Shown here: positions 1 through 64,000 of the stretch, piece after piece
How the letters are laid out: the number at the start of each line of letters is the position of its first letter
Numbering within the stretch: position 1 is the first letter of the stretch
Assembly (NCBI GenBank): GCA_024220505.1
Contig: JAKZZE010000021.1
Location: 1,016,080 to 1,080,079 of the forward strand
Reading direction: 5' to 3'
Origin: Rhizopus arrhizus
Lineage: Eukaryota > Mucoromycota > Mucoromycetes > Mucorales > Rhizopodaceae
Length of the DNA stretch: 64,000 bases
Notes under the pieces: generated by a model
What the model was told of the DNA's origin: nothing
The model's input: the letters and a program-made list of their open reading frames with translations, nothing else
The model's database searches: none
Translations under genes and position numbers: made by a program

Positions 1-3000
1 CAAAGAGCGGACCAGAAAGGCGGACACCGAGCAGAAGCAGAGACAGGAAGCAAGTTCAAGACATAATCTATGTGGTGACCCACATAGTCAGGCGGCGGAA
101 CAGGCAAGCAGCACCAGAGAGCAGAAGGAACCAAGGTACAGACCATAAGGTGCGAGCGAGAAGTATCGCCAAGACCACAAGAACAGGGAGCAGGCTTGCC
201 TGGGATCCAACCCATGCGCCATCTGATGAGACGAGACCGGTCAGCACGGGAGGCAGGCAAGTACAGGATGGGATCCACCCGGAGAACAGGGCGACAAGCG
301 CGGATCAGAACCTGGGGGGTGGATTGTAAGAAGCTATGGAACTGGTCTTGACGATACCTTCGCAACCAAGAAGCAAGACGGGAAGATGAAGAGACATCTG
401 AAGGGCAATCGAGGACGATACGTCGCTTACGGAGTCGAGACAGAAGAGACACTGGCACAGACTGAGACAGCAAAGACAAGAGACAGTCATCGGGTAGACC
501 CTCAGAACGACGGCAGAACTTTAGCACCAGAGTGTCAGCACGGAAGGTCATCGAAGGCAGGTTGCAGATATGACGAAGTACAACAGTTGAGGCCGTTCGA
601 TGACCACCGACAAGCATTCGTAAGCATCGGTCTTGCGCACGATTGAGTTCGTCATAGTCCTTTTTTGTAAGCTGAGCAATGGCTAGGCCATACTCAAGCT
701 TAGGACGTATGAACGCAGCGAACAGACGAGAAGAGAGCAGCAGAGTAAAGCCTTGACGGTTAAGACCCATTGAGTGAAGCTGAGCCATAGCCGCCAAGGT
801 ACTTGAAGAGCGATGTTTTATCATGGCAGAGACAGAGATACCCTTACCATCAAAGGGCACACCAAGATAAGTAAACTCCTCAACAGAGGGAAGGTCTTGA
901 TCATAAAGAGACATTGGAACATACCGACTTGATGTAGCAGTAGGTGCATTAAGGACGGCACACTTTGGTGGACTCCACTTGTAACCAAGAGTCAAGGAGT
1001 GGATCTGCGCTAGGTCCAGCATATGCCGAACTTCGCTAGCAGACCCAACCAGCGCCACATCATCCGCATACAACAGACTGTTGATGGGTGTGGGCGACAG
1101 AGACGAGGAAGACAAAGCAGCAGTACCAACCAAAGGACCAAAGGGAAGACCAGAAGGAGACCAGAGCACCAGAACCAGGAGGACCAGAAGGAGACACCGA
1201 TAGCACCGAGGTGGTTGTTGCAGAAGCAGCAGAACGAAGCAGAGCTGGTAATGTGTTGACATAGATCGAGTACAGGTGAGGACTCAAGACAGAGCCCTGA
1301 AGGACACCTGTACTCGGCACAAACGGATCAGAGACATTGTTCTGCAACAACACAGACACCGAGACATCATCAAACATGTTGGCCAACAAGGACACCAAGG
1401 ACAGAGGAGCAGAAGAGGCGAGCATCGATTGCCATATGATACGACGATCGACTGTATCATAGGCTGACTTGATGTCCAGGAAAGCGACCACAGGATAATG
1501 ATTGTGTCGGCGTCGGTAAGAGTGCATCAGATCATGAAGACAGAGAGCTTGATCCAATGCACTACGCTGGTGACGGAAACCACCTTGAACTACATCGAGC
1601 GGAGGAGAGACATCTTCAACAAAGGGAAAGAGACACATCTCAAAGAGCTTGCGGACGATGGAGGTCAAGGAGATTGGACGATAGTTCCCTGGCGAGGTAG
1701 GATCACCCTTTTTGTGGATGGGGACCACCTGTGCTTGACGCCAGAGAGAAGGGGTATATGACCACTGGTAGCAGATACTGAAAAGCAAAGAGAGCAGTGG
1801 GTCCAGAACAGACTTGATGGGGAGGAGCATCTCCGTACGCAAGTGGTCAGGACCAGGAGCCTTACGCAGAGGGAGACGTCGCATCAGTGAACCCACACTG
1901 TCAGCAGAGAACGAGGGCATACCAGGGTCTTGACTATCGAGGTCAAAAGGCACCATACCAGAGACAGAGGGCAGAGGGTCAGGACGCCTTGACGGAAGAC
2001 CGTCACCAGAGTAGACCGAGGCAAGGTGTTGACGCATCGCGTTCGCACCTGCAGCAGGGCCGTCAGGATGAGTAAACCCAACCTGTTGACGTCGTCGGTT
2101 CCGAATCACCTTCACCTTCGACATCGCACGAGCAAGTTCGCCACGGGCCAGAGAGTCACAGAAAGCACGCCAAGAGAGACGTTTAGCAGACTTGAGAGCA
2201 CTACGGAAACGGGCTTGAGCAACCTGATGTCGATCCCACCACAAGGCCTTGTCGATGCCAATGGCACGACGCCACTTGCGGTAGTGGTGTTCACGAACAT
2301 CGGCGAGTTCTTGCAAGTGCGCATTCCAGAATGGCTTCCATTGGGAAGGTCGAGAAGAGCGAGAGCCAACCGACTTGTCGAGTGCACTATAGATCGCCTC
2401 ATTCAAAGTGTCATTGAGAGCGTCTATAGGCGGAGCAGCAGAAGGAGGACTTGACTTTAGAGCTTTGAGCTGATCAACCAATGGAGAGGCCAAGGACTGG
2501 AATGTGGCCACGTACAGGCTACAGACATCAGGTTCCTTCAACCGAGAGAGGTTCCATAGCCGACGGGCAGAAGAAGAAGCAGAAGAGAGAACGGGCTGCG
2601 ATGGATAACCATCAGGGACTGCATAGTCAAAGGACAAGGACAACAGTTTGTGGTCAGAGCCAAGAGAGAGATCACTGTAGACTTGCATCCGAGGGGACCT
2701 AAGGACAGAGGTCATGTTGGTCAAGAAGTAGTCGATCATACTTTGCTTGACTTGACCACCACGAAAGGACAAGAAGGTAGGCACCCCAGGAGCGAGAGTC
2801 GAGTTCAGAACAGAGAGACCATGTTCTTCACACCAGCGAAGCAGCACCGAACCTCGAGCATTGGCAACGGAATCACCCGTTAGTGCACCAAGACGCGCGT
2901 TCAGATCACCACAGATGATCGTGTCGTCTGTCAAGGGCAACGAAACCAACACAGAAGAGACCTCGTCGTTGGACAAGGAAGGGGGCAAATACAGGCAGAT

Positions 3001-3456
3001 GAGGCGCAAGGAGCGACCCAACCGCAGACCCAGAGCATACTTGGTATGAACCGGGAACTGTACCACAGCCATCGGACACCGAGGAGACACCAGAGCAGAG
3101 ACACCTTGAGAGCCACGATAGCTGTTGATCACAGGAGAGCCATACAGGTTGAACTGGGTCCAAGAGGTACGGATCCTGTGGGGCGGAAGCAACCAGGTTT
3201 CGGTGATAAAGACCAAGGAAAACGACTGGCAGTGACGAAGAAGATCCTCGGCTGTGGATTCTTGAAGCCCATTGGCATTCCACAAGCCGATTGTAAGCGG
3301 TATAGATGATGATGACGATGGTAAAGGAGAGGATGGACCATGGGAGCCATGAGAACCAAGAGAGACCAAAGGAGAGGAAGGAGTTGACTGATCTGGAACC
3401 ATACCAGATGTAGAGACCGAGGATGCATTATAACGACAAGTATTACTACCCATCAT
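1..3456 (-). pseudogene. LINE ORF2 (APE-type endonuclease + reverse transcriptase), frameshifted and truncated by window edge
   Basis: From the start at 3456 the frame encodes an APE-type endonuclease (WNANGL, ITETWL, CGDLNARLG and GSDHKLLSL motifs) and then a reverse transcriptase (KAPGPDHLRTEML, NYRPISLTS, AFLDIKSAYDTVDRR, GVLQGSVLSPHLYS). Between about 1140 and 1170 copy A has one extra base relative to copy B. This throws the frame off just before the YADD catalytic box, and the open frame ends near 1060. The downstream coding sequence (YADD region, thumb and C-terminal zinc-knuckle region) continues in another frame to position 1. The ATG is chosen because it overlaps the ORF1 stop exactly as in copy B. 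It would supply target nicking and reverse transcription if intact; as it stands it is a pseudogene. Confidence 0.9.
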
Positions 3457-3458
3457 TA
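3454..3458 (-). promoter_or_regulatory. TAATG stop-start overlap between ORF1 and ORF2, copy A
   Basis: The ORF1 stop TAA (3458-3456) shares its last A with the ORF2 ATG (3456-3454). Such overlaps are known to support termination-reinitiation in some two-ORF LINEs. The same pentamer is kept in copy B. Confidence 0.7.
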
Positions 3459-4442
3459 TAATGATCCAAAGCTTGAACGAGAGGCAGGACGGTGATGCTC
3501 ATAGTCATCAAGAGCCATGTCTTCGGCCATATCATCGTAATGGCGGGTAGTCTTGGGTCTATCTTCCTTAGCAGACAGAACTTCAGATACTGTCTCATCA
3601 GAGACAAGGGCTTGCGCCAACAAGTAACGGGAGACAGAGACAGCAACAGGATAGCGCAAGCGCTCTAAAGCCTTGCGAGAGCGGTCGTCATTGATGAGCG
3701 AGATGGCATGGCTACGCTCTTCAGCAGAAACAGAGTCGAACTTGGGGTCGGCAAGGTTAGCAGGATCGAGTGGATCAAAGGTATCCAAGGTGGGGACCTT
3801 GGCCTTTTCCAACAAGGACAGAAGAGCAGGCTTGTACTGCAGATGTACGAGCAGACCGACAACAGAGTGAGCAGGATAGCACACATCCAAAATGCGCCAG
3901 CTATCCACACCAAGACGAGAGAGACGACGACGAGCTTCAGTGTAGGTCATCCTACGAGAGCGAGGTATGTAAACATACTCGAAGCCTTGTTCACCAGACA
4001 CAGGCTGGAAACCACGAGCAGCGGCAGCACGACGACGGAGTTTGTTCTTTGCAGAACGAGAAACAACAGTAGCCCAAGAAGAGGCAGCAGTACCCAAGGA
4101 GGGCGAAGAGACGGTCTCTTTAGCACCATTTTGAGGAGCAGGAGAAGAAGCAGCGGCATTTGAAATTGGGGTGCTTGTAGGGACCCCGGCAGATTGTGCG
4201 GCCAGTTGGGCACGCAGGGAAGCGATCTCATTGGCTTGAGACTGATTTGTTTCGGCAAGGCGAGCGTTCTCACCTCGCAAAGTTTCGAGCTCTAGCTTGA
4301 GCTGCTCTAAGGCAGAGAGACGAGCAGTGACAGCTTCTAGTGCGTGACTGAGACTTTGGACTGTGACTTCTGGGTCGGACGAATTGGGTCCGGCGGCGGC
4401 ATTCAGGATTTTAGATCCTCTTGTATTTCTTGTTGATGACAT
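3456..4442 (-). CDS. LINE ORF1 protein, copy A (coiled coil + RRM-like fold)
   Basis: Open frame of 328 codons from the first true ATG at 4442. An upstream in-frame TTG at 4463 is less likely to be the start. Residues about 30-85 form a leucine-rich heptad segment (ALEAVTARLSALEQLKLE) typical of the trimerising coiled coil in L1-like ORF1 proteins. A later basic stretch (KNKLRRRAAAA) and a segment of beta-alpha-beta-beta-alpha character (YVYIPRSRRMTYTEARRRL ... ILDVCYPAHSVVGLLVHLQY) suggest an RNA-binding RRM-like domain. No CCHC knuckle is visible. Probable role: RNA binding and ribonucleoprotein assembly. Its TAA stop shares a base with the ORF2 ATG. Confidence 0.85.
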   Translation of the reverse strand: MSSTRNTRGSKILNAAAGPNSSDPEVTVQSLSHALEAVTARLSALEQLKLELETLRGENARLAETNQSQANEIASLRAQLAAQSAGVPTSTPISNAAASSPAPQNGAKETVSSPSLGTAASSWATVVSRSAKNKLRRRAAAARGFQPVSGEQGFEYVYIPRSRRMTYTEARRRLSRLGVDSWRILDVCYPAHSVVGLLVHLQYKPALLSLLEKAKVPTLDTFDPLDPANLADPKFDSVSAEERSHAISLINDDRSRKALERLRYPVAVSVSRYLLAQALVSDETVSEVLSAKEDRPKTTRHYDDMAEDMALDDYEHHRPASRSSFGSL

Positions 4443-4930
4443 TTGGATGCAAACTTTCAGCAACGATTAAGCAACAAGTATGTAAGATATCGAGATAAGA
4501 GTTGAACCAAATAAAAGTATAGATCCAAAGGAATCGATTGATGTAAAAATTGTTGATGGATGGATAGATTTGACAGAGATATCGCACTGCAAATAATCGT
4601 GCAAACTCTGCACACTGTTAATTTTTAGCAATATGCTTTTCTGTTTAACGATGCCAAAAGCTGTGATTGAATGGGTATTTATGCCGACGTCAATATCGGC
4701 ACCCTTTAAGGACCTAAATGTCTGTCAATATATTCTGCGTCTCTGTATGGTGCCGATATTAACGAAAATGATGATCCATAGCTCTAAGTAGATTTATACA
4801 GACCCAATTGTCATTCTGCGAAGGCGTCTCTCTTGTTAGCTGCTTTACATAGTCTATTCTACGTTATAAATAATTTGGCAACCAATGATACTTTTTAAAT
4901 TATTACTTTATTTGTCTTTTTACTCTTTAT

Positions 4931-5036
4931 AAACCATTCATATTGCCTTATATACTTTTTTATGAACCACTCATATTGCTTTATATACTTCTTTACCGAC
5001 CATTCATATTGAAATAAATATTGCTTTATATATACA
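4931..5036. repeat. Short AT-rich tandem repeat, about 3 units of roughly 34 bp
   Basis: The core ACCATTCATATTG followed by CTTTATATAC recurs three times with small changes. Confidence 0.7.
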
Positions 5037-5369
5037 AAAAAATAGGGATTTTGTTTATAAAAAATACTTTTTTTTATTTAAATAAAATAATAATAATACA
5101 TAGTATTTCTTTGCTTGTAGCGTTTTAACTGTGTACTTGACTTACCTAATGTCACCAGAATAGCAGCATCTAATCTAAAAATACATCAATTAATCTCGTG
5201 GAACTCAAAAAGAAAAAAAAAAAAGCCAAGCTCAAGGATTCAGAGACACAAGGATTCAAGGATTCAAGGATTCAAGGACTTGGGTAATTAAAGCAAAAGA
5301 AGGAAATACATCAGTACTTAAGAACTAAAGTAAAAACCATGATAGAAACAGAAAGAGGCCAAAGTAGAG

Positions 5370-5640
5370 CAGCACTCATCTATAATGATTATTAGCTATC
5401 GTGTATGTATCGTAAAAGCAATAGTACCTTTCTTTAGATAGACAAGGGGAAGAAAACTTGCTGAGCTTTTACCAATAAGTAAAAAAAAGGAAGCAGTACG
5501 TATCTATAATAATTATTAGCTATGATGGATATGTAATAAAAGTAATAGTACCTTGCTTTAGATGGACCATGGAAAAAAAAAGAAAAGAAAAAAAGATACC
5601 AGTCAAGCCTATACCAACAAGTAAAAGAAGAAGCAATAAT
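5370..5640. repeat. Imperfect direct duplication, unit about 125 bp
   Basis: A segment containing ATTATTAGCTAT and AATAGTACCTT, followed by a TACCAA(T/C)AAGTAAAA tail, occurs twice in a row, at about 5370-5495 and 5496-5640. Confidence 0.65.
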
Positions 5641-6145
5641 AATCCTGGGAAAAAGACTTTATAAAGGCCATTTAGACTATAAAGAAAGAAATCAATACAA
5701 TATTACTAAAGTACAAGTACCGTTAGAACAGGAATACAATTTATATAATATTAAGAACTTACCTTTTATAAAAAAGAGAAGAAAAAAAAAAGAAAAAAAA
5801 AAAAGAGAAGTGCTTTTTTGTAGCCTTATTTTACCAATGTTACACTTATTCACTGTCTATCCATATTAGAAAACAAAAACAGTTGCTTTTCATGTAGTCT
5901 GTATTTAATGGTATCCCAAAAGATAACTTATACATTGCTTGAGTAAGTTTTATTACTTGCGTGCAATATCTTTAACGTGGAGGATATTATTTTTTCTTTT
6001 CTTTTTTTTTTTTTTTTTTTCTCCCTTGTTTTGTTTCATGGAATACACTAAATGTCAAAGGTACAAAAGATAAAATAGAATGCTCAAGTATTGATCATAT
6101 GTAAGTTTATAAAAAAAAAATAATAACAACCAAGTCTAATGTCGG

Positions 6146-6177
<32 letters not shown>

Positions 6178-7205
6178 CATTAGGAATTCCTAATGGGACA
6201 CATTCGGATGACGAACATGAACCTCATGAGCAAAGTTGTTCTTTCCAACACGATAAAACTATAAGAATGTCAAACTTATATTACTGCTTGTTGTTGAAAA
6301 GTTTTTTTTGGTAAAGGAAGTTGGCAATGTTAACATCTCTAATGGCTAATGGCTAATGGCAAATTACACCCATGTGCAAACATAAAGTAAGTAATGAACT
6401 AGTATAAGCTTAAAAACATATATTCTTTTATATTATTTGTCATAAAAAAAATAATAAAGCACTTTATTTACTTGAAAAACAAAAAAAAACTGTGCATGTA
6501 TCTATTAATTATAACTGCCTTGTAACAAGATGTTAACAAAGCCTCTTTTTTTTTTATTCTTTTTAGAATATACACATAATCTTTTGTTACAATGTAAAAG
6601 CATTTGTATTTTTATAAAACATGTTTACTGTTAGGTTATTGTTTTCATTTGAATAAGTAACATTTTATTGCTATGCCCTTTTTTTTTTTTCACTAGGTCT
6701 TTTTTTTTAACTTTGTCTTTTTTTTTTTACTTTTAATTTTCCAGCTTCTTTTTTTTCCCAAACGCAACTATTTTGTTAAGTTCTGTTACACGCTTCAAAT
6801 GAACTAAGCTAAAGATCATAGACTGCCTTCCTAATATGTATTCTTTTGATCAAAATAATCACAATGTGTTTTTGTTTTCCGCATTTTGCCCTCAAAAATA
6901 AAAAAAAGAAGATATCGGTCTTTCAACGATAGAGGAGAACAAGCTTTCCAAAAAAAGATCATCTGTAAAAAAAAAAGTCATTTTTTTAAAACGTGAATAA
7001 CTTTATGAATATTTACCTTACAATGAAAAAAATAACATTACTTAATTTCTTTATTTTTTTCGCATCTAAATCTTTTTTCATATTTCGAAAATGACCAATA
7101 CAGCAAGATATAATGTTTTTTTAAAAAAAAACTTTAAAATCTGTGGACCTATGACTGTCACCGATATCAGAATTCTACGTCAAAGGTGCAACATTATTTG
7201 CAGTG

Positions 7206-7261
7206 TCGGCTTTCCAAAAACGAGTCGAATTTACCTTTTTAACCAAAAGCGAAAGAAAAGT
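7206..7261 (+). other. 5' flank of a tRNA-Asp gene (remnant)
   Basis: This stretch directly precedes the tRNA-Asp 5' fragment at 7262. A near-identical copy of 7206-7253 occurs at 12771-12817, and the end of it (CGAAAGAAAA) also precedes the tRNA-Asp fragment at 19637. It therefore looks like the conserved upstream sequence of tRNA-Asp genes in this genome. Confidence 0.6.
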
Positions 7262-7276
7262 TCTTCGGTAGTATAG
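7262..7276 (+). repeat. First 15 nt of tRNA-Asp, left target-site copy at SINE 1
   Basis: TCTTCGGTAGTATAG matches the conserved 5' end of eukaryotic tRNA-Asp up to nucleotide 15. The rest of the tRNA does not follow; the 3' end of a minus-strand SINE does. An identical copy at 7819-7833 flanks the other side. Confidence 0.8.
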
Positions 7277-7318
7277 ACGAAAGTTTTTTTTTATTTTTTA
7301 TTGGTCAAATATGCAGGC

Positions 7319-7330
7319 GACATATGTGTC
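7319..7330 (-). promoter_or_regulatory. 3' recognition hairpin of SINE 1
   Basis: On the minus strand GACA CATA TGTC forms a 4-bp hairpin followed by GCCTG. It matches the shape and position of hairpins near the 3' ends of the LINEs and SINE 2, with different but complementary stem bases. Confidence 0.7.
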
Positions 7331-7730
7331 ATTAATTGCTTGACCACAGAACGAACTGGGAAAGCATACAAACTGTTAAGGGGGAAGGGAAGGGAGGGTA
7401 AGCAGGGCAATTATTTGGCTGAAGCGACAGACGAAGACTTGGAACAGAGAGAGAGAGACATGCTTCATTAAGCCCGAGGTGGGCATCCTTGCAACGCTGA
7501 TAATGCTGCTCACCAAACAGCACACAACACAGACCGACCAGAACAGCAGCGGCGTCAAAACCCAGGGAGGAAAGAGAGAACAGAAAGGAATGCGAACGGG
7601 GACACCGAAAGGGAGGGAAGGTGGACCAGATACCCAGCTGGCACGCAACGCAACACACAGGCGGGACACACCGAAAGCCAGAGACAACGCACGTTAAGGA
7701 AGTCATGTGACCGTGCGTGGAAGAGACGGT

Positions 7731-7818
7731 GCGAGGAAGGCAGGATTCGAACCTGCATGTCCAAAGGACACTCAACCCATACGGTAGCGCCTTAACCACT
7801 ACGACAAACACCCACACC
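7731..7818 (-). promoter_or_regulatory. tRNA-derived head of SINE 1 with internal pol III promoter
   Basis: On the minus strand the A-box-like TAGTGGTTAAGG is followed by a possible variable arm (TGTCC TTT GGACA) and a perfect T arm (GCAGG TTCGAAT CCTGC) that includes the B box. The long variable arm points to a Ser- or Leu-type tRNA ancestor. The acceptor and anticodon stems do not pair properly, so this is a SINE promoter rather than a working tRNA. Confidence 0.75.
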
Positions 7819-7833
7819 TCTTCGGTAGTATAG
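7819..7833 (+). repeat. First 15 nt of tRNA-Asp, junction between SINE 1 and LINE B
   Basis: Identical to 7262-7276. It lies between the 5' end of SINE 1 and the 3' end of LINE B (both on the minus strand), giving a head-to-tail junction like those in the tRNA-Ile array. Confidence 0.8.
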
Positions 7834-7873
7834 ACGAAGATTTTTATTAATATATATGAGTATATTGACAAGC

Positions 7874-7883
7874 GATAAATATC
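7874..7883 (-). promoter_or_regulatory. 3' hairpin of LINE B
   Basis: On the minus strand GAT ATTT ATC can form a 3-bp hairpin followed by GCTTG, aligning with the 4-bp hairpin plus GCYTG in the other elements. It is a shorter and weaker example of the motif. Confidence 0.5.
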
Positions 7884-8092
7884 ATGATAGTCATACTCAA
7901 GAAACAAAAAGAAAAGACAAGAGGCAAAAAACACTCGCAGAGCACACAAGAGCGAAAAAAAGGAAAGAGAAAGGCCAATGGAAACGCTAACTACTGAGCA
8001 ACTCGTCAACACCATGGTCTCCTCCGCATCGTGCACTAAAATGGTTTGGCAGTGGGAGGTAGAAGCCAGAGGGTGGATCAGAGCGCTTGTCA

Positions 8093-11000
8093 TTATGGAA
8101 CAGCAGCAGCAGAGGACTTGTCAATCCAGACTTGACCTGGCAGAGAAGACGAGTTGTACTCGATGTCAGGATGACAGATCTTGTCAAAGTGACAGAGGAT
8201 CTGACAAAGAGCGGACCAGAATGGCGGACACCGAGCAGAAGCAGAGACAGGAAGCAAGTTCAAGACATAGTCTATGTGGTGACCCACATAGTCAGGCGGC
8301 GGAACAGGCAAGCAGCACCAAAGAGCAGAAGGAACCAAGGTACAGACCATGAGGTGAGAACGAGAAGTATCGCCAAGACCACAGGGACAGGGAGCAGGCT
8401 TGCCTGGGATCCAACCCATGCGCCATCTGATGAGACGAGACCGGTCAGCACGGGAGGCAGGCAAGTACAGGATGGGATCCACCCGAAGAACAGGACGACA
8501 AGCGCGGATCAGAACCTGGGGGGTGGACTGTAAGAAGCTATGAAACTGGTCTTGACGATACCTTCGCAACCAAGAAGCAAGGCGAGAAGACGAAAGAGGA
8601 GCATCCGAAGGGTAGTCGAGTACGATTTGCCGCTTACGGAGCTGTGTCAGTAGTGACGATGAAACAGAAGAGGATAGCAGAGACAAGAGACAATCATCAG
8701 GAAGGCCATTGAATCGAAGGCAGAACTTCAGAACCAAGGTATCTGCTCGAAATGTCATTGACGGCAGATTGGTGATATGGCGGAGGACGACAGTCGAGGC
8801 AGTTCGGTGACCACCGACAAGCATTCGTAGACACCGGTCTTGAGCGCGGTTAAGCTCTTCACCGTCCTTTCTTGTAAGTCGAGCAATAGCAAGGCCATAC
8901 TCGAGCTTAGGACGGATGAAGGCAGCAAAGAGACGAGAAGAGAGAAGCAGAGTAAAGCCTTGACGGTTAAGACCCATAGAGTGAAGTTGAGCCATAGCCG
9001 CCAAGGTACTTGAAGAGCGATGCTTTATCATGGCAGACACCGAGATACCTTTGCCATCGAAAGGGACACCAAGATATGTAAACTCTTCAGTAGTAGGAAG
9101 GTCTTGACCGTACAACGACATCTGAACAAAGCGACTAGAACCTGGAGAAGGTGCATTCAGAACAGCACACTTTGGTGGACTCCACTTGTAACCAAGAGTC
9201 AGAGAATGGATCTGCGCTAGGTCCAGCATATGCCGAACTTCGCTAGCAGACCCAACCAGCGCCACATCATCCGCATACAACAGACTGTTGATGGGTGTGG
9301 GCGTAGGAGACGAGGAAGACAAAGCAGCAGTACCAACCAAAGGACCAAAGGGGAGGCCATCGGGAACCAGAGCACCAGGACCAGGAGGACCAGAAGGAGA
9401 CACCGATAACACCGAGGTTGTTGTTGCAGAAGCAGCAGAACGAAGCAAAACTGGTAATGTGTTGACATAGATCGAGTACAGGTGAGGACTCAAGACAGAG
9501 CCCTGAAGGACACCTGTACTCGGCACAAACGGATCAGAGACATTGTTCTGCAACAACACAGACACCGAGACATCATCAAACATGTTGGCCAACAAGGACA
9601 CCAAGGACAGAGGAGCAGAAGAGGCGAGCATCGATTGCCATATGATACGACGATCGACTGTATCATAGGCTGACTTGATGTCCAGGAAAGCGACCACAGG
9701 ATAATGATTGTGTCGGCGTCGGTAAGAGTGCATCAGATCATGAAGACAGAGAGCTTGATCCAATGCACTACGCTGGTGACGGAAACCACCTTGAACTACA
9801 TCGAGCGGAGGAGAGACATCTTCAACAAAGGGAAAGAGACACATCTCAAAGAGTTTGCGGACGATGGAGGTCAAGGAGATTGGACGATAGTTCCCTGGCG
9901 AGGTAGGATCACCCTTTTTGTGGATGGGGACCACCTGTGCTTGACGCCAGAGAGAAGGGGTATACGACCACTGGTAGCAGATACTGAAGAGCAAAGAGAG
10001 CAGTGGGGCCAGAACAGACTTGATGGGGAGGAGCATCTCCGTACGCAAGTGGTCAGGACCAGGAGCCTTACGCAGAAGGAGACGTCGCATCAGTGAACCC
10101 ACACTGTCAGCAGAGAACGAGGGCACACCAGGGTCTTGACTATCGAGGTCAAAAGGCACCATACCAGAGACAGAGGGCAGAGGGTCAGGACGCCTTGACG
10201 GAAGACCGTCACCAGAGTAGACCGAGGCAAGGTGTTGACGCATCGCGTTCGCACCTGCAGCAGGGCCGTCAGGATGAGTAAACCCAACCTGTTGACGTCG
10301 TCGGTTCCGAATCACCTTCACCTTCGACATCGCACGAGCAAGTTCGCCACGGGCCAGAGAGTCACAGAAAGCACGCCAAGAGAGACGTTTAGCAGACTTG
10401 AGAGCACTACGGAAACGGGCTTGAGCAACCTGATGTCGATCCCACCACAAGGCCTTGTCGATGCCAATGGCACGACGCCACTTGCGGTAGTGGTGTTCAC
10501 GAACATCGGCGAGTTCTTGCAAGTGCGCATTCCAGAATGGCTTCCATTGGGAAGGTCGAGAAGAGCGAGAGCCAACCGACTTGTCGAGTGCACTATAGAT
10601 CGCCTCATTCAAAGTGTCATTGAGAGCGTCTATAGGCGGAGCAGCAGAAGGAGGACTTGACTTTAGAGCTTTGAGCTGATCAACCAATGGAGAGGCCAAG
10701 GACTGGAATGTGGCCACGTACAGGCTACAGACATCAGGTTCCTTCAACCGAGAGAGGTTCCATAGCCGACGGGCAGAAGAAGAAGAAGAAGAGAGAACGG
10801 GCTGCGATGGATAACCATCAGGGACTGCATAGTCAAAGGACAAGGACAACAGTTTGTGGTCAGAGCCAAGAGAGAGATCACTGTAGACTTGCATCCGAGG
10901 GGACCGAAGGACAGAGGTCATGTTGGTCAAGAAGTAGTCGATCATACTTTGCTTGACTTGACCACCACGAAAGGACAAGAAGGTAGGTACCCCAGGAGCG

Positions 11001-11644
11001 AGAGTCGAGTTCAGAACAGAGAGAGCATGTTCTTCACACCAGCGAAGCAGCACCGAACCTCGAGCATTGGCAACGGAATCACCTGTTAGTGCACCAAGAC
11101 GCGCGTTCAGATCACCACAGATGATCGTGTCGTCTGTCAAGGGCAACGAAACCAACACAGAAGAGACCTCGTCGTTGGACAAGGAAGGGGGCAAATACAG
11201 GCAGATGAGGCGCAAGGAGCGACCCAACCGCAGACCCAGAGCATACTTGGTATGAACCGGGAACTGTACCACAGCCATCGGACACCGAGGAGACACCAGA
11301 GCAGAGACACCTTGAGAGCCACGATAGCTGTTGATCACAGGAGAGCCATACAGGTTGAACTGTGTCCATGAAGTACGGATCCTGTGAGGCGGAAGCAACC
11401 AGGTTTCAGTGATAAACACCAGAGAGAACGACTGGCAGTGACGAAGAAGATCCTCGGCTGTGGATTCTTGAAGCCCATTGGCATTCCACAAGCCGATTGT
11501 GAGCGGAATAGAAGAAGTTGATGGTGGTAAAGGAGAGGACGGACCATGGGAGCCATGAGAAACCAAAGGAGAGGAAGGAGCTGGGACCATACCAGTAGCA
11601 GAGACCGAGGATACATTATAATGACAAGTATTACTACTCATCAT
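8093..11644 (-). CDS. LINE ORF2 polyprotein: APE-type endonuclease, reverse transcriptase, C-terminal zinc knuckle (1183 aa)
   Basis: Complete open frame. The APE-type endonuclease occupies about residues 48-280 (NANG at 54-57, ITETWL, CGDLNARLG, final GSDHKLLSL). The reverse transcriptase follows at about 530-800, with KAPGPDH, NYRPISLTS, FLDIKSAYDTVDRR, GVLQGSVLSPHLYS and the catalytic YADD. The C-terminal region has a Cx1Cx8Hx3C cluster (CPCGLGDTSRSHLMVC), as in many APE-type LINEs. No RNase H domain is recognisable. Expected role: nick the tRNA gene, then reverse-transcribe element RNA at the nick. Translation probably depends on coupling at the TAATG overlap with ORF1. The LINE clade cannot be assigned without a phylogeny. 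Confidence 0.95.
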   Translation of the reverse strand: MMSSNTCHYNVSSVSATGMVPAPSSPLVSHGSHGPSSPLPPSTSSIPLTIGLWNANGLQESTAEDLLRHCQSFSLVFITETWLLPPHRIRTSWTQFNLYGSPVINSYRGSQGVSALVSPRCPMAVVQFPVHTKYALGLRLGRSLRLICLYLPPSLSNDEVSSVLVSLPLTDDTIICGDLNARLGALTGDSVANARGSVLLRWCEEHALSVLNSTLAPGVPTFLSFRGGQVKQSMIDYFLTNMTSVLRSPRMQVYSDLSLGSDHKLLSLSFDYAVPDGYPSQPVLSSSSSSARRLWNLSRLKEPDVCSLYVATFQSLASPLVDQLKALKSSPPSAAPPIDALNDTLNEAIYSALDKSVGSRSSRPSQWKPFWNAHLQELADVREHHYRKWRRAIGIDKALWWDRHQVAQARFRSALKSAKRLSWRAFCDSLARGELARAMSKVKVIRNRRRQQVGFTHPDGPAAGANAMRQHLASVYSGDGLPSRRPDPLPSVSGMVPFDLDSQDPGVPSFSADSVGSLMRRLLLRKAPGPDHLRTEMLLPIKSVLAPLLSLLFSICYQWSYTPSLWRQAQVVPIHKKGDPTSPGNYRPISLTSIVRKLFEMCLFPFVEDVSPPLDVVQGGFRHQRSALDQALCLHDLMHSYRRRHNHYPVVAFLDIKSAYDTVDRRIIWQSMLASSAPLSLVSLLANMFDDVSVSVLLQNNVSDPFVPSTGVLQGSVLSPHLYSIYVNTLPVLLRSAASATTTSVLSVSPSGPPGPGALVPDGLPFGPLVGTAALSSSSPTPTPINSLLYADDVALVGSASEVRHMLDLAQIHSLTLGYKWSPPKCAVLNAPSPGSSRFVQMSLYGQDLPTTEEFTYLGVPFDGKGISVSAMIKHRSSSTLAAMAQLHSMGLNRQGFTLLLSSRLFAAFIRPKLEYGLAIARLTRKDGEELNRAQDRCLRMLVGGHRTASTVVLRHITNLPSMTFRADTLVLKFCLRFNGLPDDCLLSLLSSSVSSSLLTQLRKRQIVLDYPSDAPLSSSRLASWLRRYRQDQFHSFLQSTPQVLIRACRPVLRVDPILYLPASRADRSRLIRWRMGWIPGKPAPCPCGLGDTSRSHLMVCTLVPSALWCCLPVPPPDYVGHHIDYVLNLLPVSASARCPPFWSALCQILCHFDKICHPDIEYNSSSLPGQVWIDKSSAAAVP

Positions 11645-11646
11645 TA
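11642..11646 (-). promoter_or_regulatory. TAATG stop-start overlap between ORF1 and ORF2, copy B
   Basis: The ORF1 TAA (11646-11644) shares its final A with the first ORF2 ATG (11644-11642). A second in-frame ATG follows at once. Confidence 0.7.
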
Positions 11647-12630
11647 TAATGATCCAAAGCTAGAGCGAGAGGCAGGACGGTGATGCTCATAGTCATCAAG
11701 AGCCATGTCTTCAGCCATGTCATCGTAATGGCGGGTTGTCTTTGGACGGTCTTCTTTAGCAGACAGCACTTCAGAGACTGTCTCATCAGAGACAAGGGCT
11801 TGCGCCAACAAGTAACGAGAGACAGAGACAGCAACAGGATAGCGCAAGCGCTCTAAAGCCTTGCGAGAGCGGTCATCGTTGATGAGCGAGATGGCATGAC
11901 TACGCTCCTCAGCAGAAACAGAGTCAAACTTGGGATCAGCCAGGTTGGCAGGATCAAGTGGATCAAAGGTATCCAAGCTAGGGATCTTGGCCTTTTCCAA
12001 CAAGGACAGAAGAGCAGGCTTGTACTGCAGATGTACAAGAAGACCGACAACAGAGTGGGCAGGATAGCAAACATCCAGGATACGCCAACTATCCACACCA
12101 AGACGAGAGAGACGACGACGAGCTTCGGTGTAGGTCATCCTACGAGAGCGAGGTATGTAAACATACTCGAAGCCTTGTTCACCAGTTACAGGCTGGAAAC
12201 CACGAGCAGCAGCGGCACGACGACGGAGTTTGTTCTTGGCAGAACGAGAAACAACAGTAGCCCAAGAAGAGGCAGCAGTACCCAAGGAGGGCGAAGGAAC
12301 GGACTCTTTAGCACCATTATGAGCGGCAGCAGAAGAAACAGCGGTAGTTGAATTAGGGGTGCTTGTAGGGGCCCCGGCAGTTTGTGCGGCCAGTTGGGAC
12401 CGCAAGGAAGCAATCTCATTGGCCTGAGACAGGTTTGTTTCGGTAAGGCGAGCGTTCTCACCTCGCAGAGTTTCAAGCTCTAGCTTGAGCTGCTCTAAAG
12501 CAGAGAGACGAGCAGTGACAGCTTCCAGTGCGTGACTTAGATTCTGAATTGTGACTTCGAGCTCGGACGAATTGGGTCCGGCGGCGGCATTCAGGATTTT
12601 GGATCCTCTAGTATTTCTTGTTGATGACAT
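11644..12630 (-). CDS. LINE ORF1 protein, copy B
   Basis: Open frame of 328 codons starting at the true ATG at 12630 (an upstream TTG at 12651 is in frame). It has the same layout as copy A ORF1: coiled coil with leucine heptads near residues 30-85, an alanine/serine-rich linker, a basic patch and an RRM-like module with the motifs ILDVCYPAHSVVGLLVHLQY and DTFDPLDPANLADP. The second motif is also present in the ORF1 of the tRNA-Ile family (FDPLDPVNLADP), showing that the two LINE families are related. Presumed RNA chaperone or ribonucleoprotein component. Confidence 0.88.
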   Translation of the reverse strand: MSSTRNTRGSKILNAAAGPNSSELEVTIQNLSHALEAVTARLSALEQLKLELETLRGENARLTETNLSQANEIASLRSQLAAQTAGAPTSTPNSTTAVSSAAAHNGAKESVPSPSLGTAASSWATVVSRSAKNKLRRRAAAARGFQPVTGEQGFEYVYIPRSRRMTYTEARRRLSRLGVDSWRILDVCYPAHSVVGLLVHLQYKPALLSLLEKAKIPSLDTFDPLDPANLADPKFDSVSAEERSHAISLINDDRSRKALERLRYPVAVSVSRYLLAQALVSDETVSEVLSAKEDRPKTTRHYDDMAEDMALDDYEHHRPASRSSFGSL

Positions 12631-12770
12631 TTGGATGCAAACTTTCAGCAACGATTAAGCAACAAGCAGTAAAGATATCAGAATAAGAGTTGAACCAAAT
12701 AAAAGTATAGATCAAAAGGAGTCGATTGATGTAAAAAATTGTTGATGGATGGATAGATTTGGTGTAGATA

Positions 12771-12817
12771 TCGGCTTTCCAAAAAGAGTCAAGTTTACCT
12801 TTTTAACCAAAAGCGAA
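12771..12817 (+). repeat. Second copy of the tRNA-Asp 5' flank, beyond the 5' end of LINE B
   Basis: It matches 7206-7253 with only a few differences (TCGGCTTTCC start, ACCTTTTTAACC core, AAGCGAA end). It then diverges just before the tRNA 5' end would begin. The two copies bracket the SINE 1 plus LINE B cluster as direct repeats. Confidence 0.7.
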
Positions 12818-13525
12818 TGACAGTTGCTAATATGTATGTTATGTCTAGTTTCGCTATACGGTGAAGTGATAACAGAAACCAATTAATAGAAGACTGTAAA
12901 GACTATTAATGTACAATAACAACAAAGTTAACAATATAAACTAGTTCTTGACTTCAATTGCTTGAACGTGCAAAAAGAATTTACTCGGCACCCAAAATTA
13001 ATTTTAGCGGGAAGAAAGCCTTTCGTTTATTACTTTACAACAATAGATACTTTGGAATACATATTAATATAAAGGTAATTGGGGAAAATATACAATTGTA
13101 AAGAGGATTATGGTGATTTTTGATAAATAAAGTATATGATGTATCAATTGAGTATTCGTCTTCATGTTGATTTTAATGGTGTTCTTTTCTGTTTAGTGTG
13201 CTGGCACATTGGGTGAATAATGCGTCCAGAGATCGTCTTCTTGATGTATCCTATGAGGGATAGAAAATAATAGGTAAGAAAAATAATGTCGGCCAATTGT
13301 GACGTGTGTCTTTTCAATTCCCGATGCGGTGAAGCTGATTATTTTCCTTTCCCCTTATTTTCTTTTACATTTTCTTCAATAACGTCTGTTAGAGTTATCC
13401 AACCACACCGAAAAGCATACCATTCGAATCGCCATGAAAAGGAGTATCTTTTGAATACAAAATAAGCTTTAAAAATCAAAAAGGAATCAAAGGCGATCAT
13501 CGACCAAAATCCGACTTCGTCACGA
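12818..13525. other. Intergenic AT-rich DNA, nothing recognised
   Basis: No open frame with protein features and no RNA gene found. The last four bases (ACGA, 13522-13525) form the target duplication of the Ty3/gypsy element that follows. Confidence 0.6.
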
Positions 13526-13906
13526 TGTGAAGAGCACTAACAGACAATTGTAGATGAGGATAGATATAAGGTAAGTCAACAGTTCTTCAAGACTTTGACT
13601 TAACACAAAAATAATAAAATGACGTTAAAGATGATTCTTTATTTTATGAAAATGTGAATGCTGTTTATATTCATGGATATTCAAATATTGTCTAAGGGAT
13701 ATAGTTCATTCTTTAATTTTTGCATTCTTTGCTTATGCCTAAGGTACAGTTGATACAGACGCGCCTTTTTCCTTTCCCGATTTGGTATTGTTGGTTTGAA
13801 CTTCCGTTTGTTCGGTCGGTACCTGAATGGAAGGTTATATTCAACTTCTATTGGCTGATTTGGCATTCCGCTGGTTGGTTGGGTTTCCTCTAGGGAGGTC
13901 TTGACA
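13526..13906 (-). repeat. 3' LTR of Ty3/gypsy element 1
   Basis: 381 bp, TGTGAAGAGC...GGTCTTGACA on the plus strand, matching 19245-19625. The end of the pol frame (about 75 codons) lies inside this LTR. Confidence 0.95.
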
Positions 13907-16900
13907 TTACCCCCTCGGCAGAGGGATGTTCGTCCTCGAACATTGTGATCAGCGGTTTCACACGTTGAATGAATTGAAGAAGAGAGAGACATCTTAGAAG
14001 CAATAGAGGACGTAGGAGAGGAAACGACAACCGAAGGAGGACCCGGGCTTTGTACAACTGTAGAAGGAGAGACGTCAGAGACAAATGGGACATTGGCAGG
14101 CGGAGCGATAACCACGGTTTTGTCAATTTTTTCTTGTTCTTCCAAAATAAATTCAGGCATTTCAACATCTTCAGAAACAACAGAAGCAACCGGAGAAAGA
14201 TAAATCGAGCTTGCACGACTACGAACCGATGGAGTAGGAGCAGACGGTAATGGCTCATTGTGAATGGGGTTAAGAACTGGTGTTGAGGCAGACGGGCTAA
14301 TTGGCTGACTAGGCAACTGGGATGTAACAGCAGTAATTGGCGCATCAGAAGGAATCTGGGAACTAGGGTGTTTATTATTATCAGCGTGCGAGTGGACAAG
14401 GCTTGAAGAAACAGCAGGGGGAACCAAAAGAGGCAAACCAGAGTTAGGAATGACGACAGTAGCAGAAGGTGAGTCAGAGGGGTCGATTGTTAAGTCAATG
14501 GGGACATTAACGGAAGATTTGACAGGAAGAGATTCTGATTGAACAATGGGGTCAACAGGATCGTTTGCATTAGTAGCAGGCAAAACAAAAGTGGAAGAAT
14601 CACTCCTGGAGGAAGACGTGGCGACTGGTATTAGTGGGATGGCAGAAGCAGCACCAGCAGATTGCATAGCATTTCTCCAGTGACGACGAGCAGCGGTGGG
14701 GTCATACCACGGTTCTGTGGGAGTAATACCATGAGCGGGTTTAAGACGGTCAGCATGGACAAGAGACTTGAGCGGTTCACCAGCTAAGGTTTGGAGTTGA
14801 TAGGTACCATAGTCAGGAAATGACTTCACAACGATATATGGACCTTTGTATTGGGGCTCAAGACCATAGCGACCTTCGTTAGTAAGCATGACTTTATCAC
14901 CAACTTCGATGTTCAACTGTTTAACATGCAAATCCCACTTAGTCTTGTCTTTTTCTGCCATGGCCTTCATCTTAAATTCAGCAGAAGCACGCGCTTGACC
15001 TAATGCAGCTAGTTCTCGGGAAGTAATATCAGCAACAGTGCGTGGATCGGCAAAAGTGGTCTTGTCAATATAAGGCTGAAGAACATCACCTGGAAGACGA
15101 GGCTCGCGACCATAGGTGAGATAGAAAGGGCTAAACCCAGTAGTGGTATGCACGCGGATACGACAAGCCCACAGAGCGGCATTTATGAAATCATCCCAGC
15201 GATGGAGGGCACCATTGACATATTTACGAAGCATGCCTTTGAAAACACCATTGAAACGTTCAACCTTGGAATTTGTACGTGGATGAAAGGCTGAGGTAAG
15301 TTTATGATGCGTGCCAACTTTCTTGAGATAAGCATTGACAAGTCCACTGTTGAAATTAGCTCCACGATCTGTTAGAATCTCTGAAGGGCAACCAAAACGC
15401 ATTACGATCTCATCATAGATAAAATCTGCGACTGCTTCTTTACTAGCAACAGGGACCGCACGAGCAATAGGCCAATTAGTTGCATAATCAACAGCAACAA
15501 GGATCCAACGGTTGCCCTGCAAGGACGTGGGTAGTTCGCCAATGAAGTCTAAGTGCCAACGATCAAACGCAGTGGGGACCTTGAGCGGATGCATTACATC
15601 TTTATGAATTTGGCTGCGGCGACTATTAACTTGGCATGATGGGCACATGGATAACCAGGCTTTCAAGTCAGAACGCATAGACGGCCACCAGAACCGAGGG
15701 ATAAAGAGTTTAAGCATGGTATCGAAATTAGCGTGACCAAAACCTTCGTGGAAGTTTGCAACAATGTCAGCACGGCGAGCATAGGGCAAAAAGGGTACTG
15801 CTTTGATTGTACCAGAGCCATCAATAATAACCTTTCGATAGACGCGACGATCGCGTACCACAAAATCGTTACGATGCTTGTCTAGTAGTTTTCGATTTTT
15901 TTGGTCTTTGACACGCTCTTCGTTGATGTACAACATAGGCCAATCCATTGGTTCACCTGCACGAGAGAGACCATCTTGGATCCATGAAGAATACAAGTAC
16001 TCAGGTTCCAGCGAATGAGAAGCACACAATGAAGCAGGGCTACCAATACGAGAAAGAATATCCGGTACATTGTTATCTTTTCCAGGCTTGTATTGAATAT
16101 CGGGTGCGTATAACTCCAGTTCAGCAATCCAACGTACTAATCGAGGCGTAGGTTTATCTTGCTCACGAAAGTATTTCAAAGGGAGGTGATCAGAGTAAAC
16201 TGTATAACCACCAGCACAACCATCAATGAAACAACGCCAGGTGCGCAAAGCATGTATTATTCCCAGCAGTTCACGTTCTTGGGGTGGATAGGACCGTTCG
16301 GGTGCAGAGAACTTTTTAGATTCGTACGCAACAGGACTCCATTGGGTAGGGTCGTTATCAGAAGGCTGTAATAAGACAGCACCACAACCGTAGTCAGAGG
16401 CATCAGTTTCAATTCGGTATGGTTTATTCATGGCAGGCATTTGCAAGACAGGAGCACTAGTCAGCAATTCTTTGATTTTGTCGAAACTAGTCTGGCAATC
16501 GGCTGTCCAAATGATCGGGCGTTTTTTAGGACCAACACCACGAGTTAAATCGGTCAGAGGTGCAGCGATTGCAGCAAAGCGAGGGATAAACCGGCGGTAG
16601 TGTTGCGCAAGGCCCATAAATTGACGGACTTCTTGAACGTTACTAAGACGTGGCCAATTTCTTATAGCATCGACTTTAGCTGGGCTAGGCAAAATACCAC
16701 TAGGAGTGATCTTGAATCCAACGAAAATCAACTCTTGTTTGCCAAATTCGCACTTTTTCAAGTTAGCAATTAACTGGGCATCACGTAAGAGACACAGGAC
16801 ATGACGAACATGTTGTTGATGCTCTTCTTTAGTTTTGCTGAAAATTAATATGTCATCCAAATATACCAATGCAAATTTGTCAAGACAGTCATTTAGAACA

Positions 16901-18039
16901 CGATTCATGAGACTTTGAAAAGTGGGCGGTGCATTTGTCAAACCAAAAGGTAAAACAAGGAATTCATATTGGCCATATCTTGTATTGAAAGCAGTTTTAG
17001 GAACGTCTTCAGAAGCTATTCTGACTTGGTGATAACCACTTTTCAGATCAAGGCTTGTAAAGAATTTAGCACCTTTTAAACGATCAAGACATTCATCAAT
17101 ACGAGGGAGTGGATGTGAGTTTCGAACGGTAAGTTTGTTGAGAGCGCGATAGTCGATGCACATTCTCATTGATCCATCTTTTTTACGAACAAACAAAACG
17201 GGTGCACCCCAAGGAGAGCTACTTGGGCGAATTAGACCTAGTGACAGCAACTCCTTCAATTGTTTTTGCAATTCATCCAACTCGGCAGGACTCATTTTGA
17301 AGGGTGATCGATTGACCGGTTTAGCATCACCAGTATTAATGACATGAGCAACGCCACGGTCAGGAGGAAGACCTGGGAGATCATCGCGAAAAACAGTCGT
17401 AAACTCCTTGATCAGGTTATCCCAATAAGTACCAGAAGCAAGACTAGCCACAGAATCAACCAAACAAGCATTATCAATATAGGGATGTTTCATATAGAGC
17501 AAGAAACTTTGTGCACCTTGTTTGATAACGCGCTGAACTTGTTTGTGTGATATCAAGTAATTGATTTGTGGTCTAGTTATGGTGCTTTTAGTTACTGTAC
17601 TTATGTTACAGGGGGATAACTTAACTGAATTATTTTTATCAGGTATGATCCATGTATCAGAGGACCAGTCAGGCTTTGGCTTTATCATTGTTAACCATGA
17701 ACGACCAAGTATCAGGTCAAACTTTGTAGGGAACACGTAGGCTTGTATCGAACAGTGAAATCCATTCAAATTAAGATCCAAATGTACTTTTTCAGTAATT
17801 TCAGTAATCTGTCCACCAGCTGTTTCAACCTGACGATCATCGATCATTGTGGAATATTTAGCTAGGTGCGCGATATTCGGTGAGACATGGTTTTCTGATG
17901 CACCACTATCAATAAGAATTTTAATTGTACGATTCTTGATTAGGCCCTCGTATACTGGTAGATTGGTCATCATGGTATGCAACTCTGTTATGTGTATTAA
18001 ATCATTTGTCAAACTTTGTTCATAAACAATAGGCTGCAA
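13681..18039 (-). CDS. pol: Ty3/gypsy Pol polyprotein (protease, RT, RNase H, integrase), about 1450 aa
   Basis: Uninterrupted frame. Protease motif DSGA at residues 44-47; RT with PFGLTNAPPTFQ and catalytic YLDD at 393-396; RNase H with ETDASDYGCGAVLLQ; integrase zinc domain HEGFGHANFD...CPSCQ, catalytic D in HLDFIGEL, D in LTDRGANFN and E in KVERFNG; then a GPY/F-like module (YKGPYIVV). About 330 residues of Ser/Pro/Val-rich tail follow, with no chromodomain, and the final 75 codons come from the LTR. The listed start is a TTG; the frame is open upstream to overlap the gag stop by some 17 nt in the -1 frame. Expression as Gag-Pol by a -1 shift is therefore plausible. Confidence 0.93.
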   Translation of the reverse strand: MQPIVYEQSLTNDLIHITELHTMMTNLPVYEGLIKNRTIKILIDSGASENHVSPNIAHLAKYSTMIDDRQVETAGGQITEITEKVHLDLNLNGFHCSIQAYVFPTKFDLILGRSWLTMIKPKPDWSSDTWIIPDKNNSVKLSPCNISTVTKSTITRPQINYLISHKQVQRVIKQGAQSFLLYMKHPYIDNACLVDSVASLASGTYWDNLIKEFTTVFRDDLPGLPPDRGVAHVINTGDAKPVNRSPFKMSPAELDELQKQLKELLSLGLIRPSSSPWGAPVLFVRKKDGSMRMCIDYRALNKLTVRNSHPLPRIDECLDRLKGAKFFTSLDLKSGYHQVRIASEDVPKTAFNTRYGQYEFLVLPFGLTNAPPTFQSLMNRVLNDCLDKFALVYLDDILIFSKTKEEHQQHVRHVLCLLRDAQLIANLKKCEFGKQELIFVGFKITPSGILPSPAKVDAIRNWPRLSNVQEVRQFMGLAQHYRRFIPRFAAIAAPLTDLTRGVGPKKRPIIWTADCQTSFDKIKELLTSAPVLQMPAMNKPYRIETDASDYGCGAVLLQPSDNDPTQWSPVAYESKKFSAPERSYPPQERELLGIIHALRTWRCFIDGCAGGYTVYSDHLPLKYFREQDKPTPRLVRWIAELELYAPDIQYKPGKDNNVPDILSRIGSPASLCASHSLEPEYLYSSWIQDGLSRAGEPMDWPMLYINEERVKDQKNRKLLDKHRNDFVVRDRRVYRKVIIDGSGTIKAVPFLPYARRADIVANFHEGFGHANFDTMLKLFIPRFWWPSMRSDLKAWLSMCPSCQVNSRRSQIHKDVMHPLKVPTAFDRWHLDFIGELPTSLQGNRWILVAVDYATNWPIARAVPVASKEAVADFIYDEIVMRFGCPSEILTDRGANFNSGLVNAYLKKVGTHHKLTSAFHPRTNSKVERFNGVFKGMLRKYVNGALHRWDDFINAALWACRIRVHTTTGFSPFYLTYGREPRLPGDVLQPYIDKTTFADPRTVADITSRELAALGQARASAEFKMKAMAEKDKTKWDLHVKQLNIEVGDKVMLTNEGRYGLEPQYKGPYIVVKSFPDYGTYQLQTLAGEPLKSLVHADRLKPAHGITPTEPWYDPTAARRHWRNAMQSAGAASAIPLIPVATSSSRSDSSTFVLPATNANDPVDPIVQSESLPVKSSVNVPIDLTIDPSDSPSATVVIPNSGLPLLVPPAVSSSLVHSHADNNKHPSSQIPSDAPITAVTSQLPSQPISPSASTPVLNPIHNEPLPSAPTPSVRSRASSIYLSPVASVVSEDVEMPEFILEEQEKIDKTVVIAPPANVPFVSDVSPSTVVQSPGPPSVVVSSPTSSIASKMSLSSSIHSTCETADHNVRGRTSLCRGGNVKTSLEETQPTSGMPNQPIEVEYNLPFRYRPNKRKFKPTIPNRERKKARLYQLYLRHKQRMQKLKNELYPLDNI
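13907..13916 (-). promoter_or_regulatory. Polypurine tract of Ty3/gypsy element 1
   Basis: On the minus strand GAGGGGGTAA lies directly before the 3' LTR, the usual position of the plus-strand primer. Confidence 0.75.
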
Positions 18040-18167
18040 TTCTAATGGACCAGCGTTAACAGCAAGGACGGAGGAATAGTTGTCAAAGTCATTCAGTTTA
18101 TTATTACTATAATCGTTTAATGGAAGGTTTTCATGTTCACGTAGTTGTACTTCCTGATCAACTACGT

Positions 18168-19160
18168 TTAATGAAAATCCTGCTTGTTACCATGGTTGTT
18201 GGGTTGACGGCCATTACCACCGTAGTTTCGATTGTTATTACCATTATTGGAACCATTATAATTACGACTACTATTGCTACCACCACGAATCTTGTTAAAT
18301 CTTTCATTGTCAAGACGCTTGATATCTTGAATTCTGATTCGACAATTTGCACGACGATGTCCTTTATTACCACAATAGAAGCATGTACCATTGTTTCCTT
18401 GCCGATTTTGATTACGACTGCGAAAATCCAGGGCATCTAATTCCATGGGGTCATTAATTTCAGGTGGAACTGGCTTATGCATGCCGCCAAAGTTGTTCAA
18501 ACGCTGACTGTAACGATTGCCATTATAATGATTTGTATCGATATGTTCGAACTGTGCAGAGTCGAATGATATAGCAGCATGGACAGCAGCCTTGAGTGTT
18601 GTGGCATTAATTTGACGAATATGGCAACGAGTACGAGGGTCTTGTAGACCCCTCATAAATCTGTCACATGATTCGTCATCCGAAATTCCAGGGATACCGA
18701 CAATTATATCCATAAATCCATTTATGTAATCGACCAAGGAGCCAGTCTGAACATAGTTCTGCAACTTATCACGAGCAAGCCTTCTTGAATTTTCAGGACG
18801 GAAGAAGTCGATCAATTCTTTTTTGAATGTTGTCCAATCGGTAGGTTCATCATTAGCTACTTCAAGAGAGCGGTACCAAGCCTCTGCACGTCCCCGTAGT
18901 AAGGTCAAAGCATAATTTTTCGTACGGACATTCTCCCATTGATTGAATTCGCTAAATCTTTCAATAGACCTTAACCAAGAGTCAATGATTAAAGCATCTC
19001 TTGTACCGTTGTACGTTGAAGGTTCCGCAGTTTTATAGCTACCACTATTGTTTTGCAAGGCACGAGTAAATTCACGAATTAGAATAGATATGTCACCATT
19101 CATATTAATACCTTCACCTAAGGTATTCTCACCAACGACTCTTTCTTGATTATCACCCAT
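18168..19160 (-). CDS. gag: Ty3/gypsy Gag (330 aa) with CCHC zinc knuckle
   Basis: The first true ATG is at 19160 (an upstream TTG is in frame). The middle contains a retrotransposon-Gag-like capsid region (PSTYNGTRDALIIDSWLRSI, LLRGRAEAWYRSL, FRPENSRRLARDKL). A nucleocapsid knuckle, CFYCGNKGHRRANC, lies near residues 261-274 with the spacing CX2CX4HX4C. The C-terminus is rich in Asn, Gly and Arg. It forms the particle and binds element RNA. Its stop lies just inside the start of the overlapping pol frame. Confidence 0.93.
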   Translation of the reverse strand: MGDNQERVVGENTLGEGINMNGDISILIREFTRALQNNSGSYKTAEPSTYNGTRDALIIDSWLRSIERFSEFNQWENVRTKNYALTLLRGRAEAWYRSLEVANDEPTDWTTFKKELIDFFRPENSRRLARDKLQNYVQTGSLVDYINGFMDIIVGIPGISDDESCDRFMRGLQDPRTRCHIRQINATTLKAAVHAAISFDSAQFEHIDTNHYNGNRYSQRLNNFGGMHKPVPPEINDPMELDALDFRSRNQNRQGNNGTCFYCGNKGHRRANCRIRIQDIKRLDNERFNKIRGGSNSSRNYNGSNNGNNNRNYGGNGRQPNNHGNKQDFH

Positions 19161-19230
19161 TGTTAACAAATTAAGACGTTTAGATAAGTCTTCCAGATTA
19201 AATTAAATACACAGCAGATAAAGAACACCG

Positions 19231-19242
19231 CAGATGCTACCA
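19231..19242 (-). promoter_or_regulatory. Primer binding site of Ty3/gypsy element 1
   Basis: On the minus strand TGGTAGCATCTG begins 2 nt after the 5' LTR. The TGGTAGC start is complementary to a tRNA ending in GCTACCA, as initiator Met tRNAs do; I cannot confirm which tRNA is used. Confidence 0.65.
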
Positions 19243-19244
19243 AA

Positions 19245-19625
19245 TGTGAAGAGCACTAACAGACAATTGTAGATGAGGATAGATATAAGGTAAGTCAACA
19301 GTTCTTCAAGACTTTGACTTAACACAAAAATAATAAAATGACATTAAAGATGATTCTTTATTTTATGAAAATGTGAATGCTATTTATATTCATGGATATT
19401 CAAATATTGTCTAAGGGATATAGTTCATTCTTTAATTTTTGCATTCTTTGCTTATGCCTAAGGTACAGTTGATACAGACGCGCCTTTTTCCTTTCCCGAT
19501 TTGGTATTGTTGGTTTGAACTTCCGTTTGTTCGGTCGGTACCTGAATGGAAGGTTATATTCAACTTCTATTGGCTGATTTGGCATTCCGCTGGTTGGTTG
19601 GGTTTCCTCTAGGGAGGTCTTGACA
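19245..19625 (-). repeat. 5' LTR of Ty3/gypsy element 1
   Basis: 381 bp, differing from the 3' LTR at about two sites (for example GACATTAAAG against GACGTTAAAG). It carries the same 75-codon open frame that ends pol in the other LTR. Confidence 0.95.
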
Positions 19626-19651
19626 ACGAAAGAAAATCTTCGGTAGTATAG
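19626..19651 (+). other. tRNA-Asp 5' flank end plus first 15 nt (remnant)
   Basis: ACGAAAGAAAA followed by TCTTCGGTAGTATAG (19637-19651), the same upstream bases and tRNA 15-mer as at 7250-7276. The tRNA stops at nucleotide 15, as at the other family-1 junctions. Confidence 0.75.
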
Positions 19652-19668
19652 ACGAAAGTTTTTATTTT
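19652..19668 (-). mobile_element. Residual 3' tail of a family-1 LINE or SINE
   Basis: ACGAAAGTTTTTATTTT, which on the minus strand is an A/T tail ending in CTTTCGT, is the same terminus as SINE 1. Everything upstream of the tail has been replaced by the inverted-repeat arm starting at 19669. Confidence 0.55.
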
Positions 19669-21569
19669 GGACAACTGGGAGTTCAGGCCACGATGGATAA
19701 ATCCTTGGGTCTGTGGTTAAATCGGAGCTATAATCACAATCCAAAAATAGAAACATATACTTTCGGTCATTGCGCATCGATTGGTACTATTTTTGTATTC
19801 AAATCCCGACTTTTTGATATCAATATTTGCATTTGAAAATAGGCGGTATTGATGAAATTTTGGCGCTCTTGATATCCATGAGACCTTTATGGATTTTTAT
19901 GAAAGTTTGGATAATTGTGTAACATTATGTTCCAAAAATAAATGTGCTTATTGTTTTAACTTGTCCCGATTTGCTGTAGAGAAATATGCCAAAAACTAAC
20001 GCAAAAAAATAAAAATGTCGGGGTTTGTAGCGGAAATTTTGCACATCTATTTGTGACGGCTATATCGTTTGGTCTGCAAAATTTTATAAAAAACTTTCGA
20101 GTTATGATAGGTTTATAGGGCTCCTAAATTTGTAGCATATTCGCACTTTTCTTAACATTGCGGAGCGAATATTTGACTTCACACTCCGAGACTTTGGGAA
20201 GCTACTTATTTTGCTATGTTTTGCGTGTGGTAAAATTTTTAACAGAATCTAAAAAATTGAGTTTTGGGCACTCCGGCACTGTAAGCATCTGGTTTCCTCA
20301 GCTTGGCCTTGTTTACATTTGTGAAGGATTAATGCTCCCAAACCACTTTGTACGTTCTTTGGACTCTAATTGCGCTAATTAATGGCTGTTATAGAGAACA
20401 TCATTATGACTGCCAAAAGTTTTCTGACCTAATTAGGATTCATAGCGTACATGCTATAACTAGGACTTCTTATAAAGAGGTATCATCCATTGTCCGGATA
20501 TGCATGCCACATAAAAGCTTATTCTCAAATATCTTTTGAAAAATATGAGATAAATACTAATACTTCTGGCTAAATGCATCATTATTATCATGTAAGAATC
20601 ATGTTGTTTCTTCGATTTTTAAAAGGTGTTTATTTTTTGGCTATGGCTCCAACATTAGTTGTAAAAAGTAACTAATTGTAATTATTGTGTAATTGTTAAA
20701 ATAATAAAAGAAAAGCTGGAAACAAAGATTGAGAAACAACTTGAACACCTTTGAATCTAATCATTCTTCGGCTTAAGTTAAAAGTAAAAATTACACTAAC
20801 TGAAGGCAGATATTTATATCTTATGGAGTGAGGAATATTTCAATTATAAAAAAGATAAAATCTAAAAGAAATGATAAAAGTTAGTATTAATATAAAATCA
20901 TATTATTATGCAAGTTATATGACTTTGTAAATTTTTCAATATTAATACTAATACAACACACATTTATTAATTTTAGAATTTATCATAATTTTTAAGTTAC
21001 TCTTAATATTTAAATAATTATTATTTTTACATCAGTTGTTTCTTAACCAATTTACTGTATTTATGAAAATGGTATTAATTATATTAAACAATATCTTTTT
21101 AGTATTTGTTTTCTTTTTTTATTTTGTAAAAAAAATAATATGAATTGGAATGTTTCTCAGTAGCTTAATATCCTCTATTGTAAGCGTTTCTTTAACTGTA
21201 AGGTACTTTAGCAAATGTCATTTATAATTATGGTTGTGAAAAGCTTTCGTCTGTTCGTTTGTATGCCTGTCATATATTTATCTTTTACTCTGGGATTTTT
21301 TCACCGATTTGAATAACGCTATTTCAATTATGTGAAAGATTAGAGAGATATTTGACATTTGATTGGATTTTGTTACTTTAGTTAATACTTCTTCTTATCA
21401 AAGACTCTCATAAATACAAAACATATTCTAAAAGAATATATTTAATTGGAATTGATTGTATGACCTTATTTAAATAAACTTATATTTTATTTAGCTATAA
21501 TCTTGTATTAAGACTTATATTTACCAATGTCAACTACATTTAGTTAATGTTCTAAATGATAATAACATA

Positions 21570-23197
21570 CAGTAGCGGACAAAACTGGTGCACAAAACTT
21601 TTTTTAGCTTTTAACTACCATTACCTGCTCATGGTAATTGCAATAGTCATGAAACTGTACTAGAAGGAGGATATACTAGTCATTGTAATCTATGTATGTT
21701 CTAAGCATGACATTGTTAAAACTGAGCGATAAGCGTGCTTTGAATTTATAAAATCTTATATTTTCTAAAAACCGCAAAAGTGGCTAAAATCTTAGACTTT
21801 ATATAATCATCTCATCTCTTGATATTATCGGATATTCTTCTTTGCATATGCTAATAATATGCGTGTATATCATTTTCAGTAAAAGAACCCGGCTCTTTAA
21901 CTATTCTTTTCCAAAGATCATCGACCCTTTTTGATCTAGTGTCGTATCATCATACCTTTGCCATCAATTGCCACCTGGCATGCTTAAGCGGACTTAGGCC
22001 GGGATTAGTGGCGGCTAAACTTGTAGCACAGAAGCGCTGTTATCAAATATTGAGTTTGTGACATGCGTTGACTTGTGCCTTGTGTCATTGTCATACTGAA
22101 ACGAGAGATTACGACGTTTTAGACCACTATACGCTAGGCTTTTGTGGTATGAAGTAAGCGAAATATAGTGTATATTTATGAGTTCATTATACCATCGTAT
22201 ACCTGACACACATATTCTGGTCCTCAATATCTAATACAGCCTTAAAACATAACAGAGCAGCCAGCATGCTTCATTGTTTGATCACCGTGAAAAAATCGCT
22301 CAGGTTGCTCGACTTGCTTTCAATATTAGTGTATACTATCTGCATCCATAATGTTCATATTTGTTTCATTGCTAAAGATAGCAGACTTCCAGCCCTCTAT
22401 AGTATACAATGGCTTGTTGTGATACCACATTCATCGCTTTTTCCGACTTATACAGCTGATGAAATTCTTCGATTCCTTACTTCCGGACTCAAAATCTAGC
22501 TTCCTACTGTGCCTTTAGACTGACAGTCTGCTAACACTGTATCTTAAGGTCCTCAAAATGTGCTGAGCATCAGGAACTGTGTGTAGCGGACCTTGTCCAA
22601 GCTCTAGGTTGATGACTGAACTAATAACTTTTCAGGCTAATAGCGGAATACCTTCATGATCACAAGACATTAAGTTTCTTTCTTCCCTCTTTCTCCTGTT
22701 GATTGTCCATTTAGAGATCCTTGTTACTCTAGAAATATCTGCTGTCGTACGAACTAGGCGTGTTCGAGATCTCAGAGTTTCGTTTTTACAGTTGCTTATT
22801 TTCTTAAACATATAAGGCTAGTACTTTGTTATAGTGAATAGGGTAAAAACAAAAGGGGGGACTCAATGGGAAATACAAAATAAGTACAGTTTTATATATT
22901 TTTTAAGAGCTACTAAAATTTACTAATATGCTGTGAAATCTGAAAGCAAACGGGAGAGATATGGGGAAAATTGAAAGAAGGCTAGACAAGCACTACATTT
23001 TTGGCGAAAATTGAAATATGCAAAAAATCACTAAAAATGACCTTATGCCTGGGGGATGTCCGGCACAGTTCCGGTTTACATAACATAATGTATATTTTGG
23101 ACTGTCTTTCAGATGGTATATGCCACAAAAGTCGCAGACATATGGCGGAGATACAATGTTGATTTTAATTTTTGTGCACCAGTTTTGTCCGCTACTG
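21570..23197 (-). mobile_element. Tc1-like DNA transposon, decayed
   Basis: 1628 bp with terminal inverted repeats starting CAGTAGCGGACAAAACTGG at both ends and TA duplications (21568-21569, 23198-23199). The minus strand holds remnants of a Tc1-type transposase: a degenerate catalytic stretch around 22070-22120 reads like the usual FQxDNDPKHT motif (here FQYDNDTRHKS). Many stops interrupt it. It inserted into the left arm after that arm existed, because the right arm lacks it. Confidence 0.85.
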
Positions 23198-23339
23198 TAT
23201 ATTGATGCACTGATTACATAAAAAAAAAATTGTCACTTCATATAAGTTTAAGTAATTTACATTAAAATACCTCTATCACATCGAAAAGGTATATAACAGA
23301 TATCTTTGTAAAAAATTGTTCGTGTTTTCTAATATCTTT

Positions 23340-23551
23340 TACGTTATTATGTTGCATTTGAAGTACTTTGTTCTGCGACCATAGCATTGTACAATGCTTC
23401 TGATGCTGTTTGAAGGTTATCTATATCCTGTTTCGCACAACTTCCAGTAATCTACTTGTAGCTTATTCGACCGAAAGGGTACTATTGTTATCAGAACTAG
23501 GTAAAGGTCTGCTCTCATCTTCTGTTCAGTCTACGGCGACGTAATGGAGGT
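23340..23551 (-). pseudogene. 3' fragment of Merlin-like transposase (last exon), truncated
   Basis: Reverse-complement match to the last exon of the transposase at 41511-41812, starting at the SPPLRRRR segment and running to the stop. The match to the gene stops at 23551, so the copy lacks everything upstream, including the catalytic domain. Confidence 0.75.
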
Positions 23552-23630
23552 GGTTGTGGTTAACCCCAAAATCCTGTGGTTAAACCCCAAATCCTGTGGT
23601 TGCCCGCTTAATTTCAGAGTTGTGGTAGAA

Positions 23631-24017
23631 ACACTAGCCGCACCCCATTGGGCATAGAAACGAGATAGAGCGATTTTTACACATAGCCTTCTATGTTTAC
23701 GCCTATGGATAGGCTTATAGTTAAAATTTGGCTTATGGCTAAAGTTAAGCGGAGTAATAACCAACACTAGACACACCCCATTTGGTATGCAAATCATACA
23801 AAGAGATTTTTACACATAGTCCACTATTTTGGTGCCTATGGCTAGGCCTATAGCTAAAATTTGGCTTATGGCTAATGTTAAGCGGAGTGATAACCAACAC
23901 TAAGTGCACCCCATTTTCTCTATAAATCACACAAAGCCATTTTACACATAGCTCACTGTGTTTATGCCTATGGATAGGCTTATAGCTAAAATTTGGCCTA
24001 TGACTAAAGTTAAGCTT
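23631..24017. repeat. Tandem repeat, 3 units of about 133 bp
   Basis: ACACTAG(or A) recurs at 23631, 23764 and 23897. Each unit contains a CACCCCATT piece, a TTTTACACATAG piece, GCCTATGG(A/C)TAGGC and GGCTTATGGCTAA-type ends finishing in AAGTTAAGC. The module just upstream (23552-23630, with AATCCTGTGGTTGCC and TTAATTTCAGAGTTGTG) also occurs at 29980 and, in part, at 35150. Confidence 0.85.
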
Positions 24018-24046
24018 GGATCTCTGATTATTTGCATGGTTATACC

Positions 24047-24451
24047 TGATGTATCCATCATTCATAACTCGATATGAAAACAGTATTAATAAGCTACATG
24101 TAAATATATCCAATCGATAGGCTACAGGTTAATTCGGATAATCTTCATTAAGGACTAAGATGCTGCGTAATTGCACGGTTAAATTATATTAAATCCAGGA
24201 ACTAAATCACAGTCAATCATATACGAGTATTCTATGGATAAATGCTTATGATGACAAAGATAACAATGGAAGAACACGTAACCATTATCTATTTGTCATC
24301 AGTTATATCATACTCATTAATTATTAATCCATAACATGAATATTATCCGTGTATGAAAAGTATAAATAGAGTATCATTTTCTTATTAAATAAGCAATCTC
24401 TTTATCGAGTCTCGTCCTCTCTGTGTTCCTTTCTATTCTTGGATAACATCA
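24047..24451 (+). repeat. 5' LTR of chromovirus element 2
   Basis: 405 bp starting TGATGTATCC and ending ATAACATCA. A TATAAATA box near 24362 fits a U3 promoter. Confidence 0.9.
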
Positions 24452-24502
24452 TTTTTTTGACGAATCCTCTTTACTCTATTATTACTACGACTATTCTCAA
24501 AC

Positions 24503-25957
24503 ATGTCTATCAACTCTAATCTTTTGGCTTACACGAAGAACCCTTCTTTCTGAAAGTGACCCTGCTTTCATTGGTCCTAGACTTGAAAAGCCCTCCATGG
24601 TTAATGGGATTGAACTTCCTCTTACTGGATCTCCAAACTCTATTACAGAAGATAGAGATGGAAGAAGTTGAACCCAGGGCTATGGCCTCTCCACTCGCTG
24701 GTGTCAAGGGCAGTGGCGCAGCACCACCTTCTCAGGTCTCGGGTAGTCGTAATTTGACGGCTACCGTCCAGACTTTGACGAAACAGGTAGAACAAATTGC
24801 TGCGGCTATCACAGGTCAAGAGCTTTCAGGAAAGCAACTGGCTACCCTTTCCCGTGAATACACGACCAAGTCTACCATCTTGGCCTCCTTGTTGGACTTG
24901 CAAGCAAAATTGGCTAATAACTTGACTATACAGACCACTGGCTCTGCCATTAACGGTTCTAACAGTCAACCTACGGTGGTTCCTCAAAAACTTACCTTTG
25001 TTTCAGTACACTGGTAATGTAGAGAACTCAGCATTGCCGTCCTTTAAAGACATTGCTGACTGTATCCGACGTTTTGAGGATATACTCTTTGCGTACCGCT
25101 TGGATGTACAGGTGCATTGGCAGCGCCTCATCCCTTTCTCCCTTACCCATACTCAGCGTTCTTGGTATGATGAATTACGGGTAAAGAAGAATTTATCTTG
25201 GACCATATTCAAGGAACAATTAACCTTGAAATATGGCATCGAATCCACTGAGGCTCAAGCCCACGCCTCAAGAGAGCTGTTAACCATCAGCATGCAACCT
25301 GATGAATCTGTGGAAAAAATACACTGACCGCTTCTTGAGCTCAAGCGTGAAGCCACTCCCGTAGCTGACGATTTTTTGGCTATTTTGTTTTGTGAACTCC
25401 CTCACTAGTAGCTCCAAATCATGTCAACATGGCCATCGTCAGTCTTGATCAGGAGGCAAAGAATGGACATAAACCTCCTTTCTAGTATCGCAAGAAAGTT
25501 TCATACGCAACAACAGACCTTGCCCCATATGTCAACTAAAAAATTCAATAACCAACCCTCTCAAGTCAACGGGTTGAACCCTCCCAGTGGTATTCATAAA
25601 AGAAACCACCGTACGGATGGAAGGACTTGTATCATCCATGGAAAGTGCAACCACACAACAGATCGTTGTAAAAAGGCTCAGGAACTTGGAATTGCTAACA
25701 GTATGAACAAAGAGACATCTAGTAAGCGTTGCTTTAAATGCAACGCTCCTTTTACTAGGGAGCATTTAAATGTTTGCCCTAAAAGGAATCAACCTCTTTC
25801 TGCTGGTTCTGCCTCCTCCTCCTCTACTGCACCTACCATAACCAGGGCATTCCGCTCACTTCAGTTGACTGGCAGTGAAGATAAAGCAATGGGTACAAAT
25901 GCTTCTAAATACAACCCTGCCAACCAACAAAGCCACGATGAAGAAACAGGATCTTGA
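24503..25957 (+). pseudogene. gag: gag of chromovirus element 2, frameshifted
   Basis: It starts with ATG at 24503 in a context suited to gag and soon breaks. Further pieces lie at 24556-25017, 24998-25327 (capsid-like, with LIPFSLTHTQRSWYDELR and FKEQLTLKYG) and 25421-25957, the last with Cys/His-rich segments (CNHTTDRC, CFKCNAPFTREHLNVC) resembling a nucleocapsid zinc region. At least three frame changes and one internal stop are needed to read it through. Confidence 0.8.
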
Positions 25958-25959
25958 CG

Positions 25960-28900
25960 ATGAAGCCGTCAAGGACATCCACTACTACTCATCATTATGT
26001 AAGTTGCAACCGTTTAATACAAAACTTCACAGTTTTAATAACAAACGTACTGATTCCTTTTTTGTACCCATCACTATAGAAAATGTCCGTACTTGGGCTT
26101 TGGTTGATACTGGGTGTATACTTCTACGATCTCTCCTGACCTAGCAAAAATTATAAACGTTAGAACTTTTCCTGTTTCAGGAAAATTACAATTAGCTAGT
26201 TTGGATACCTTGGTATCTAGAACTGCTATTACAGATCAAATAAAAGTATTTTATAACGGAATCAATGTCTTACATGAATTTGAAATTTTTAAGTTTGATA
26301 AGGATATACCTATTTGTATTGGTACAGATCTTATGCCTAAGTTAAACATTAACTTGACAGGTTTAGCTGTTACGTGGGATAGTCCTAATATCTCTACAAT
26401 ACCTGATCCAATAGACCCTTCACCTATCAAACCTAATAAGTCACCCGCTGGTACTCACCAACAGCGTGAACAACTTATGGACGCATTACAGCCATATTTG
26501 AGCGCCAATGCTAAGATCCCTAGCACGTCTGCATGTCCTCTACCTGAAGCGATAGTTCGCTTGGAAACTGAACCAGGTAAAACCACTTATAGACGACAGT
26601 ATCCTATTGCACTGTCAATCCAGCCTAAAGTACAAGAACAGGTTGATAAATGGTTAGCAGATGGTGTAATTGAAATAGCTCCTCCTAATACTGCATTTAA
26701 CTCTCCTTTGTTGACTGTACGTAAAAGGATGCTAATGGTAATTATAGTGACGATGTACGGGTGTGTATAGACCCCAGACATATCAATGCAATACTCATAA
26801 AAGATCGTACCGACCGCTTTCAATTACCATTGATAGCTGAGTTGCATCAAAAAATGAGTGCTGCGACACTATTCACAGTACTTGACCTCAAACAAGCTTT
26901 TCATCGGTTACCTCTAGCTGATGAGCATAGAGCCCTTACAGCTTTTACATTTAACGGTCAACAATATCAATTCTGTAGAGCACCATTCGGTTTGACCCCT
27001 ATACCAAATCATTTCCAACGTGTGCTAACTACCCTCTTACATGACTTGCCATACGTTACATGTTTCATTGATGATTTAACTATCGGTACTGGACCCGATA
27101 TTGAGGAACATATCAAATGCGTAAATACTGTCATCGAACGACTTACATCAGCTAAATTTATTCTTAACATTGATAAATGTCACTTTATGCAAACTTCGGT
27201 AAACATCCTAGGGTTCACTATTAGTCACAATAGTCTCTCATTGGATAGCAGAAAGGTTGCAAATGCTTTAGCATGGCCAATACCAAAGACTGGAAAAGAT
27301 ATACAACGCTTTCTAGGCCTCGCTAATTATTTTCGAAGTCATCTCCCAAATTTCTCTACCATGACCGCCACCGTTAGATAAACTACGTAACGAAGGTTCA
27401 TTGGAACACATTTGGACTGACAAATACCTACAGGCTTTTCGAAATATACAAACAGCCTTATCTAATGCTCCTGTTCTGTCTATACCTGACATGCGTCATG
27501 AATTACAGCTAGCTACAGATGCTAGCAACACAGGAATTGGCGGTGTACTTTATCAAATTATTGACGATAAAACTCGCTATATTGGATTCGCAGCAAGAGC
27601 ACTGTCGAAGTCAGAAATGAACTACTCGACAACTAAACGAGAGCTGTTAGCCATCTGTTATCTTTTTGAAAGATTTCACAAGTGGTTGTATGGATCTCAA
27701 TTCACGCTGTATACTGATCATAAAAGTTTGGTCTATCTTGGCACACAAAACATTCCTAATCCCATGATGCTGAATTGGTTCGAAACTATTTTCAACTATA
27801 CATTCAAAGTAATCCATCGTCCAGGAATTGAAAATGTGTTGCCGGATTCACTTTCTCGTCTTTTTTCAGACGATACGGAAAAAAGACTGGGGGGAGATAA
27901 TAATCCTCAGCAACTTTCCATAAAAAATAAAAATACAAAGTCACAGAGTAAACGTACTACAGACAACAGTACAAACATAAAACAAAGAGCTGTACAGCTA
28001 GTAGACTACATGACACCACCAGAAGAGGAACGTCATAACCTATTATTAAAGGCACATCTACTTGGACACTTTGGGGCTGATGCTATTGTAAAGACAATCC
28101 ACAATGATAATTTGCACTGGATTAATATTAAAAAAGATGCATTGCAGCTAGTATCCAATTGTCCTGAATGTCAACAATTTAATATTGGCAAACACGGGTA
28201 TCACCCTCCCCGTAGTATTCTACCAGATGGTCCTTTTGATCACGTCTGTATTGACCTCGGTACCCTGAACATTACATCAACAGAAGGACATAATTTCATT
28301 TTAGTCCTAGTTGATCTCTTCACAAGATTTACAATTCTAAGACCATTAATGGATAAAACTGCAGTATCCATAGCTAATGAACTTAGAGATATCTTTTGCA
28401 CTTTTGGTTGGCCCAAAAAGCTTAGTTCAGATAACGGTACAGAATTCACTAATGAAATATTTAATTCATTAATGGAAACCTGTGGTATTGACCATAGACT
28501 TTCACTGCCTTATAACCCATTGGGAAATTCGACTAACGAATCGTTTGTCGGAATAGCCAAACGAGCTCTTGTTAAAAGATTACAAGGCAAGAAAGACGAG
28601 TGGAATCTTTTCCTTCCTAGTATTCAATATGCTATGAATTGCAAATATTCTAGATTACACCATTCCAGACCATTTGTGCTTATGTATAATAGACAACCAA
28701 ATGAATTCCAGGATTATTCCAATACACAATCCTCAATACCTAACTCTAGTCAGCAGTATGCTAAAGCACTAGAAAATAAATTAGACAATATGAACAACAT
28801 AGTAATCCCTGCTATACGTAACCGTATTATGACTACTCAAAGAACTGACAACGAGTATTTTACAAAGAAACACCGCATTGTACATCAACAATTTCCTAAT

Positions 28901-29362
28901 AATAGCGAAGTTATGATAAAAAATGTGAATAGAAATAGTAAAACTGACCCAAGGTACGAGGGCCCCTTTGTCGTACATGGAGTCACAAAAAATGGTAGCT
29001 ACATTTTGACGGATAAAACAGGTACACTATTATCGCGCGACGTACCTACCTCGCACATCAAACTCATCTCTACAGACAACGTTGTTAATAATCGCGCTGA
29101 CCAACAACAGTACGATGTGCAGGCAATTATCCAACATAAAGGAAATAACACTAGTAATTATAAATACCTAGTAAGATGGAAAGGTTATCCTCCAGAATAT
29201 GATACCTGGGAACCTGCCTCAAGTTTTGATGACATGAGTATGATAGAACAGTACTGGGCAAGACGTAACGTCAATAATAACATTGGCAAACGTAAACGCT
29301 CATCTCATACCAATGTTCCAACCAAGACTAATAATTTTAACAAACGAAACAAGACAAAGTAA
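25960..29362 (+). pseudogene. pol: pol of chromovirus element 2 (PR, RT, RH, IN, chromodomain), frameshifted
   Basis: A protease DTG lies in the piece ending near 26144. RT follows at 26114-27381 with VLDLKQAFHRLPLADEHR, RAPFGLTPIPNHFQRV and FIDD as the catalytic box. The long piece 27401-29362 (653 aa) has RNase H (ATDASNTGIGGVLYQ), an integrase zinc domain (HLLGHFG...CPECQ), catalytic D in CIDLGT, D in SSDNGTEFTN and E in NSTNESF. Near residues 575-625 there is a chromodomain (YLVRWKGYPPEYDTWEPAS). The chromodomain defines the clade and normally tethers integration to marked chromatin. Frame changes near 26140, 26765 and 27385 break it. Confidence 0.9.
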
Positions 29363-29568
29363 CGAGCTGAATATGATCTTTTCCCATTACTTTTTTCCTC
29401 AAGAGGTTTTTTGGGTTTTTATCGATTATATACCAGAAGAGCATACTCTCTCTTTCCTCTACACTTACGTCTTTAATATAAACAGCCTACGCAATCATAT
29501 TGGATATGATCCCTGTACTCTTCGTTATTCATGATGCTCATCGGTTGTTCCAACCTGGAAGGGGGCAA

Positions 29569-29973
29569 TGATGTATCCATCATTCATAACTCGATATGAA
29601 AACAGTATTAATAAGCTACATGTAAAATATATCCAATAGATAGGCTACAGGTTAATTCGGATAATCTTCATTAAGGATAAGATGCTGCGTAATTGCACGG
29701 TTAAATTATATTAAATCCAGGAACTAAATCACAGTCAATCATATACGAGTATTCTATGGATAAATGCTTATGATGACAAAGATAACAATGGAAGAACACG
29801 TAACCATTATCTATTTGTCATCAGTTATATCATACTCATTAATTATTAATCCATAACATGAAATATTATCCGTGTATGAAAAGTATAAATAGAGTATCAT
29901 TTTCTTATTAAATAAAGCAATCTCTTTATCGAGTCTCGTCCTCTCTTGTTCCTTTCTATTCTTGGATAAATCA
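29569..29973 (+). repeat. 3' LTR of chromovirus element 2
   Basis: 405 bp, almost identical to the 5' LTR, with a few single-base indels (the end reads ATAAATCA). Confidence 0.9.
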
Positions 29974-29983
29974 ATACCCTAAA

Positions 29984-30335
29984 ATCCTGTGGTTGCCCGC
30001 TTAATTTCAGAGTTGTGAAATGAATGGAAAGTTTAGGAAGCGAATCTGTTCCAATAAGAATTTTACAATTGTGAGAGGAAGCATGATCGTCAATAAGATC
30101 AAACTTATATTTAATAATGTGGTCAATGTTGTCGTATTCGACATTCACATAGTCAATAGATCTCATTCTGGGAATTTGGTCGCCATTTGCTAAAATTAGG
30201 TTACCAGGAACTGAATGAAATTTAATATTATTGTCTATTGCAAATTTTTTATTTATGACAGAGACACGTGCACCAGTATCTATGATACCATAAGCGTTCA
30301 CATTGTTGTAGAACAGCGTCTGATCATAACGGACA
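29984..30335 (-). pseudogene. Retrotransposon aspartic protease fragment (element 3)
   Basis: On the minus strand the frame reads NAYGIIDTGARVSVI (catalytic DTG) and continues to CKILIGTDSLPKLSIHF, closely resembling element 2 protease (CIGTDLMPKLNINLT). It is cut at about 30018, where the AACCACAGGATTTT-type repeat module begins, so RT and everything downstream are missing. It belongs with the gag at 30861-32684, separated by about 525 bp of noncoding DNA. Confidence 0.75.
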
Positions 30336-30860
30336 TTGAATAATCACAACTAAAAGAAGTATATTAAATTGATAAAAGATAATAATTTAAATCTTTATTC
30401 AGTAAAATATATTCTTCTTCTTTTTATATAAAACTATCACAATTAGATTCATTCTATAAAGTAAACATGAACAATAAATAAGTCATGATCTTTACTATTC
30501 ATCCTTTCTGTAAATGAATAATAATGGATCAGGTACTTAGTCAACTTTGATCTGACTGGAGGCATTTCATATAAATATATCTTTCCTCTCAATGAAGACG
30601 GGACAATTCTCCCAGATCAGTTAAAGAACAATAAGATCTATAAAACAACGAATTAAAAATTTTCATAATCGATTCAGTGATCCTTCTTCAATCAAACATG
30701 TCAATTATTGGATCTACGCTCATAACTACTCATTTACCCGCCAACTGATAGAAGAATATAAATAGTAGACTTTGTAATGATTTCTTTTGAATAATTAAGA
30801 TTGTCTTAAATAAAGTTCAGTCTCAAAAAGTATTCTTTGGTTTTATTGTTATTCCTTATT
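30336..30860. other. Noncoding stretch between gag and protease of element 3, possible solo LTR
   Basis: No open frame. On the plus strand a TATAAATAG box (about 30756) and an AATAAAG signal (about 30807) are spaced as in an LTR, suggesting a solo LTR inserted in reverse orientation; I could not define its ends or a duplication. A long intron is an alternative (GTAAAG near 30868, TTTTAG near 30350 on the minus strand). Confidence 0.35.
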
Positions 30861-32684
30861 TTACTTTACCAGAACATAACACACATTATTAAGCGTGATT
30901 GGAGTAACGGGGGAATAAGCCACATTATCCGATTCGAATAAACTATCATCTTCTCCAACTTTATTGTTACGAATGGCAAAGACATTTTTGTTATACTCTT
31001 CATCAAAACTAGTATTTATATTTTTATTTGGACAGATTATATTTCTGTCATAATGCTTATAAAGAAATTCAAATTCGTCATCAGATGATTCACATTGTTC
31101 ATACGAGTGCGAGGTAGATTCATTTTTACTAGGAGATAAAGATAAATCAGTAACTCTGTTTTTAGGAGATTTATTTATCTGACTAATGCTAGTGATCGAG
31201 TTGGACAACTCTAAATTGCTAACAGTTTTGTCATTCCCTTTAGAAGAATTACTTACAATTTGTTTGCCATGTTTTCTTTTGATATGTTCAAGTCTTACAG
31301 AACAAGATGAATAATGACCAGGAGAGTACTTGGCAGTTTTGCAAAATGTGCATATACCTTGTTTCTTTAAATCCGCAATTTCTTGCTGAAATTCAACAGA
31401 TGTTTTTGAAACTTTTTGGTTCTTATGTTCACTTTGATGTACCATTTTTCTTTTTTTAGTATTGGTGTTATCGTCCTGTTCAACGAGTTTTTTGGTATTG
31501 TCTTCCTTTTTCTTATCCTTAAGGATGTTCAACAAAGCAGATTCCAAGTTAGCCATTTCTTTAATTAGAATTGACTCCAGAACATTCCATTCCTTAGGCA
31601 GAGGAATAGGCAAGTTGCGTGTTGAATAAATACTTTCTCCAGTGATATTGGAGCTAGTAGAGACAAGCGAGGGAAGATTTTTTTTGACAGTAGCTTGGAC
31701 CATTTCCTGAAACTTGACAGTGTGAACCCTCGAAATGAAATGTCCAATCCAGAAAGTGTTATCATGCATGTTAACCTTTGCACCAACAGGGAAAAGACGA
31801 TATCGATCCATTGCTTGGGTCAAAGTTTCGTAACGTTCTTGCCTGAAGTTGATAAGATTTTTAAACCACATCTCTGGTGTAGTTTGTGAAGCAAGATCGA
31901 AGCGTTGTTTCAAGACTTCTTTTGCCTGATCCCAATTCAAAGCGGTTTTCTTATCCATACAACGTCTTTTGATGAATCTTTCGAACCAGTCATGGTCGGT
32001 ATCACTGTCAGACTTTTCAAAAGAAACTTCCAGGTAGTGCAACCAATGATCCTCTACAGATACATCATAATCCAAGAATTTTCTTTGGAAATCTCTAATA
32101 AACATATCCAAAGATGGTTTATTACTTGGTCTGACGTTTTTATCACCTTCGCGAAGAGTGAGCTGATACAGAGTACTAGCGGTAGGGTTGACGTTGAATT
32201 TTGGGATTTCACGGCTTGGGATAAGTCTATCGTTGGGTGATGAATTTCTAGATCCATTGCCCTTCAACTCATGATTATGCAGTTCTAACTGGAAAGCAAT
32301 AAGAGCGTTAACATCATTTAAAGCTGATACAGCATAGCTCAATTGCTTTTCGTTTTCTTCAAGTGAAGTTAGCTTATTTTCTAAAATAAAACTCGCTTTA
32401 TTATTATTTAATTTTTCAATTAAATCAAAGAACAAGGATTTTTGAGCCATCAACCTCTCCATATAATTGGAAGGGTCCGAAGAAGGAACAGCAGGAGAAG
32501 AGTCAGTAACTTCATCCATCTCAGCATCAGTTTCAATGGATGCATCATCACGAGGATGGATGGATGAGTTTGACGCTCTACTTTCGAGGGTTTCAAGATC
32601 CATTCTATCCAAGGACTTAGCTACTTCATCAGCTGAATCCTTTTCAACGTTTTTGGCAGGGGATTGATTAATAGAAGAATTCAT
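30861..32684 (-). CDS. gag: Gag of Ty3/gypsy element 3 (607 aa), open frame
   Basis: Begins with a genuine ATG at 32684 and is open to a stop at 30861. An acidic, low-complexity N-terminus is followed by a capsid-like region (LDMFIRDFQRKFLDYDVSVE, DHDWFERFIKRRC, EVLKQRFDLASQTTPEMWF). Then come a lysine-rich segment and a Cys/His cluster CTFCKTAKYSPGHYSSC (Cx2Cx8Hx3C). The protein is much longer than Gag of element 1 and includes a C-terminal acidic extension. It is intact while its pol is lost, so it is either a recent loss or a retained open frame without a partner enzyme. Confidence 0.8.
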   Translation of the reverse strand: MNSSINQSPAKNVEKDSADEVAKSLDRMDLETLESRASNSSIHPRDDASIETDAEMDEVTDSSPAVPSSDPSNYMERLMAQKSLFFDLIEKLNNNKASFILENKLTSLEENEKQLSYAVSALNDVNALIAFQLELHNHELKGNGSRNSSPNDRLIPSREIPKFNVNPTASTLYQLTLREGDKNVRPSNKPSLDMFIRDFQRKFLDYDVSVEDHWLHYLEVSFEKSDSDTDHDWFERFIKRRCMDKKTALNWDQAKEVLKQRFDLASQTTPEMWFKNLINFRQERYETLTQAMDRYRLFPVGAKVNMHDNTFWIGHFISRVHTVKFQEMVQATVKKNLPSLVSTSSNITGESIYSTRNLPIPLPKEWNVLESILIKEMANLESALLNILKDKKKEDNTKKLVEQDDNTNTKKRKMVHQSEHKNQKVSKTSVEFQQEIADLKKQGICTFCKTAKYSPGHYSSCSVRLEHIKRKHGKQIVSNSSKGNDKTVSNLELSNSITSISQINKSPKNRVTDLSLSPSKNESTSHSYEQCESSDDEFEFLYKHYDRNIICPNKNINTSFDEEYNKNVFAIRNNKVGEDDSLFESDNVAYSPVTPITLNNVCYVLVK

Positions 32685-33060
32685 TCAAAAAAATGAGATA
32701 TTTGCAGATAAAAGTGAGAAAAAAGAAAGGAAATAGTACTTGAAAACTAGTGAATGAGTCTCTATGTAACCTTGTTATTAGATTTCAAGACGAGAGACAG
32801 AACCCATTTAATCAAACTACGCCTTTATATAGGAAATGAAATTATTCAGGGACCAAAGTGAGTTCAAGGTCAATTTTAGTATTGAGCTTGAACAATATAA
32901 ACATTGTATATGAGCTTTAAGGAATATGTAATAAGTAATATTATGTCTTCAGTACTTGTTATTTCTTATATAAGATCTGAGTAATCTCATACGAATAATA
33001 AGTATTTAATAATGTAAATACGACACAAACCAAGGGGTCACTTGTTTAAAATTTGTCGAC
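32685..33060 (-). repeat. Probable 5' LTR and leader of element 3
   Basis: Lies directly upstream of gag on the minus strand. It contains a TATATAAAGGC box (32821-32831) and downstream CTCTCGTCTTG-type sequence resembling the R-U5 region of the element 2 LTR (GAGTCTCGTCCTCTC). Its outer limit cannot be set because no partner LTR is present. Confidence 0.45.
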
Positions 33061-33842
33061 CATGCTTTTTTAGGAAGTTGCAAATGCAATTTTATGGCTG
33101 TGGTTCTTCTTTTCAAAAATTAATGCTTTTATGTATCGTTTTATTTTATATTCATATTGTGACGATGCCATTGATAATCAAAAAATGATGAGGACGCAAA
33201 CATAGTTTAATTTTAAGTTGCTAATTACTTTAAAGAAAACCTTTTTATTTTGTATTAACCAACTCGATTCAACTTAACAAAGCGAATTGAAGACATTAAC
33301 CCAAAAACAATCAAAAGCAACTCGGAAGACAAAAGCCCTACAAAACAAATTATGTATAAACAGCCATCTTTTCTTTTTTTTTTTCTGGTATGAAAACATA
33401 CAATTTTCTTCACTTTTTTTCTGTAAAATAATTTTTTTGAATCGAATGCTTGTTTTCTTCTCAGGAACAAGTCCTTTGAAGCACATACTTGATTGTATTC
33501 CCTTTTTTGTTTTGATATTTTTATTACTCTTCTGTAATAAGCTTGATTTACACAACAGAATCTGGACATAGTAGTTTAAATGCGAAATTGTGCTGAATAC
33601 TGTATTATTTTTTTGGAATCAAGCTTGTTAAGACTATTGGTTCAGCATCTAATCTCTTTAAAATGAATGTATTTAATATTGTGGACACACAAAAACGAAT
33701 GTTATCGCAATATCTTTTGTTTAATTGATTATCTTAACACTTTGGCTATTTTTTTACATAAAGTATCTATAGTACTTGCTGCAAATGATATTAATAACAA
33801 CGTTTCAACAAACGTTTATATTTTTATTTCGTATTATTAATG
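33061..33842. other. AT-rich stretch, nothing recognised
   Basis: Overlapping low-complexity open frames occur on both strands but none has a recognisable domain. It probably includes the flank or end of the Merlin-like element whose transposase ends at 33843. Confidence 0.5.
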
Positions 33843-34913
33843 TTATTTTTCTGCAGCAAGTTCTGCAAACCAGGCTGGATTATGTTGAACTCGATCAAAG
33901 CTAACATTCTTAAGGCAATTTATTATACCGTTAAAGGTATTGTTATGGTGCTTTCTTCGCCAAATAAATTCAATAAGCAACCAAGGTATCATTTTCTTTG
34001 TTCTGAGGGCAGGAGTTGCATTCATTTTTATTCCATTCCAAGTTCCTAAAGAAATTTTAGAATGATTTTGAGCTATAAACCTTTGTATATAGTAACCTTG
34101 TTCTTACCCTCAATTGTATTGGTATGAACATCGCCATCACGAAATGTTACACTATGGCTGACAGTTCGATGTATTAAGTTCATTCCAAGGTTTACCATAC
34201 TTTCATATGCTCGCCAACAGTCTGTATGTACTATGGATGCATCTGCAACATAATTTTGGATAATTGTATTTATCGTTTCCGTGTTTCTGTTATTCACCAC
34301 AACAAGGAAGTACTTTCGTTCAGGTGTCTTTTCCACACCACCAAGCATCCAAACACCCTCCACATGGTGTCCACGATGACACTTTCTTTTTCCAAACTTT
34401 GATTCATCAATTTCTACCACGATTGGATTTCGATCCGCATCATAGTCTCCAATTTTACAATCATTTTGCTGCAAATCTTCTTGTAAGACTTGGTACCAAT
34501 CTTAACGTTTTGCGTACTGTATTAGGAGAGCATCCAACCATGGTAGAAATTGCTATGCGGCGTATTTTCAAACGCCAAAAGTAAAGAATGGATAGAGTGT
34601 CATAGTTTGGTAAGTTTCGATGAGGAAAAAAGGAAGCGTTTCGTACAGCTATTTGACGTCCATTACAATATTTTTCGCCGGTTTCCTGGTTTATAGTTAT
34701 GTCATTACATCTCCAACATGGATTACTTCTCGCTTGTTCCAAGTACATAATACTTCCTTCAGCACCATTTTGTGGACATAATGGGAACATTTTGCTCTCT
34801 GCTCCAATTATGTGGCAAAATGGTACTGTGATGTAACTCTTCATCAACTTCAAAATCTTCTTTTTCCAGTCATTCTTCAATATCGTCGTTATTGATAGAA
34901 ATAAATGCTTCAT
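33843..34913 (-). pseudogene. IS1595/Merlin-like transposase 2, one intron and one frameshift
   Basis: ATG at 34913. The N-terminal zinc-ribbon-like part has NPCWRCN and YCNGRQIAVRN; the DDE domain (ISXO2-like) has IDESKFGKRK, then VHTDCWRAYESM, then HTNTIEG. A GT-AG intron at 34046-34107 (62 nt) restores the family ending TIEGTWNGIKMN...FIWRRKH, stopping at 33843. Near 34490 the frame changes between VRKTL and WYQVLQ, so at least one base is gained or lost there. The three acidic residues (D, D, E) are present. It differs clearly from the transposase at 40150-41812. Confidence 0.85.
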
Positions 34914-35010
34914 CCAAGTTTGAATTTTGTTCAGTTTATAAATGTGTTTTTTCTACTTCATCATCAGAATCAACAATAATAACAGGGCTACTTGATGAAG
35001 CAACAGATAA

Positions 35011-35225
35011 CGACACAGACGGTGGTTAAACCCCAAAAGAGTTATGGATACCAGCACAAAACGCTTATAAAATTGTGGTTGTGGTTTTCAACGCAGAAAC
35101 AGAACCAATGGACCACAAAAACGCAAAAAAAGAAAATTGTGTTTACGGTTAAAATCCAAAATCCTATGGTTGCCAGCTTAATTTCATAGTTGTGGTTTAG
35201 GCACTTTTTATGACGGTAACTAAAG
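35011..35225. repeat. Dispersed repeat module related to 23552-23630 and 29980-30017
   Basis: Contains GGTTAAACCCCAAAA, AAAATCCTATGGTTGCC and TTAATTTCATAGTTGTGG, diverged versions of pieces found next to the left arm and at the broken end of element 3. These look like recurring ends of one repeat family. Confidence 0.6.
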
Positions 35226-35311
35226 TTAGAGTCACGGCTATATCGAAAAAGTAAAATCCAGTGTTGTCCGGTTACTTTTCGGAGTGAGAACCAACACTAG
35301 GCGCGGGTGAT

Positions 35312-35470
35312 TGGGACTTCAGGCCACGATGGATAAATCATTAGATATACAGTTCAATCGGAGATATATTTACAGTCCAAATATGGAAACAAGGGTTTTT
35401 GAGTATGGAGAATACGATGCCGCAGTTTAAATATTAAAATTCCGACATATTGCTGCTCTAATCGCAGAAT
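35312..35470 (+). repeat. Third copy of the inverted-repeat outer end
   Basis: Related to the outer ends at 19669 and 44223 but more diverged. The orientation faces right, toward the transposase gene. Confidence 0.6.
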
Positions 35471-35793
35471 TTGGCACTTTTTCCATGTTCCGTAAATGTA
35501 GTCCAATCCTGTTATCACGTAGCTTATCCATTAGGTACCAGACATTGTAATTAATGCACTCAATCATAAAACTTTTGATTTTCTCTGCATCACTTCGGCT
35601 AGCTTTTTTAAAATACGTATACACGAAATTTTCTTTAAATTTGGCATAAAATAGTCATTGAAAGTAATGAAAGAGATACACAGAACAATATTAGTATTTA
35701 GTTACGGTTAAAAAGCATCTTGCAACCCATGAAGAGCATAAATTAATTTAACTGTAAGTGGGACACAATCATATTATTTTCTCGTTCTGACAG

Positions 35794-35872
35794 ATAGTTA
35801 AAATAGCTTGGTTGGAAAAGTGTGGTCTTCCCAAAGTGATGATCCTGGGTTCGATACCCGGATGTGGATGAT
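35794..35872 (+). pseudogene. tRNA-like sequence (Gly CCC-like), degenerate
   Basis: An A-box-like TAGCTTGGTTGG, a TCTTCCCAA stretch like a Gly(CCC) anticodon loop and a good T arm (CTGGG TTCGATA CCCGG) occur in the right order. The acceptor stem does not pair and the anticodon stem is poor, so it is a tRNA pseudogene or SINE head. Confidence 0.45.
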
Positions 35873-36367
35873 TGTTTTTATCGGAAATTTTGATCCTTCA
35901 ACATTTTTGTTCACGGAATTTTAATTCGACGTAAGCCACAAAGGAAAAGAAGTTATCCCTTAAAATTTTTTTCTTTTCTCTTTCGTTTTTTTTTGTTTTC
36001 TTTTTTTCCTTTTTTTTTTCCTTTTTTCTTTTTGTAACTGAAGGTAAGTTTAATATAGTATTTAATGTAGTATTGTTTTCAATACTAATTTTTATCATCT
36101 TTGTAAAACATTGAATTGTTTAAATATTTTTATTCAAACTGAACGCAGAGTATTATACAAGATGTCAACAAACAACAATAATTTAACTTCAAATGGACCA
36201 AGCTCAAGAGTCACTACGGCGCAAAAAAATCTCCGCATAACACTCATTGTAGGCGCGGATTAATAAAATAAAGATGCTAAAAATGTCGAATTTAGCATAA
36301 TTTAGAATAAAATTGGAATAACATTGGAGTAAAACATGATGCTACATGAACTCTCATACGCTTTCAC

Positions 36368-36451
36368 ATAACAATTTAATTGGATGAGGCAAAATTGGAG
36401 TAAAATGGAGTAAAATTGGTCTAAAGTATAACAATTTAATTGGATGAGGCA
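36368..36451. repeat. Direct repeat of about 24 bp, 60 bp apart
   Basis: ACAATTTAATTGGATGAGGC occurs at 36371 and 36431 in the same orientation. Confidence 0.7.
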
Positions 36452-36605
36452 GACATTAGCTGTTCTGTATATAAGCAGAGTATGGCTATGTTTAATCAAT
36501 TATGTCCAGTAAAATGGGTAGGTTTATTATTGTATAGGGCAGTATAAATGGACAAATTTAAATGATTTAATAATACGATGCTTTATTTATTTTATTATAT
36601 TATTC

Positions 36606-36735
36606 ATTTGAATAAAAAAAAAAAGTAATAACAAAAAAAAAGTAATAACAAAAAAAAAGTAATAGCAAAAAAAAAAAAAATAATAAAAGAAAAAGAATAA
36701 TAAAAGAAAAGGAATAATAAAAAAAAAGGAATACA
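36606..36735. repeat. A-rich tandem repeat
   Basis: Units of A(9-10)GTAATA(A/G)C repeat three times, then AATAATAAAAG-type units continue. Confidence 0.8.
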
Positions 36736-38601
36736 GAATGAACAGATCCAATATAATCGTACGTCATTACTTACCTGTCCTCGACAATATTCAATGCAAC
36801 CCATTTAGCAGATTTAATTACTTTCAACAATCTACATTGCAATCTATATTCAACAGAATAATTAATATTTAAACATATGCAATTTTATTTCTATTTACCA
36901 AAATTGTTTTCCTTTTTTTTATCACATGATAGATAATTGTCTTATACAACCATTGTTACTTTTCCTCAAGTCCGTGCGCCTATGCTTTATTGGGTTTCAT
37001 AATACTCTATCATCATTGCTGTTATCGTTAATATCATTACAGTTGCTTCATACAAAATCCACATTGCAAAATAAAACAAAGTATTAAAATCTAATAAATA
37101 AAAAACATCAGTTAAGAAAAAAGTAACAAGCAAACAAATTATACCTTTTGTCTTGTTCAAACATACTATCTATACAATATGATGTTGGTTAAGGTTCAAT
37201 CTATCTGAAGCAGCATAGAGTATAATTTTACCTAATATCAACAGCATACACAATATGAAACAACACACCAAGCATAGTATACAAAAGCAGAGGATGAATA
37301 GTTGCGACAAACTGGTCTACAGCATGATAGAGTATTGATTATACAGCTAGGTTGCACACTACAGATAGAGTCAGTAAAGTGTCAAGGTAAGGAGCGGAAA
37401 GAAATACAAATAAAGATATGAAGAAGAGCAAGGGTTGTTGCATGTTGTAATGTAGCCATAACTAAGTTTTCTTTAATTAGTGAACCATTCGTTAAAAACA
37501 TCTTGTTTGACTAAAGCTCTCGCAATATTTGAAGTAAAAGAATACTAGAGCTTACTATAAGCAAAGATAAAAAGAAATGGTTAAAAGGAATACAACATCC
37601 AACAACTTCATACCCATGCAACATAATAATTGTTTTTTTTTTTTTTTTTTTTTTTTCATTTGTAATGCGTTGACTGTTTGAGCTGATTTAGTTTTAGCTA
37701 TTTTGTTTTCAAAACATGGTGCATATCAGCAATAACTAAAAGTATCAAAAACTGTTAACAAAGTAGAGTAATAATGAATATACGAAAAAAAAAAAAAAAA
37801 AAAAAGAAAAGAGCCATAAAAAAATAAAAAAATAAAATAATGCTTTAAAATCCATGCAAGTTTATTTCATACAATTAACGTCATAGGACCAATGGCATTG
37901 AGGAATAATAACTAAGCTATATAAAAAAGTACCAACATTACCATCATGGAGATCTAGTCATGACAAGACAATTCTAAACGACATTTAACAAACAATAGTA
38001 GAATTTATTTAACAAAAGATAAAACAATAAAAAGAAAAAGAAACAATTATATTCTTCTCTTTTTATTTTGACGACGAGAAGTAGGACGAGTGCCAGAACG
38101 GGTGGTAGACATAATGGTATGCTTTCCGATCTTTAATACCTTTTTCTTCATTTCATTTATGTAGCCTTCTTTTTTTTTATTTTTTTATGCTTTTATGCCT
38201 ATGTCTATGATTTAATAGCTTCTTTTTCCATGTTCTTTTTTTTAATTACCATCAAAACTCCATCCAAAATATATATCTAATCTTCTCTTATGTATTGCTG
38301 TATTCACGTAAATCACTTTTCGACTATAATCCAAATAAATTCTATGCATATGTTTCTATGCTTAAAACCTTTTACAAGAAACTATTTTTATACGTTTTGT
38401 AGCTGTAATAAAAAAAATCGTTTTAAGAGTTTTTAAACAAAGCTTCAGGTTTTGTATCTGTTAACAAGTTGCACTGCAAAATGATATGTTATTTGACACC
38501 TTCCATTATCTCTACAGTGTTACGTTGTTGTTAAAGGGATTTATAGCCTTATATCCAATATGCTAATCAAAATAAGATTTTTTTCATTATGAGTACTGAA
38601 C

Positions 38602-38638
<37 letters not shown>

Positions 38639-40149
38639 CCTACCAAATAAAGACTTTTTTTCTACTAAATATTTCATAAAGCATAGGACTAAACGGAATG
38701 TAGCTCATATACTATAAACATACATTAGATGCAATGTATATCAACAAACGATCACTATTTACCTTAAAAAAAAGCTAATTCTTGTTAAATAATTGTAAAA
38801 ACTAGATTAAGGTACAAGATAAATAATAACAGTTTAATTGTTAGCAAGTGTTTAGAATAGTAAAAATAATTACGAGCCGTAAGAATTTCGTAGCAGGATT
38901 ACATGAAGAAAGAAAAGAAGTACAATCGGAAGTTTCTTGTACTTTTTGAAACGCTTGTAAGTTATAACGACGTCATCCTAGAGCATTTGCAAACTCGTTT
39001 TTTTTTTTTTATTACAATTATTTTTGAAATTCGGTTTATTTTAATTCATGATTACAACAATTATTAGTAGTCAAACAGATTGAATTCCTTTGGCTTCAAT
39101 TAAACTGACTATAACAGAGAAAAAGTATAATAACAAAGGACAACCTACTCAAATCAATATTTTTACCCAATGAAGAAGTAATTTAAACAAATTACTTTAT
39201 TGTATATGGTCTGAATTTGATATTAGTTTATACAACTCTTTTTTATATCTATTACGCATTTATATTCTTCAGTTTATTTCCCCATATTTAATACAAAAAA
39301 ATAAAGATTCACAACTATGACAAATTACTCTCAGTTCAATTAACATAAAAAGTTTGTAATGTAACTCGACTAGTAAAAGTATAATGAAGCAGTACTACAA
39401 TTGGATACAAAGAAAAGTTACAGCAATCAAAGCATATCTTGTTTAAATTTGCTAAAATAAATAGAACTAAAGGCACAGGTGCATTACTGACTCTTTGCCA
39501 TAATGCTTACATGTCTTCTTTTTCACATTTTAAGTTTCCATTAAAAACATATCAGCTAGAGCACAAGATGTGGAAGTGGTTTAAGATACGACAATTGACA
39601 GAGGCATAAAAAACGTAAGCTTTGTTCTTTTTTTTTACATTTTTGGCAGTAATGGAGCTATAAGTTGTCTCTTTTTTTGTTGTTGCAAATTATCAATTAT
39701 AAAAACAACCACAAAATATAGTTCAAGATAGAAACAAAAAGAGAGTCGCAGAACATTTTTTTTTTTTAAAAAATAAAAAATTGTACGCAATCTACTTTCT
39801 TTGTAATTGCTTAAAAAAACTAATGAAAAGGAATCTTTTTTACGACCATTACAATCATAATGCAGAAAAATGCAAGTTGTGTAATATCGGTTCGTTACGT
39901 CTTTTAACAGCAAAACTCAGGTTTTATATAGTTTAAAAAGTGATTTTGCCAAGTAGATCCAGCCCATTTCAATATTTACCTGCAAAAAAAAAAAAAAAAG
40001 TGGAGCAATAAAAATGAATAGAGCATTTTAAGAAAAAATGCGGAGAACAACCAAAAAATAAACTCAAAAATACACCAGAAGCGCTGTAAAAAAATGCTGC
40101 AACGAGTATTCGTATCCTTCAAGCAGGATTCTTTGCGCCGTAGTGAGTC

Positions 40150-41812
40150 GTACCAAACGGTGAATTAGAAAGAGAAGCAATTACAGTTTCTTACGAATCT
40201 TGTTGGAAGTAAGTGTCTTTTTTTTTTTACAAAAATATGTTTACTAATTTTTTTTTAGTTTTTTAAGACGTATTGGAGCTATTTCTACTCAACCAGAGGT
40301 TAGATGTCCTAAGTGCAGCGAAATAATGCGTGGTCCAACATGGAGAGCATCCCGTAACCAATACCAATTTCGTTGTTATAATCGTGCTGTGCATCCTACA
40401 GAAGTATCTCAATCTGTTACAAAAAGTTCGATGTTTTACCGCAAGAGATGCGACATCCGTATCACATTGAAGGTTATATTTCGCCTTACGATGAACCAAG
40501 AAAGATTTTCAACGATATACAGAGACCTTTCCATTGACTACAAGATAATATCCCAGCTATACCGAGATCTTATTGTTGTATTTGAAAGCGATTTGTTAAG
40601 ACATAATCCAATTATGTTAGGTAAGTTATAAATATTTCTTTTATATCTTTATTAATTTATGTGATATAGGTGGGCCAGGTGTAGATCATGTCCAAATAGA
40701 CGAATCGAAATTTGGTAAAAGAAAGTACCATAGAGGCCATCGAGTAGAAGGTGTATGGGTTTTGGGCATGGTCGAAGCTATTGCCCTAGGTACAAATAGG
40801 GTTGTGACAGTATCACAAGCAAACGGCGTTACTGAAACAAGATTGGTACCTCAGTTCAAAGCAGGCCGCAGGTTTTTATGCACTGTTCCAAACAGAAATG
40901 CACGCACCCTTATACCAATCATTCGAAAGTATGTTGTTCCAGGTACAACAATCCGAACGGATGGCTGGCGTGCCTATAGTGGCTTACACCCTAGGGAGCG
41001 GTACAATGCCCGCACTGGAGCGCTTCAAGTTGCAATGATGGATAGTGAGCAACATATTTACAGGCATCAAGTAGTTAATCATTCCCTTGGGTTTGCTACG
41101 GAAGATCAAGTTCACCAAAACAATACTCAAGGGATGATTAACACAAACATTATAGAAGGATTGTGGGCTGATGTCAAAAGAGAAATGCAAGCTAGGCATC
41201 GTACAAAGCTCGAGTGTCCTTATAGACTAATGGAATACTTGTGGCGTTACGAAAACCGTAACCAAATTTGGAGGGCTTTAGTGCGTGGTCTAGGGGAGGT
41301 ATCGTTTCCTGATATGCCAAGACAAAGAAACAGAGATGTAGAAGTTGAGAATTATCAACTCATAACAGAAGAAGAAGGAAGTGAAGAGGTGATGGAAGGT
41401 GATCCAACTGATGAAATGAACAACAACCACGAAATTGACAGTAAATATAAAAAAAATGTGATAGTCTTATATTTGTCTAAATTAACATAATAATAATTTC
41501 TGCATAATAGTCGATATTGGTGAAGACACAGATACGGATGATATTGATAATGATCCAGATTATCAAGCAGAAGTACAGTCACCTCCATTACGTCGCCGTA
41601 GGCTTAATAGAAGAACTGATGTTGCAGTTGTGATAGAAGACGAGAGCAGTGCTTTACCTAATTCTGACAACAATAGTGTCCTTTCGGTCGAACAAGCTAC
41701 AAGTAGATTACTGGAAGTTGTGCGAAACCGAGATATAGATAACTTTCAAGCAGCATCAGAAGCATTGTACAATGCTATGATCACAGAGCAAAGTACTTCA
41801 AACGCAACATAA
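40150..41812 (+). CDS. IS1595/Merlin-like (ISXO2-type DDE) transposase, spliced
   Basis: Four exons inferred: to 40208, 40259-40620, 40670-41440, 41511-41812. The introns 40209-40258, 40621-40669 and 41441-41510 (50, 49 and 70 nt) all have GT-AG ends, and splicing joins the frames exactly. The N-terminal part carries a zinc-ribbon-like RCPKC...RCYNR. The DDE domain has QIDESKFGKRKYHRGH (first D), IRTDGWRAYSGL (second D) and TNIIEGLW (E). An acidic and then Arg-rich C-terminal extension (GEDTDTDDIDNDPD, PPLRRRRLNRR) is added by the last exon. The start codon is not certain because the first exon opens upstream without a clear ATG. No break is seen in the catalytic part, so the enzyme could be functional. 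Expected role: cut-and-paste of an element bounded by the inverted repeats. Confidence 0.85.
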
Positions 41813-44223
41813 TAAACGTAAAAGATATTAGAAAACACGAACATTTTTTTATAAAGATATCTGTTACATACCTTTTCGATGTGTTAGAGTTACTTTACTG
41901 TAAATTGCTTAAACTTATATGAAGCGACTACCCTTTATTTTATGTAATCAGTGCATAAATATAAGTTAAATTTCATTTGCAAACCAAAAGCACTATTATG
42001 CTCTTGCTTATAATTTTTCTTTGCCTAAATATTACAGACTATTTTAGTTTCTTTTTTATACCTATTATCGAATATAAATACACATGCAATAAAAAACTAA
42101 ATAGCAATGAAAAATGTATCGGATCGAATAACAGAATTTAACTTTTTTTGAATACGAATTATAATGAGAATAACACATTTAATAAGAACATTTTAAAATT
42201 AAATTAAAAATAAGTTTGTAATTAACAAAATATGCTAAAAACGGTATGAATTAATATTTTTAAAGTATATTCACGAATAATATCGCATTGTTATATAATA
42301 ATATATATGCTCTTATCATTTTAGAACAGAATCTGATTGCAGTTAATACTGACAAATACAAGTCTTAATATAAGATCATAATTAAAATAAAATAAAACAT
42401 AAGTTTATTTAAATAAGGCCATATAATCAATTCCAATTAAACATGTTCTTTCAGAATATGCTTTGTATTAATGAGAGTTCTTTGATAAGAAGTATTAACT
42501 AAAGTAACAAAATCCAATCAAATGTCAGGTATTTCTCTAATATTTTACATAATTGGAATAACGTTATTTAAATCAGTGAAAAAATCCCAGAGTAAAAGAT
42601 AATATATAACAGGCGTACAAACGAACAGACGAAAGCTTTTTACAACAATAATTATAAATGACATTTGCTAAAGTACTTGCCAGTTAAAGGAACGCTTACA
42701 ATAGAGAATATTAAGCCACTGAGAAACATTCTAATTCATATTATTTTTTTTACAAAATTAAAAAAGAAAACAAATACTAAAAAGATATTGTTTAATATAA
42801 TTCATACCATTTTCATAAATACAGTAAATTGGTGAGAAACAACTAATGTAAAAATAATAATTATTTAAATATTAAGAGTAAATTAAAAATTATCATAAAT
42901 CCTAAAATTAATAAATGTGTGTTGTATTAGTATCAATATTGAAAACCTTACAAAGTCATATAATTTGCATAATAATATGAACTTATATTGACATTAACTT
43001 TTATCATTTCGTTTAGATTTTATCTTTTTATAATGGAAATATTCCTCACTCAATAAGATATGAATATCTGCCTTCAGTTAGTGTAATTTTTACTTTTAAC
43101 TTAAGCTGAATAAAGATTAGATCCAAAAGTGTTCAAATTGTTTCCCAATCTTTGTTTCCACCTTTTCTTTTATTATTTTAACAATTATGCAATAATTACA
43201 GTTAGTTTTTTTTTTTTTTTTTCTTTTTTACAACTAATATTGGAGCCATAGCCAAAAAATAAAAACCTTTTAAAAATCGAAGAAATAATCTGATTCTCGC
43301 ATGATAAAAATGATGCATTTAGCTAAAAGTATTAGTATTTATTTCATATTTTTCAAAAGATACTTGAGAACAAGCTTTTATGTGGCATGCATACCCGAAC
43401 AATGGATGATGCCTCTTTATAAGAAGCCCTAGTTATAGCATGTAAGCTACGAATCCTAATTAGGTCGGAAAACTTTTGGCAGTCATAATGATGTTCTCTA
43501 TAACAGCCATTAATTAGTGCAATTAGAGTCCAAAGAACGTACAAAGTGGTTTGGGAGCATTAATCCTTCACAAAAGTAAACAAGGCCAAGCTGAGGAAAC
43601 CAGATGCTTACAGTGCCGGAGTGCCCAAAACTCAATTTTTTAGATTCTGTTAAAAATTTTACCACACGCAAAGCATAACAAGATAAGTAGTTTCCCAAAG
43701 TCTCGGAGTGTGAAATCAAATATTCGCTCCGCAATGTTAACAAAAGTGCGAATATGCTACAAATTTAGGAGCCCTATAAACCTACCATATCTTGAAAGTT
43801 TTTTATAAACTATTGCAGACCAAACGATACGGTTATCAAAAATAGATGTACAAACTTTCCGCTATAAACTCCGACATTTATATTTTTTTGCGTTAGTTTT
43901 TGACCTATTTCTCTACCACAAATGGTAATAAATAAAACAAAAATTTATGCCTATTTTTGGAACATATTGTTACACAATTGTTCAAAATTTCATTAAAATC
44001 CATAAAGATCTCATGGATATCAAGAGCGCCAAAATTTTATTCATACCGCCTATTTTCAAATGCAAATACTGATAACAAAAAGTCGGAATTTGAATACAAA
44101 AATAGTTTCAATGGATGCACAATGACCTAAAGTATATGTTTTTGTTCTTAGATTGCGATTCTAGCTCCGATTTAACTCCAGATCCAAGGATTTATCCATC
44201 GTGGCCTGAACTCCTAGTTGTCC
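41580..44223 (+). repeat. Right arm of the long inverted repeat
   Basis: Reverse-complement match to 19669-23551. It begins inside the last transposase exon and runs through about 2.4 kb of noncoding DNA to the outer end GAACTCCTAGTTGTCC. Open frames of 63 aa (43353-43544) and 77 aa (43510-43743) on the minus strand correspond to those in the left arm. Confidence 0.88.
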
Positions 44224-44427
44224 AAAAACTCTAAAAATGAACCAGTCTTCTTTTAGCAGTTGATTTCGGATCAATGTTTATCATCTGAGATTGAAAATAT
44301 AGCATACGATATGTTACTATCAGTGCTACATATGTGCAAAATTTCACGGTGATACACCAATTTGGTAAAACAGAACAACCAAAAACGCTAATAATATCAT
44401 AACGTTTTTAGAGTTTTTTCACCCACT
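44224..44427. mobile_element. Short MITE-like element
   Basis: About 204 bp. The right end (reverse complement CAGTGGGTGAAAAAACTCTA) looks like a Tc1/mariner terminus next to TA. The left side has the related AAAAACTCTAAAAATG, but its outermost bases merge with the Merlin-like arm, so that boundary is unsure. Confidence 0.45.
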
Positions 44428-44535
44428 GTATATTTTGGACTGTCTTTCAGATGGTATATGCCACAAAAGTCGCAGACATATGGCGGAGATACAATGTTGA
44501 TTTTAATTTTTGTGCACCAGTTTTGTCCGCTACTG
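44428..44535. mobile_element. Terminal fragment of the Tc1-like element
   Basis: Essentially identical to the last 108 bp or so of the element at 21570-23197, ending in CAGTTTTGTCCGCTACTG followed by TA. The rest is missing. Confidence 0.85.
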
Positions 44536-44537
44536 TA

Positions 44538-45092
44538 TGTCCAAGTCGGAAAGAAGTCGTTGCATACGTTGGCGTCTTGGCTGGCTTCCTGGTGGTCGAT
44601 ACAAAACCTGCCCTCGACACCCTGGCCAACCCTTCACTAAAGCTCATACCATTCATTGTCTCCAGATGCACCGTAGACTTATGATGCCCGAAACCATCTT
44701 TGACCCATTGTCCTTCCTTTTCAATATGCTACCTACCAAGAAACCTCGCTCTCCTACCACAACACTCTCGTGGACCATTCGCTGGCCAACTATATGCAGA
44801 ATCCTATATGAACTCGATTACCTACATCACGCTAAGATCCCACCTATTCCGCCCACTCACCTTGGGCAAAGACTCTTAGAATGGCTACCCTCTTTTCCTT
44901 CTCACTAGTGTGTTTTACACTTGATCTCATTCACTTTTTCCAGAGCATTTTTACCCTTGATCCCAAAAGGGTTTTTTAGTCACCACTATCCTTCCTTTAT
45001 GAACTGCCTCGGGCGGAAAAAGATGTAATATTACAATCGTGCGCCCAATAGAGGTTTAATTATTTATAAATAAAAATCTGTTTAATCGTATG
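44538..45092 (+). mobile_element. 5'-truncated LINE fragment, third family
   Basis: Begins directly after the TA of the Tc1 fragment. The coding part (to 44908) is followed by a 3' UTR and an A-rich end (ATAAATAAAAATCTG). No tRNA-derived 15-mer follows, unlike the other LINEs here. Confidence 0.7.
44541..44908 (+). pseudogene. LINE ORF2 C-terminal fragment
   Basis: The frame contains CIRWRLGWLPGG, matching the WRLGWLPGKP segment of the array LINEs, then a Cys/His cluster (CPRHPG...HTIHC) and an ILYELDYLHHAKIPP segment. It corresponds to the last 120 residues or so of ORF2, and everything upstream is lost. Confidence 0.75.
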
Positions 45093-46191
45093 TTTTTGAA
45101 TTTTATGATTTTGTTCTGTTTTGGTATTTTGAATGGTTGTTATGTAGCATAAGATTGTTGTATGGTGGACATAATAAACTGCAACGATTTAAATTCCGCT
45201 GTTTTATTCTTGTTTGTTACTGTAATTGTTGTAAACATAGTTATTTTCTACGTGATATCAGTTGTATTAAAATAAATAACGATACACAAAAAAATTAAAA
45301 CTATGATTGAACAATTCCACACTTTTCCAAATTTAGAACAATAAGATCAATATCTGTCATCCTAAAGAGTCTAATCAATTGTCAACCCCAAAAGTAATTA
45401 GATCAAAGTTAATTGACTGGTTATTATTTCTATTGTTCAATTTCGATGCATATATTAGAACATCGACAAGCTTTAGCTTAATCATTGGTTTCTTCAGCAC
45501 GACATCGTGGACCGAGTCTATATCTTTTATATCTACGCTCACAAAGAAATACATAGATGCCAACTTTTATCCATAAGCGAGGCCCTTTTGCAATATAAAA
45601 AAATCTACAATAAGAAGGATTTTAATTTTATATTGCTGCTATTGTTTTTTTAATTTTTATTTAATCTTGCGATAAAACTGTAATAGCTTGTTTCTATTTA
45701 GGCCTTGTGTATTTATAGACAGTTTAGAGTAGTTTTGAATATAAAAGAAAGTTATATTTGAGTATTTTCTTGATAGGGGTGACCACCAGATCTTGTTTTA
45801 AAGTAGATCAGTCTTGATATAAAAGATAATAATAGCTTGATGTGAAATTTAATGGGGTTACAATGAAGATATTGGCTTCAAGGGACTTGACTTATTCTTG
45901 ATATTTAGTAAAATAATAATAATAAAAGAGATTTGCTTTGAATGATATTTATTTAAGAATAAAAGTAGTAAAGTATGTCAGAAGTAAATAAAATAACTGC
46001 TTTAAATTTAAAGCATGCCTTGATTTTAATGCACCTTTCAATTTTCAACCTTGCATTAATTTTTTATGTACCTTCGGGTCAAAAATTAAAGTCTGCATCT
46101 TTACAACATGAACTTAGTTCAGGTCCGAACTTTCTTCGTCAAGTGGTACAGTTTGATTGAAAAAATTTCTATTTTCGTCACAACAACAACG
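45093..46191. other. AT-rich spacer, nothing recognised
   Basis: Short open frames on both strands lack any recognisable feature. Confidence 0.6.

Positions 46192-46228
<37 letters not shown>
46192..46228. repeat. Poly(A) tract, 37 bp
   Basis: Uninterrupted A run about 75 bp left of the tRNA-Ile 3' end. The length may be approximate owing to sequencing limits. Confidence 0.9.
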
Positions 46229-46229
<1 letters not shown>

Positions 46230-46301
46230 GAAAAAAATCAAAAAAGCATGATTTCCGTAAAAGGATACGAATTCTCCCCGAAGGGAGTATTCCGGTTTTA
46301 A

Positions 46302-46375
46302 TGGTCACTACGAGGGTCGAACTCGCGACCTTGGCGTTATTAGCACCACGCTCTAACCAACTGAGCTAAGCGACC
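46302..46375 (-). tRNA. tRNA-Ile (anticodon AAT), intact
   Basis: 74 nt on the minus strand. The acceptor stem GGTCGCT/AGTGACC pairs with one G-T, the D stem is GCTC/GAGC, the anticodon arm TGGTG CTAATAA CGCCA gives anticodon AAT, and the T arm is GCGAG TTCGACC CTCGT. Discriminator A; no intron. A TTTT run lies about 30-40 nt downstream. It is the anchor of the family-2 array: its first 15 nt (GGTCGCTTAGCTCAG) are repeated, in the same orientation, at every element junction to the right. Confidence 0.96.
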
Positions 46376-46536
46376 AACTTGCGCTTCTCTTCCACTGCTT
46401 CTACATTTTCACCTTTGATGTGTATCCGCTGGTGTTTTTTCGTTCTCTTGTTCCTTTGTCTCCGAGGTTATCACAGTTAATGATCCATTGATCGCTTGTA
46501 TTTTAACCTTTATTTTAATAAAAACATAATTTTCGA
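46376..46536 (+). mobile_element. Short element (161 bp) between tRNA-Ile and LINE C
   Basis: It sits between the 5' end of the complete tRNA gene and a second copy of the tRNA 15-mer, so it is flanked by the same duplication as the other array members. It ends in TTTTAATAAAAACATAATTTTCGA and carries the shared 3' hairpin. It does not match the LINE C body, so it is a short SINE or a truncated related LINE. Confidence 0.6.
46482..46493 (+). promoter_or_regulatory. 3' hairpin of the short element
   Basis: GATC CATT GATC followed by GCTTG; a third stem version of the hairpin, with a C-G pair next to the loop. Confidence 0.65.
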
Positions 46537-46551
46537 CTGAGCTAAGCGACC
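46537..46551 (-). repeat. First 15 nt of tRNA-Ile, junction before LINE C
   Basis: CTGAGCTAAGCGACC on the plus strand, identical to 46361-46375. Confidence 0.9.
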
Positions 46552-46739
46552 ACCTTTCTTTCGCTCTTCCGACCGTTACACAAGGTATAGTACGCGTAAT
46601 CAACTTTGAACTCAAATATCTCTGCGAATACGATACATCCATCCACCGTTTTAACACCAAAATAATCGTCGTATTTTTCTCTACCAACTATATTTTTTTC
46701 AACTCGATTGCTGTATTTTCACCATTTTCGACATTTCCC

Positions 46740-47742
46740 ATGTCTCAACAATCTGGCTCCCCCATTTCGCTCATCTCGCAAGATGGAGTTGCAAATGTCG
46801 ACATTTCTAATGTTTCCAACATTCAAAACACCTTGCAGTATTTGTTAAATACTGTTAATACTCTACAACAAGAAGTTTCGACACATGCTAGTGTCATTGC
46901 TGAAACTCTCTGCTCTGCGTAGTGAAATGCGTCTTTGAAGGCGAAAATCGCTTCGCTTGAATCACAAATCTCCGCTGGCGCTGACATCAACAGTTCTTCC
47001 GCTTTCTCCTCTTTGGTTTCCGACCCGGCATCCCTACGTGCACCCCAAGATGCACCCCAAATGAACAAAACATCCTATAGTGCTATTGCTGCCAAGGCTG
47101 CTGCTACTGCTGCTATCACCTCTCGTCGCCCACCTAGCAAGAAGCGTAAGCTTGCTGCTAGTCGTCCCTTTCAACCTGTGGATCCCTCTGCTCCTCGTGG
47201 TTTTGAATACCTGTACTTGCACAGAAACCGCAAGCTGTCCCGTGCTGAAGTTAGGCGCAACCTGCGTCTACTTGGTCTTGATCTGTCCCGTGTCCTCGAC
47301 ATTTGCTTCCCTGGCCCAAAGGCCATTGGTCTCTTGGTCCACGTTCAATACAAGAAGAGGTGGTTTCTCTTCTCTCTGCTTCCAAGGTTCCGTTGGTTGA
47401 CGGTTTGATCCATTGGATCCTATCAACTTGGCGGATCCTGAGCTCCAGCATCTCTCATCGGCTGACAAGGCTAATGAATGTGCTGAGCTTCAGTTCACTC
47501 GCTGCTCCCGTGCTCTCTCTCGTCTTGGTGCTGGCCGTGCTCACCTAGTAGGTCCCGTAGGTAAGTACTTTTCTTCCAAGGGTTGGATCGATGAGGACTC
47601 TTTGAGTCAGATTCTGTCTTCCCTTCCCCCTTCCTCTTTTGCTTCTCGTGGTCGTGACCCAGGCGCTGCTTTCCGTGGTGACACGGTCATGTCAGATGCT
47701 TTGGCCTCTGATACCGCTAGTGCTGGATCACACTCATTATGA
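46740..47742 (+). pseudogene. LINE ORF1, copy C, frameshifted
   Basis: ATG at 46740 (MSQQSGSPISLISQDGVANV). The frame breaks near 46905-46925, where copy D and E sequence continues smoothly. It resumes in other frames from about 46935 to 47408 and 47413 to 47742. The coiled-coil and RRM-like parts are recognisable (RRNLRLLGLDLSRVLDICFP, IGLLVHVQY). The first 180 bp or so resemble copy D and the rest resembles copy E. Confidence 0.85.
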
Positions 47743-50700
47743 GTGAGGTCCAACACCTTTCTATAAGCCTTTGGAACGCGAATGGTCTTCGGACCACGAC
47801 CGTTCATGAGGTCTTGTCTCATTGTCTCTCATCTACTCTCCTTTTCATCACCGAGACTTGGCTTCTTTCCCCTTCTCTCCTTCCTACTGACTGGATGCAG
47901 TATCATGTGTATGGTGTTCCTGTACCTTCGGCCAACCGTGGTTCGATGGGTGTTACTGCTCTGGTCTCTCCTTCTTGTCCCTTTCCGGTCTCTCAACTTC
48001 CTCAGCGAATCGGTATACCCTTTCGTTGAAGGTCGGACCCTTTCGCATTCATTGTTTGTATGTACCTCCTCCTCTCTCATAACTCTCAATTTATAAATGT
48101 ACTCTCCTCCATTCCTTCGTTACCCAATACTTTTATTTGTGGCGACTTTAATGCTCGTCTTGGTGACCTCACTGGTGATGCATTGGTCTCTCCTCGTGGT
48201 GCTGCTATGGCTCGCTGGCTTGCTGATCGTTCTTTGACCGTTCTGAACGGCCCACTGGCTCATGGTATTCCTACCTGGTCGGGTTTCGTGATGATCGAGA
48301 GATGAGTAGCATCATTGACATGTTTTTAACCAACGCGTCATTGATGTCTCCTCGCCTTGACATCGCGTCTGACTTGTCTCTTGGTTCTGATCATCGTCTA
48401 CTCACGCTGTCTTTTTCATTTACTCAGTCAAGTGCCTCTGAGTCATTGTCTGATACATCTGATACCACACTACATCCTCGTCGATTATGGAACTTGTCCT
48501 CGCCTTGGTGAACCTGATCCATGTCAGCTGTATCAAGATACATTTCGTTCATCTTCCGCTCCTTTGCTCTCTCAACTGAAAAGGTTGGTTCAACACCCTC
48601 CTTCTTCACGTCCACCTATTGACGACCTCAACGCGTCGCTCAACAACATAATCTACAGCTCTCTTGACTCTTCTGTCGGTGATCGTCCTCCTCGTCCTTC
48701 GCATTGGAAAAAGTACTGGACACAACAACTTCAAGATGCTGCTGATTTCCGCAACCGGTGCTACCGTAGATGGCGTCGTGCCTTTGGTATTGACAAAGTC
48801 TATTGGTGGCATCAACATCAACAAGCAAATGTTTTCTTTCCGTCAAGCTGTGGCCAATGCCAAGCGTCTATCCTGGCAAGCATTCTGCAAGTCTCTTGAG
48901 TCTGACTTTACTAAAGCCATTTCAAAAGTAAAGCAACTCAATCGACGACATCAGTCATCCTCATCGTTCTCACATCCTGATGGTCCGTCAAAGGCAGTGG
49001 AGGTAATGGCTAGTCACTTGGCTTCGGTCTTTGATGGCAGTCTTCTACCTTCCACTCGCCCATCACCTCCTCCATCTTCATCCTCTCTTGGTTTGCCTCT
49101 TGGTCTCCATGGTTCGTCTCCTTCCGGTTCGTCTCCCTCTGGTTCCTCTGGTCCTACTGGTTCAAGTCACTCTTTGTTCACTCCTTTAACTATTCACATG
49201 TACATCGGTCAGCTCCCTACTCGTAAAGCTCCTGGTGCTGATCACATCAAGGCCGAGATGCTCAAGCCGATCAGTACTGACCTCTCCCACTTGCTGTCTT
49301 GGTTTTTTTCCTTGTGCTGTCAATGGTCTTACGTTCCTTCTCTCTGGCGGCATGCTCAAGTCTATCCGATCTTCAAGAAAGGTGATCCTTCGCTGCCGTC
49401 CAATTATCGACCGATCTCACTGACCTCGGTGTTCAGAAGCTCCTTGAGCTTAGTCTCGCTCCATGGTTGTCTTCTGTCTCTCCTCCCCTTGACCTCGCTC
49501 AAGGTGGTTTCCGTCCTCGTCGCTCAGCTCTTGATCAAGCCCTATGCCTTCATGAGCTGATGCAGTCTTACTATCGTCGATCTCATCGTTTTCCTGTGGT
49601 TGCATTCCTGGATATCAAGTCGGCCTACGATACCGTCGACCGGCGTGTTATCTGGGATGCTCTCTCTCGCTCTGGTGCTGGTTCCTCTCCTTGTTTGCCT
49701 CTCTTGGTCCATCTCTTTGATGATGTCTCGGTGTCTGTCTTGGTGTCCAATCACTCGTCCACTCCTTTTTCTCCTGTCACCGGTGTCTTGCAAGGTTTCT
49801 GTTCTCAGTCCTCACTTGTACTCGGTGTACATCAATACATTACCTGCTCTCCTTCGTCAAGTCGCTGCTCCTGCCACTCATTTGGTTCCCTCCTCTGGTC
49901 GCCCCGATGCTGGTATGGTCCCAGTCAACTCTCTCCTCTTTGCTGATGATGTCGCAGTCATTGGCTCGGCCAAGTCAGTCAAAGAGATGCTCAAGCTCTG
50001 TGAGGATCACTCGTTGTCTCTTGGATATCGCTGGAATCCTCTGAAGTGTGCGGTGCTCAACCACCCACTTCCTCTTCATCGTCATCTGGTTCAACCCAAC
50101 TAAGCCTCTATGGTACCTCTCTGCCTTTGGTCGACAAGTTCGTATACCTTGGTATGCCTTTCGTCAAGACTGGTCTCTCTGCTGCTTCGGTGCTTTCTCT
50201 TCGTTCTCCTGGTGTGCTTCAACTAATGGGTATTCTCAACAAGATTGGCGTGAATCGTCAAGGCTTTTCTCTGCTCCTGTGTGCTCGCATCTATGCCACA
50301 TTTGTCCGTCCAAAGTTCGAATATGGTCTCGCCATTTCCAAATTTTCTGCTGCTCAAGTGAAAGAAAATTGAACGTCTTCAAGATCGCTGCCTTCGTATG
50401 ATGGTAGGTGGTCATGCCACTTCTTCCACCACTATCATCAAGCATCTCACTACCTTGCCGTCTATGCATCACCGCATAGATGTGCTTACAACTCGTTTCT
50501 GCCTTCGTGCCCGCTCTCTTCCTGGTTCTTGCCTGCTGTCTCTGCTATCAACCACGCTACCTGTCTCACGTATCAAGGTCCATCTTGACAAGAATCCGCT
50601 CTTCTTGGCTTTGCCTTCTCCTCCTCCGTCCTCCGATGCTCGGCTCAAGACTTCTTTCGCCAGTATCGTGAGCGTCAACTCACTTCACTCGTCACCTCCA

Positions 50701-51123
50701 CTACCCAGGTTCTCCTACGCGCATGTCGCCCTGCTCTGGTGGTTGATCCCATCTTATACGTTCCTGCAAACCCGTGCAGAACGCTCTCTCTTGGTTCGTT
50801 GGCGTCTTGGCTGGCTGCCAGGTAAGCCTGAAGATTGTCCTTGTGGCCGTGATCGTCGTTCTCGTCGCCACTTCTTAGAATGCGATCTTATACCTTCGTT
50901 CCTTTGGTCTGATCTGCCTCGCTGTCCTCCTGGGTGCTATCCCATTGACTTTGCTCTTTCCTCGTTGCCTCTTGGTCGCTCAGCTCGCTGTCCTCCTTGG
51001 TGGTCATCACTCCTATTGATGCTTTCGCATATCCAACGTCTCTGTCGTCCTGATAGGAATCTTCCTATTGACTCTTCTCCTGGTGCCTTATGGTATTCTC
51101 GTTCTTCTCGTCACCCTGACTGA
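47739..51123 (+). pseudogene. LINE ORF2, copy C, multiple frameshifts
   Basis: The ATG overlaps the ORF1 TGA (ATGA, 47739-47742). APE endonuclease motifs (LWNANGL, ITETWLLSP, CGDFNARLGD, GSDHRLLTL), reverse transcriptase motifs (KAPGADHIKAEML, NYRPISLTS, FLDIKSAYDTVDRR, YSVYINTLPALL, FADDVAVIGSA) and a C-terminal CPCGRDRRSRRHFLEC cluster are all present. They fall in several frames because of single-base indels (for example near 48030, 48280, 48500, 49430 and 49800). The final stop is at 51121-51123. Catalytic FADD replaces the YADD of family 1. Confidence 0.88.
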
Positions 51124-51329
51124 AACCTTCTTTGTCTGTCTCCTGCTGATCCCCCACGGAAGTAAAGCCATCAAAGTTCCTTACCGTTGGGTTGTGACAG
51201 TAGGTCAGCTAAGTTGTGGAAGTAAGCTGCCATTCTCATCTTTTTCTTATCTTTTTTTTGGAGTTTTCTGTTTCTCAGGCTCCTTTTTTTGTACTTATTC
51301 TTTTTCTTTGTACTGGAAGATGCAATAAT

Positions 51330-51341
51330 GACTTTTTAGTC
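51330..51341 (+). promoter_or_regulatory. 3' hairpin of LINE C
   Basis: GACT TTTT AGTC followed by GCCTG, about 44 nt from the element end. Identical in copies D and E. Confidence 0.7.
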
Positions 51342-51385
51342 GCCTGCAATATATCTTCGTTATTTAATAAAAACAAATCTTTAAC

Positions 51386-51400
51386 CTGAGCTAAGCGACC
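51386..51400 (-). repeat. First 15 nt of tRNA-Ile, junction LINE C / SINE 2
   Basis: Identical 15-mer, CTGAGCTAAGCGACC on the plus strand. Confidence 0.9.
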
Positions 51401-51408
51401 AGGTATGT

Positions 51409-51480
51409 GGAGATAGTGCAAATGGTTAGAGCGTCTGCCTATCATTCGGGAGGTTGCATGTTCAACCCCTCGTATCCGCA
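51409..51480 (+). promoter_or_regulatory. tRNA-derived head of SINE 2 (pol III promoter)
   Basis: A and B boxes at tRNA spacing. The anticodon arm is degenerate and the acceptor ends (TGTGGAG...TATCCGCA) pair only partly. It differs from the Ser/Leu-like head of SINE 1. Confidence 0.7.
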
Positions 51481-51857
51481 TATCTACCCTTTCCGCACTC
51501 TAAACTGCATGTTCTGTTTCCGCGGTGCTTTAAGCACTGAATGATTTTGTCTTGCGTGTCGCGTTGAGCGGCAGCTTTGTATCTGTTCGCCTTCCTTCCC
51601 TCCATTGTTGTTTGGTGTTGTGCCGCTTGATAACACCTGGTTTTAATGCCACAAGTTGCTTCGGTGGTATGAGGTGTTTGTTGATCGTTGTCTGTGCGTT
51701 GCCTGGATTCCCAGCCCCGGGATTAAAGAAGCACCGTTCTGTCTCTGCCTCAAGTCTTCGTCTATGGTTTCTGCTTCAAGATTGTAATTCGCTCCTTCCC
51801 CCATTCCCCCCTAATAACTTGTATGCTTTCCAGGATGTTCCTGTGGATTGCAATAAT

Positions 51858-51869
51858 GATTTGTTAATC
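51858..51869 (+). promoter_or_regulatory. 3' hairpin of SINE 2
   Basis: GATT TGTT AATC followed by GCCTG. Relative to the LINE hairpin, C-G has become T-A with both sides changed. Confidence 0.72.
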
Positions 51870-51907
51870 GCCTGCATATAATCCAATAAAATATAAAAAT
51901 CTTTAAC

Positions 51908-51922
51908 CTGAGCTAAGCGACC
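51908..51922 (-). repeat. First 15 nt of tRNA-Ile, junction SINE 2 / LINE D
   Basis: Identical 15-mer. Confidence 0.9.
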
Positions 51923-52120
51923 ACCTTTCTTTCGCTCTTCCGACCGTTACACAAGGTAGACGACGCGTAATCAACTTTGAACCCGATTATCTCACCCAAT
52001 ACTATACATCCATCAACCGTTTTACTATCAAAAAATTCGCCTAATTTTTCTCTACAAGATATATTTTTTTCAAGTTCATAACTCCTTTTCTTGCAATTTT
52101 CGACATCTTCGACATTACCC

Positions 52121-53106
52121 ATGTCAACTAATCCCGGTCTTAACATTTCACCCATCTCAACAGATGGCGTTGCAAATGTCGACATTTCCAATATTCCAAA
52201 TATTCAAGAAACTTTACACTATTTGTTAAACACCGTTACTGCACTACAACAAGAAGTTTCGACACATGCTAGTGTCATTGCTGAACTTTCTGCTCTGCGC
52301 ACTGAAAATGCGTCTTTAAAATCCAAAATTGCGACTTTAGAAGCGCAATTGGCTTCATCTTCTTCTCCTTCTGTCGCTTCTGCTGTTTCTGCCTCTGTTC
52401 CTGCTGCTAAACCAACTTCTTTGGCTGCACAAAATGTTTCGCCTGCTGTCCAAGCTACATACTCTGCTGTTGCTGCTCGTCCTGCTGTTCGTTCTCCATC
52501 TAAAAAGCGCAAATTGGCTGCTAGTCGCGCTTTCCAACCCATTGATCCCGATGCCCCACGCGGTTTTAAATACTTGTATCTCAATCGCAATCGTAAGTTA
52601 ACTCGCTCTGAGATTCGAAGAAATCTTCGCTTGCTTGGTCTGGACTTGTCTCGTGTCCTCGATGTCTGTTTCCCTGGCCCCAAGGCTATTGGTCTTTTGG
52701 TCCATGTTCAGTATGTGCCAGAGGTGATCTCTCTGCTCGCTACTGCAAAGGTTCCGTTGGTTGACGGTTTTGATCCCCTGGATCCCGTCAACTTGGCTGA
52801 TCCTGAGCTTCAGCACCTCTCCCTATCTGCAAAGGCGGATAAGTGTGCTGACTTCACTACTCCCGCTGTTGTCGTGCTCTTTCTCGTCTTGGTGCTGGTC
52901 GTCCCCATTTGGTCGCCCCAGTAGGTAAGTATTTCTCTTCCCATGGCTGGATCGATGACGACTCCTTGAGTCAGATTCTTTCTGAGCTTCCCCCCTCCTC
53001 TTTTGCTTCTCGTGGTCGTGACCCAGGCGCTGCTTTCCGTGGTGACACGGTCATGTCAGATGCTTTGGTCTCTGATTCCGCTAGTGCTGGATCACACTCA
53101 TTATGA
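52121..53106 (+). pseudogene. LINE ORF1, copy D, one frameshift
   Basis: ATG at 52121 (MSTNPGLNISPISTDG). Open for about 265 codons, including the coiled coil (LHYLLNTVTALQQEV...ELSALRTENASLKSKIATLE), the basic SKKRKLAAS patch and the RRM-like region with FDPLDPVNLADPELQHLS. The frame shifts near 52850-52915 and the last 65 codons continue in another frame to 53106. Total length equals family-1 ORF1 (about 328 codons). Confidence 0.87.
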
Positions 53107-53425
53107 GTGAGGTCCAACACCTTTCTATAAGCCTTTGGAACGCGAATGGTCTTCGGACCACGACCGTTCATGAGGTCTTGTCTCATTGTCTCTCCTCTAC
53201 TCTCCTTTTCATCACCGAGACTTGGCTTCTTTCCCCTTCGCTCCTTCCTACTGACTGGATGCAGTATCATGTGTATGGTGTTCCTGTACCTTCGGCCAAC
53301 CGTGGTTCGATGGGTGTTACTGCTCTGGTCTCTCCTTCTTGTCCCTTTCCTGTCTCTCAACTTCCTTCACCGAATCGGTATACCCTTTCGTTGAAGGTCG
53401 GACCCTTTCGCATTCATTGTTTGTA

Positions 53426-55066
53426 CAGTGGTTGGAATAATTGTTCGGATGTTTTGCAATTTTATACTTTTCGCTTTGTATCTCTGCAATCAGATAGGAT
53501 AGAGCTACTTACAATACCTCATTAGAAAGCAACAGTTGTCATGTATAACATATAGAAATTTAAGGTTATGGGATTACTTCCATATATAGTAAGGTCAAAT
53601 TGCGTCAAGCATATGCATTCGAACATTTTTCCAACTCAATGCATTCTATAATGATGATATCATTGGCGTTTCTGACGTCACAAATACAGCATTACAAAAT
53701 GACGTAATAATGAAATAGCGCTTTTGCTTTTAGTCAGAGCTTAAAAATATTAAATAAGGCTGGATTTTGCAGTGTTTCCCTTCTATCTTGTACAGCCTAT
53801 ACTTCTTTATATCATGGTACACCTTTTATCTCGTAGCAAGCAAGAAAGCATCCGGTCGTTGTGGAAAAAGGGTTTATCATACTCAGAAATCATGAAAACG
53901 AGTTTCCAGGAGTATCAAGGTCCACTTTGAGCAAGTACAAGAACTTGTATGCACCTAACGTACTCGAGGTCATGCTGGTAGAAAGACTACTATAAGCTCA
54001 ACGACAAAGAATTACTTGAAGAGAGAACTTATAAATGGTTCACTTCAAACAGCAAAGAGCGTATGGTCATATTTAAACAGTATTGGCTATAAGATAGGCT
54101 ATTTTGGTACAGTAAAAATGCTTCACAACATGGGTTTCAGTACCCAAATTAAGAAGAAAAAACCTCTCCTCAAAAATCACACATGGAAGCTAGACTAAAA
54201 TGGGCTAAAGCTCACAAAGATTGGACAGAAGATGACTGGAGGCGTATGGTGTTCTCTGATGAGACCAAGATTAATGTTTGGGGCTCGGATGGTTGTAAAT
54301 ACTTTTGGAGAAGACCTGGTGACAAATTACAACTTCATGATCTTGACCTTACAGTCAAAGAGGAGCTGGCAGTGTGATGCTTTGGGGTTGTATGACATGG
54401 GATGGGTCTGGATATGCCTGCGCAATTGAGGACGGTACTATGAAGGCATCAGATTATGTTCATATCCTGTCAACTACACTGATGGACAGTCTGAACTACT
54501 ATGGCTACAAGCAGGAGGCTATCTATTTTCAACAAGATAACGATCCTAAGCACACATTGAGCTTTCTCGTGCTTGGTTTAAAGAAAATGCGTTTAAAGAA
54601 GAGCACACTTCAATTGGCCAGCTCAAAGTCCTGATTTGAATCCTATAGAGCATCTCTGGCACCATCTAAAGTTGAGACTGAGTTTGTACGAAGGTAGGGC
54701 TAAAGGAGTGCATGATCTCTCGTCTAGAACCGAGAAAGAATGGAACTCTTTTACCAGAGAGCAATGCCAAGCATATATCAAGAGTATGCCAGCTCGTTGT
54801 AGAGCAGTCATTAAAGCTAAAGGCGGTTATACACGATATTAAATAAAAGATGATTCAGTTGGAAAAATTGTTCGAATGCATATGCTTGACGCAATTTGAC
54901 CTTACTATATATGGAAGTAATCCCATAACCTTAAATTTTATATGTTATACATGACAACTGTTGCTTTCTAATGAGGTATGTAAGTAGCTCTATCCTATCT
55001 GATTGCAGAGATACAAAGCGAAAAGTATAAAATTGCAAAACATCCGAACAATTATTCCAACAACTG
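53426..55066 (+). mobile_element. Tc1-like DNA transposon with long (about 212 bp) inverted repeats
   Basis: Starts CAGTGGTTGGAATAATTG and ends in the near-perfect complement. TA duplications lie at 53424-53425 and 55067-55068. The inverted repeats (53426-53637, 54856-55066) match almost base for base. Removing it restores the LINE D sequence seen in copies C and E, so it is younger than LINE D. Confidence 0.95.
53814..54842 (+). pseudogene. Tc1-type DD34E transposase, frameshifted
   Basis: ATG at 53814 (MVHLLSRSKQESIRSLWKKG), a helix-turn-helix-like start. The frame breaks near 53900 and continues in pieces (54016-54198, 54183-54377, 54374-54634, 54636-54842). Catalytic residues are visible: D in VFSDETKINVWG, D in YFQQDNDPKHT and E in SPDLNPIEHLW. 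At least four frame changes make it inactive. The nearly perfect inverted repeats suggest it could still be moved in trans. Confidence 0.88.
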
Positions 55067-58000
55067 TATGTCCCTCCTCCTCTTTCCAACTCTGATTTCA
55101 TTAATGTGCTTTCCTCCATCCCCTCTTTACCCAATACTTTTATTTGTGGCGACTTTAATGCTCGTCTTGGCGACCTCACTGGTGATGCATTGGTCTCTCC
55201 TCGTGGTGCTGCTATGGCTCGCTGGCTAGCTGATCGCTCCTTGACCGTTCTGAACGGCCCACTGGCTCATGGTATTCCTACCTGGGTCGGGTTTCGTGAT
55301 GATCGAGAGATGAGTAGCATCATTGACATGTTTTAACAAACGCGTCATTGATGTCTCCTCGCCTTGACATCGCGTCTGACTTGTCTCTTGGTTCTGACCA
55401 TCGTCTGCTTACGCTCTCATTCTCATTTGCTCTGTCAAGTGCCTCTGAGTCTTTATCTGATATACCTAATGCTACCATTCATCCTCGTCGACTATGGAAC
55501 TTGTCTCGCCTTGGTGAACCTGATCCATGTCAGCTGTATCAAGATACTTTTCGTTCGTCCTCTGCTCCTTTGCTTTCTCAACTGAAAAGGTTGGTTCAAC
55601 ACCCTCCTTCTTCACGTCCGCCTATTGACGACCTCAACGCGTCGCTCAACTCAATCATCTACCGTTCTCTTGACTCTTCTGTCGGTGATCGTCCGCCTCG
55701 TCCATCCCATTGGAAAAAGTACTGGACACAACAACTCCAAGATGCTGCTGACTTCCGCAACAGGTGCTACCGTAGATGGCGTCGTGCCTTTGGCATTGAC
55801 AAAGCCTATTGGTGGCATCAACATCAACAAGCAAATGTTTCTTTTCGTCAAGCTGTTGCCAATGCCAAACGTCTCTCTGGCAAGCATTTTGCAAGTCTCT
55901 GAGTCTGACTTTACGAAAGCCATCTCTAAAGTAAAACAACTCAAACGTCGTCACCTCACCTCATCATCATTCACTCATCCTGATGGTCCGGCTACGGCAG
56001 TGGAAGTAATGGCTCGTCACTTGGCTTCTGTTTATGATGGTCACTTGCTTCCATCTGTCCGTCCGCCTGCTCCTCCTGATCCGTCTTCTCTTGGTTTGCC
56101 CTTTGGTCCTCCTGGTTCGTCTCCTTTGGTTGTCTCCCCTGGTGCTGCTACTCATACTTCTATGTCTAATACTCATTCCACTCATTTCAACACTTCAATA
56201 TTCTCGCCTGCAACATTGGCTTCACTTATCGGTCAACTGCCTACGCGCAAAGCTCCTGGTGCTGATCACATCAAGGCCGAGATGCTCAAGCCGATCAGTA
56301 CTGACCTGTCGTTCATTCTTTCCTGGTTCTTCACTCTATGCTGGCAATGGTCCTATGTTCCTTCTCTCTGGCGACATGCTCAAGTCTATCCTATCTTCAA
56401 GAAAGGTGATTCATCACTTCCCTCAAACTACCGTCCAATATCACTTACATCTTATTCCGCAAGCTACTTGAGCTGTCGCTCTCTCCATGGTTGTCCTCTG
56501 TCTCTCCTCCCCTTGACCTCGCTCAAGGTGGTTTCCGTCCTCGTCGATCTGCTCTAGATCAGGCTCTCTGTCTTCATGAGCTAATACAATCGTACTACCG
56601 TCGCTCCTCGGTTTCCTGTGGTGGCATTCCTGGATATCAAGTCGGCCTACGATACTGTCGACCGGCGAGTTATCTGGGATGCTCTCTCTCGCTCTGGTGC
56701 GTCAAGTCCGTTCCTGTCTCTCTTGGTCCATCTGTTTGATGATGTCTCGGTGTCTGTCTGGTGTCAAACCATTCTTCTGCTGCTTTCTCTCCTGTCACCG
56801 GTGTCTTGCAAGGTTCTGTTCTCAGTCCTCACTTGTACTCGGTGTACATCAACATCTACCCTCCTTACTTCGTCAAGTCGCTGCTCCTGCCACCCATTTG
56901 GTTCCCTCCTCTGGTTCGCTGATGCTGGTATGGTCCCAGTGAACTCTCTCCTCTTTGCTGACGATGTCGCAGTCATTGGCTCGGCAAAGTCAGTCAAAGA
57001 GATGCTCAAGCTTTGCGAACAACATTCACTGTCTCTGGGTTATCGATGGAACCCAACAAAATGTGCGGTGCTCAACCATCCACCATTGTCATCTTCTTCG
57101 TCTTCCTCTGATCGCCTCCAGTTGTACGGTACTCCTCTGCCTTTGGTGGATCAGTTCGTATATCTTGGAGTGCCCTTCGTCAAGTCTGGTCTCTCTGCTC
57201 CTTCTTGGTTTCTCTCGGTCTCCTGGTGTCATCAAGGTTATGGCTATCCTGAACAAGATTGGTGTCAATCGTCAAGGTTTCTCTCTTTGCTCTGCTCACG
57301 CATCTATGCCACCTTTGTTCGCCCGAAGTTTGAGTATGGCCTAGCCATATCTCGGCTGACGGCAACTGATCTCAAGTCTATAGAAGGTTTACAAGATCGC
57401 TGCCTTCGTCTCTTGGTTGGTGGTCATCGACTCTTCCACCATTATCATCAAGCATCTCACTACCTGCCATCTATGCGCCATCGTGTAGATGTGCTTACAA
57501 CTCGTTTCTGCCTTCGTGCCCGTTCTCTTCCTGCTTCTTGCCTGCTATCTCTGCTATCGTCAACGCTGCCTGTCTCTCGAATCAAGATTCATCTTGAAAA
57601 GAATCCGCTTTTCTTGCTTTGCCTTCTCCTCCTCCGTCCTCCGATGCTCGGCTCAAGACCTTCTTTCGCCAGTATCGTGAGCGTCAAGTCATCTCTGTCA
57701 CCTCCACTACCCAGGTTCTCCTACGCGCATGTCGCCCTGCTCTGGTGGTTGATCCCGTCTTATACGTTCCTGCTACTCGTGCAGAACGCTCTCTCTTGGT
57801 TCGTTGGCGTCTTGGCTGGCTGCCAGGTAAGCCTGAAGACTGTCCTTGTGGACGTGATCGTCGCTCTCGTCGTCACTTTCTCGAGTGTGATTTGATCCCG
57901 TCTTTCCTTTGGTCTGACCTTCCTCGCTGTCCTCCTGGGTCTACCCTATAGACTTTGCTCTTTCCTCGTTGCCTCTTGGTCGCTCAGCTCGCTGTCCTCC

Positions 58001-58329
58001 TTGGTGGTCATCTCTCTTGTTGATGCTCTGGCATATCAACGTCTGTGCCGTCCTGATAGCTTCTATGCTATTGACTCTTCCTGGTGCCTCTTGGTATTCT
58101 AGCTCTTCTCGTAACTCTGACTGAAACCCTTCTTTGTCTGTCTCCTGCTGATCCCCCACGGAAGTAAAGCCATCAAAGTTCCTTACCGTTGGGTTGTGAC
58201 AGTAGGTCAGCTAAGTTGTGGAAGTAGGCAGTCAATCTGATCTTTTACTTTCTTTTTTTGGAGTTTTTCTGTTTCTCAGGCTCCTTTTTTTGTACTTATT
58301 CTTTTCTTTGTACTTGAAGATGCAATAAT

Positions 58330-58341
58330 GACTTTTTAGTC
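58330..58341 (+). promoter_or_regulatory. 3' hairpin of LINE D
   Basis: GACT TTTT AGTC plus GCCTG, as in copy C. Confidence 0.7.
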
Positions 58342-58381
58342 GCCTGCAAATATCTTCCTATTAAAAAAACAAATCTTTAAC

Positions 58382-58396
58382 CTGAGCTAAGCGACC
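58382..58396 (-). repeat. First 15 nt of tRNA-Ile, junction LINE D / LINE E
   Basis: Identical 15-mer. Confidence 0.9.
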
Positions 58397-58585
58397 ACCT
58401 TTCTTTCGCTCTTCCGACCGTTACACAAGGTATAGTACGCGTAATCAACTTTGAACTCAAATATCTCTGCGAATACGATACATCCATCCACCGTTTTAAC
58501 ACCAAAATAATCGTCGTATTTTTCTCTACAAACTATATTTTTTTCAACTCGATTGCTGTATTTTTCACCATTTTCGACATTTCCC

Positions 58586-59579
58586 ATGTCTCAACAATCT
58601 GGCTCCCCCATTTCGCTCATCTCGCAAGATGGAGTGGCAAATGTCAACATTCCAAACCCTTCTGACATGCAACAAGCTTTGCAATATTTATTGCACAACT
58701 TCCAAACCCTCCAGCAACGTGTTTCAACACACGATGACTTGTTTGCTGAACTGACTGCTTTACGCAGTGAAAATGCTACTTTGAAGGCGAAAATCGCCTC
58801 ACTCGAATCTCAACTTTCCGCTGGCGCTGACGTCAACAGTTCTTCCGCTTTTCCTCTTTGGCTTCCGACCCGGACCATACGTGCGCCCCAAGATGCACCC
58901 CAAACGAACAATGCAACCTATAGTTCTATTGCTGCCAAGGCTGCTGCTACTACTGCTACTACTACCCGTCGCCCACCTAGCAAGAAGCGAAAGCTTGCTG
59001 CTAGTCGTCCATTCCAACCAGTTGACCCTTCTGCTCCTCGTGGTTTTGAATACCTGTACTTCGAAACCGCAAGCTGTCCCGTGCTGAAATTAGACGCAAC
59101 CTGCGTTTACTTGGTCTTGATCTTTCCCGTCTTGGACATCTGCTTCCCTGGCCCAAAGGCATTGGTCTCTTGGTCCATGTTCTTTATAAAGAAGAGGTGA
59201 TCTCTCTTCTCTCTGCTGCCAAGGTTCCGTTGGTTGATGGTTTTGATCCTTGGATCCTATCAACTTGGCGGATCCTGAGCTCCAGCATCTTTCGTCGGCT
59301 GACAAGGCTAATGAATGTGCTGAGCTCCAGTTCACTCGCTGCTCCCGTGCTCTCTCTCGTCTTGGTGCTGGCCGTGCTCACCTAGTGGGTCCCGTAGGTA
59401 AGTACTTTTGTTCCAAGGGTTGGCTTGATGACGACTCTTTGAGTCAGATTCTGTCCTCCCTTCCCCCTTCCTCTTTTGCTTCTCGTGGTCGTGACCCAGG
59501 CGCTGCTTTCCGTGGTGACACGGTCATGTCAGATGCTTTGGTCTCTGATTCCGCTAGTGCTGGATCACACTCATTATGA
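58586..59579 (+). pseudogene. LINE ORF1, copy E, frameshifted
   Basis: ATG at 58586 (MSQQSGSPISLISQDGVANV). The N-terminal coiled coil differs from C and D (NPSDMQQALQYLLHNFQTL). Open to about 59060; the frame then breaks around YLYFETASC and again near 59250 before finishing in the ...SDSASAGSHSL frame at 59579. The RRM-like and FDP-type motifs are recognisable. Confidence 0.85.
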
Positions 59580-62500
59580 GTGAGGTCCAACACCTTTCTA
59601 TAAGCCTTTGGAACGCGAATGGTCTTCGGACCACGACCGTTCATGAGGTCTTGTCTCATTGTCTCTCCTCTACTCTCCTTTTCATCACCGAGACTTGGCT
59701 TCTTTCCCCTTCTCTTCTTCCTACTGACTGGATGCAGTATCATGTGTATGGTGTTCCTGTACCTTCGGCCAACCGTGGTTCGATGGGTGTTACTGCTCTG
59801 GTCTCTCCTTCTTGTCCCTTTCCTGTCTCTCAACTTCCTTCACCGAATCGGTATACCCTTTCGTTGAAGGTCGGACCCTTTCGCATTCATTGTTTGTATG
59901 TTCCTCCTCCTCTTTCCAACTCTGAATTTGTAAATGTACTCTCCTCCATACCCTCCTTACCCAATACTTTTATTTGTGGCGACTTTAATGCTCGTCTTGG
60001 TGACCTCACTGGTGATGCATTGGTCTCTCCTCGTGGTGCTGCTATGGCTCGCTGGCTTGCTGATCACTCCTTGACCGTTCTGAACGGCCCACTGGCTCAT
60101 GGTATTCCTACCTGGGTCGGGTTTCGTGATGATCGAGAGATGAGTAGCATCATTGACATGTTTTAACAAACGCGTCATTGATGTCTCCTCGCCTTGACAT
60201 CGCGTCTGACTTGTCTCTTGGTTCTGACCATCGTCTGCTGACCTTGTCTTTCTCATTTGCTCAGTCAAGTGCCCTGGTCAGTCTGAAACATCTGATGCTA
60301 CCATTCATCCTCGTCGATTATGGAACTTGTCTCGCCTTGGTGAACCTGATCCATGTCAGCTGTATCAAGATACATTTCGCTCGTCTGCTCCTTGCTTTCT
60401 CAACTGAAAGGTTGGTTCAACACCCTCCTTCTTCACGTCCGCCTATTGACGACCTCAACGCGTCGCTCAACTCAATCATCTACCGCTCTCTTGACTCTTC
60501 TGTCGGTGATCGTCCACCTCGTCCATCCCATTGGAAAAAGTACTGGACGCAACAACTTCAAGATGCTGCTGACTTCCGCAACAGGTGCTACCGTAGATGG
60601 CGTCGTGCCTTTGGTATTGACAAAGTCTATTGGTGGCATCAACATCAACAAGCGAATAGTTCTTTCCGTCAAGCTGTTGCCACTGCCAACGTCTCTCTTG
60701 GCAAGCATTTTGCAAGTCCCTCGAATCTGACTTTACGAAAGCCATCTCTAAAGTAAAACAACTCAAACGTCGTCACCTCACTCATCATCATTCACTCATC
60801 CTGATGGTCCGGCTACGGCAGTGGAAGTAATGGCTCGTCACTTGGCTTCTGTTATGATGGTCACTTGCTTCCATCTGTCCGTCCGCCTGCTCCTCCTGAT
60901 CCGTCTTCTCTTGGTTTGCCCTTTGGTCCTCCTGGTTCGTCTCCTTTGGTTGTCTCCCCTGGTGCTGCTACTCATACTTCTAGTCTAACTCATTCCACTC
61001 ATTTCAACACTTCAATATTCTCGCCTGCAACATTGGCTTCACTTATCGGTCAACTGCCTACGCGCAAAGCTCCTGGTGCTGATCACATCAAGGCCGAGAT
61101 GCTCAAGCCGATCAGTACTGACCTGTCATTCCTTCTTTCCTGGTTCTTTACACTCTGCTGTCAATGGTCCTATGTTCCTTCTCTCTGGCGACATGCTCAA
61201 GTCTATCCTATCTTCAAGAAAGGTGATTCATCACTTCCCTCAAACTACCGTCCAATATCACTCACATCAATATTCCGCAAGCTACTTGAGCTGTCGCTCT
61301 CCATGGTTGTCCTCTGTCTCTCCCCTCTTGACCTCGCTCAAGGTGGTTTCCGTCCTCGTCGATCTGCTCTAGATCAGGCTCTGTGTCTACATGAGCTAAT
61401 ACAATCGTACTACGTCGATCTCATCATCGTTTCCTGTGGTGCATTCCTGGATATCAAGTCGGCCTACGATACCGTCGACCGGCGTGTTATCTGGGATGCT
61501 CTCTCTCGCTCTGGTGCTGGTTCCTCTCCTTGTTTGCCTCTCTTGGTCCATCTCTTTGATGATGTCTCGGTGTCTGTCTTGGTGTCAATCACTCGTCCGC
61601 TCCTTTTTCTCCTGTCACCGGTGTCTTGCAAGGTTCTGTTCTCAGTCCTCACTTGTACTCGGTGTACATCAACATTACCTTCCTTACTCTCGTCAAGCTG
61701 CTGCTCCTGCTACTCATTTGGTTCCCTCTCTGGTTCTGCTGCTGCTGGTATGGTCCCAGTCAACTCTCTCCTCTTTGCTGACGATGTCGCAGTCATTGGC
61801 TCGGCAAAGTCAGTAAAGAGATGCTCAAGCTTGTGAAGAACATTCGCTGTCTCTGGGTTATCGATGGAACCCAACAAAATGTGCGGTGCTCAACCACCCA
61901 CCATCATCGTCTTCCTCGTCTTCTCTTCCGTCTTTGTCTGATCGCCTCCAGTTGTACGGTACTCCTCTGCCTTTGGTGGATGAGTTCGTATACTTGGAGT
62001 GCCCTTCGTCAAGTCTGGTCTCTCTGCTCCTTCCTTGGTTTCTCTCGGTCTCCTGGTGTCCTCAAGGTCATGGCTATTCTAAACAAGATTGGTGTCAACC
62101 GTCAAGGTTTCTCTCTGCTGCTCTGCTCTCGACTGTATGCTACCTTTGTTCGCCCGAAGTTTGAGTATGGCCTAGCCATATCTCGGCTGACGGCAACTGA
62201 TCTCAAGTCTATAGAAAATCTACAAGATCGCTGTCTCCGTCTCTTGGTTGGTGGCATCGTACCTCTTCTACCACCATTATCAAGCATCTCACACTGCCAT
62301 CTATGCGTCATCGTGTAGATGTGCTTACACTCGCTACTGTCTTCGTGCTCGTTCTCTTCCTGCTTCTTGCCTGCTGTCTCTCTTGTCATCAACGCTTCCA
62401 GTGTCACTAATCAAGATCCATCTTGAAAAGAATCCGCTCTTCTTGGCTCTGCCTTCTCCTCTTCCGTCCTCCGATGCTCGGCTCAAGACCTTCTTTCGCC

Positions 62501-62956
62501 AGTATCGTGAGCGTCAAGTCACTTCACTCGTCACCTCCACTACCCAGGTTCTCTTACGCGCATGTCGCCCTGCTCTGGTGGTTGATCCCATCTTATACGT
62601 TCCTGCTACTCGTGCAGAACGCTCTCTCTTGGTTCGTTGGCGTCTTGGCTGGCTGCCAGGTAAGCCTGAAGATGTCCTTGTGGACGTGATCGTCGCTCTC
62701 GCCGTCACTTCTCGAGTGTGATTTGATCCCGTCCTTCCTTTGGTCTGATCTGCCTCGCTGTCTCCTGGGTCTACCCTATAGACTTTGCTCTTTCCTCGTT
62801 GCCTCTTGGTCGCTCAGCTCGCTGTCCTCCTTGGTGGTCTTCTCTCTCTGTATGCTCTGGCACATCCAACGCCTCTGCCGTCCTGATAGCTTCTATGCTA
62901 TTGACTCTTCTCCTGGTGCCTTATGGTATTCTAGCTCTTCTCGTAACTCTGACTGA
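59576..62956 (+). pseudogene. LINE ORF2, copy E, multiple frameshifts
   Basis: The ATG overlaps the ORF1 stop (ATGA, 59576-59579). The endonuclease is open for 196 codons to the TAA at 60164-60166 shared with copy D. Later frames carry KAPGADHIKAEML, NYRPISLTSIFRKLLEL, IKSAYDTVDRR, FADDVAVIGSA, WRLGWLPGKPED and the ending ALWYSSSSRNSD at 62956. Same domain order as copies C and D. Confidence 0.87.
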
Positions 62957-63165
62957 AACCCTTCTTTGTCTGTCTCCTGCTGATCCCCCACGGAAGTAAA
63001 GCCATCAAAGTTCCTTACCGTTGGGTTGTGACAGTAGGTCAGCTAAGTTGTGGAAGTAGGCAGTCATCTGATCTTTTACTTTATCTTTTTTTTGGAGTTT
63101 TTCTGTTTCTCAGGCTCCTTTTTTTGTACTTATTCTTTTTTCTTTGTACTTGAAGATGCAACAAT

Positions 63166-63177
63166 GACTTTTTAGTC
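63166..63177 (+). promoter_or_regulatory. 3' hairpin of LINE E
   Basis: GACT TTTT AGTC plus GCCTG. Confidence 0.7.
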
Positions 63178-63221
63178 GCCTGCAATATATCTTCGTATTA
63201 AATAAAAACAAAATCTTTAAC

Positions 63222-63236
63222 CTGAGCTAAGCGACC
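63222..63236 (-). repeat. First 15 nt of tRNA-Ile, junction LINE E / LINE F
   Basis: Identical 15-mer. Confidence 0.9.
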
Positions 63237-64000
63237 ACCTTTCTTTCGCTCTTCCGACCGTTACACAAGGTAGACGACGCGTAATCAACTTTGAACCCGA
63301 TTATCCACCCAATACTATACATCCATCAACCGTTTTACTATCAAAAAATTCGCCTAATTTTTCTCTACAAGATATATTTTTTTCAAGTTCATAACTCCTT
63401 TCTTGCAATTTTCGACATCTTCGACATTACCCATGTCAACTAATCCGGTCTTAACATTTCACACCATCTCAACAGATGGCGTTGCAAATGTCGACATTTC
63501 CAATATTCCAAATATTCAAGAAACTTTACACTATTTGTTAAACACCGTTACTGCACTACAACAAGAAGTTTCGACACATGCTAGTGTCATTGCTGAACTT
63601 TCTGCTCTGCGCACTGAAAATGCGTCTTTAAAATCCAAAATTGCGACTTTAGAAGCGCAATTGGCTTCATCTTCTTCTCCTTCTGTCGCTTCTGCTGTTT
63701 CTGCCTCTGTTCCTGCTGCTAAACCAACTTCTTTGGCTGCACAAAATGTTTCGCCTGCTGTCCAAGCTACATACTCTGCTGTTGCTGCTCGTCCTGCTGT
63801 TCGTTCTCCATCTAAAAAGCGCAAATTGGCTGCTAGTCGCGCTTTCCAACCCATTGATCCCGATGCCCCACGCGGTTTTAAATACTTGTATCTCAATCGC
63901 AATCGTAAGTTAACTCGCTCTGAGATTCGAAGAAATCTTCGCTTGCTTGGTCTGGACTTGTCTCGTGTCCTCGATGTCTGTTTCCCTGGCCCCAAGGCTA
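63237..64000 (+). mobile_element. Family-2 LINE, copy F, cut by window end
   Basis: Leader of the copy D type with only a few indels relative to D. The array continues beyond the window. Confidence 0.92.
63433..64000 (+). pseudogene. LINE ORF1, copy F, partial
   Basis: The ATG at 63433 corresponds to copy D. One base is missing early (TAATCCGG against TAATCCCGG) and one is changed or gained shortly after, so the first codons are disturbed. From about 63531 to the window end the sequence is identical to copy D, giving the same coiled coil and basic patch. It may be intact in reality if the early indels are consensus errors. Confidence 0.8.

Follow-up and report, generated by a model that had tools for sequence, protein, structure and literature searches.

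LINEs that insert in or beside tRNA genes are already known, and one of them, Dewa, belongs to the Tx1 clade. Dewa is described as a target-specific zebrafish LINE linked to tRNA genes, found in the tRNA-Leu spacer and not in the A box (PMC3706591). NeSL-1_TV (tRNA-Pro), LIN15_SM (tRNA-Arg), and LIN25_SM (tRNA-Glu) are reported to be tRNA-gene-specific non-LTR retrotransposons (PMC4640811). They resemble the Rhizopus LINEs described here in their specificity for a given tRNA gene; however, the NeSL/LIN clade has a restriction-like endonuclease, whereas the Rhizopus LINEs have, by Pfam, an APE-type endonuclease before the reverse transcriptase (RT). The initial annotation of our locus had named no described element with exactly this target. 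We likewise found none, although tRNA-specific LINEs of this other clade had been published (PMC4640811).

APE-type elements near tRNA genes are described from Dictyostelium, where the TRE5, TRE3, and NLTR elements lie 2–150 bp outside the genes (PMC5006619; PMC5911963). TRE5-A and TRE3-A are LINEs with APE and RT that use many tRNA genes, and TRE5 lies upstream in the opposite orientation, as do the Rhizopus LINEs. TRE5 is 40–54 bp upstream and TRE3 40–150 bp downstream, whereas the Rhizopus LINEs stand at 0 bp, inserted at a single fixed base within the gene (PMC5911963; PMC5006619). Dp_NLTR-A of D. purpureum, a non-LTR element 2–6 bp upstream of the tRNA 5′ end, has an RNase H; the Rhizopus LINEs have none by Pfam, and differ further in their offset of 0 and their 14-bp gene repeat (PMC5006619). 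The A box itself is the target of Dada DNA transposons (nt 8–13), whose families are split by tRNA target and include Perkinsus tRNA-Ile and Tyr families with the duplication TAGCTC. Dada encodes a DDE transposase and makes a 6-bp duplication, in contrast to the RT, APE, and retrotransposition of the Rhizopus elements (PMC8869645; PMC3706591). Our search of the literature, which did not extend to Repbase or Dfam, found no APE LINE whose cut at A14 yields a 14-bp duplication that restores the gene. This geometry, in an APE LINE clade with several tRNA targets and with SINEs, appears to be new; we found no printed account of it.

Two LINE families and their SINEs in the window

We analyzed a stretch of 64,000 nucleotides of Rhizopus arrhizus (the window) that forms the end of contig C14 in an assembly of 50.26 Mb and 41 contigs. 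Its last part holds a plus-strand array of LINE family 1 that begins at a tRNA-Ile gene (target copies, without strand, were placed by 15-mer search and junction sorting):

46302–46375, minus strand: tRNA-Ile(AAU) gene, intact, array start (ARAGORN and Rfam, 46301/2–46375/6); one of nine identical full-length genomic copies
46362–46375: 14-bp target (tRNA nt 1–14), first copy, inside the gene
46376–46537, plus strand: short nonautonomous element, ∼161 bp, with a related 3′ hairpin and tail TTTCGA(C)
46538–46551: 14-bp target copy
46552–51386, plus strand: LINE family 1 copy, frames interrupted
51387–51400: 14-bp target copy
51401–51908, plus strand: SINE1 with LINE 3′ tail
51909–51922: 14-bp target copy
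51923–58382, plus strand: LINE family 1 copy, split by an insert
53426–55066: the insert in this LINE family 1 copy, 1.6 kb with inverted repeats (Tc1/mariner-like, by eye)
58383–58396: 14-bp target copy
58397–63222, plus strand: LINE family 1 copy
63223–63236: 14-bp target copy
63237–64000, plus strand: LINE family 1 copy, truncated by the contig end (the window ends where C14 ends)

The family of the initial annotation corresponds to family 1, but it is not alone: another LINE family, on the minus strand of the window, targets tRNA genes likewise (targets again without strand):

1–7261, minus strand: second LINE family 2 copy, in two pieces (7206–7261 and 1–4584)
4585–7205: CACTGCA-ended insert splitting this copy
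7262–7275: 14-bp tRNA-Asp target, behind the SINE3 tail
7276–7818, minus strand: SINE3 with LINE 2 type tail
7819–7832: 14-bp tRNA-Asp target (nt 1–14), behind the LINE 2 tail
7833–12761, minus strand: LINE family 2 copy with ORF1 (336 aa) and ORF2 (1188 aa), its 5′ end lying past 12761
19637–19650: third tRNA-Asp 14-mer of the window, behind a CTTTCGTC tail

Copies of LINE family 2 lie ∼5 kb apart. The ORF2 proteins of the two families share 52% identity over 1150 aa, making them sister families, and both have Exo_endo_phos_2 (APE-type) before RVT_1 (RT) above the Pfam cut-offs. The same scan found no RNase H or other endonuclease in ORF2 at E up to 0.001, and all Pfam matches of ORF1 fell below cut-off. 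Both frames are open in several LINE copies retrieved from the genome. With an endonuclease and RT, a defined 3′ tail, and a target-site duplication, both families are APE-type non-LTR retrotransposons, i.e., LINEs. A PDB sequence search with ORF2 (E up to 0.1) returned nine reverse transcriptases (R2, L1, and some under generic names) and gave no clade, and viral contigs held no ORF2 relatives.

The SINEs have the 3′ tail, hairpin, and target of the LINEs, as is expected of LINE-parasitic SINEs, and use of the LINE machinery appears to be the best explanation of the shared tail. By eye, the SINE head has tRNA-like letters; the only Rfam and ARAGORN match in the window is tRNA-Ile. The 3′ hairpin, with a 4-bp stem, is common to LINE1, SINE1, SINE2, SINE3, and the short element. 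Its stem varies on both sides in a compensatory manner (CG/UA; AU/UA/CG). With LINE2 included as a sixth element, 21 of 24 cells are paired; the three unpaired ones are all in LINE2, which has a loop shorter by two bases. Covariation score and number of cells paired exceeded all 500 of 500 shuffles; two of the five measures, pairs changed and pair types, did not stand out, being reached by 339 and 293 of the 500 shuffles, respectively. Folded singly, five of the six elements have the stem in the minimum-energy structure and the short element has it in the centroid, with folding energies mostly no better than those of shuffles.

Insertion sites, cut position, and tRNA targets

The 15-mer CTGAGCTAAGCGACC had been reported at the end of the tRNA-Ile gene and at five further sites, and we confirmed it at all six coordinates (46361, 46537, 51386, 51908, 58382, and 63222), exact and on the plus strand. 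No further copy with up to two mismatches occurs in the window (mean of 0.10 in shuffles at that tolerance). Genome-wide, there are 95 exact matches (79 plus, 16 minus) spread over nine contigs, compared with 0 for the backward control pattern. We read 54 of the 95 sites, 44 sorted by script (six in the window and 38 on C3, C9, and C12) and 10 by eye in short flanks. The arrangement first described in the window, with a tail on one side and the start of the next element on the other, holds there and well beyond it: 51 of the 54 sites have a tRNA-Ile gene or an element tail on one side and an element start on the other, and the remaining three are two empty tRNA-Ile genes and one ambiguous site. 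Among the 44 script-sorted sites, the left side is a tRNA-Ile gene (four), a CTTTAAC-type tail (37), or a TTTCGA tail (three), and the right side is a full LINE start (27), SINE2 (six), SINE1 (four), the 161-bp short element (two), or a cut LINE or SINE start (five). Half of the by-eye sites (five of 10) have a tail on the left and a LINE start on the right; the other five are tRNA-Ile genes, two adjoining a LINE, two (on C25) empty, and one (C24:212027) with a neighbor that matches SINE1 in its first letters only. At all 45 non-gene Ile sites read, an element tail immediately precedes the 14-mer.

The element ends lead to the same position. LINE 1 5′ ends number 74 genome-wide (up to two mismatches), and 73 of them lie at a tRNA 14-mer; the single exception, at C37:1346624, is without one. 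These 73 comprise 63 at an exact Ile 14-mer (by coordinates, 62 close behind the 15-mer and one touching it), one at Ile with an extra base, one at a shortened Ile, five at Ala, and three at Phe. Mostly unrelated 3′ flanks had been named in advance as the outcome that would speak against a fixed target, and this is not what we found. The tail 12-mers occur 144 times genome-wide, and among the 100 matches listed, 78 run into a TGAGCTA-type or Pro 14-mer: 55 into the Ile 15-mer, 22 into other TGAGCTA 14-mers (one of them a C17 variant not traced to a tRNA gene), and one into Pro. The other 22 of the 100 are within chance level, given that the backward pattern has 58 matches in the whole genome. 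Essentially all copies are thus at one defined target position, which is sequence-specific LINE behavior of the R1/R2 kind.

The repeated unit is tRNA nt 1–14 in all six tRNA targets and ends at A14 at every traced target, with TAGCTCA in Ile, Ala, Phe, and Lys and ..TA in Asp and Pro. The base preceding the 14-mer is C in all 19 zero-mismatch Ala rows but T in all 11 Ala genes; it is A at three Phe and three Lys sites but C in the one Phe and four Lys genes read. Because the fifteenth base (the leading C at Ile) mismatches the gene in tRNA-Ala, Phe, and Lys, it is the element's, and the duplication is therefore 14 bp, with the sense strand opened between nt 14 and 15. The same comparison of genes with element copies rules out a 15-bp duplication, so that the cut, which the initial annotation had put between nt 15 and 16, comes after nt 14. 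Its wider picture of a LINE with SINE hitchhikers, antisense inside the tRNA-Ile A box and with target DNA as the repeat, is supported. As read from the junctions, the duplicate rebuilds the tRNA gene and the element becomes its new 5′ flank. The 11 Ala genes are letter-identical among themselves, as are the occupied full-length Ile genes and the empty C25 genes; full-length 100% matches were 11 of 11 for Ala and nine of 11 for the Ile query, which found a tRNA-Val gene (L039) as its eleventh match. On C18, the tRNA-Ile gene has lost 3 nt at the junction.

ARAGORN named the targets as tRNA-Ile, Phe, Asp, Lys, Pro, and Ala. The proposal of tRNA-Ile as a target was thus true, and the Ala, Phe, Lys, Asp, and Pro sites rule out that it is the only one, the total being at least six. 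Nine full-length identical tRNA-Ile genes and one shortened by the junction were found; of these 10, seven have an element directly alongside, one has more 15-mers at a distance of 8 kb, and the two on C25 are empty, with a 3′ flank identical in 91 of 100 letters to that of the filled site on C9. A search with the C25 5′ flank matched C25 only and did not reach the outer end of the array on C9, and for no filled site did both flanks align, base for base, with an empty site of its own. Further apparently empty sites are on C23 (Lys) and C12 (Asp).

Family 1 ends also occur at tRNA-Ala(AGC), for which the genome has 11 identical genes. Four have a full LINE start next to them (with five additional letters in between in one case), three a SINE start (interrupted after 55 bp by another repeat in two of them), two a truncated LINE or SINE, and two (C34, C29) diverged sequence; at least nine of the 11 directly adjoin a recognized element. 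Other family 1 ends are at tRNA-Phe(GAA) (L051), and tRNA-Lys(UUU) (L106, L107) has a family-1-type tail, with one gene abutting a SINE1 start and another tRNA-Lys gene having a LINE-like start that resembles family 2 more. Judged by their ends, the Phe and Lys copies may be a third lineage.

In family 2, the tail TCTTCGTC is followed by TATACTACCGAAGA, which is nt 1–14 of tRNA-Asp(GUC). Exact matches to tRNA-Asp nt 1–18 are at 12 places genome-wide and to the 14-mer at 33 (two for the backward 14-mer pattern); the three of the 12 that we read are all tRNA-Asp genes, two beside SINE3 and one apparently empty. Other family 2 copies bear nt 1–14 of tRNA-Pro(AGG), which is found at 50 places, including genes L108 and L109. 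The 14-mers of family 2 copies L096/L098, L102, and L103, and the 14-mer of L082, were not traced to tRNA genes. Overall, family-1-type tails are mostly in A boxes with TAGCTCA (Ile, Ala, Phe, Lys) and family-2-type tails in A boxes ending in T13-A14 (Asp, Pro). By coordinates, one family-1-type tail is at a Pro 14-mer on C8; this exception and the mixed Lys copies, with a family-1-type tail and a family-2-like start, blur the division of targets between the two families.

Proposed mechanism and rival explanations

We consider it very probable that this clade of APE LINEs inserts into tRNA genes by target-primed reverse transcription, with a 14-bp duplication that restores the gene. The sequence of this one genome supplies the junctions, 14-bp repeats, six targets, shared tails, intact genes, and empty sites, and from these we infer the order of nicks, the specificity of the enzyme, and the direction of growth. 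A first nick, within the A box, would open the sense strand of the tRNA gene behind A14. The 3′ end of nt 1–14 would prime the copying of LINE or SINE RNA, and priming from this strand would leave the element antisense. A second nick, on the other strand at the first nucleotide of the tRNA, would duplicate the 14 bp and restore a complete tRNA gene. With its target restored, the same gene could be struck again and the array would grow at its tRNA end; arrays probably do grow by such reinsertion. We lean, with modest confidence, toward a broader reading in which the clade is specialized on a self-healing tRNA position (after the invariant A14 and at nt 1), with subfamilies that re-target by A-box letters, carry pieces of old targets, sustain several cohorts of SINEs, and have come to occupy almost all genes of certain isoacceptors.

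Closely similar elements do stand head to tail on several contigs, and the C41 array, in which Ala and Ile are mixed, calls for either recombination or a misjoin, which would suit arrays that are mainly satellites, i.e., one or a few insertions amplified through unequal crossing over between the repeated 14-mers and elements, with little repeated targeting. However, LINEs, SINEs, and cut copies follow one another within the arrays in differing orders and with differing 5′ junctions, the first elements differ between tRNA genes, and pieces of donor targets seem to have been carried to new ones; we regard this explanation as improbable. Far less credible still is that the 14-mer is the element's own end, the element inserting by tRNA homology or being tRNA-born. 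Every family 1 copy in the window does have the same 15-mer, and the initial annotation had allowed that the 15-mer might belong to the element and be missing from empty loci. But copies with the same tail bear Ala, Phe, or Lys 14-mers, and the two empty C25 tRNA-Ile genes carry the 15-mer without any element, and we rejected element ownership on these two grounds.

A third rival concerns how the target is recognized. Targeting through bound Pol III factors has been proposed for TRE5 and Ty3. Here, all nameable targets are tRNA genes, a CACTGCA-ended repeat keeps a fixed distance to tRNA 5′ ends, and growth would seem to occur at whole tRNA genes, all of which would fit such factors. The position is nevertheless exact to the base within the gene, and tail types mostly split the tRNAs by A-box letters, suggesting sequence recognition despite the exceptions. 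We therefore hold Pol III factors in place of endonuclease recognition of A-box DNA to be a possible but rather doubtful route; both may act together.

Target-primed insertion with restoration would mean that a LINE can strike essential genes repeatedly without destroying them, the duplicated bases being those that are split off, and that long arrays pile up beside such genes with little apparent damage. It would also supply naturally varied targets (at least six tRNA genes, used by two related families) at one constant cut geometry, so that LINE target recognition can be tested by comparing sequences and by nicking assays. LINE or SINE DNA now forms the immediate 5′ flank of the restored tRNA genes, and this has a bearing on how far Pol III genes rely on the sequence upstream of them.

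Possible movement between targets and probable array growth

At some 5′ junctions, extra letters stand between the 14-mer and the element start. By eye, Ala sites L043 and L049 have Ile letters there (CGACC and CGACCGACC), L102 has Pro letters (GAAGCC), and Pro gene L108 has AAGAACGC, the end of a 14-mer not traced to a gene. Such letters may come from RNA begun inside the donor's upstream 14-mer, in which case they would record jumps between tRNA species.

Spacing to the CACTGCA-ended repeat may bear on array growth. Retrieved DNA and the window contain 27 of its ends, of which 21 have a listed 14-mer within 400 nt; the retrieved places had been picked near 14-mers, so that nearness is by choice and the tight spacing is not. 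Twenty of the 21 sit 55–59 bp beyond the 14-mer (18 distinct loci), the odd one being a doubled end at 68. At three of the 18 loci (L061, L063, and L069), the end is 55–57 bp upstream of the tRNA-Ala gene itself, and at the other 15, an element tail precedes the 14-mer. The repeat may have landed ∼55 bp upstream of a tRNA gene and then been pushed outward by LINE or SINE entry at the gene, and its spacing at tail-side 14-mers fits growth at the tRNA end. The C41 array counts against the proposed mechanism, starting at tRNA-Ala yet having an Ile 14-mer further out, a mixture that local insertion cannot give. Finally, one CACTGCA end without a listed 14-mer is 56 bp from the tRNA-Val gene of L039.

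Repeats at short distances from tRNA 14-mers

Besides LINEs and SINEs, other repeats lie near the 14-mer (tRNA nt 1–14) that is duplicated behind the tails of the inserted elements. At 18 loci, in the window and in other stretches of the same genome (L-numbers), a repeat whose ends read CACTGCA(AATAAT/CCCAAT) was found 55–59 bp from a tRNA 14-mer. It is a DNA-transposon-like element with fixed spacing to tRNA genes, a spacing near that reported for TRE5, a tRNA-targeted LINE of Dictyostelium.

CACTGCA-ended repeat, window copy: 4585–7205
CACTGCA-ended repeat, other loci: L028, L042, L045, L047, L052, L057, L061, L063, L065
CACTGCA-ended repeat, further loci: L068, L069, L075, L077, L078, L080, L081, L084
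LTR retrotransposon: window 13525–19625, LTRs 13525–13906 and 19244–19625
TGAC(G/A)-start repeat: L032:1583, L039:1582, L103; window 13522, minus strand

The LTR retrotransposon encodes a 1501-aa pol with RT, RNase H and integrase. Its start lies 11 bp past a tRNA-Asp 14-mer, and the same first letters occur in L074 11 bp past a tRNA-Lys 14-mer; it may be a further tRNA-targeted element. Another repeat, starting TGAC(G/A)AAGTCGGATTTTGG, opens 8–9 bp past tRNA-Ile, tRNA-Val and one 14-mer not traced to a tRNA gene.

Irregular arrays and target sites

The array at G000:C41:1957010–1968306 (L048–L050) begins at tRNA-Ala and carries a tRNA-Ile 14-mer at a junction further out, a mixture that is due to inter-array recombination or an assembly misjoin. 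Where a LINE joins the tRNA-Ile gene in L058 (G000:C18:837393), 3 nt of the gene are missing, the mark of an imprecise, gene-damaging insertion. In L082 (G000:C17:315511), a SINE2-type tail is followed by the untraced 14-mer TGAGCTACAGTAGC, perhaps one more tRNA target. Two empty tRNA-Ile genes (G000:C25:412779 and 420230) lie about 7.5 kb apart in opposite orientation with matching flanks.

DNA-transposon sequences in the window

The insert within the LINE copy appears, by eye, to be Tc1/mariner-like.

53426–55066: 1.6-kb insert; inverted ends with arms of 90 and 75 nt, TA flanks
40621–41487: ORF with a DDE_Tnp_IS1595 (ISXO2-like) transposase domain
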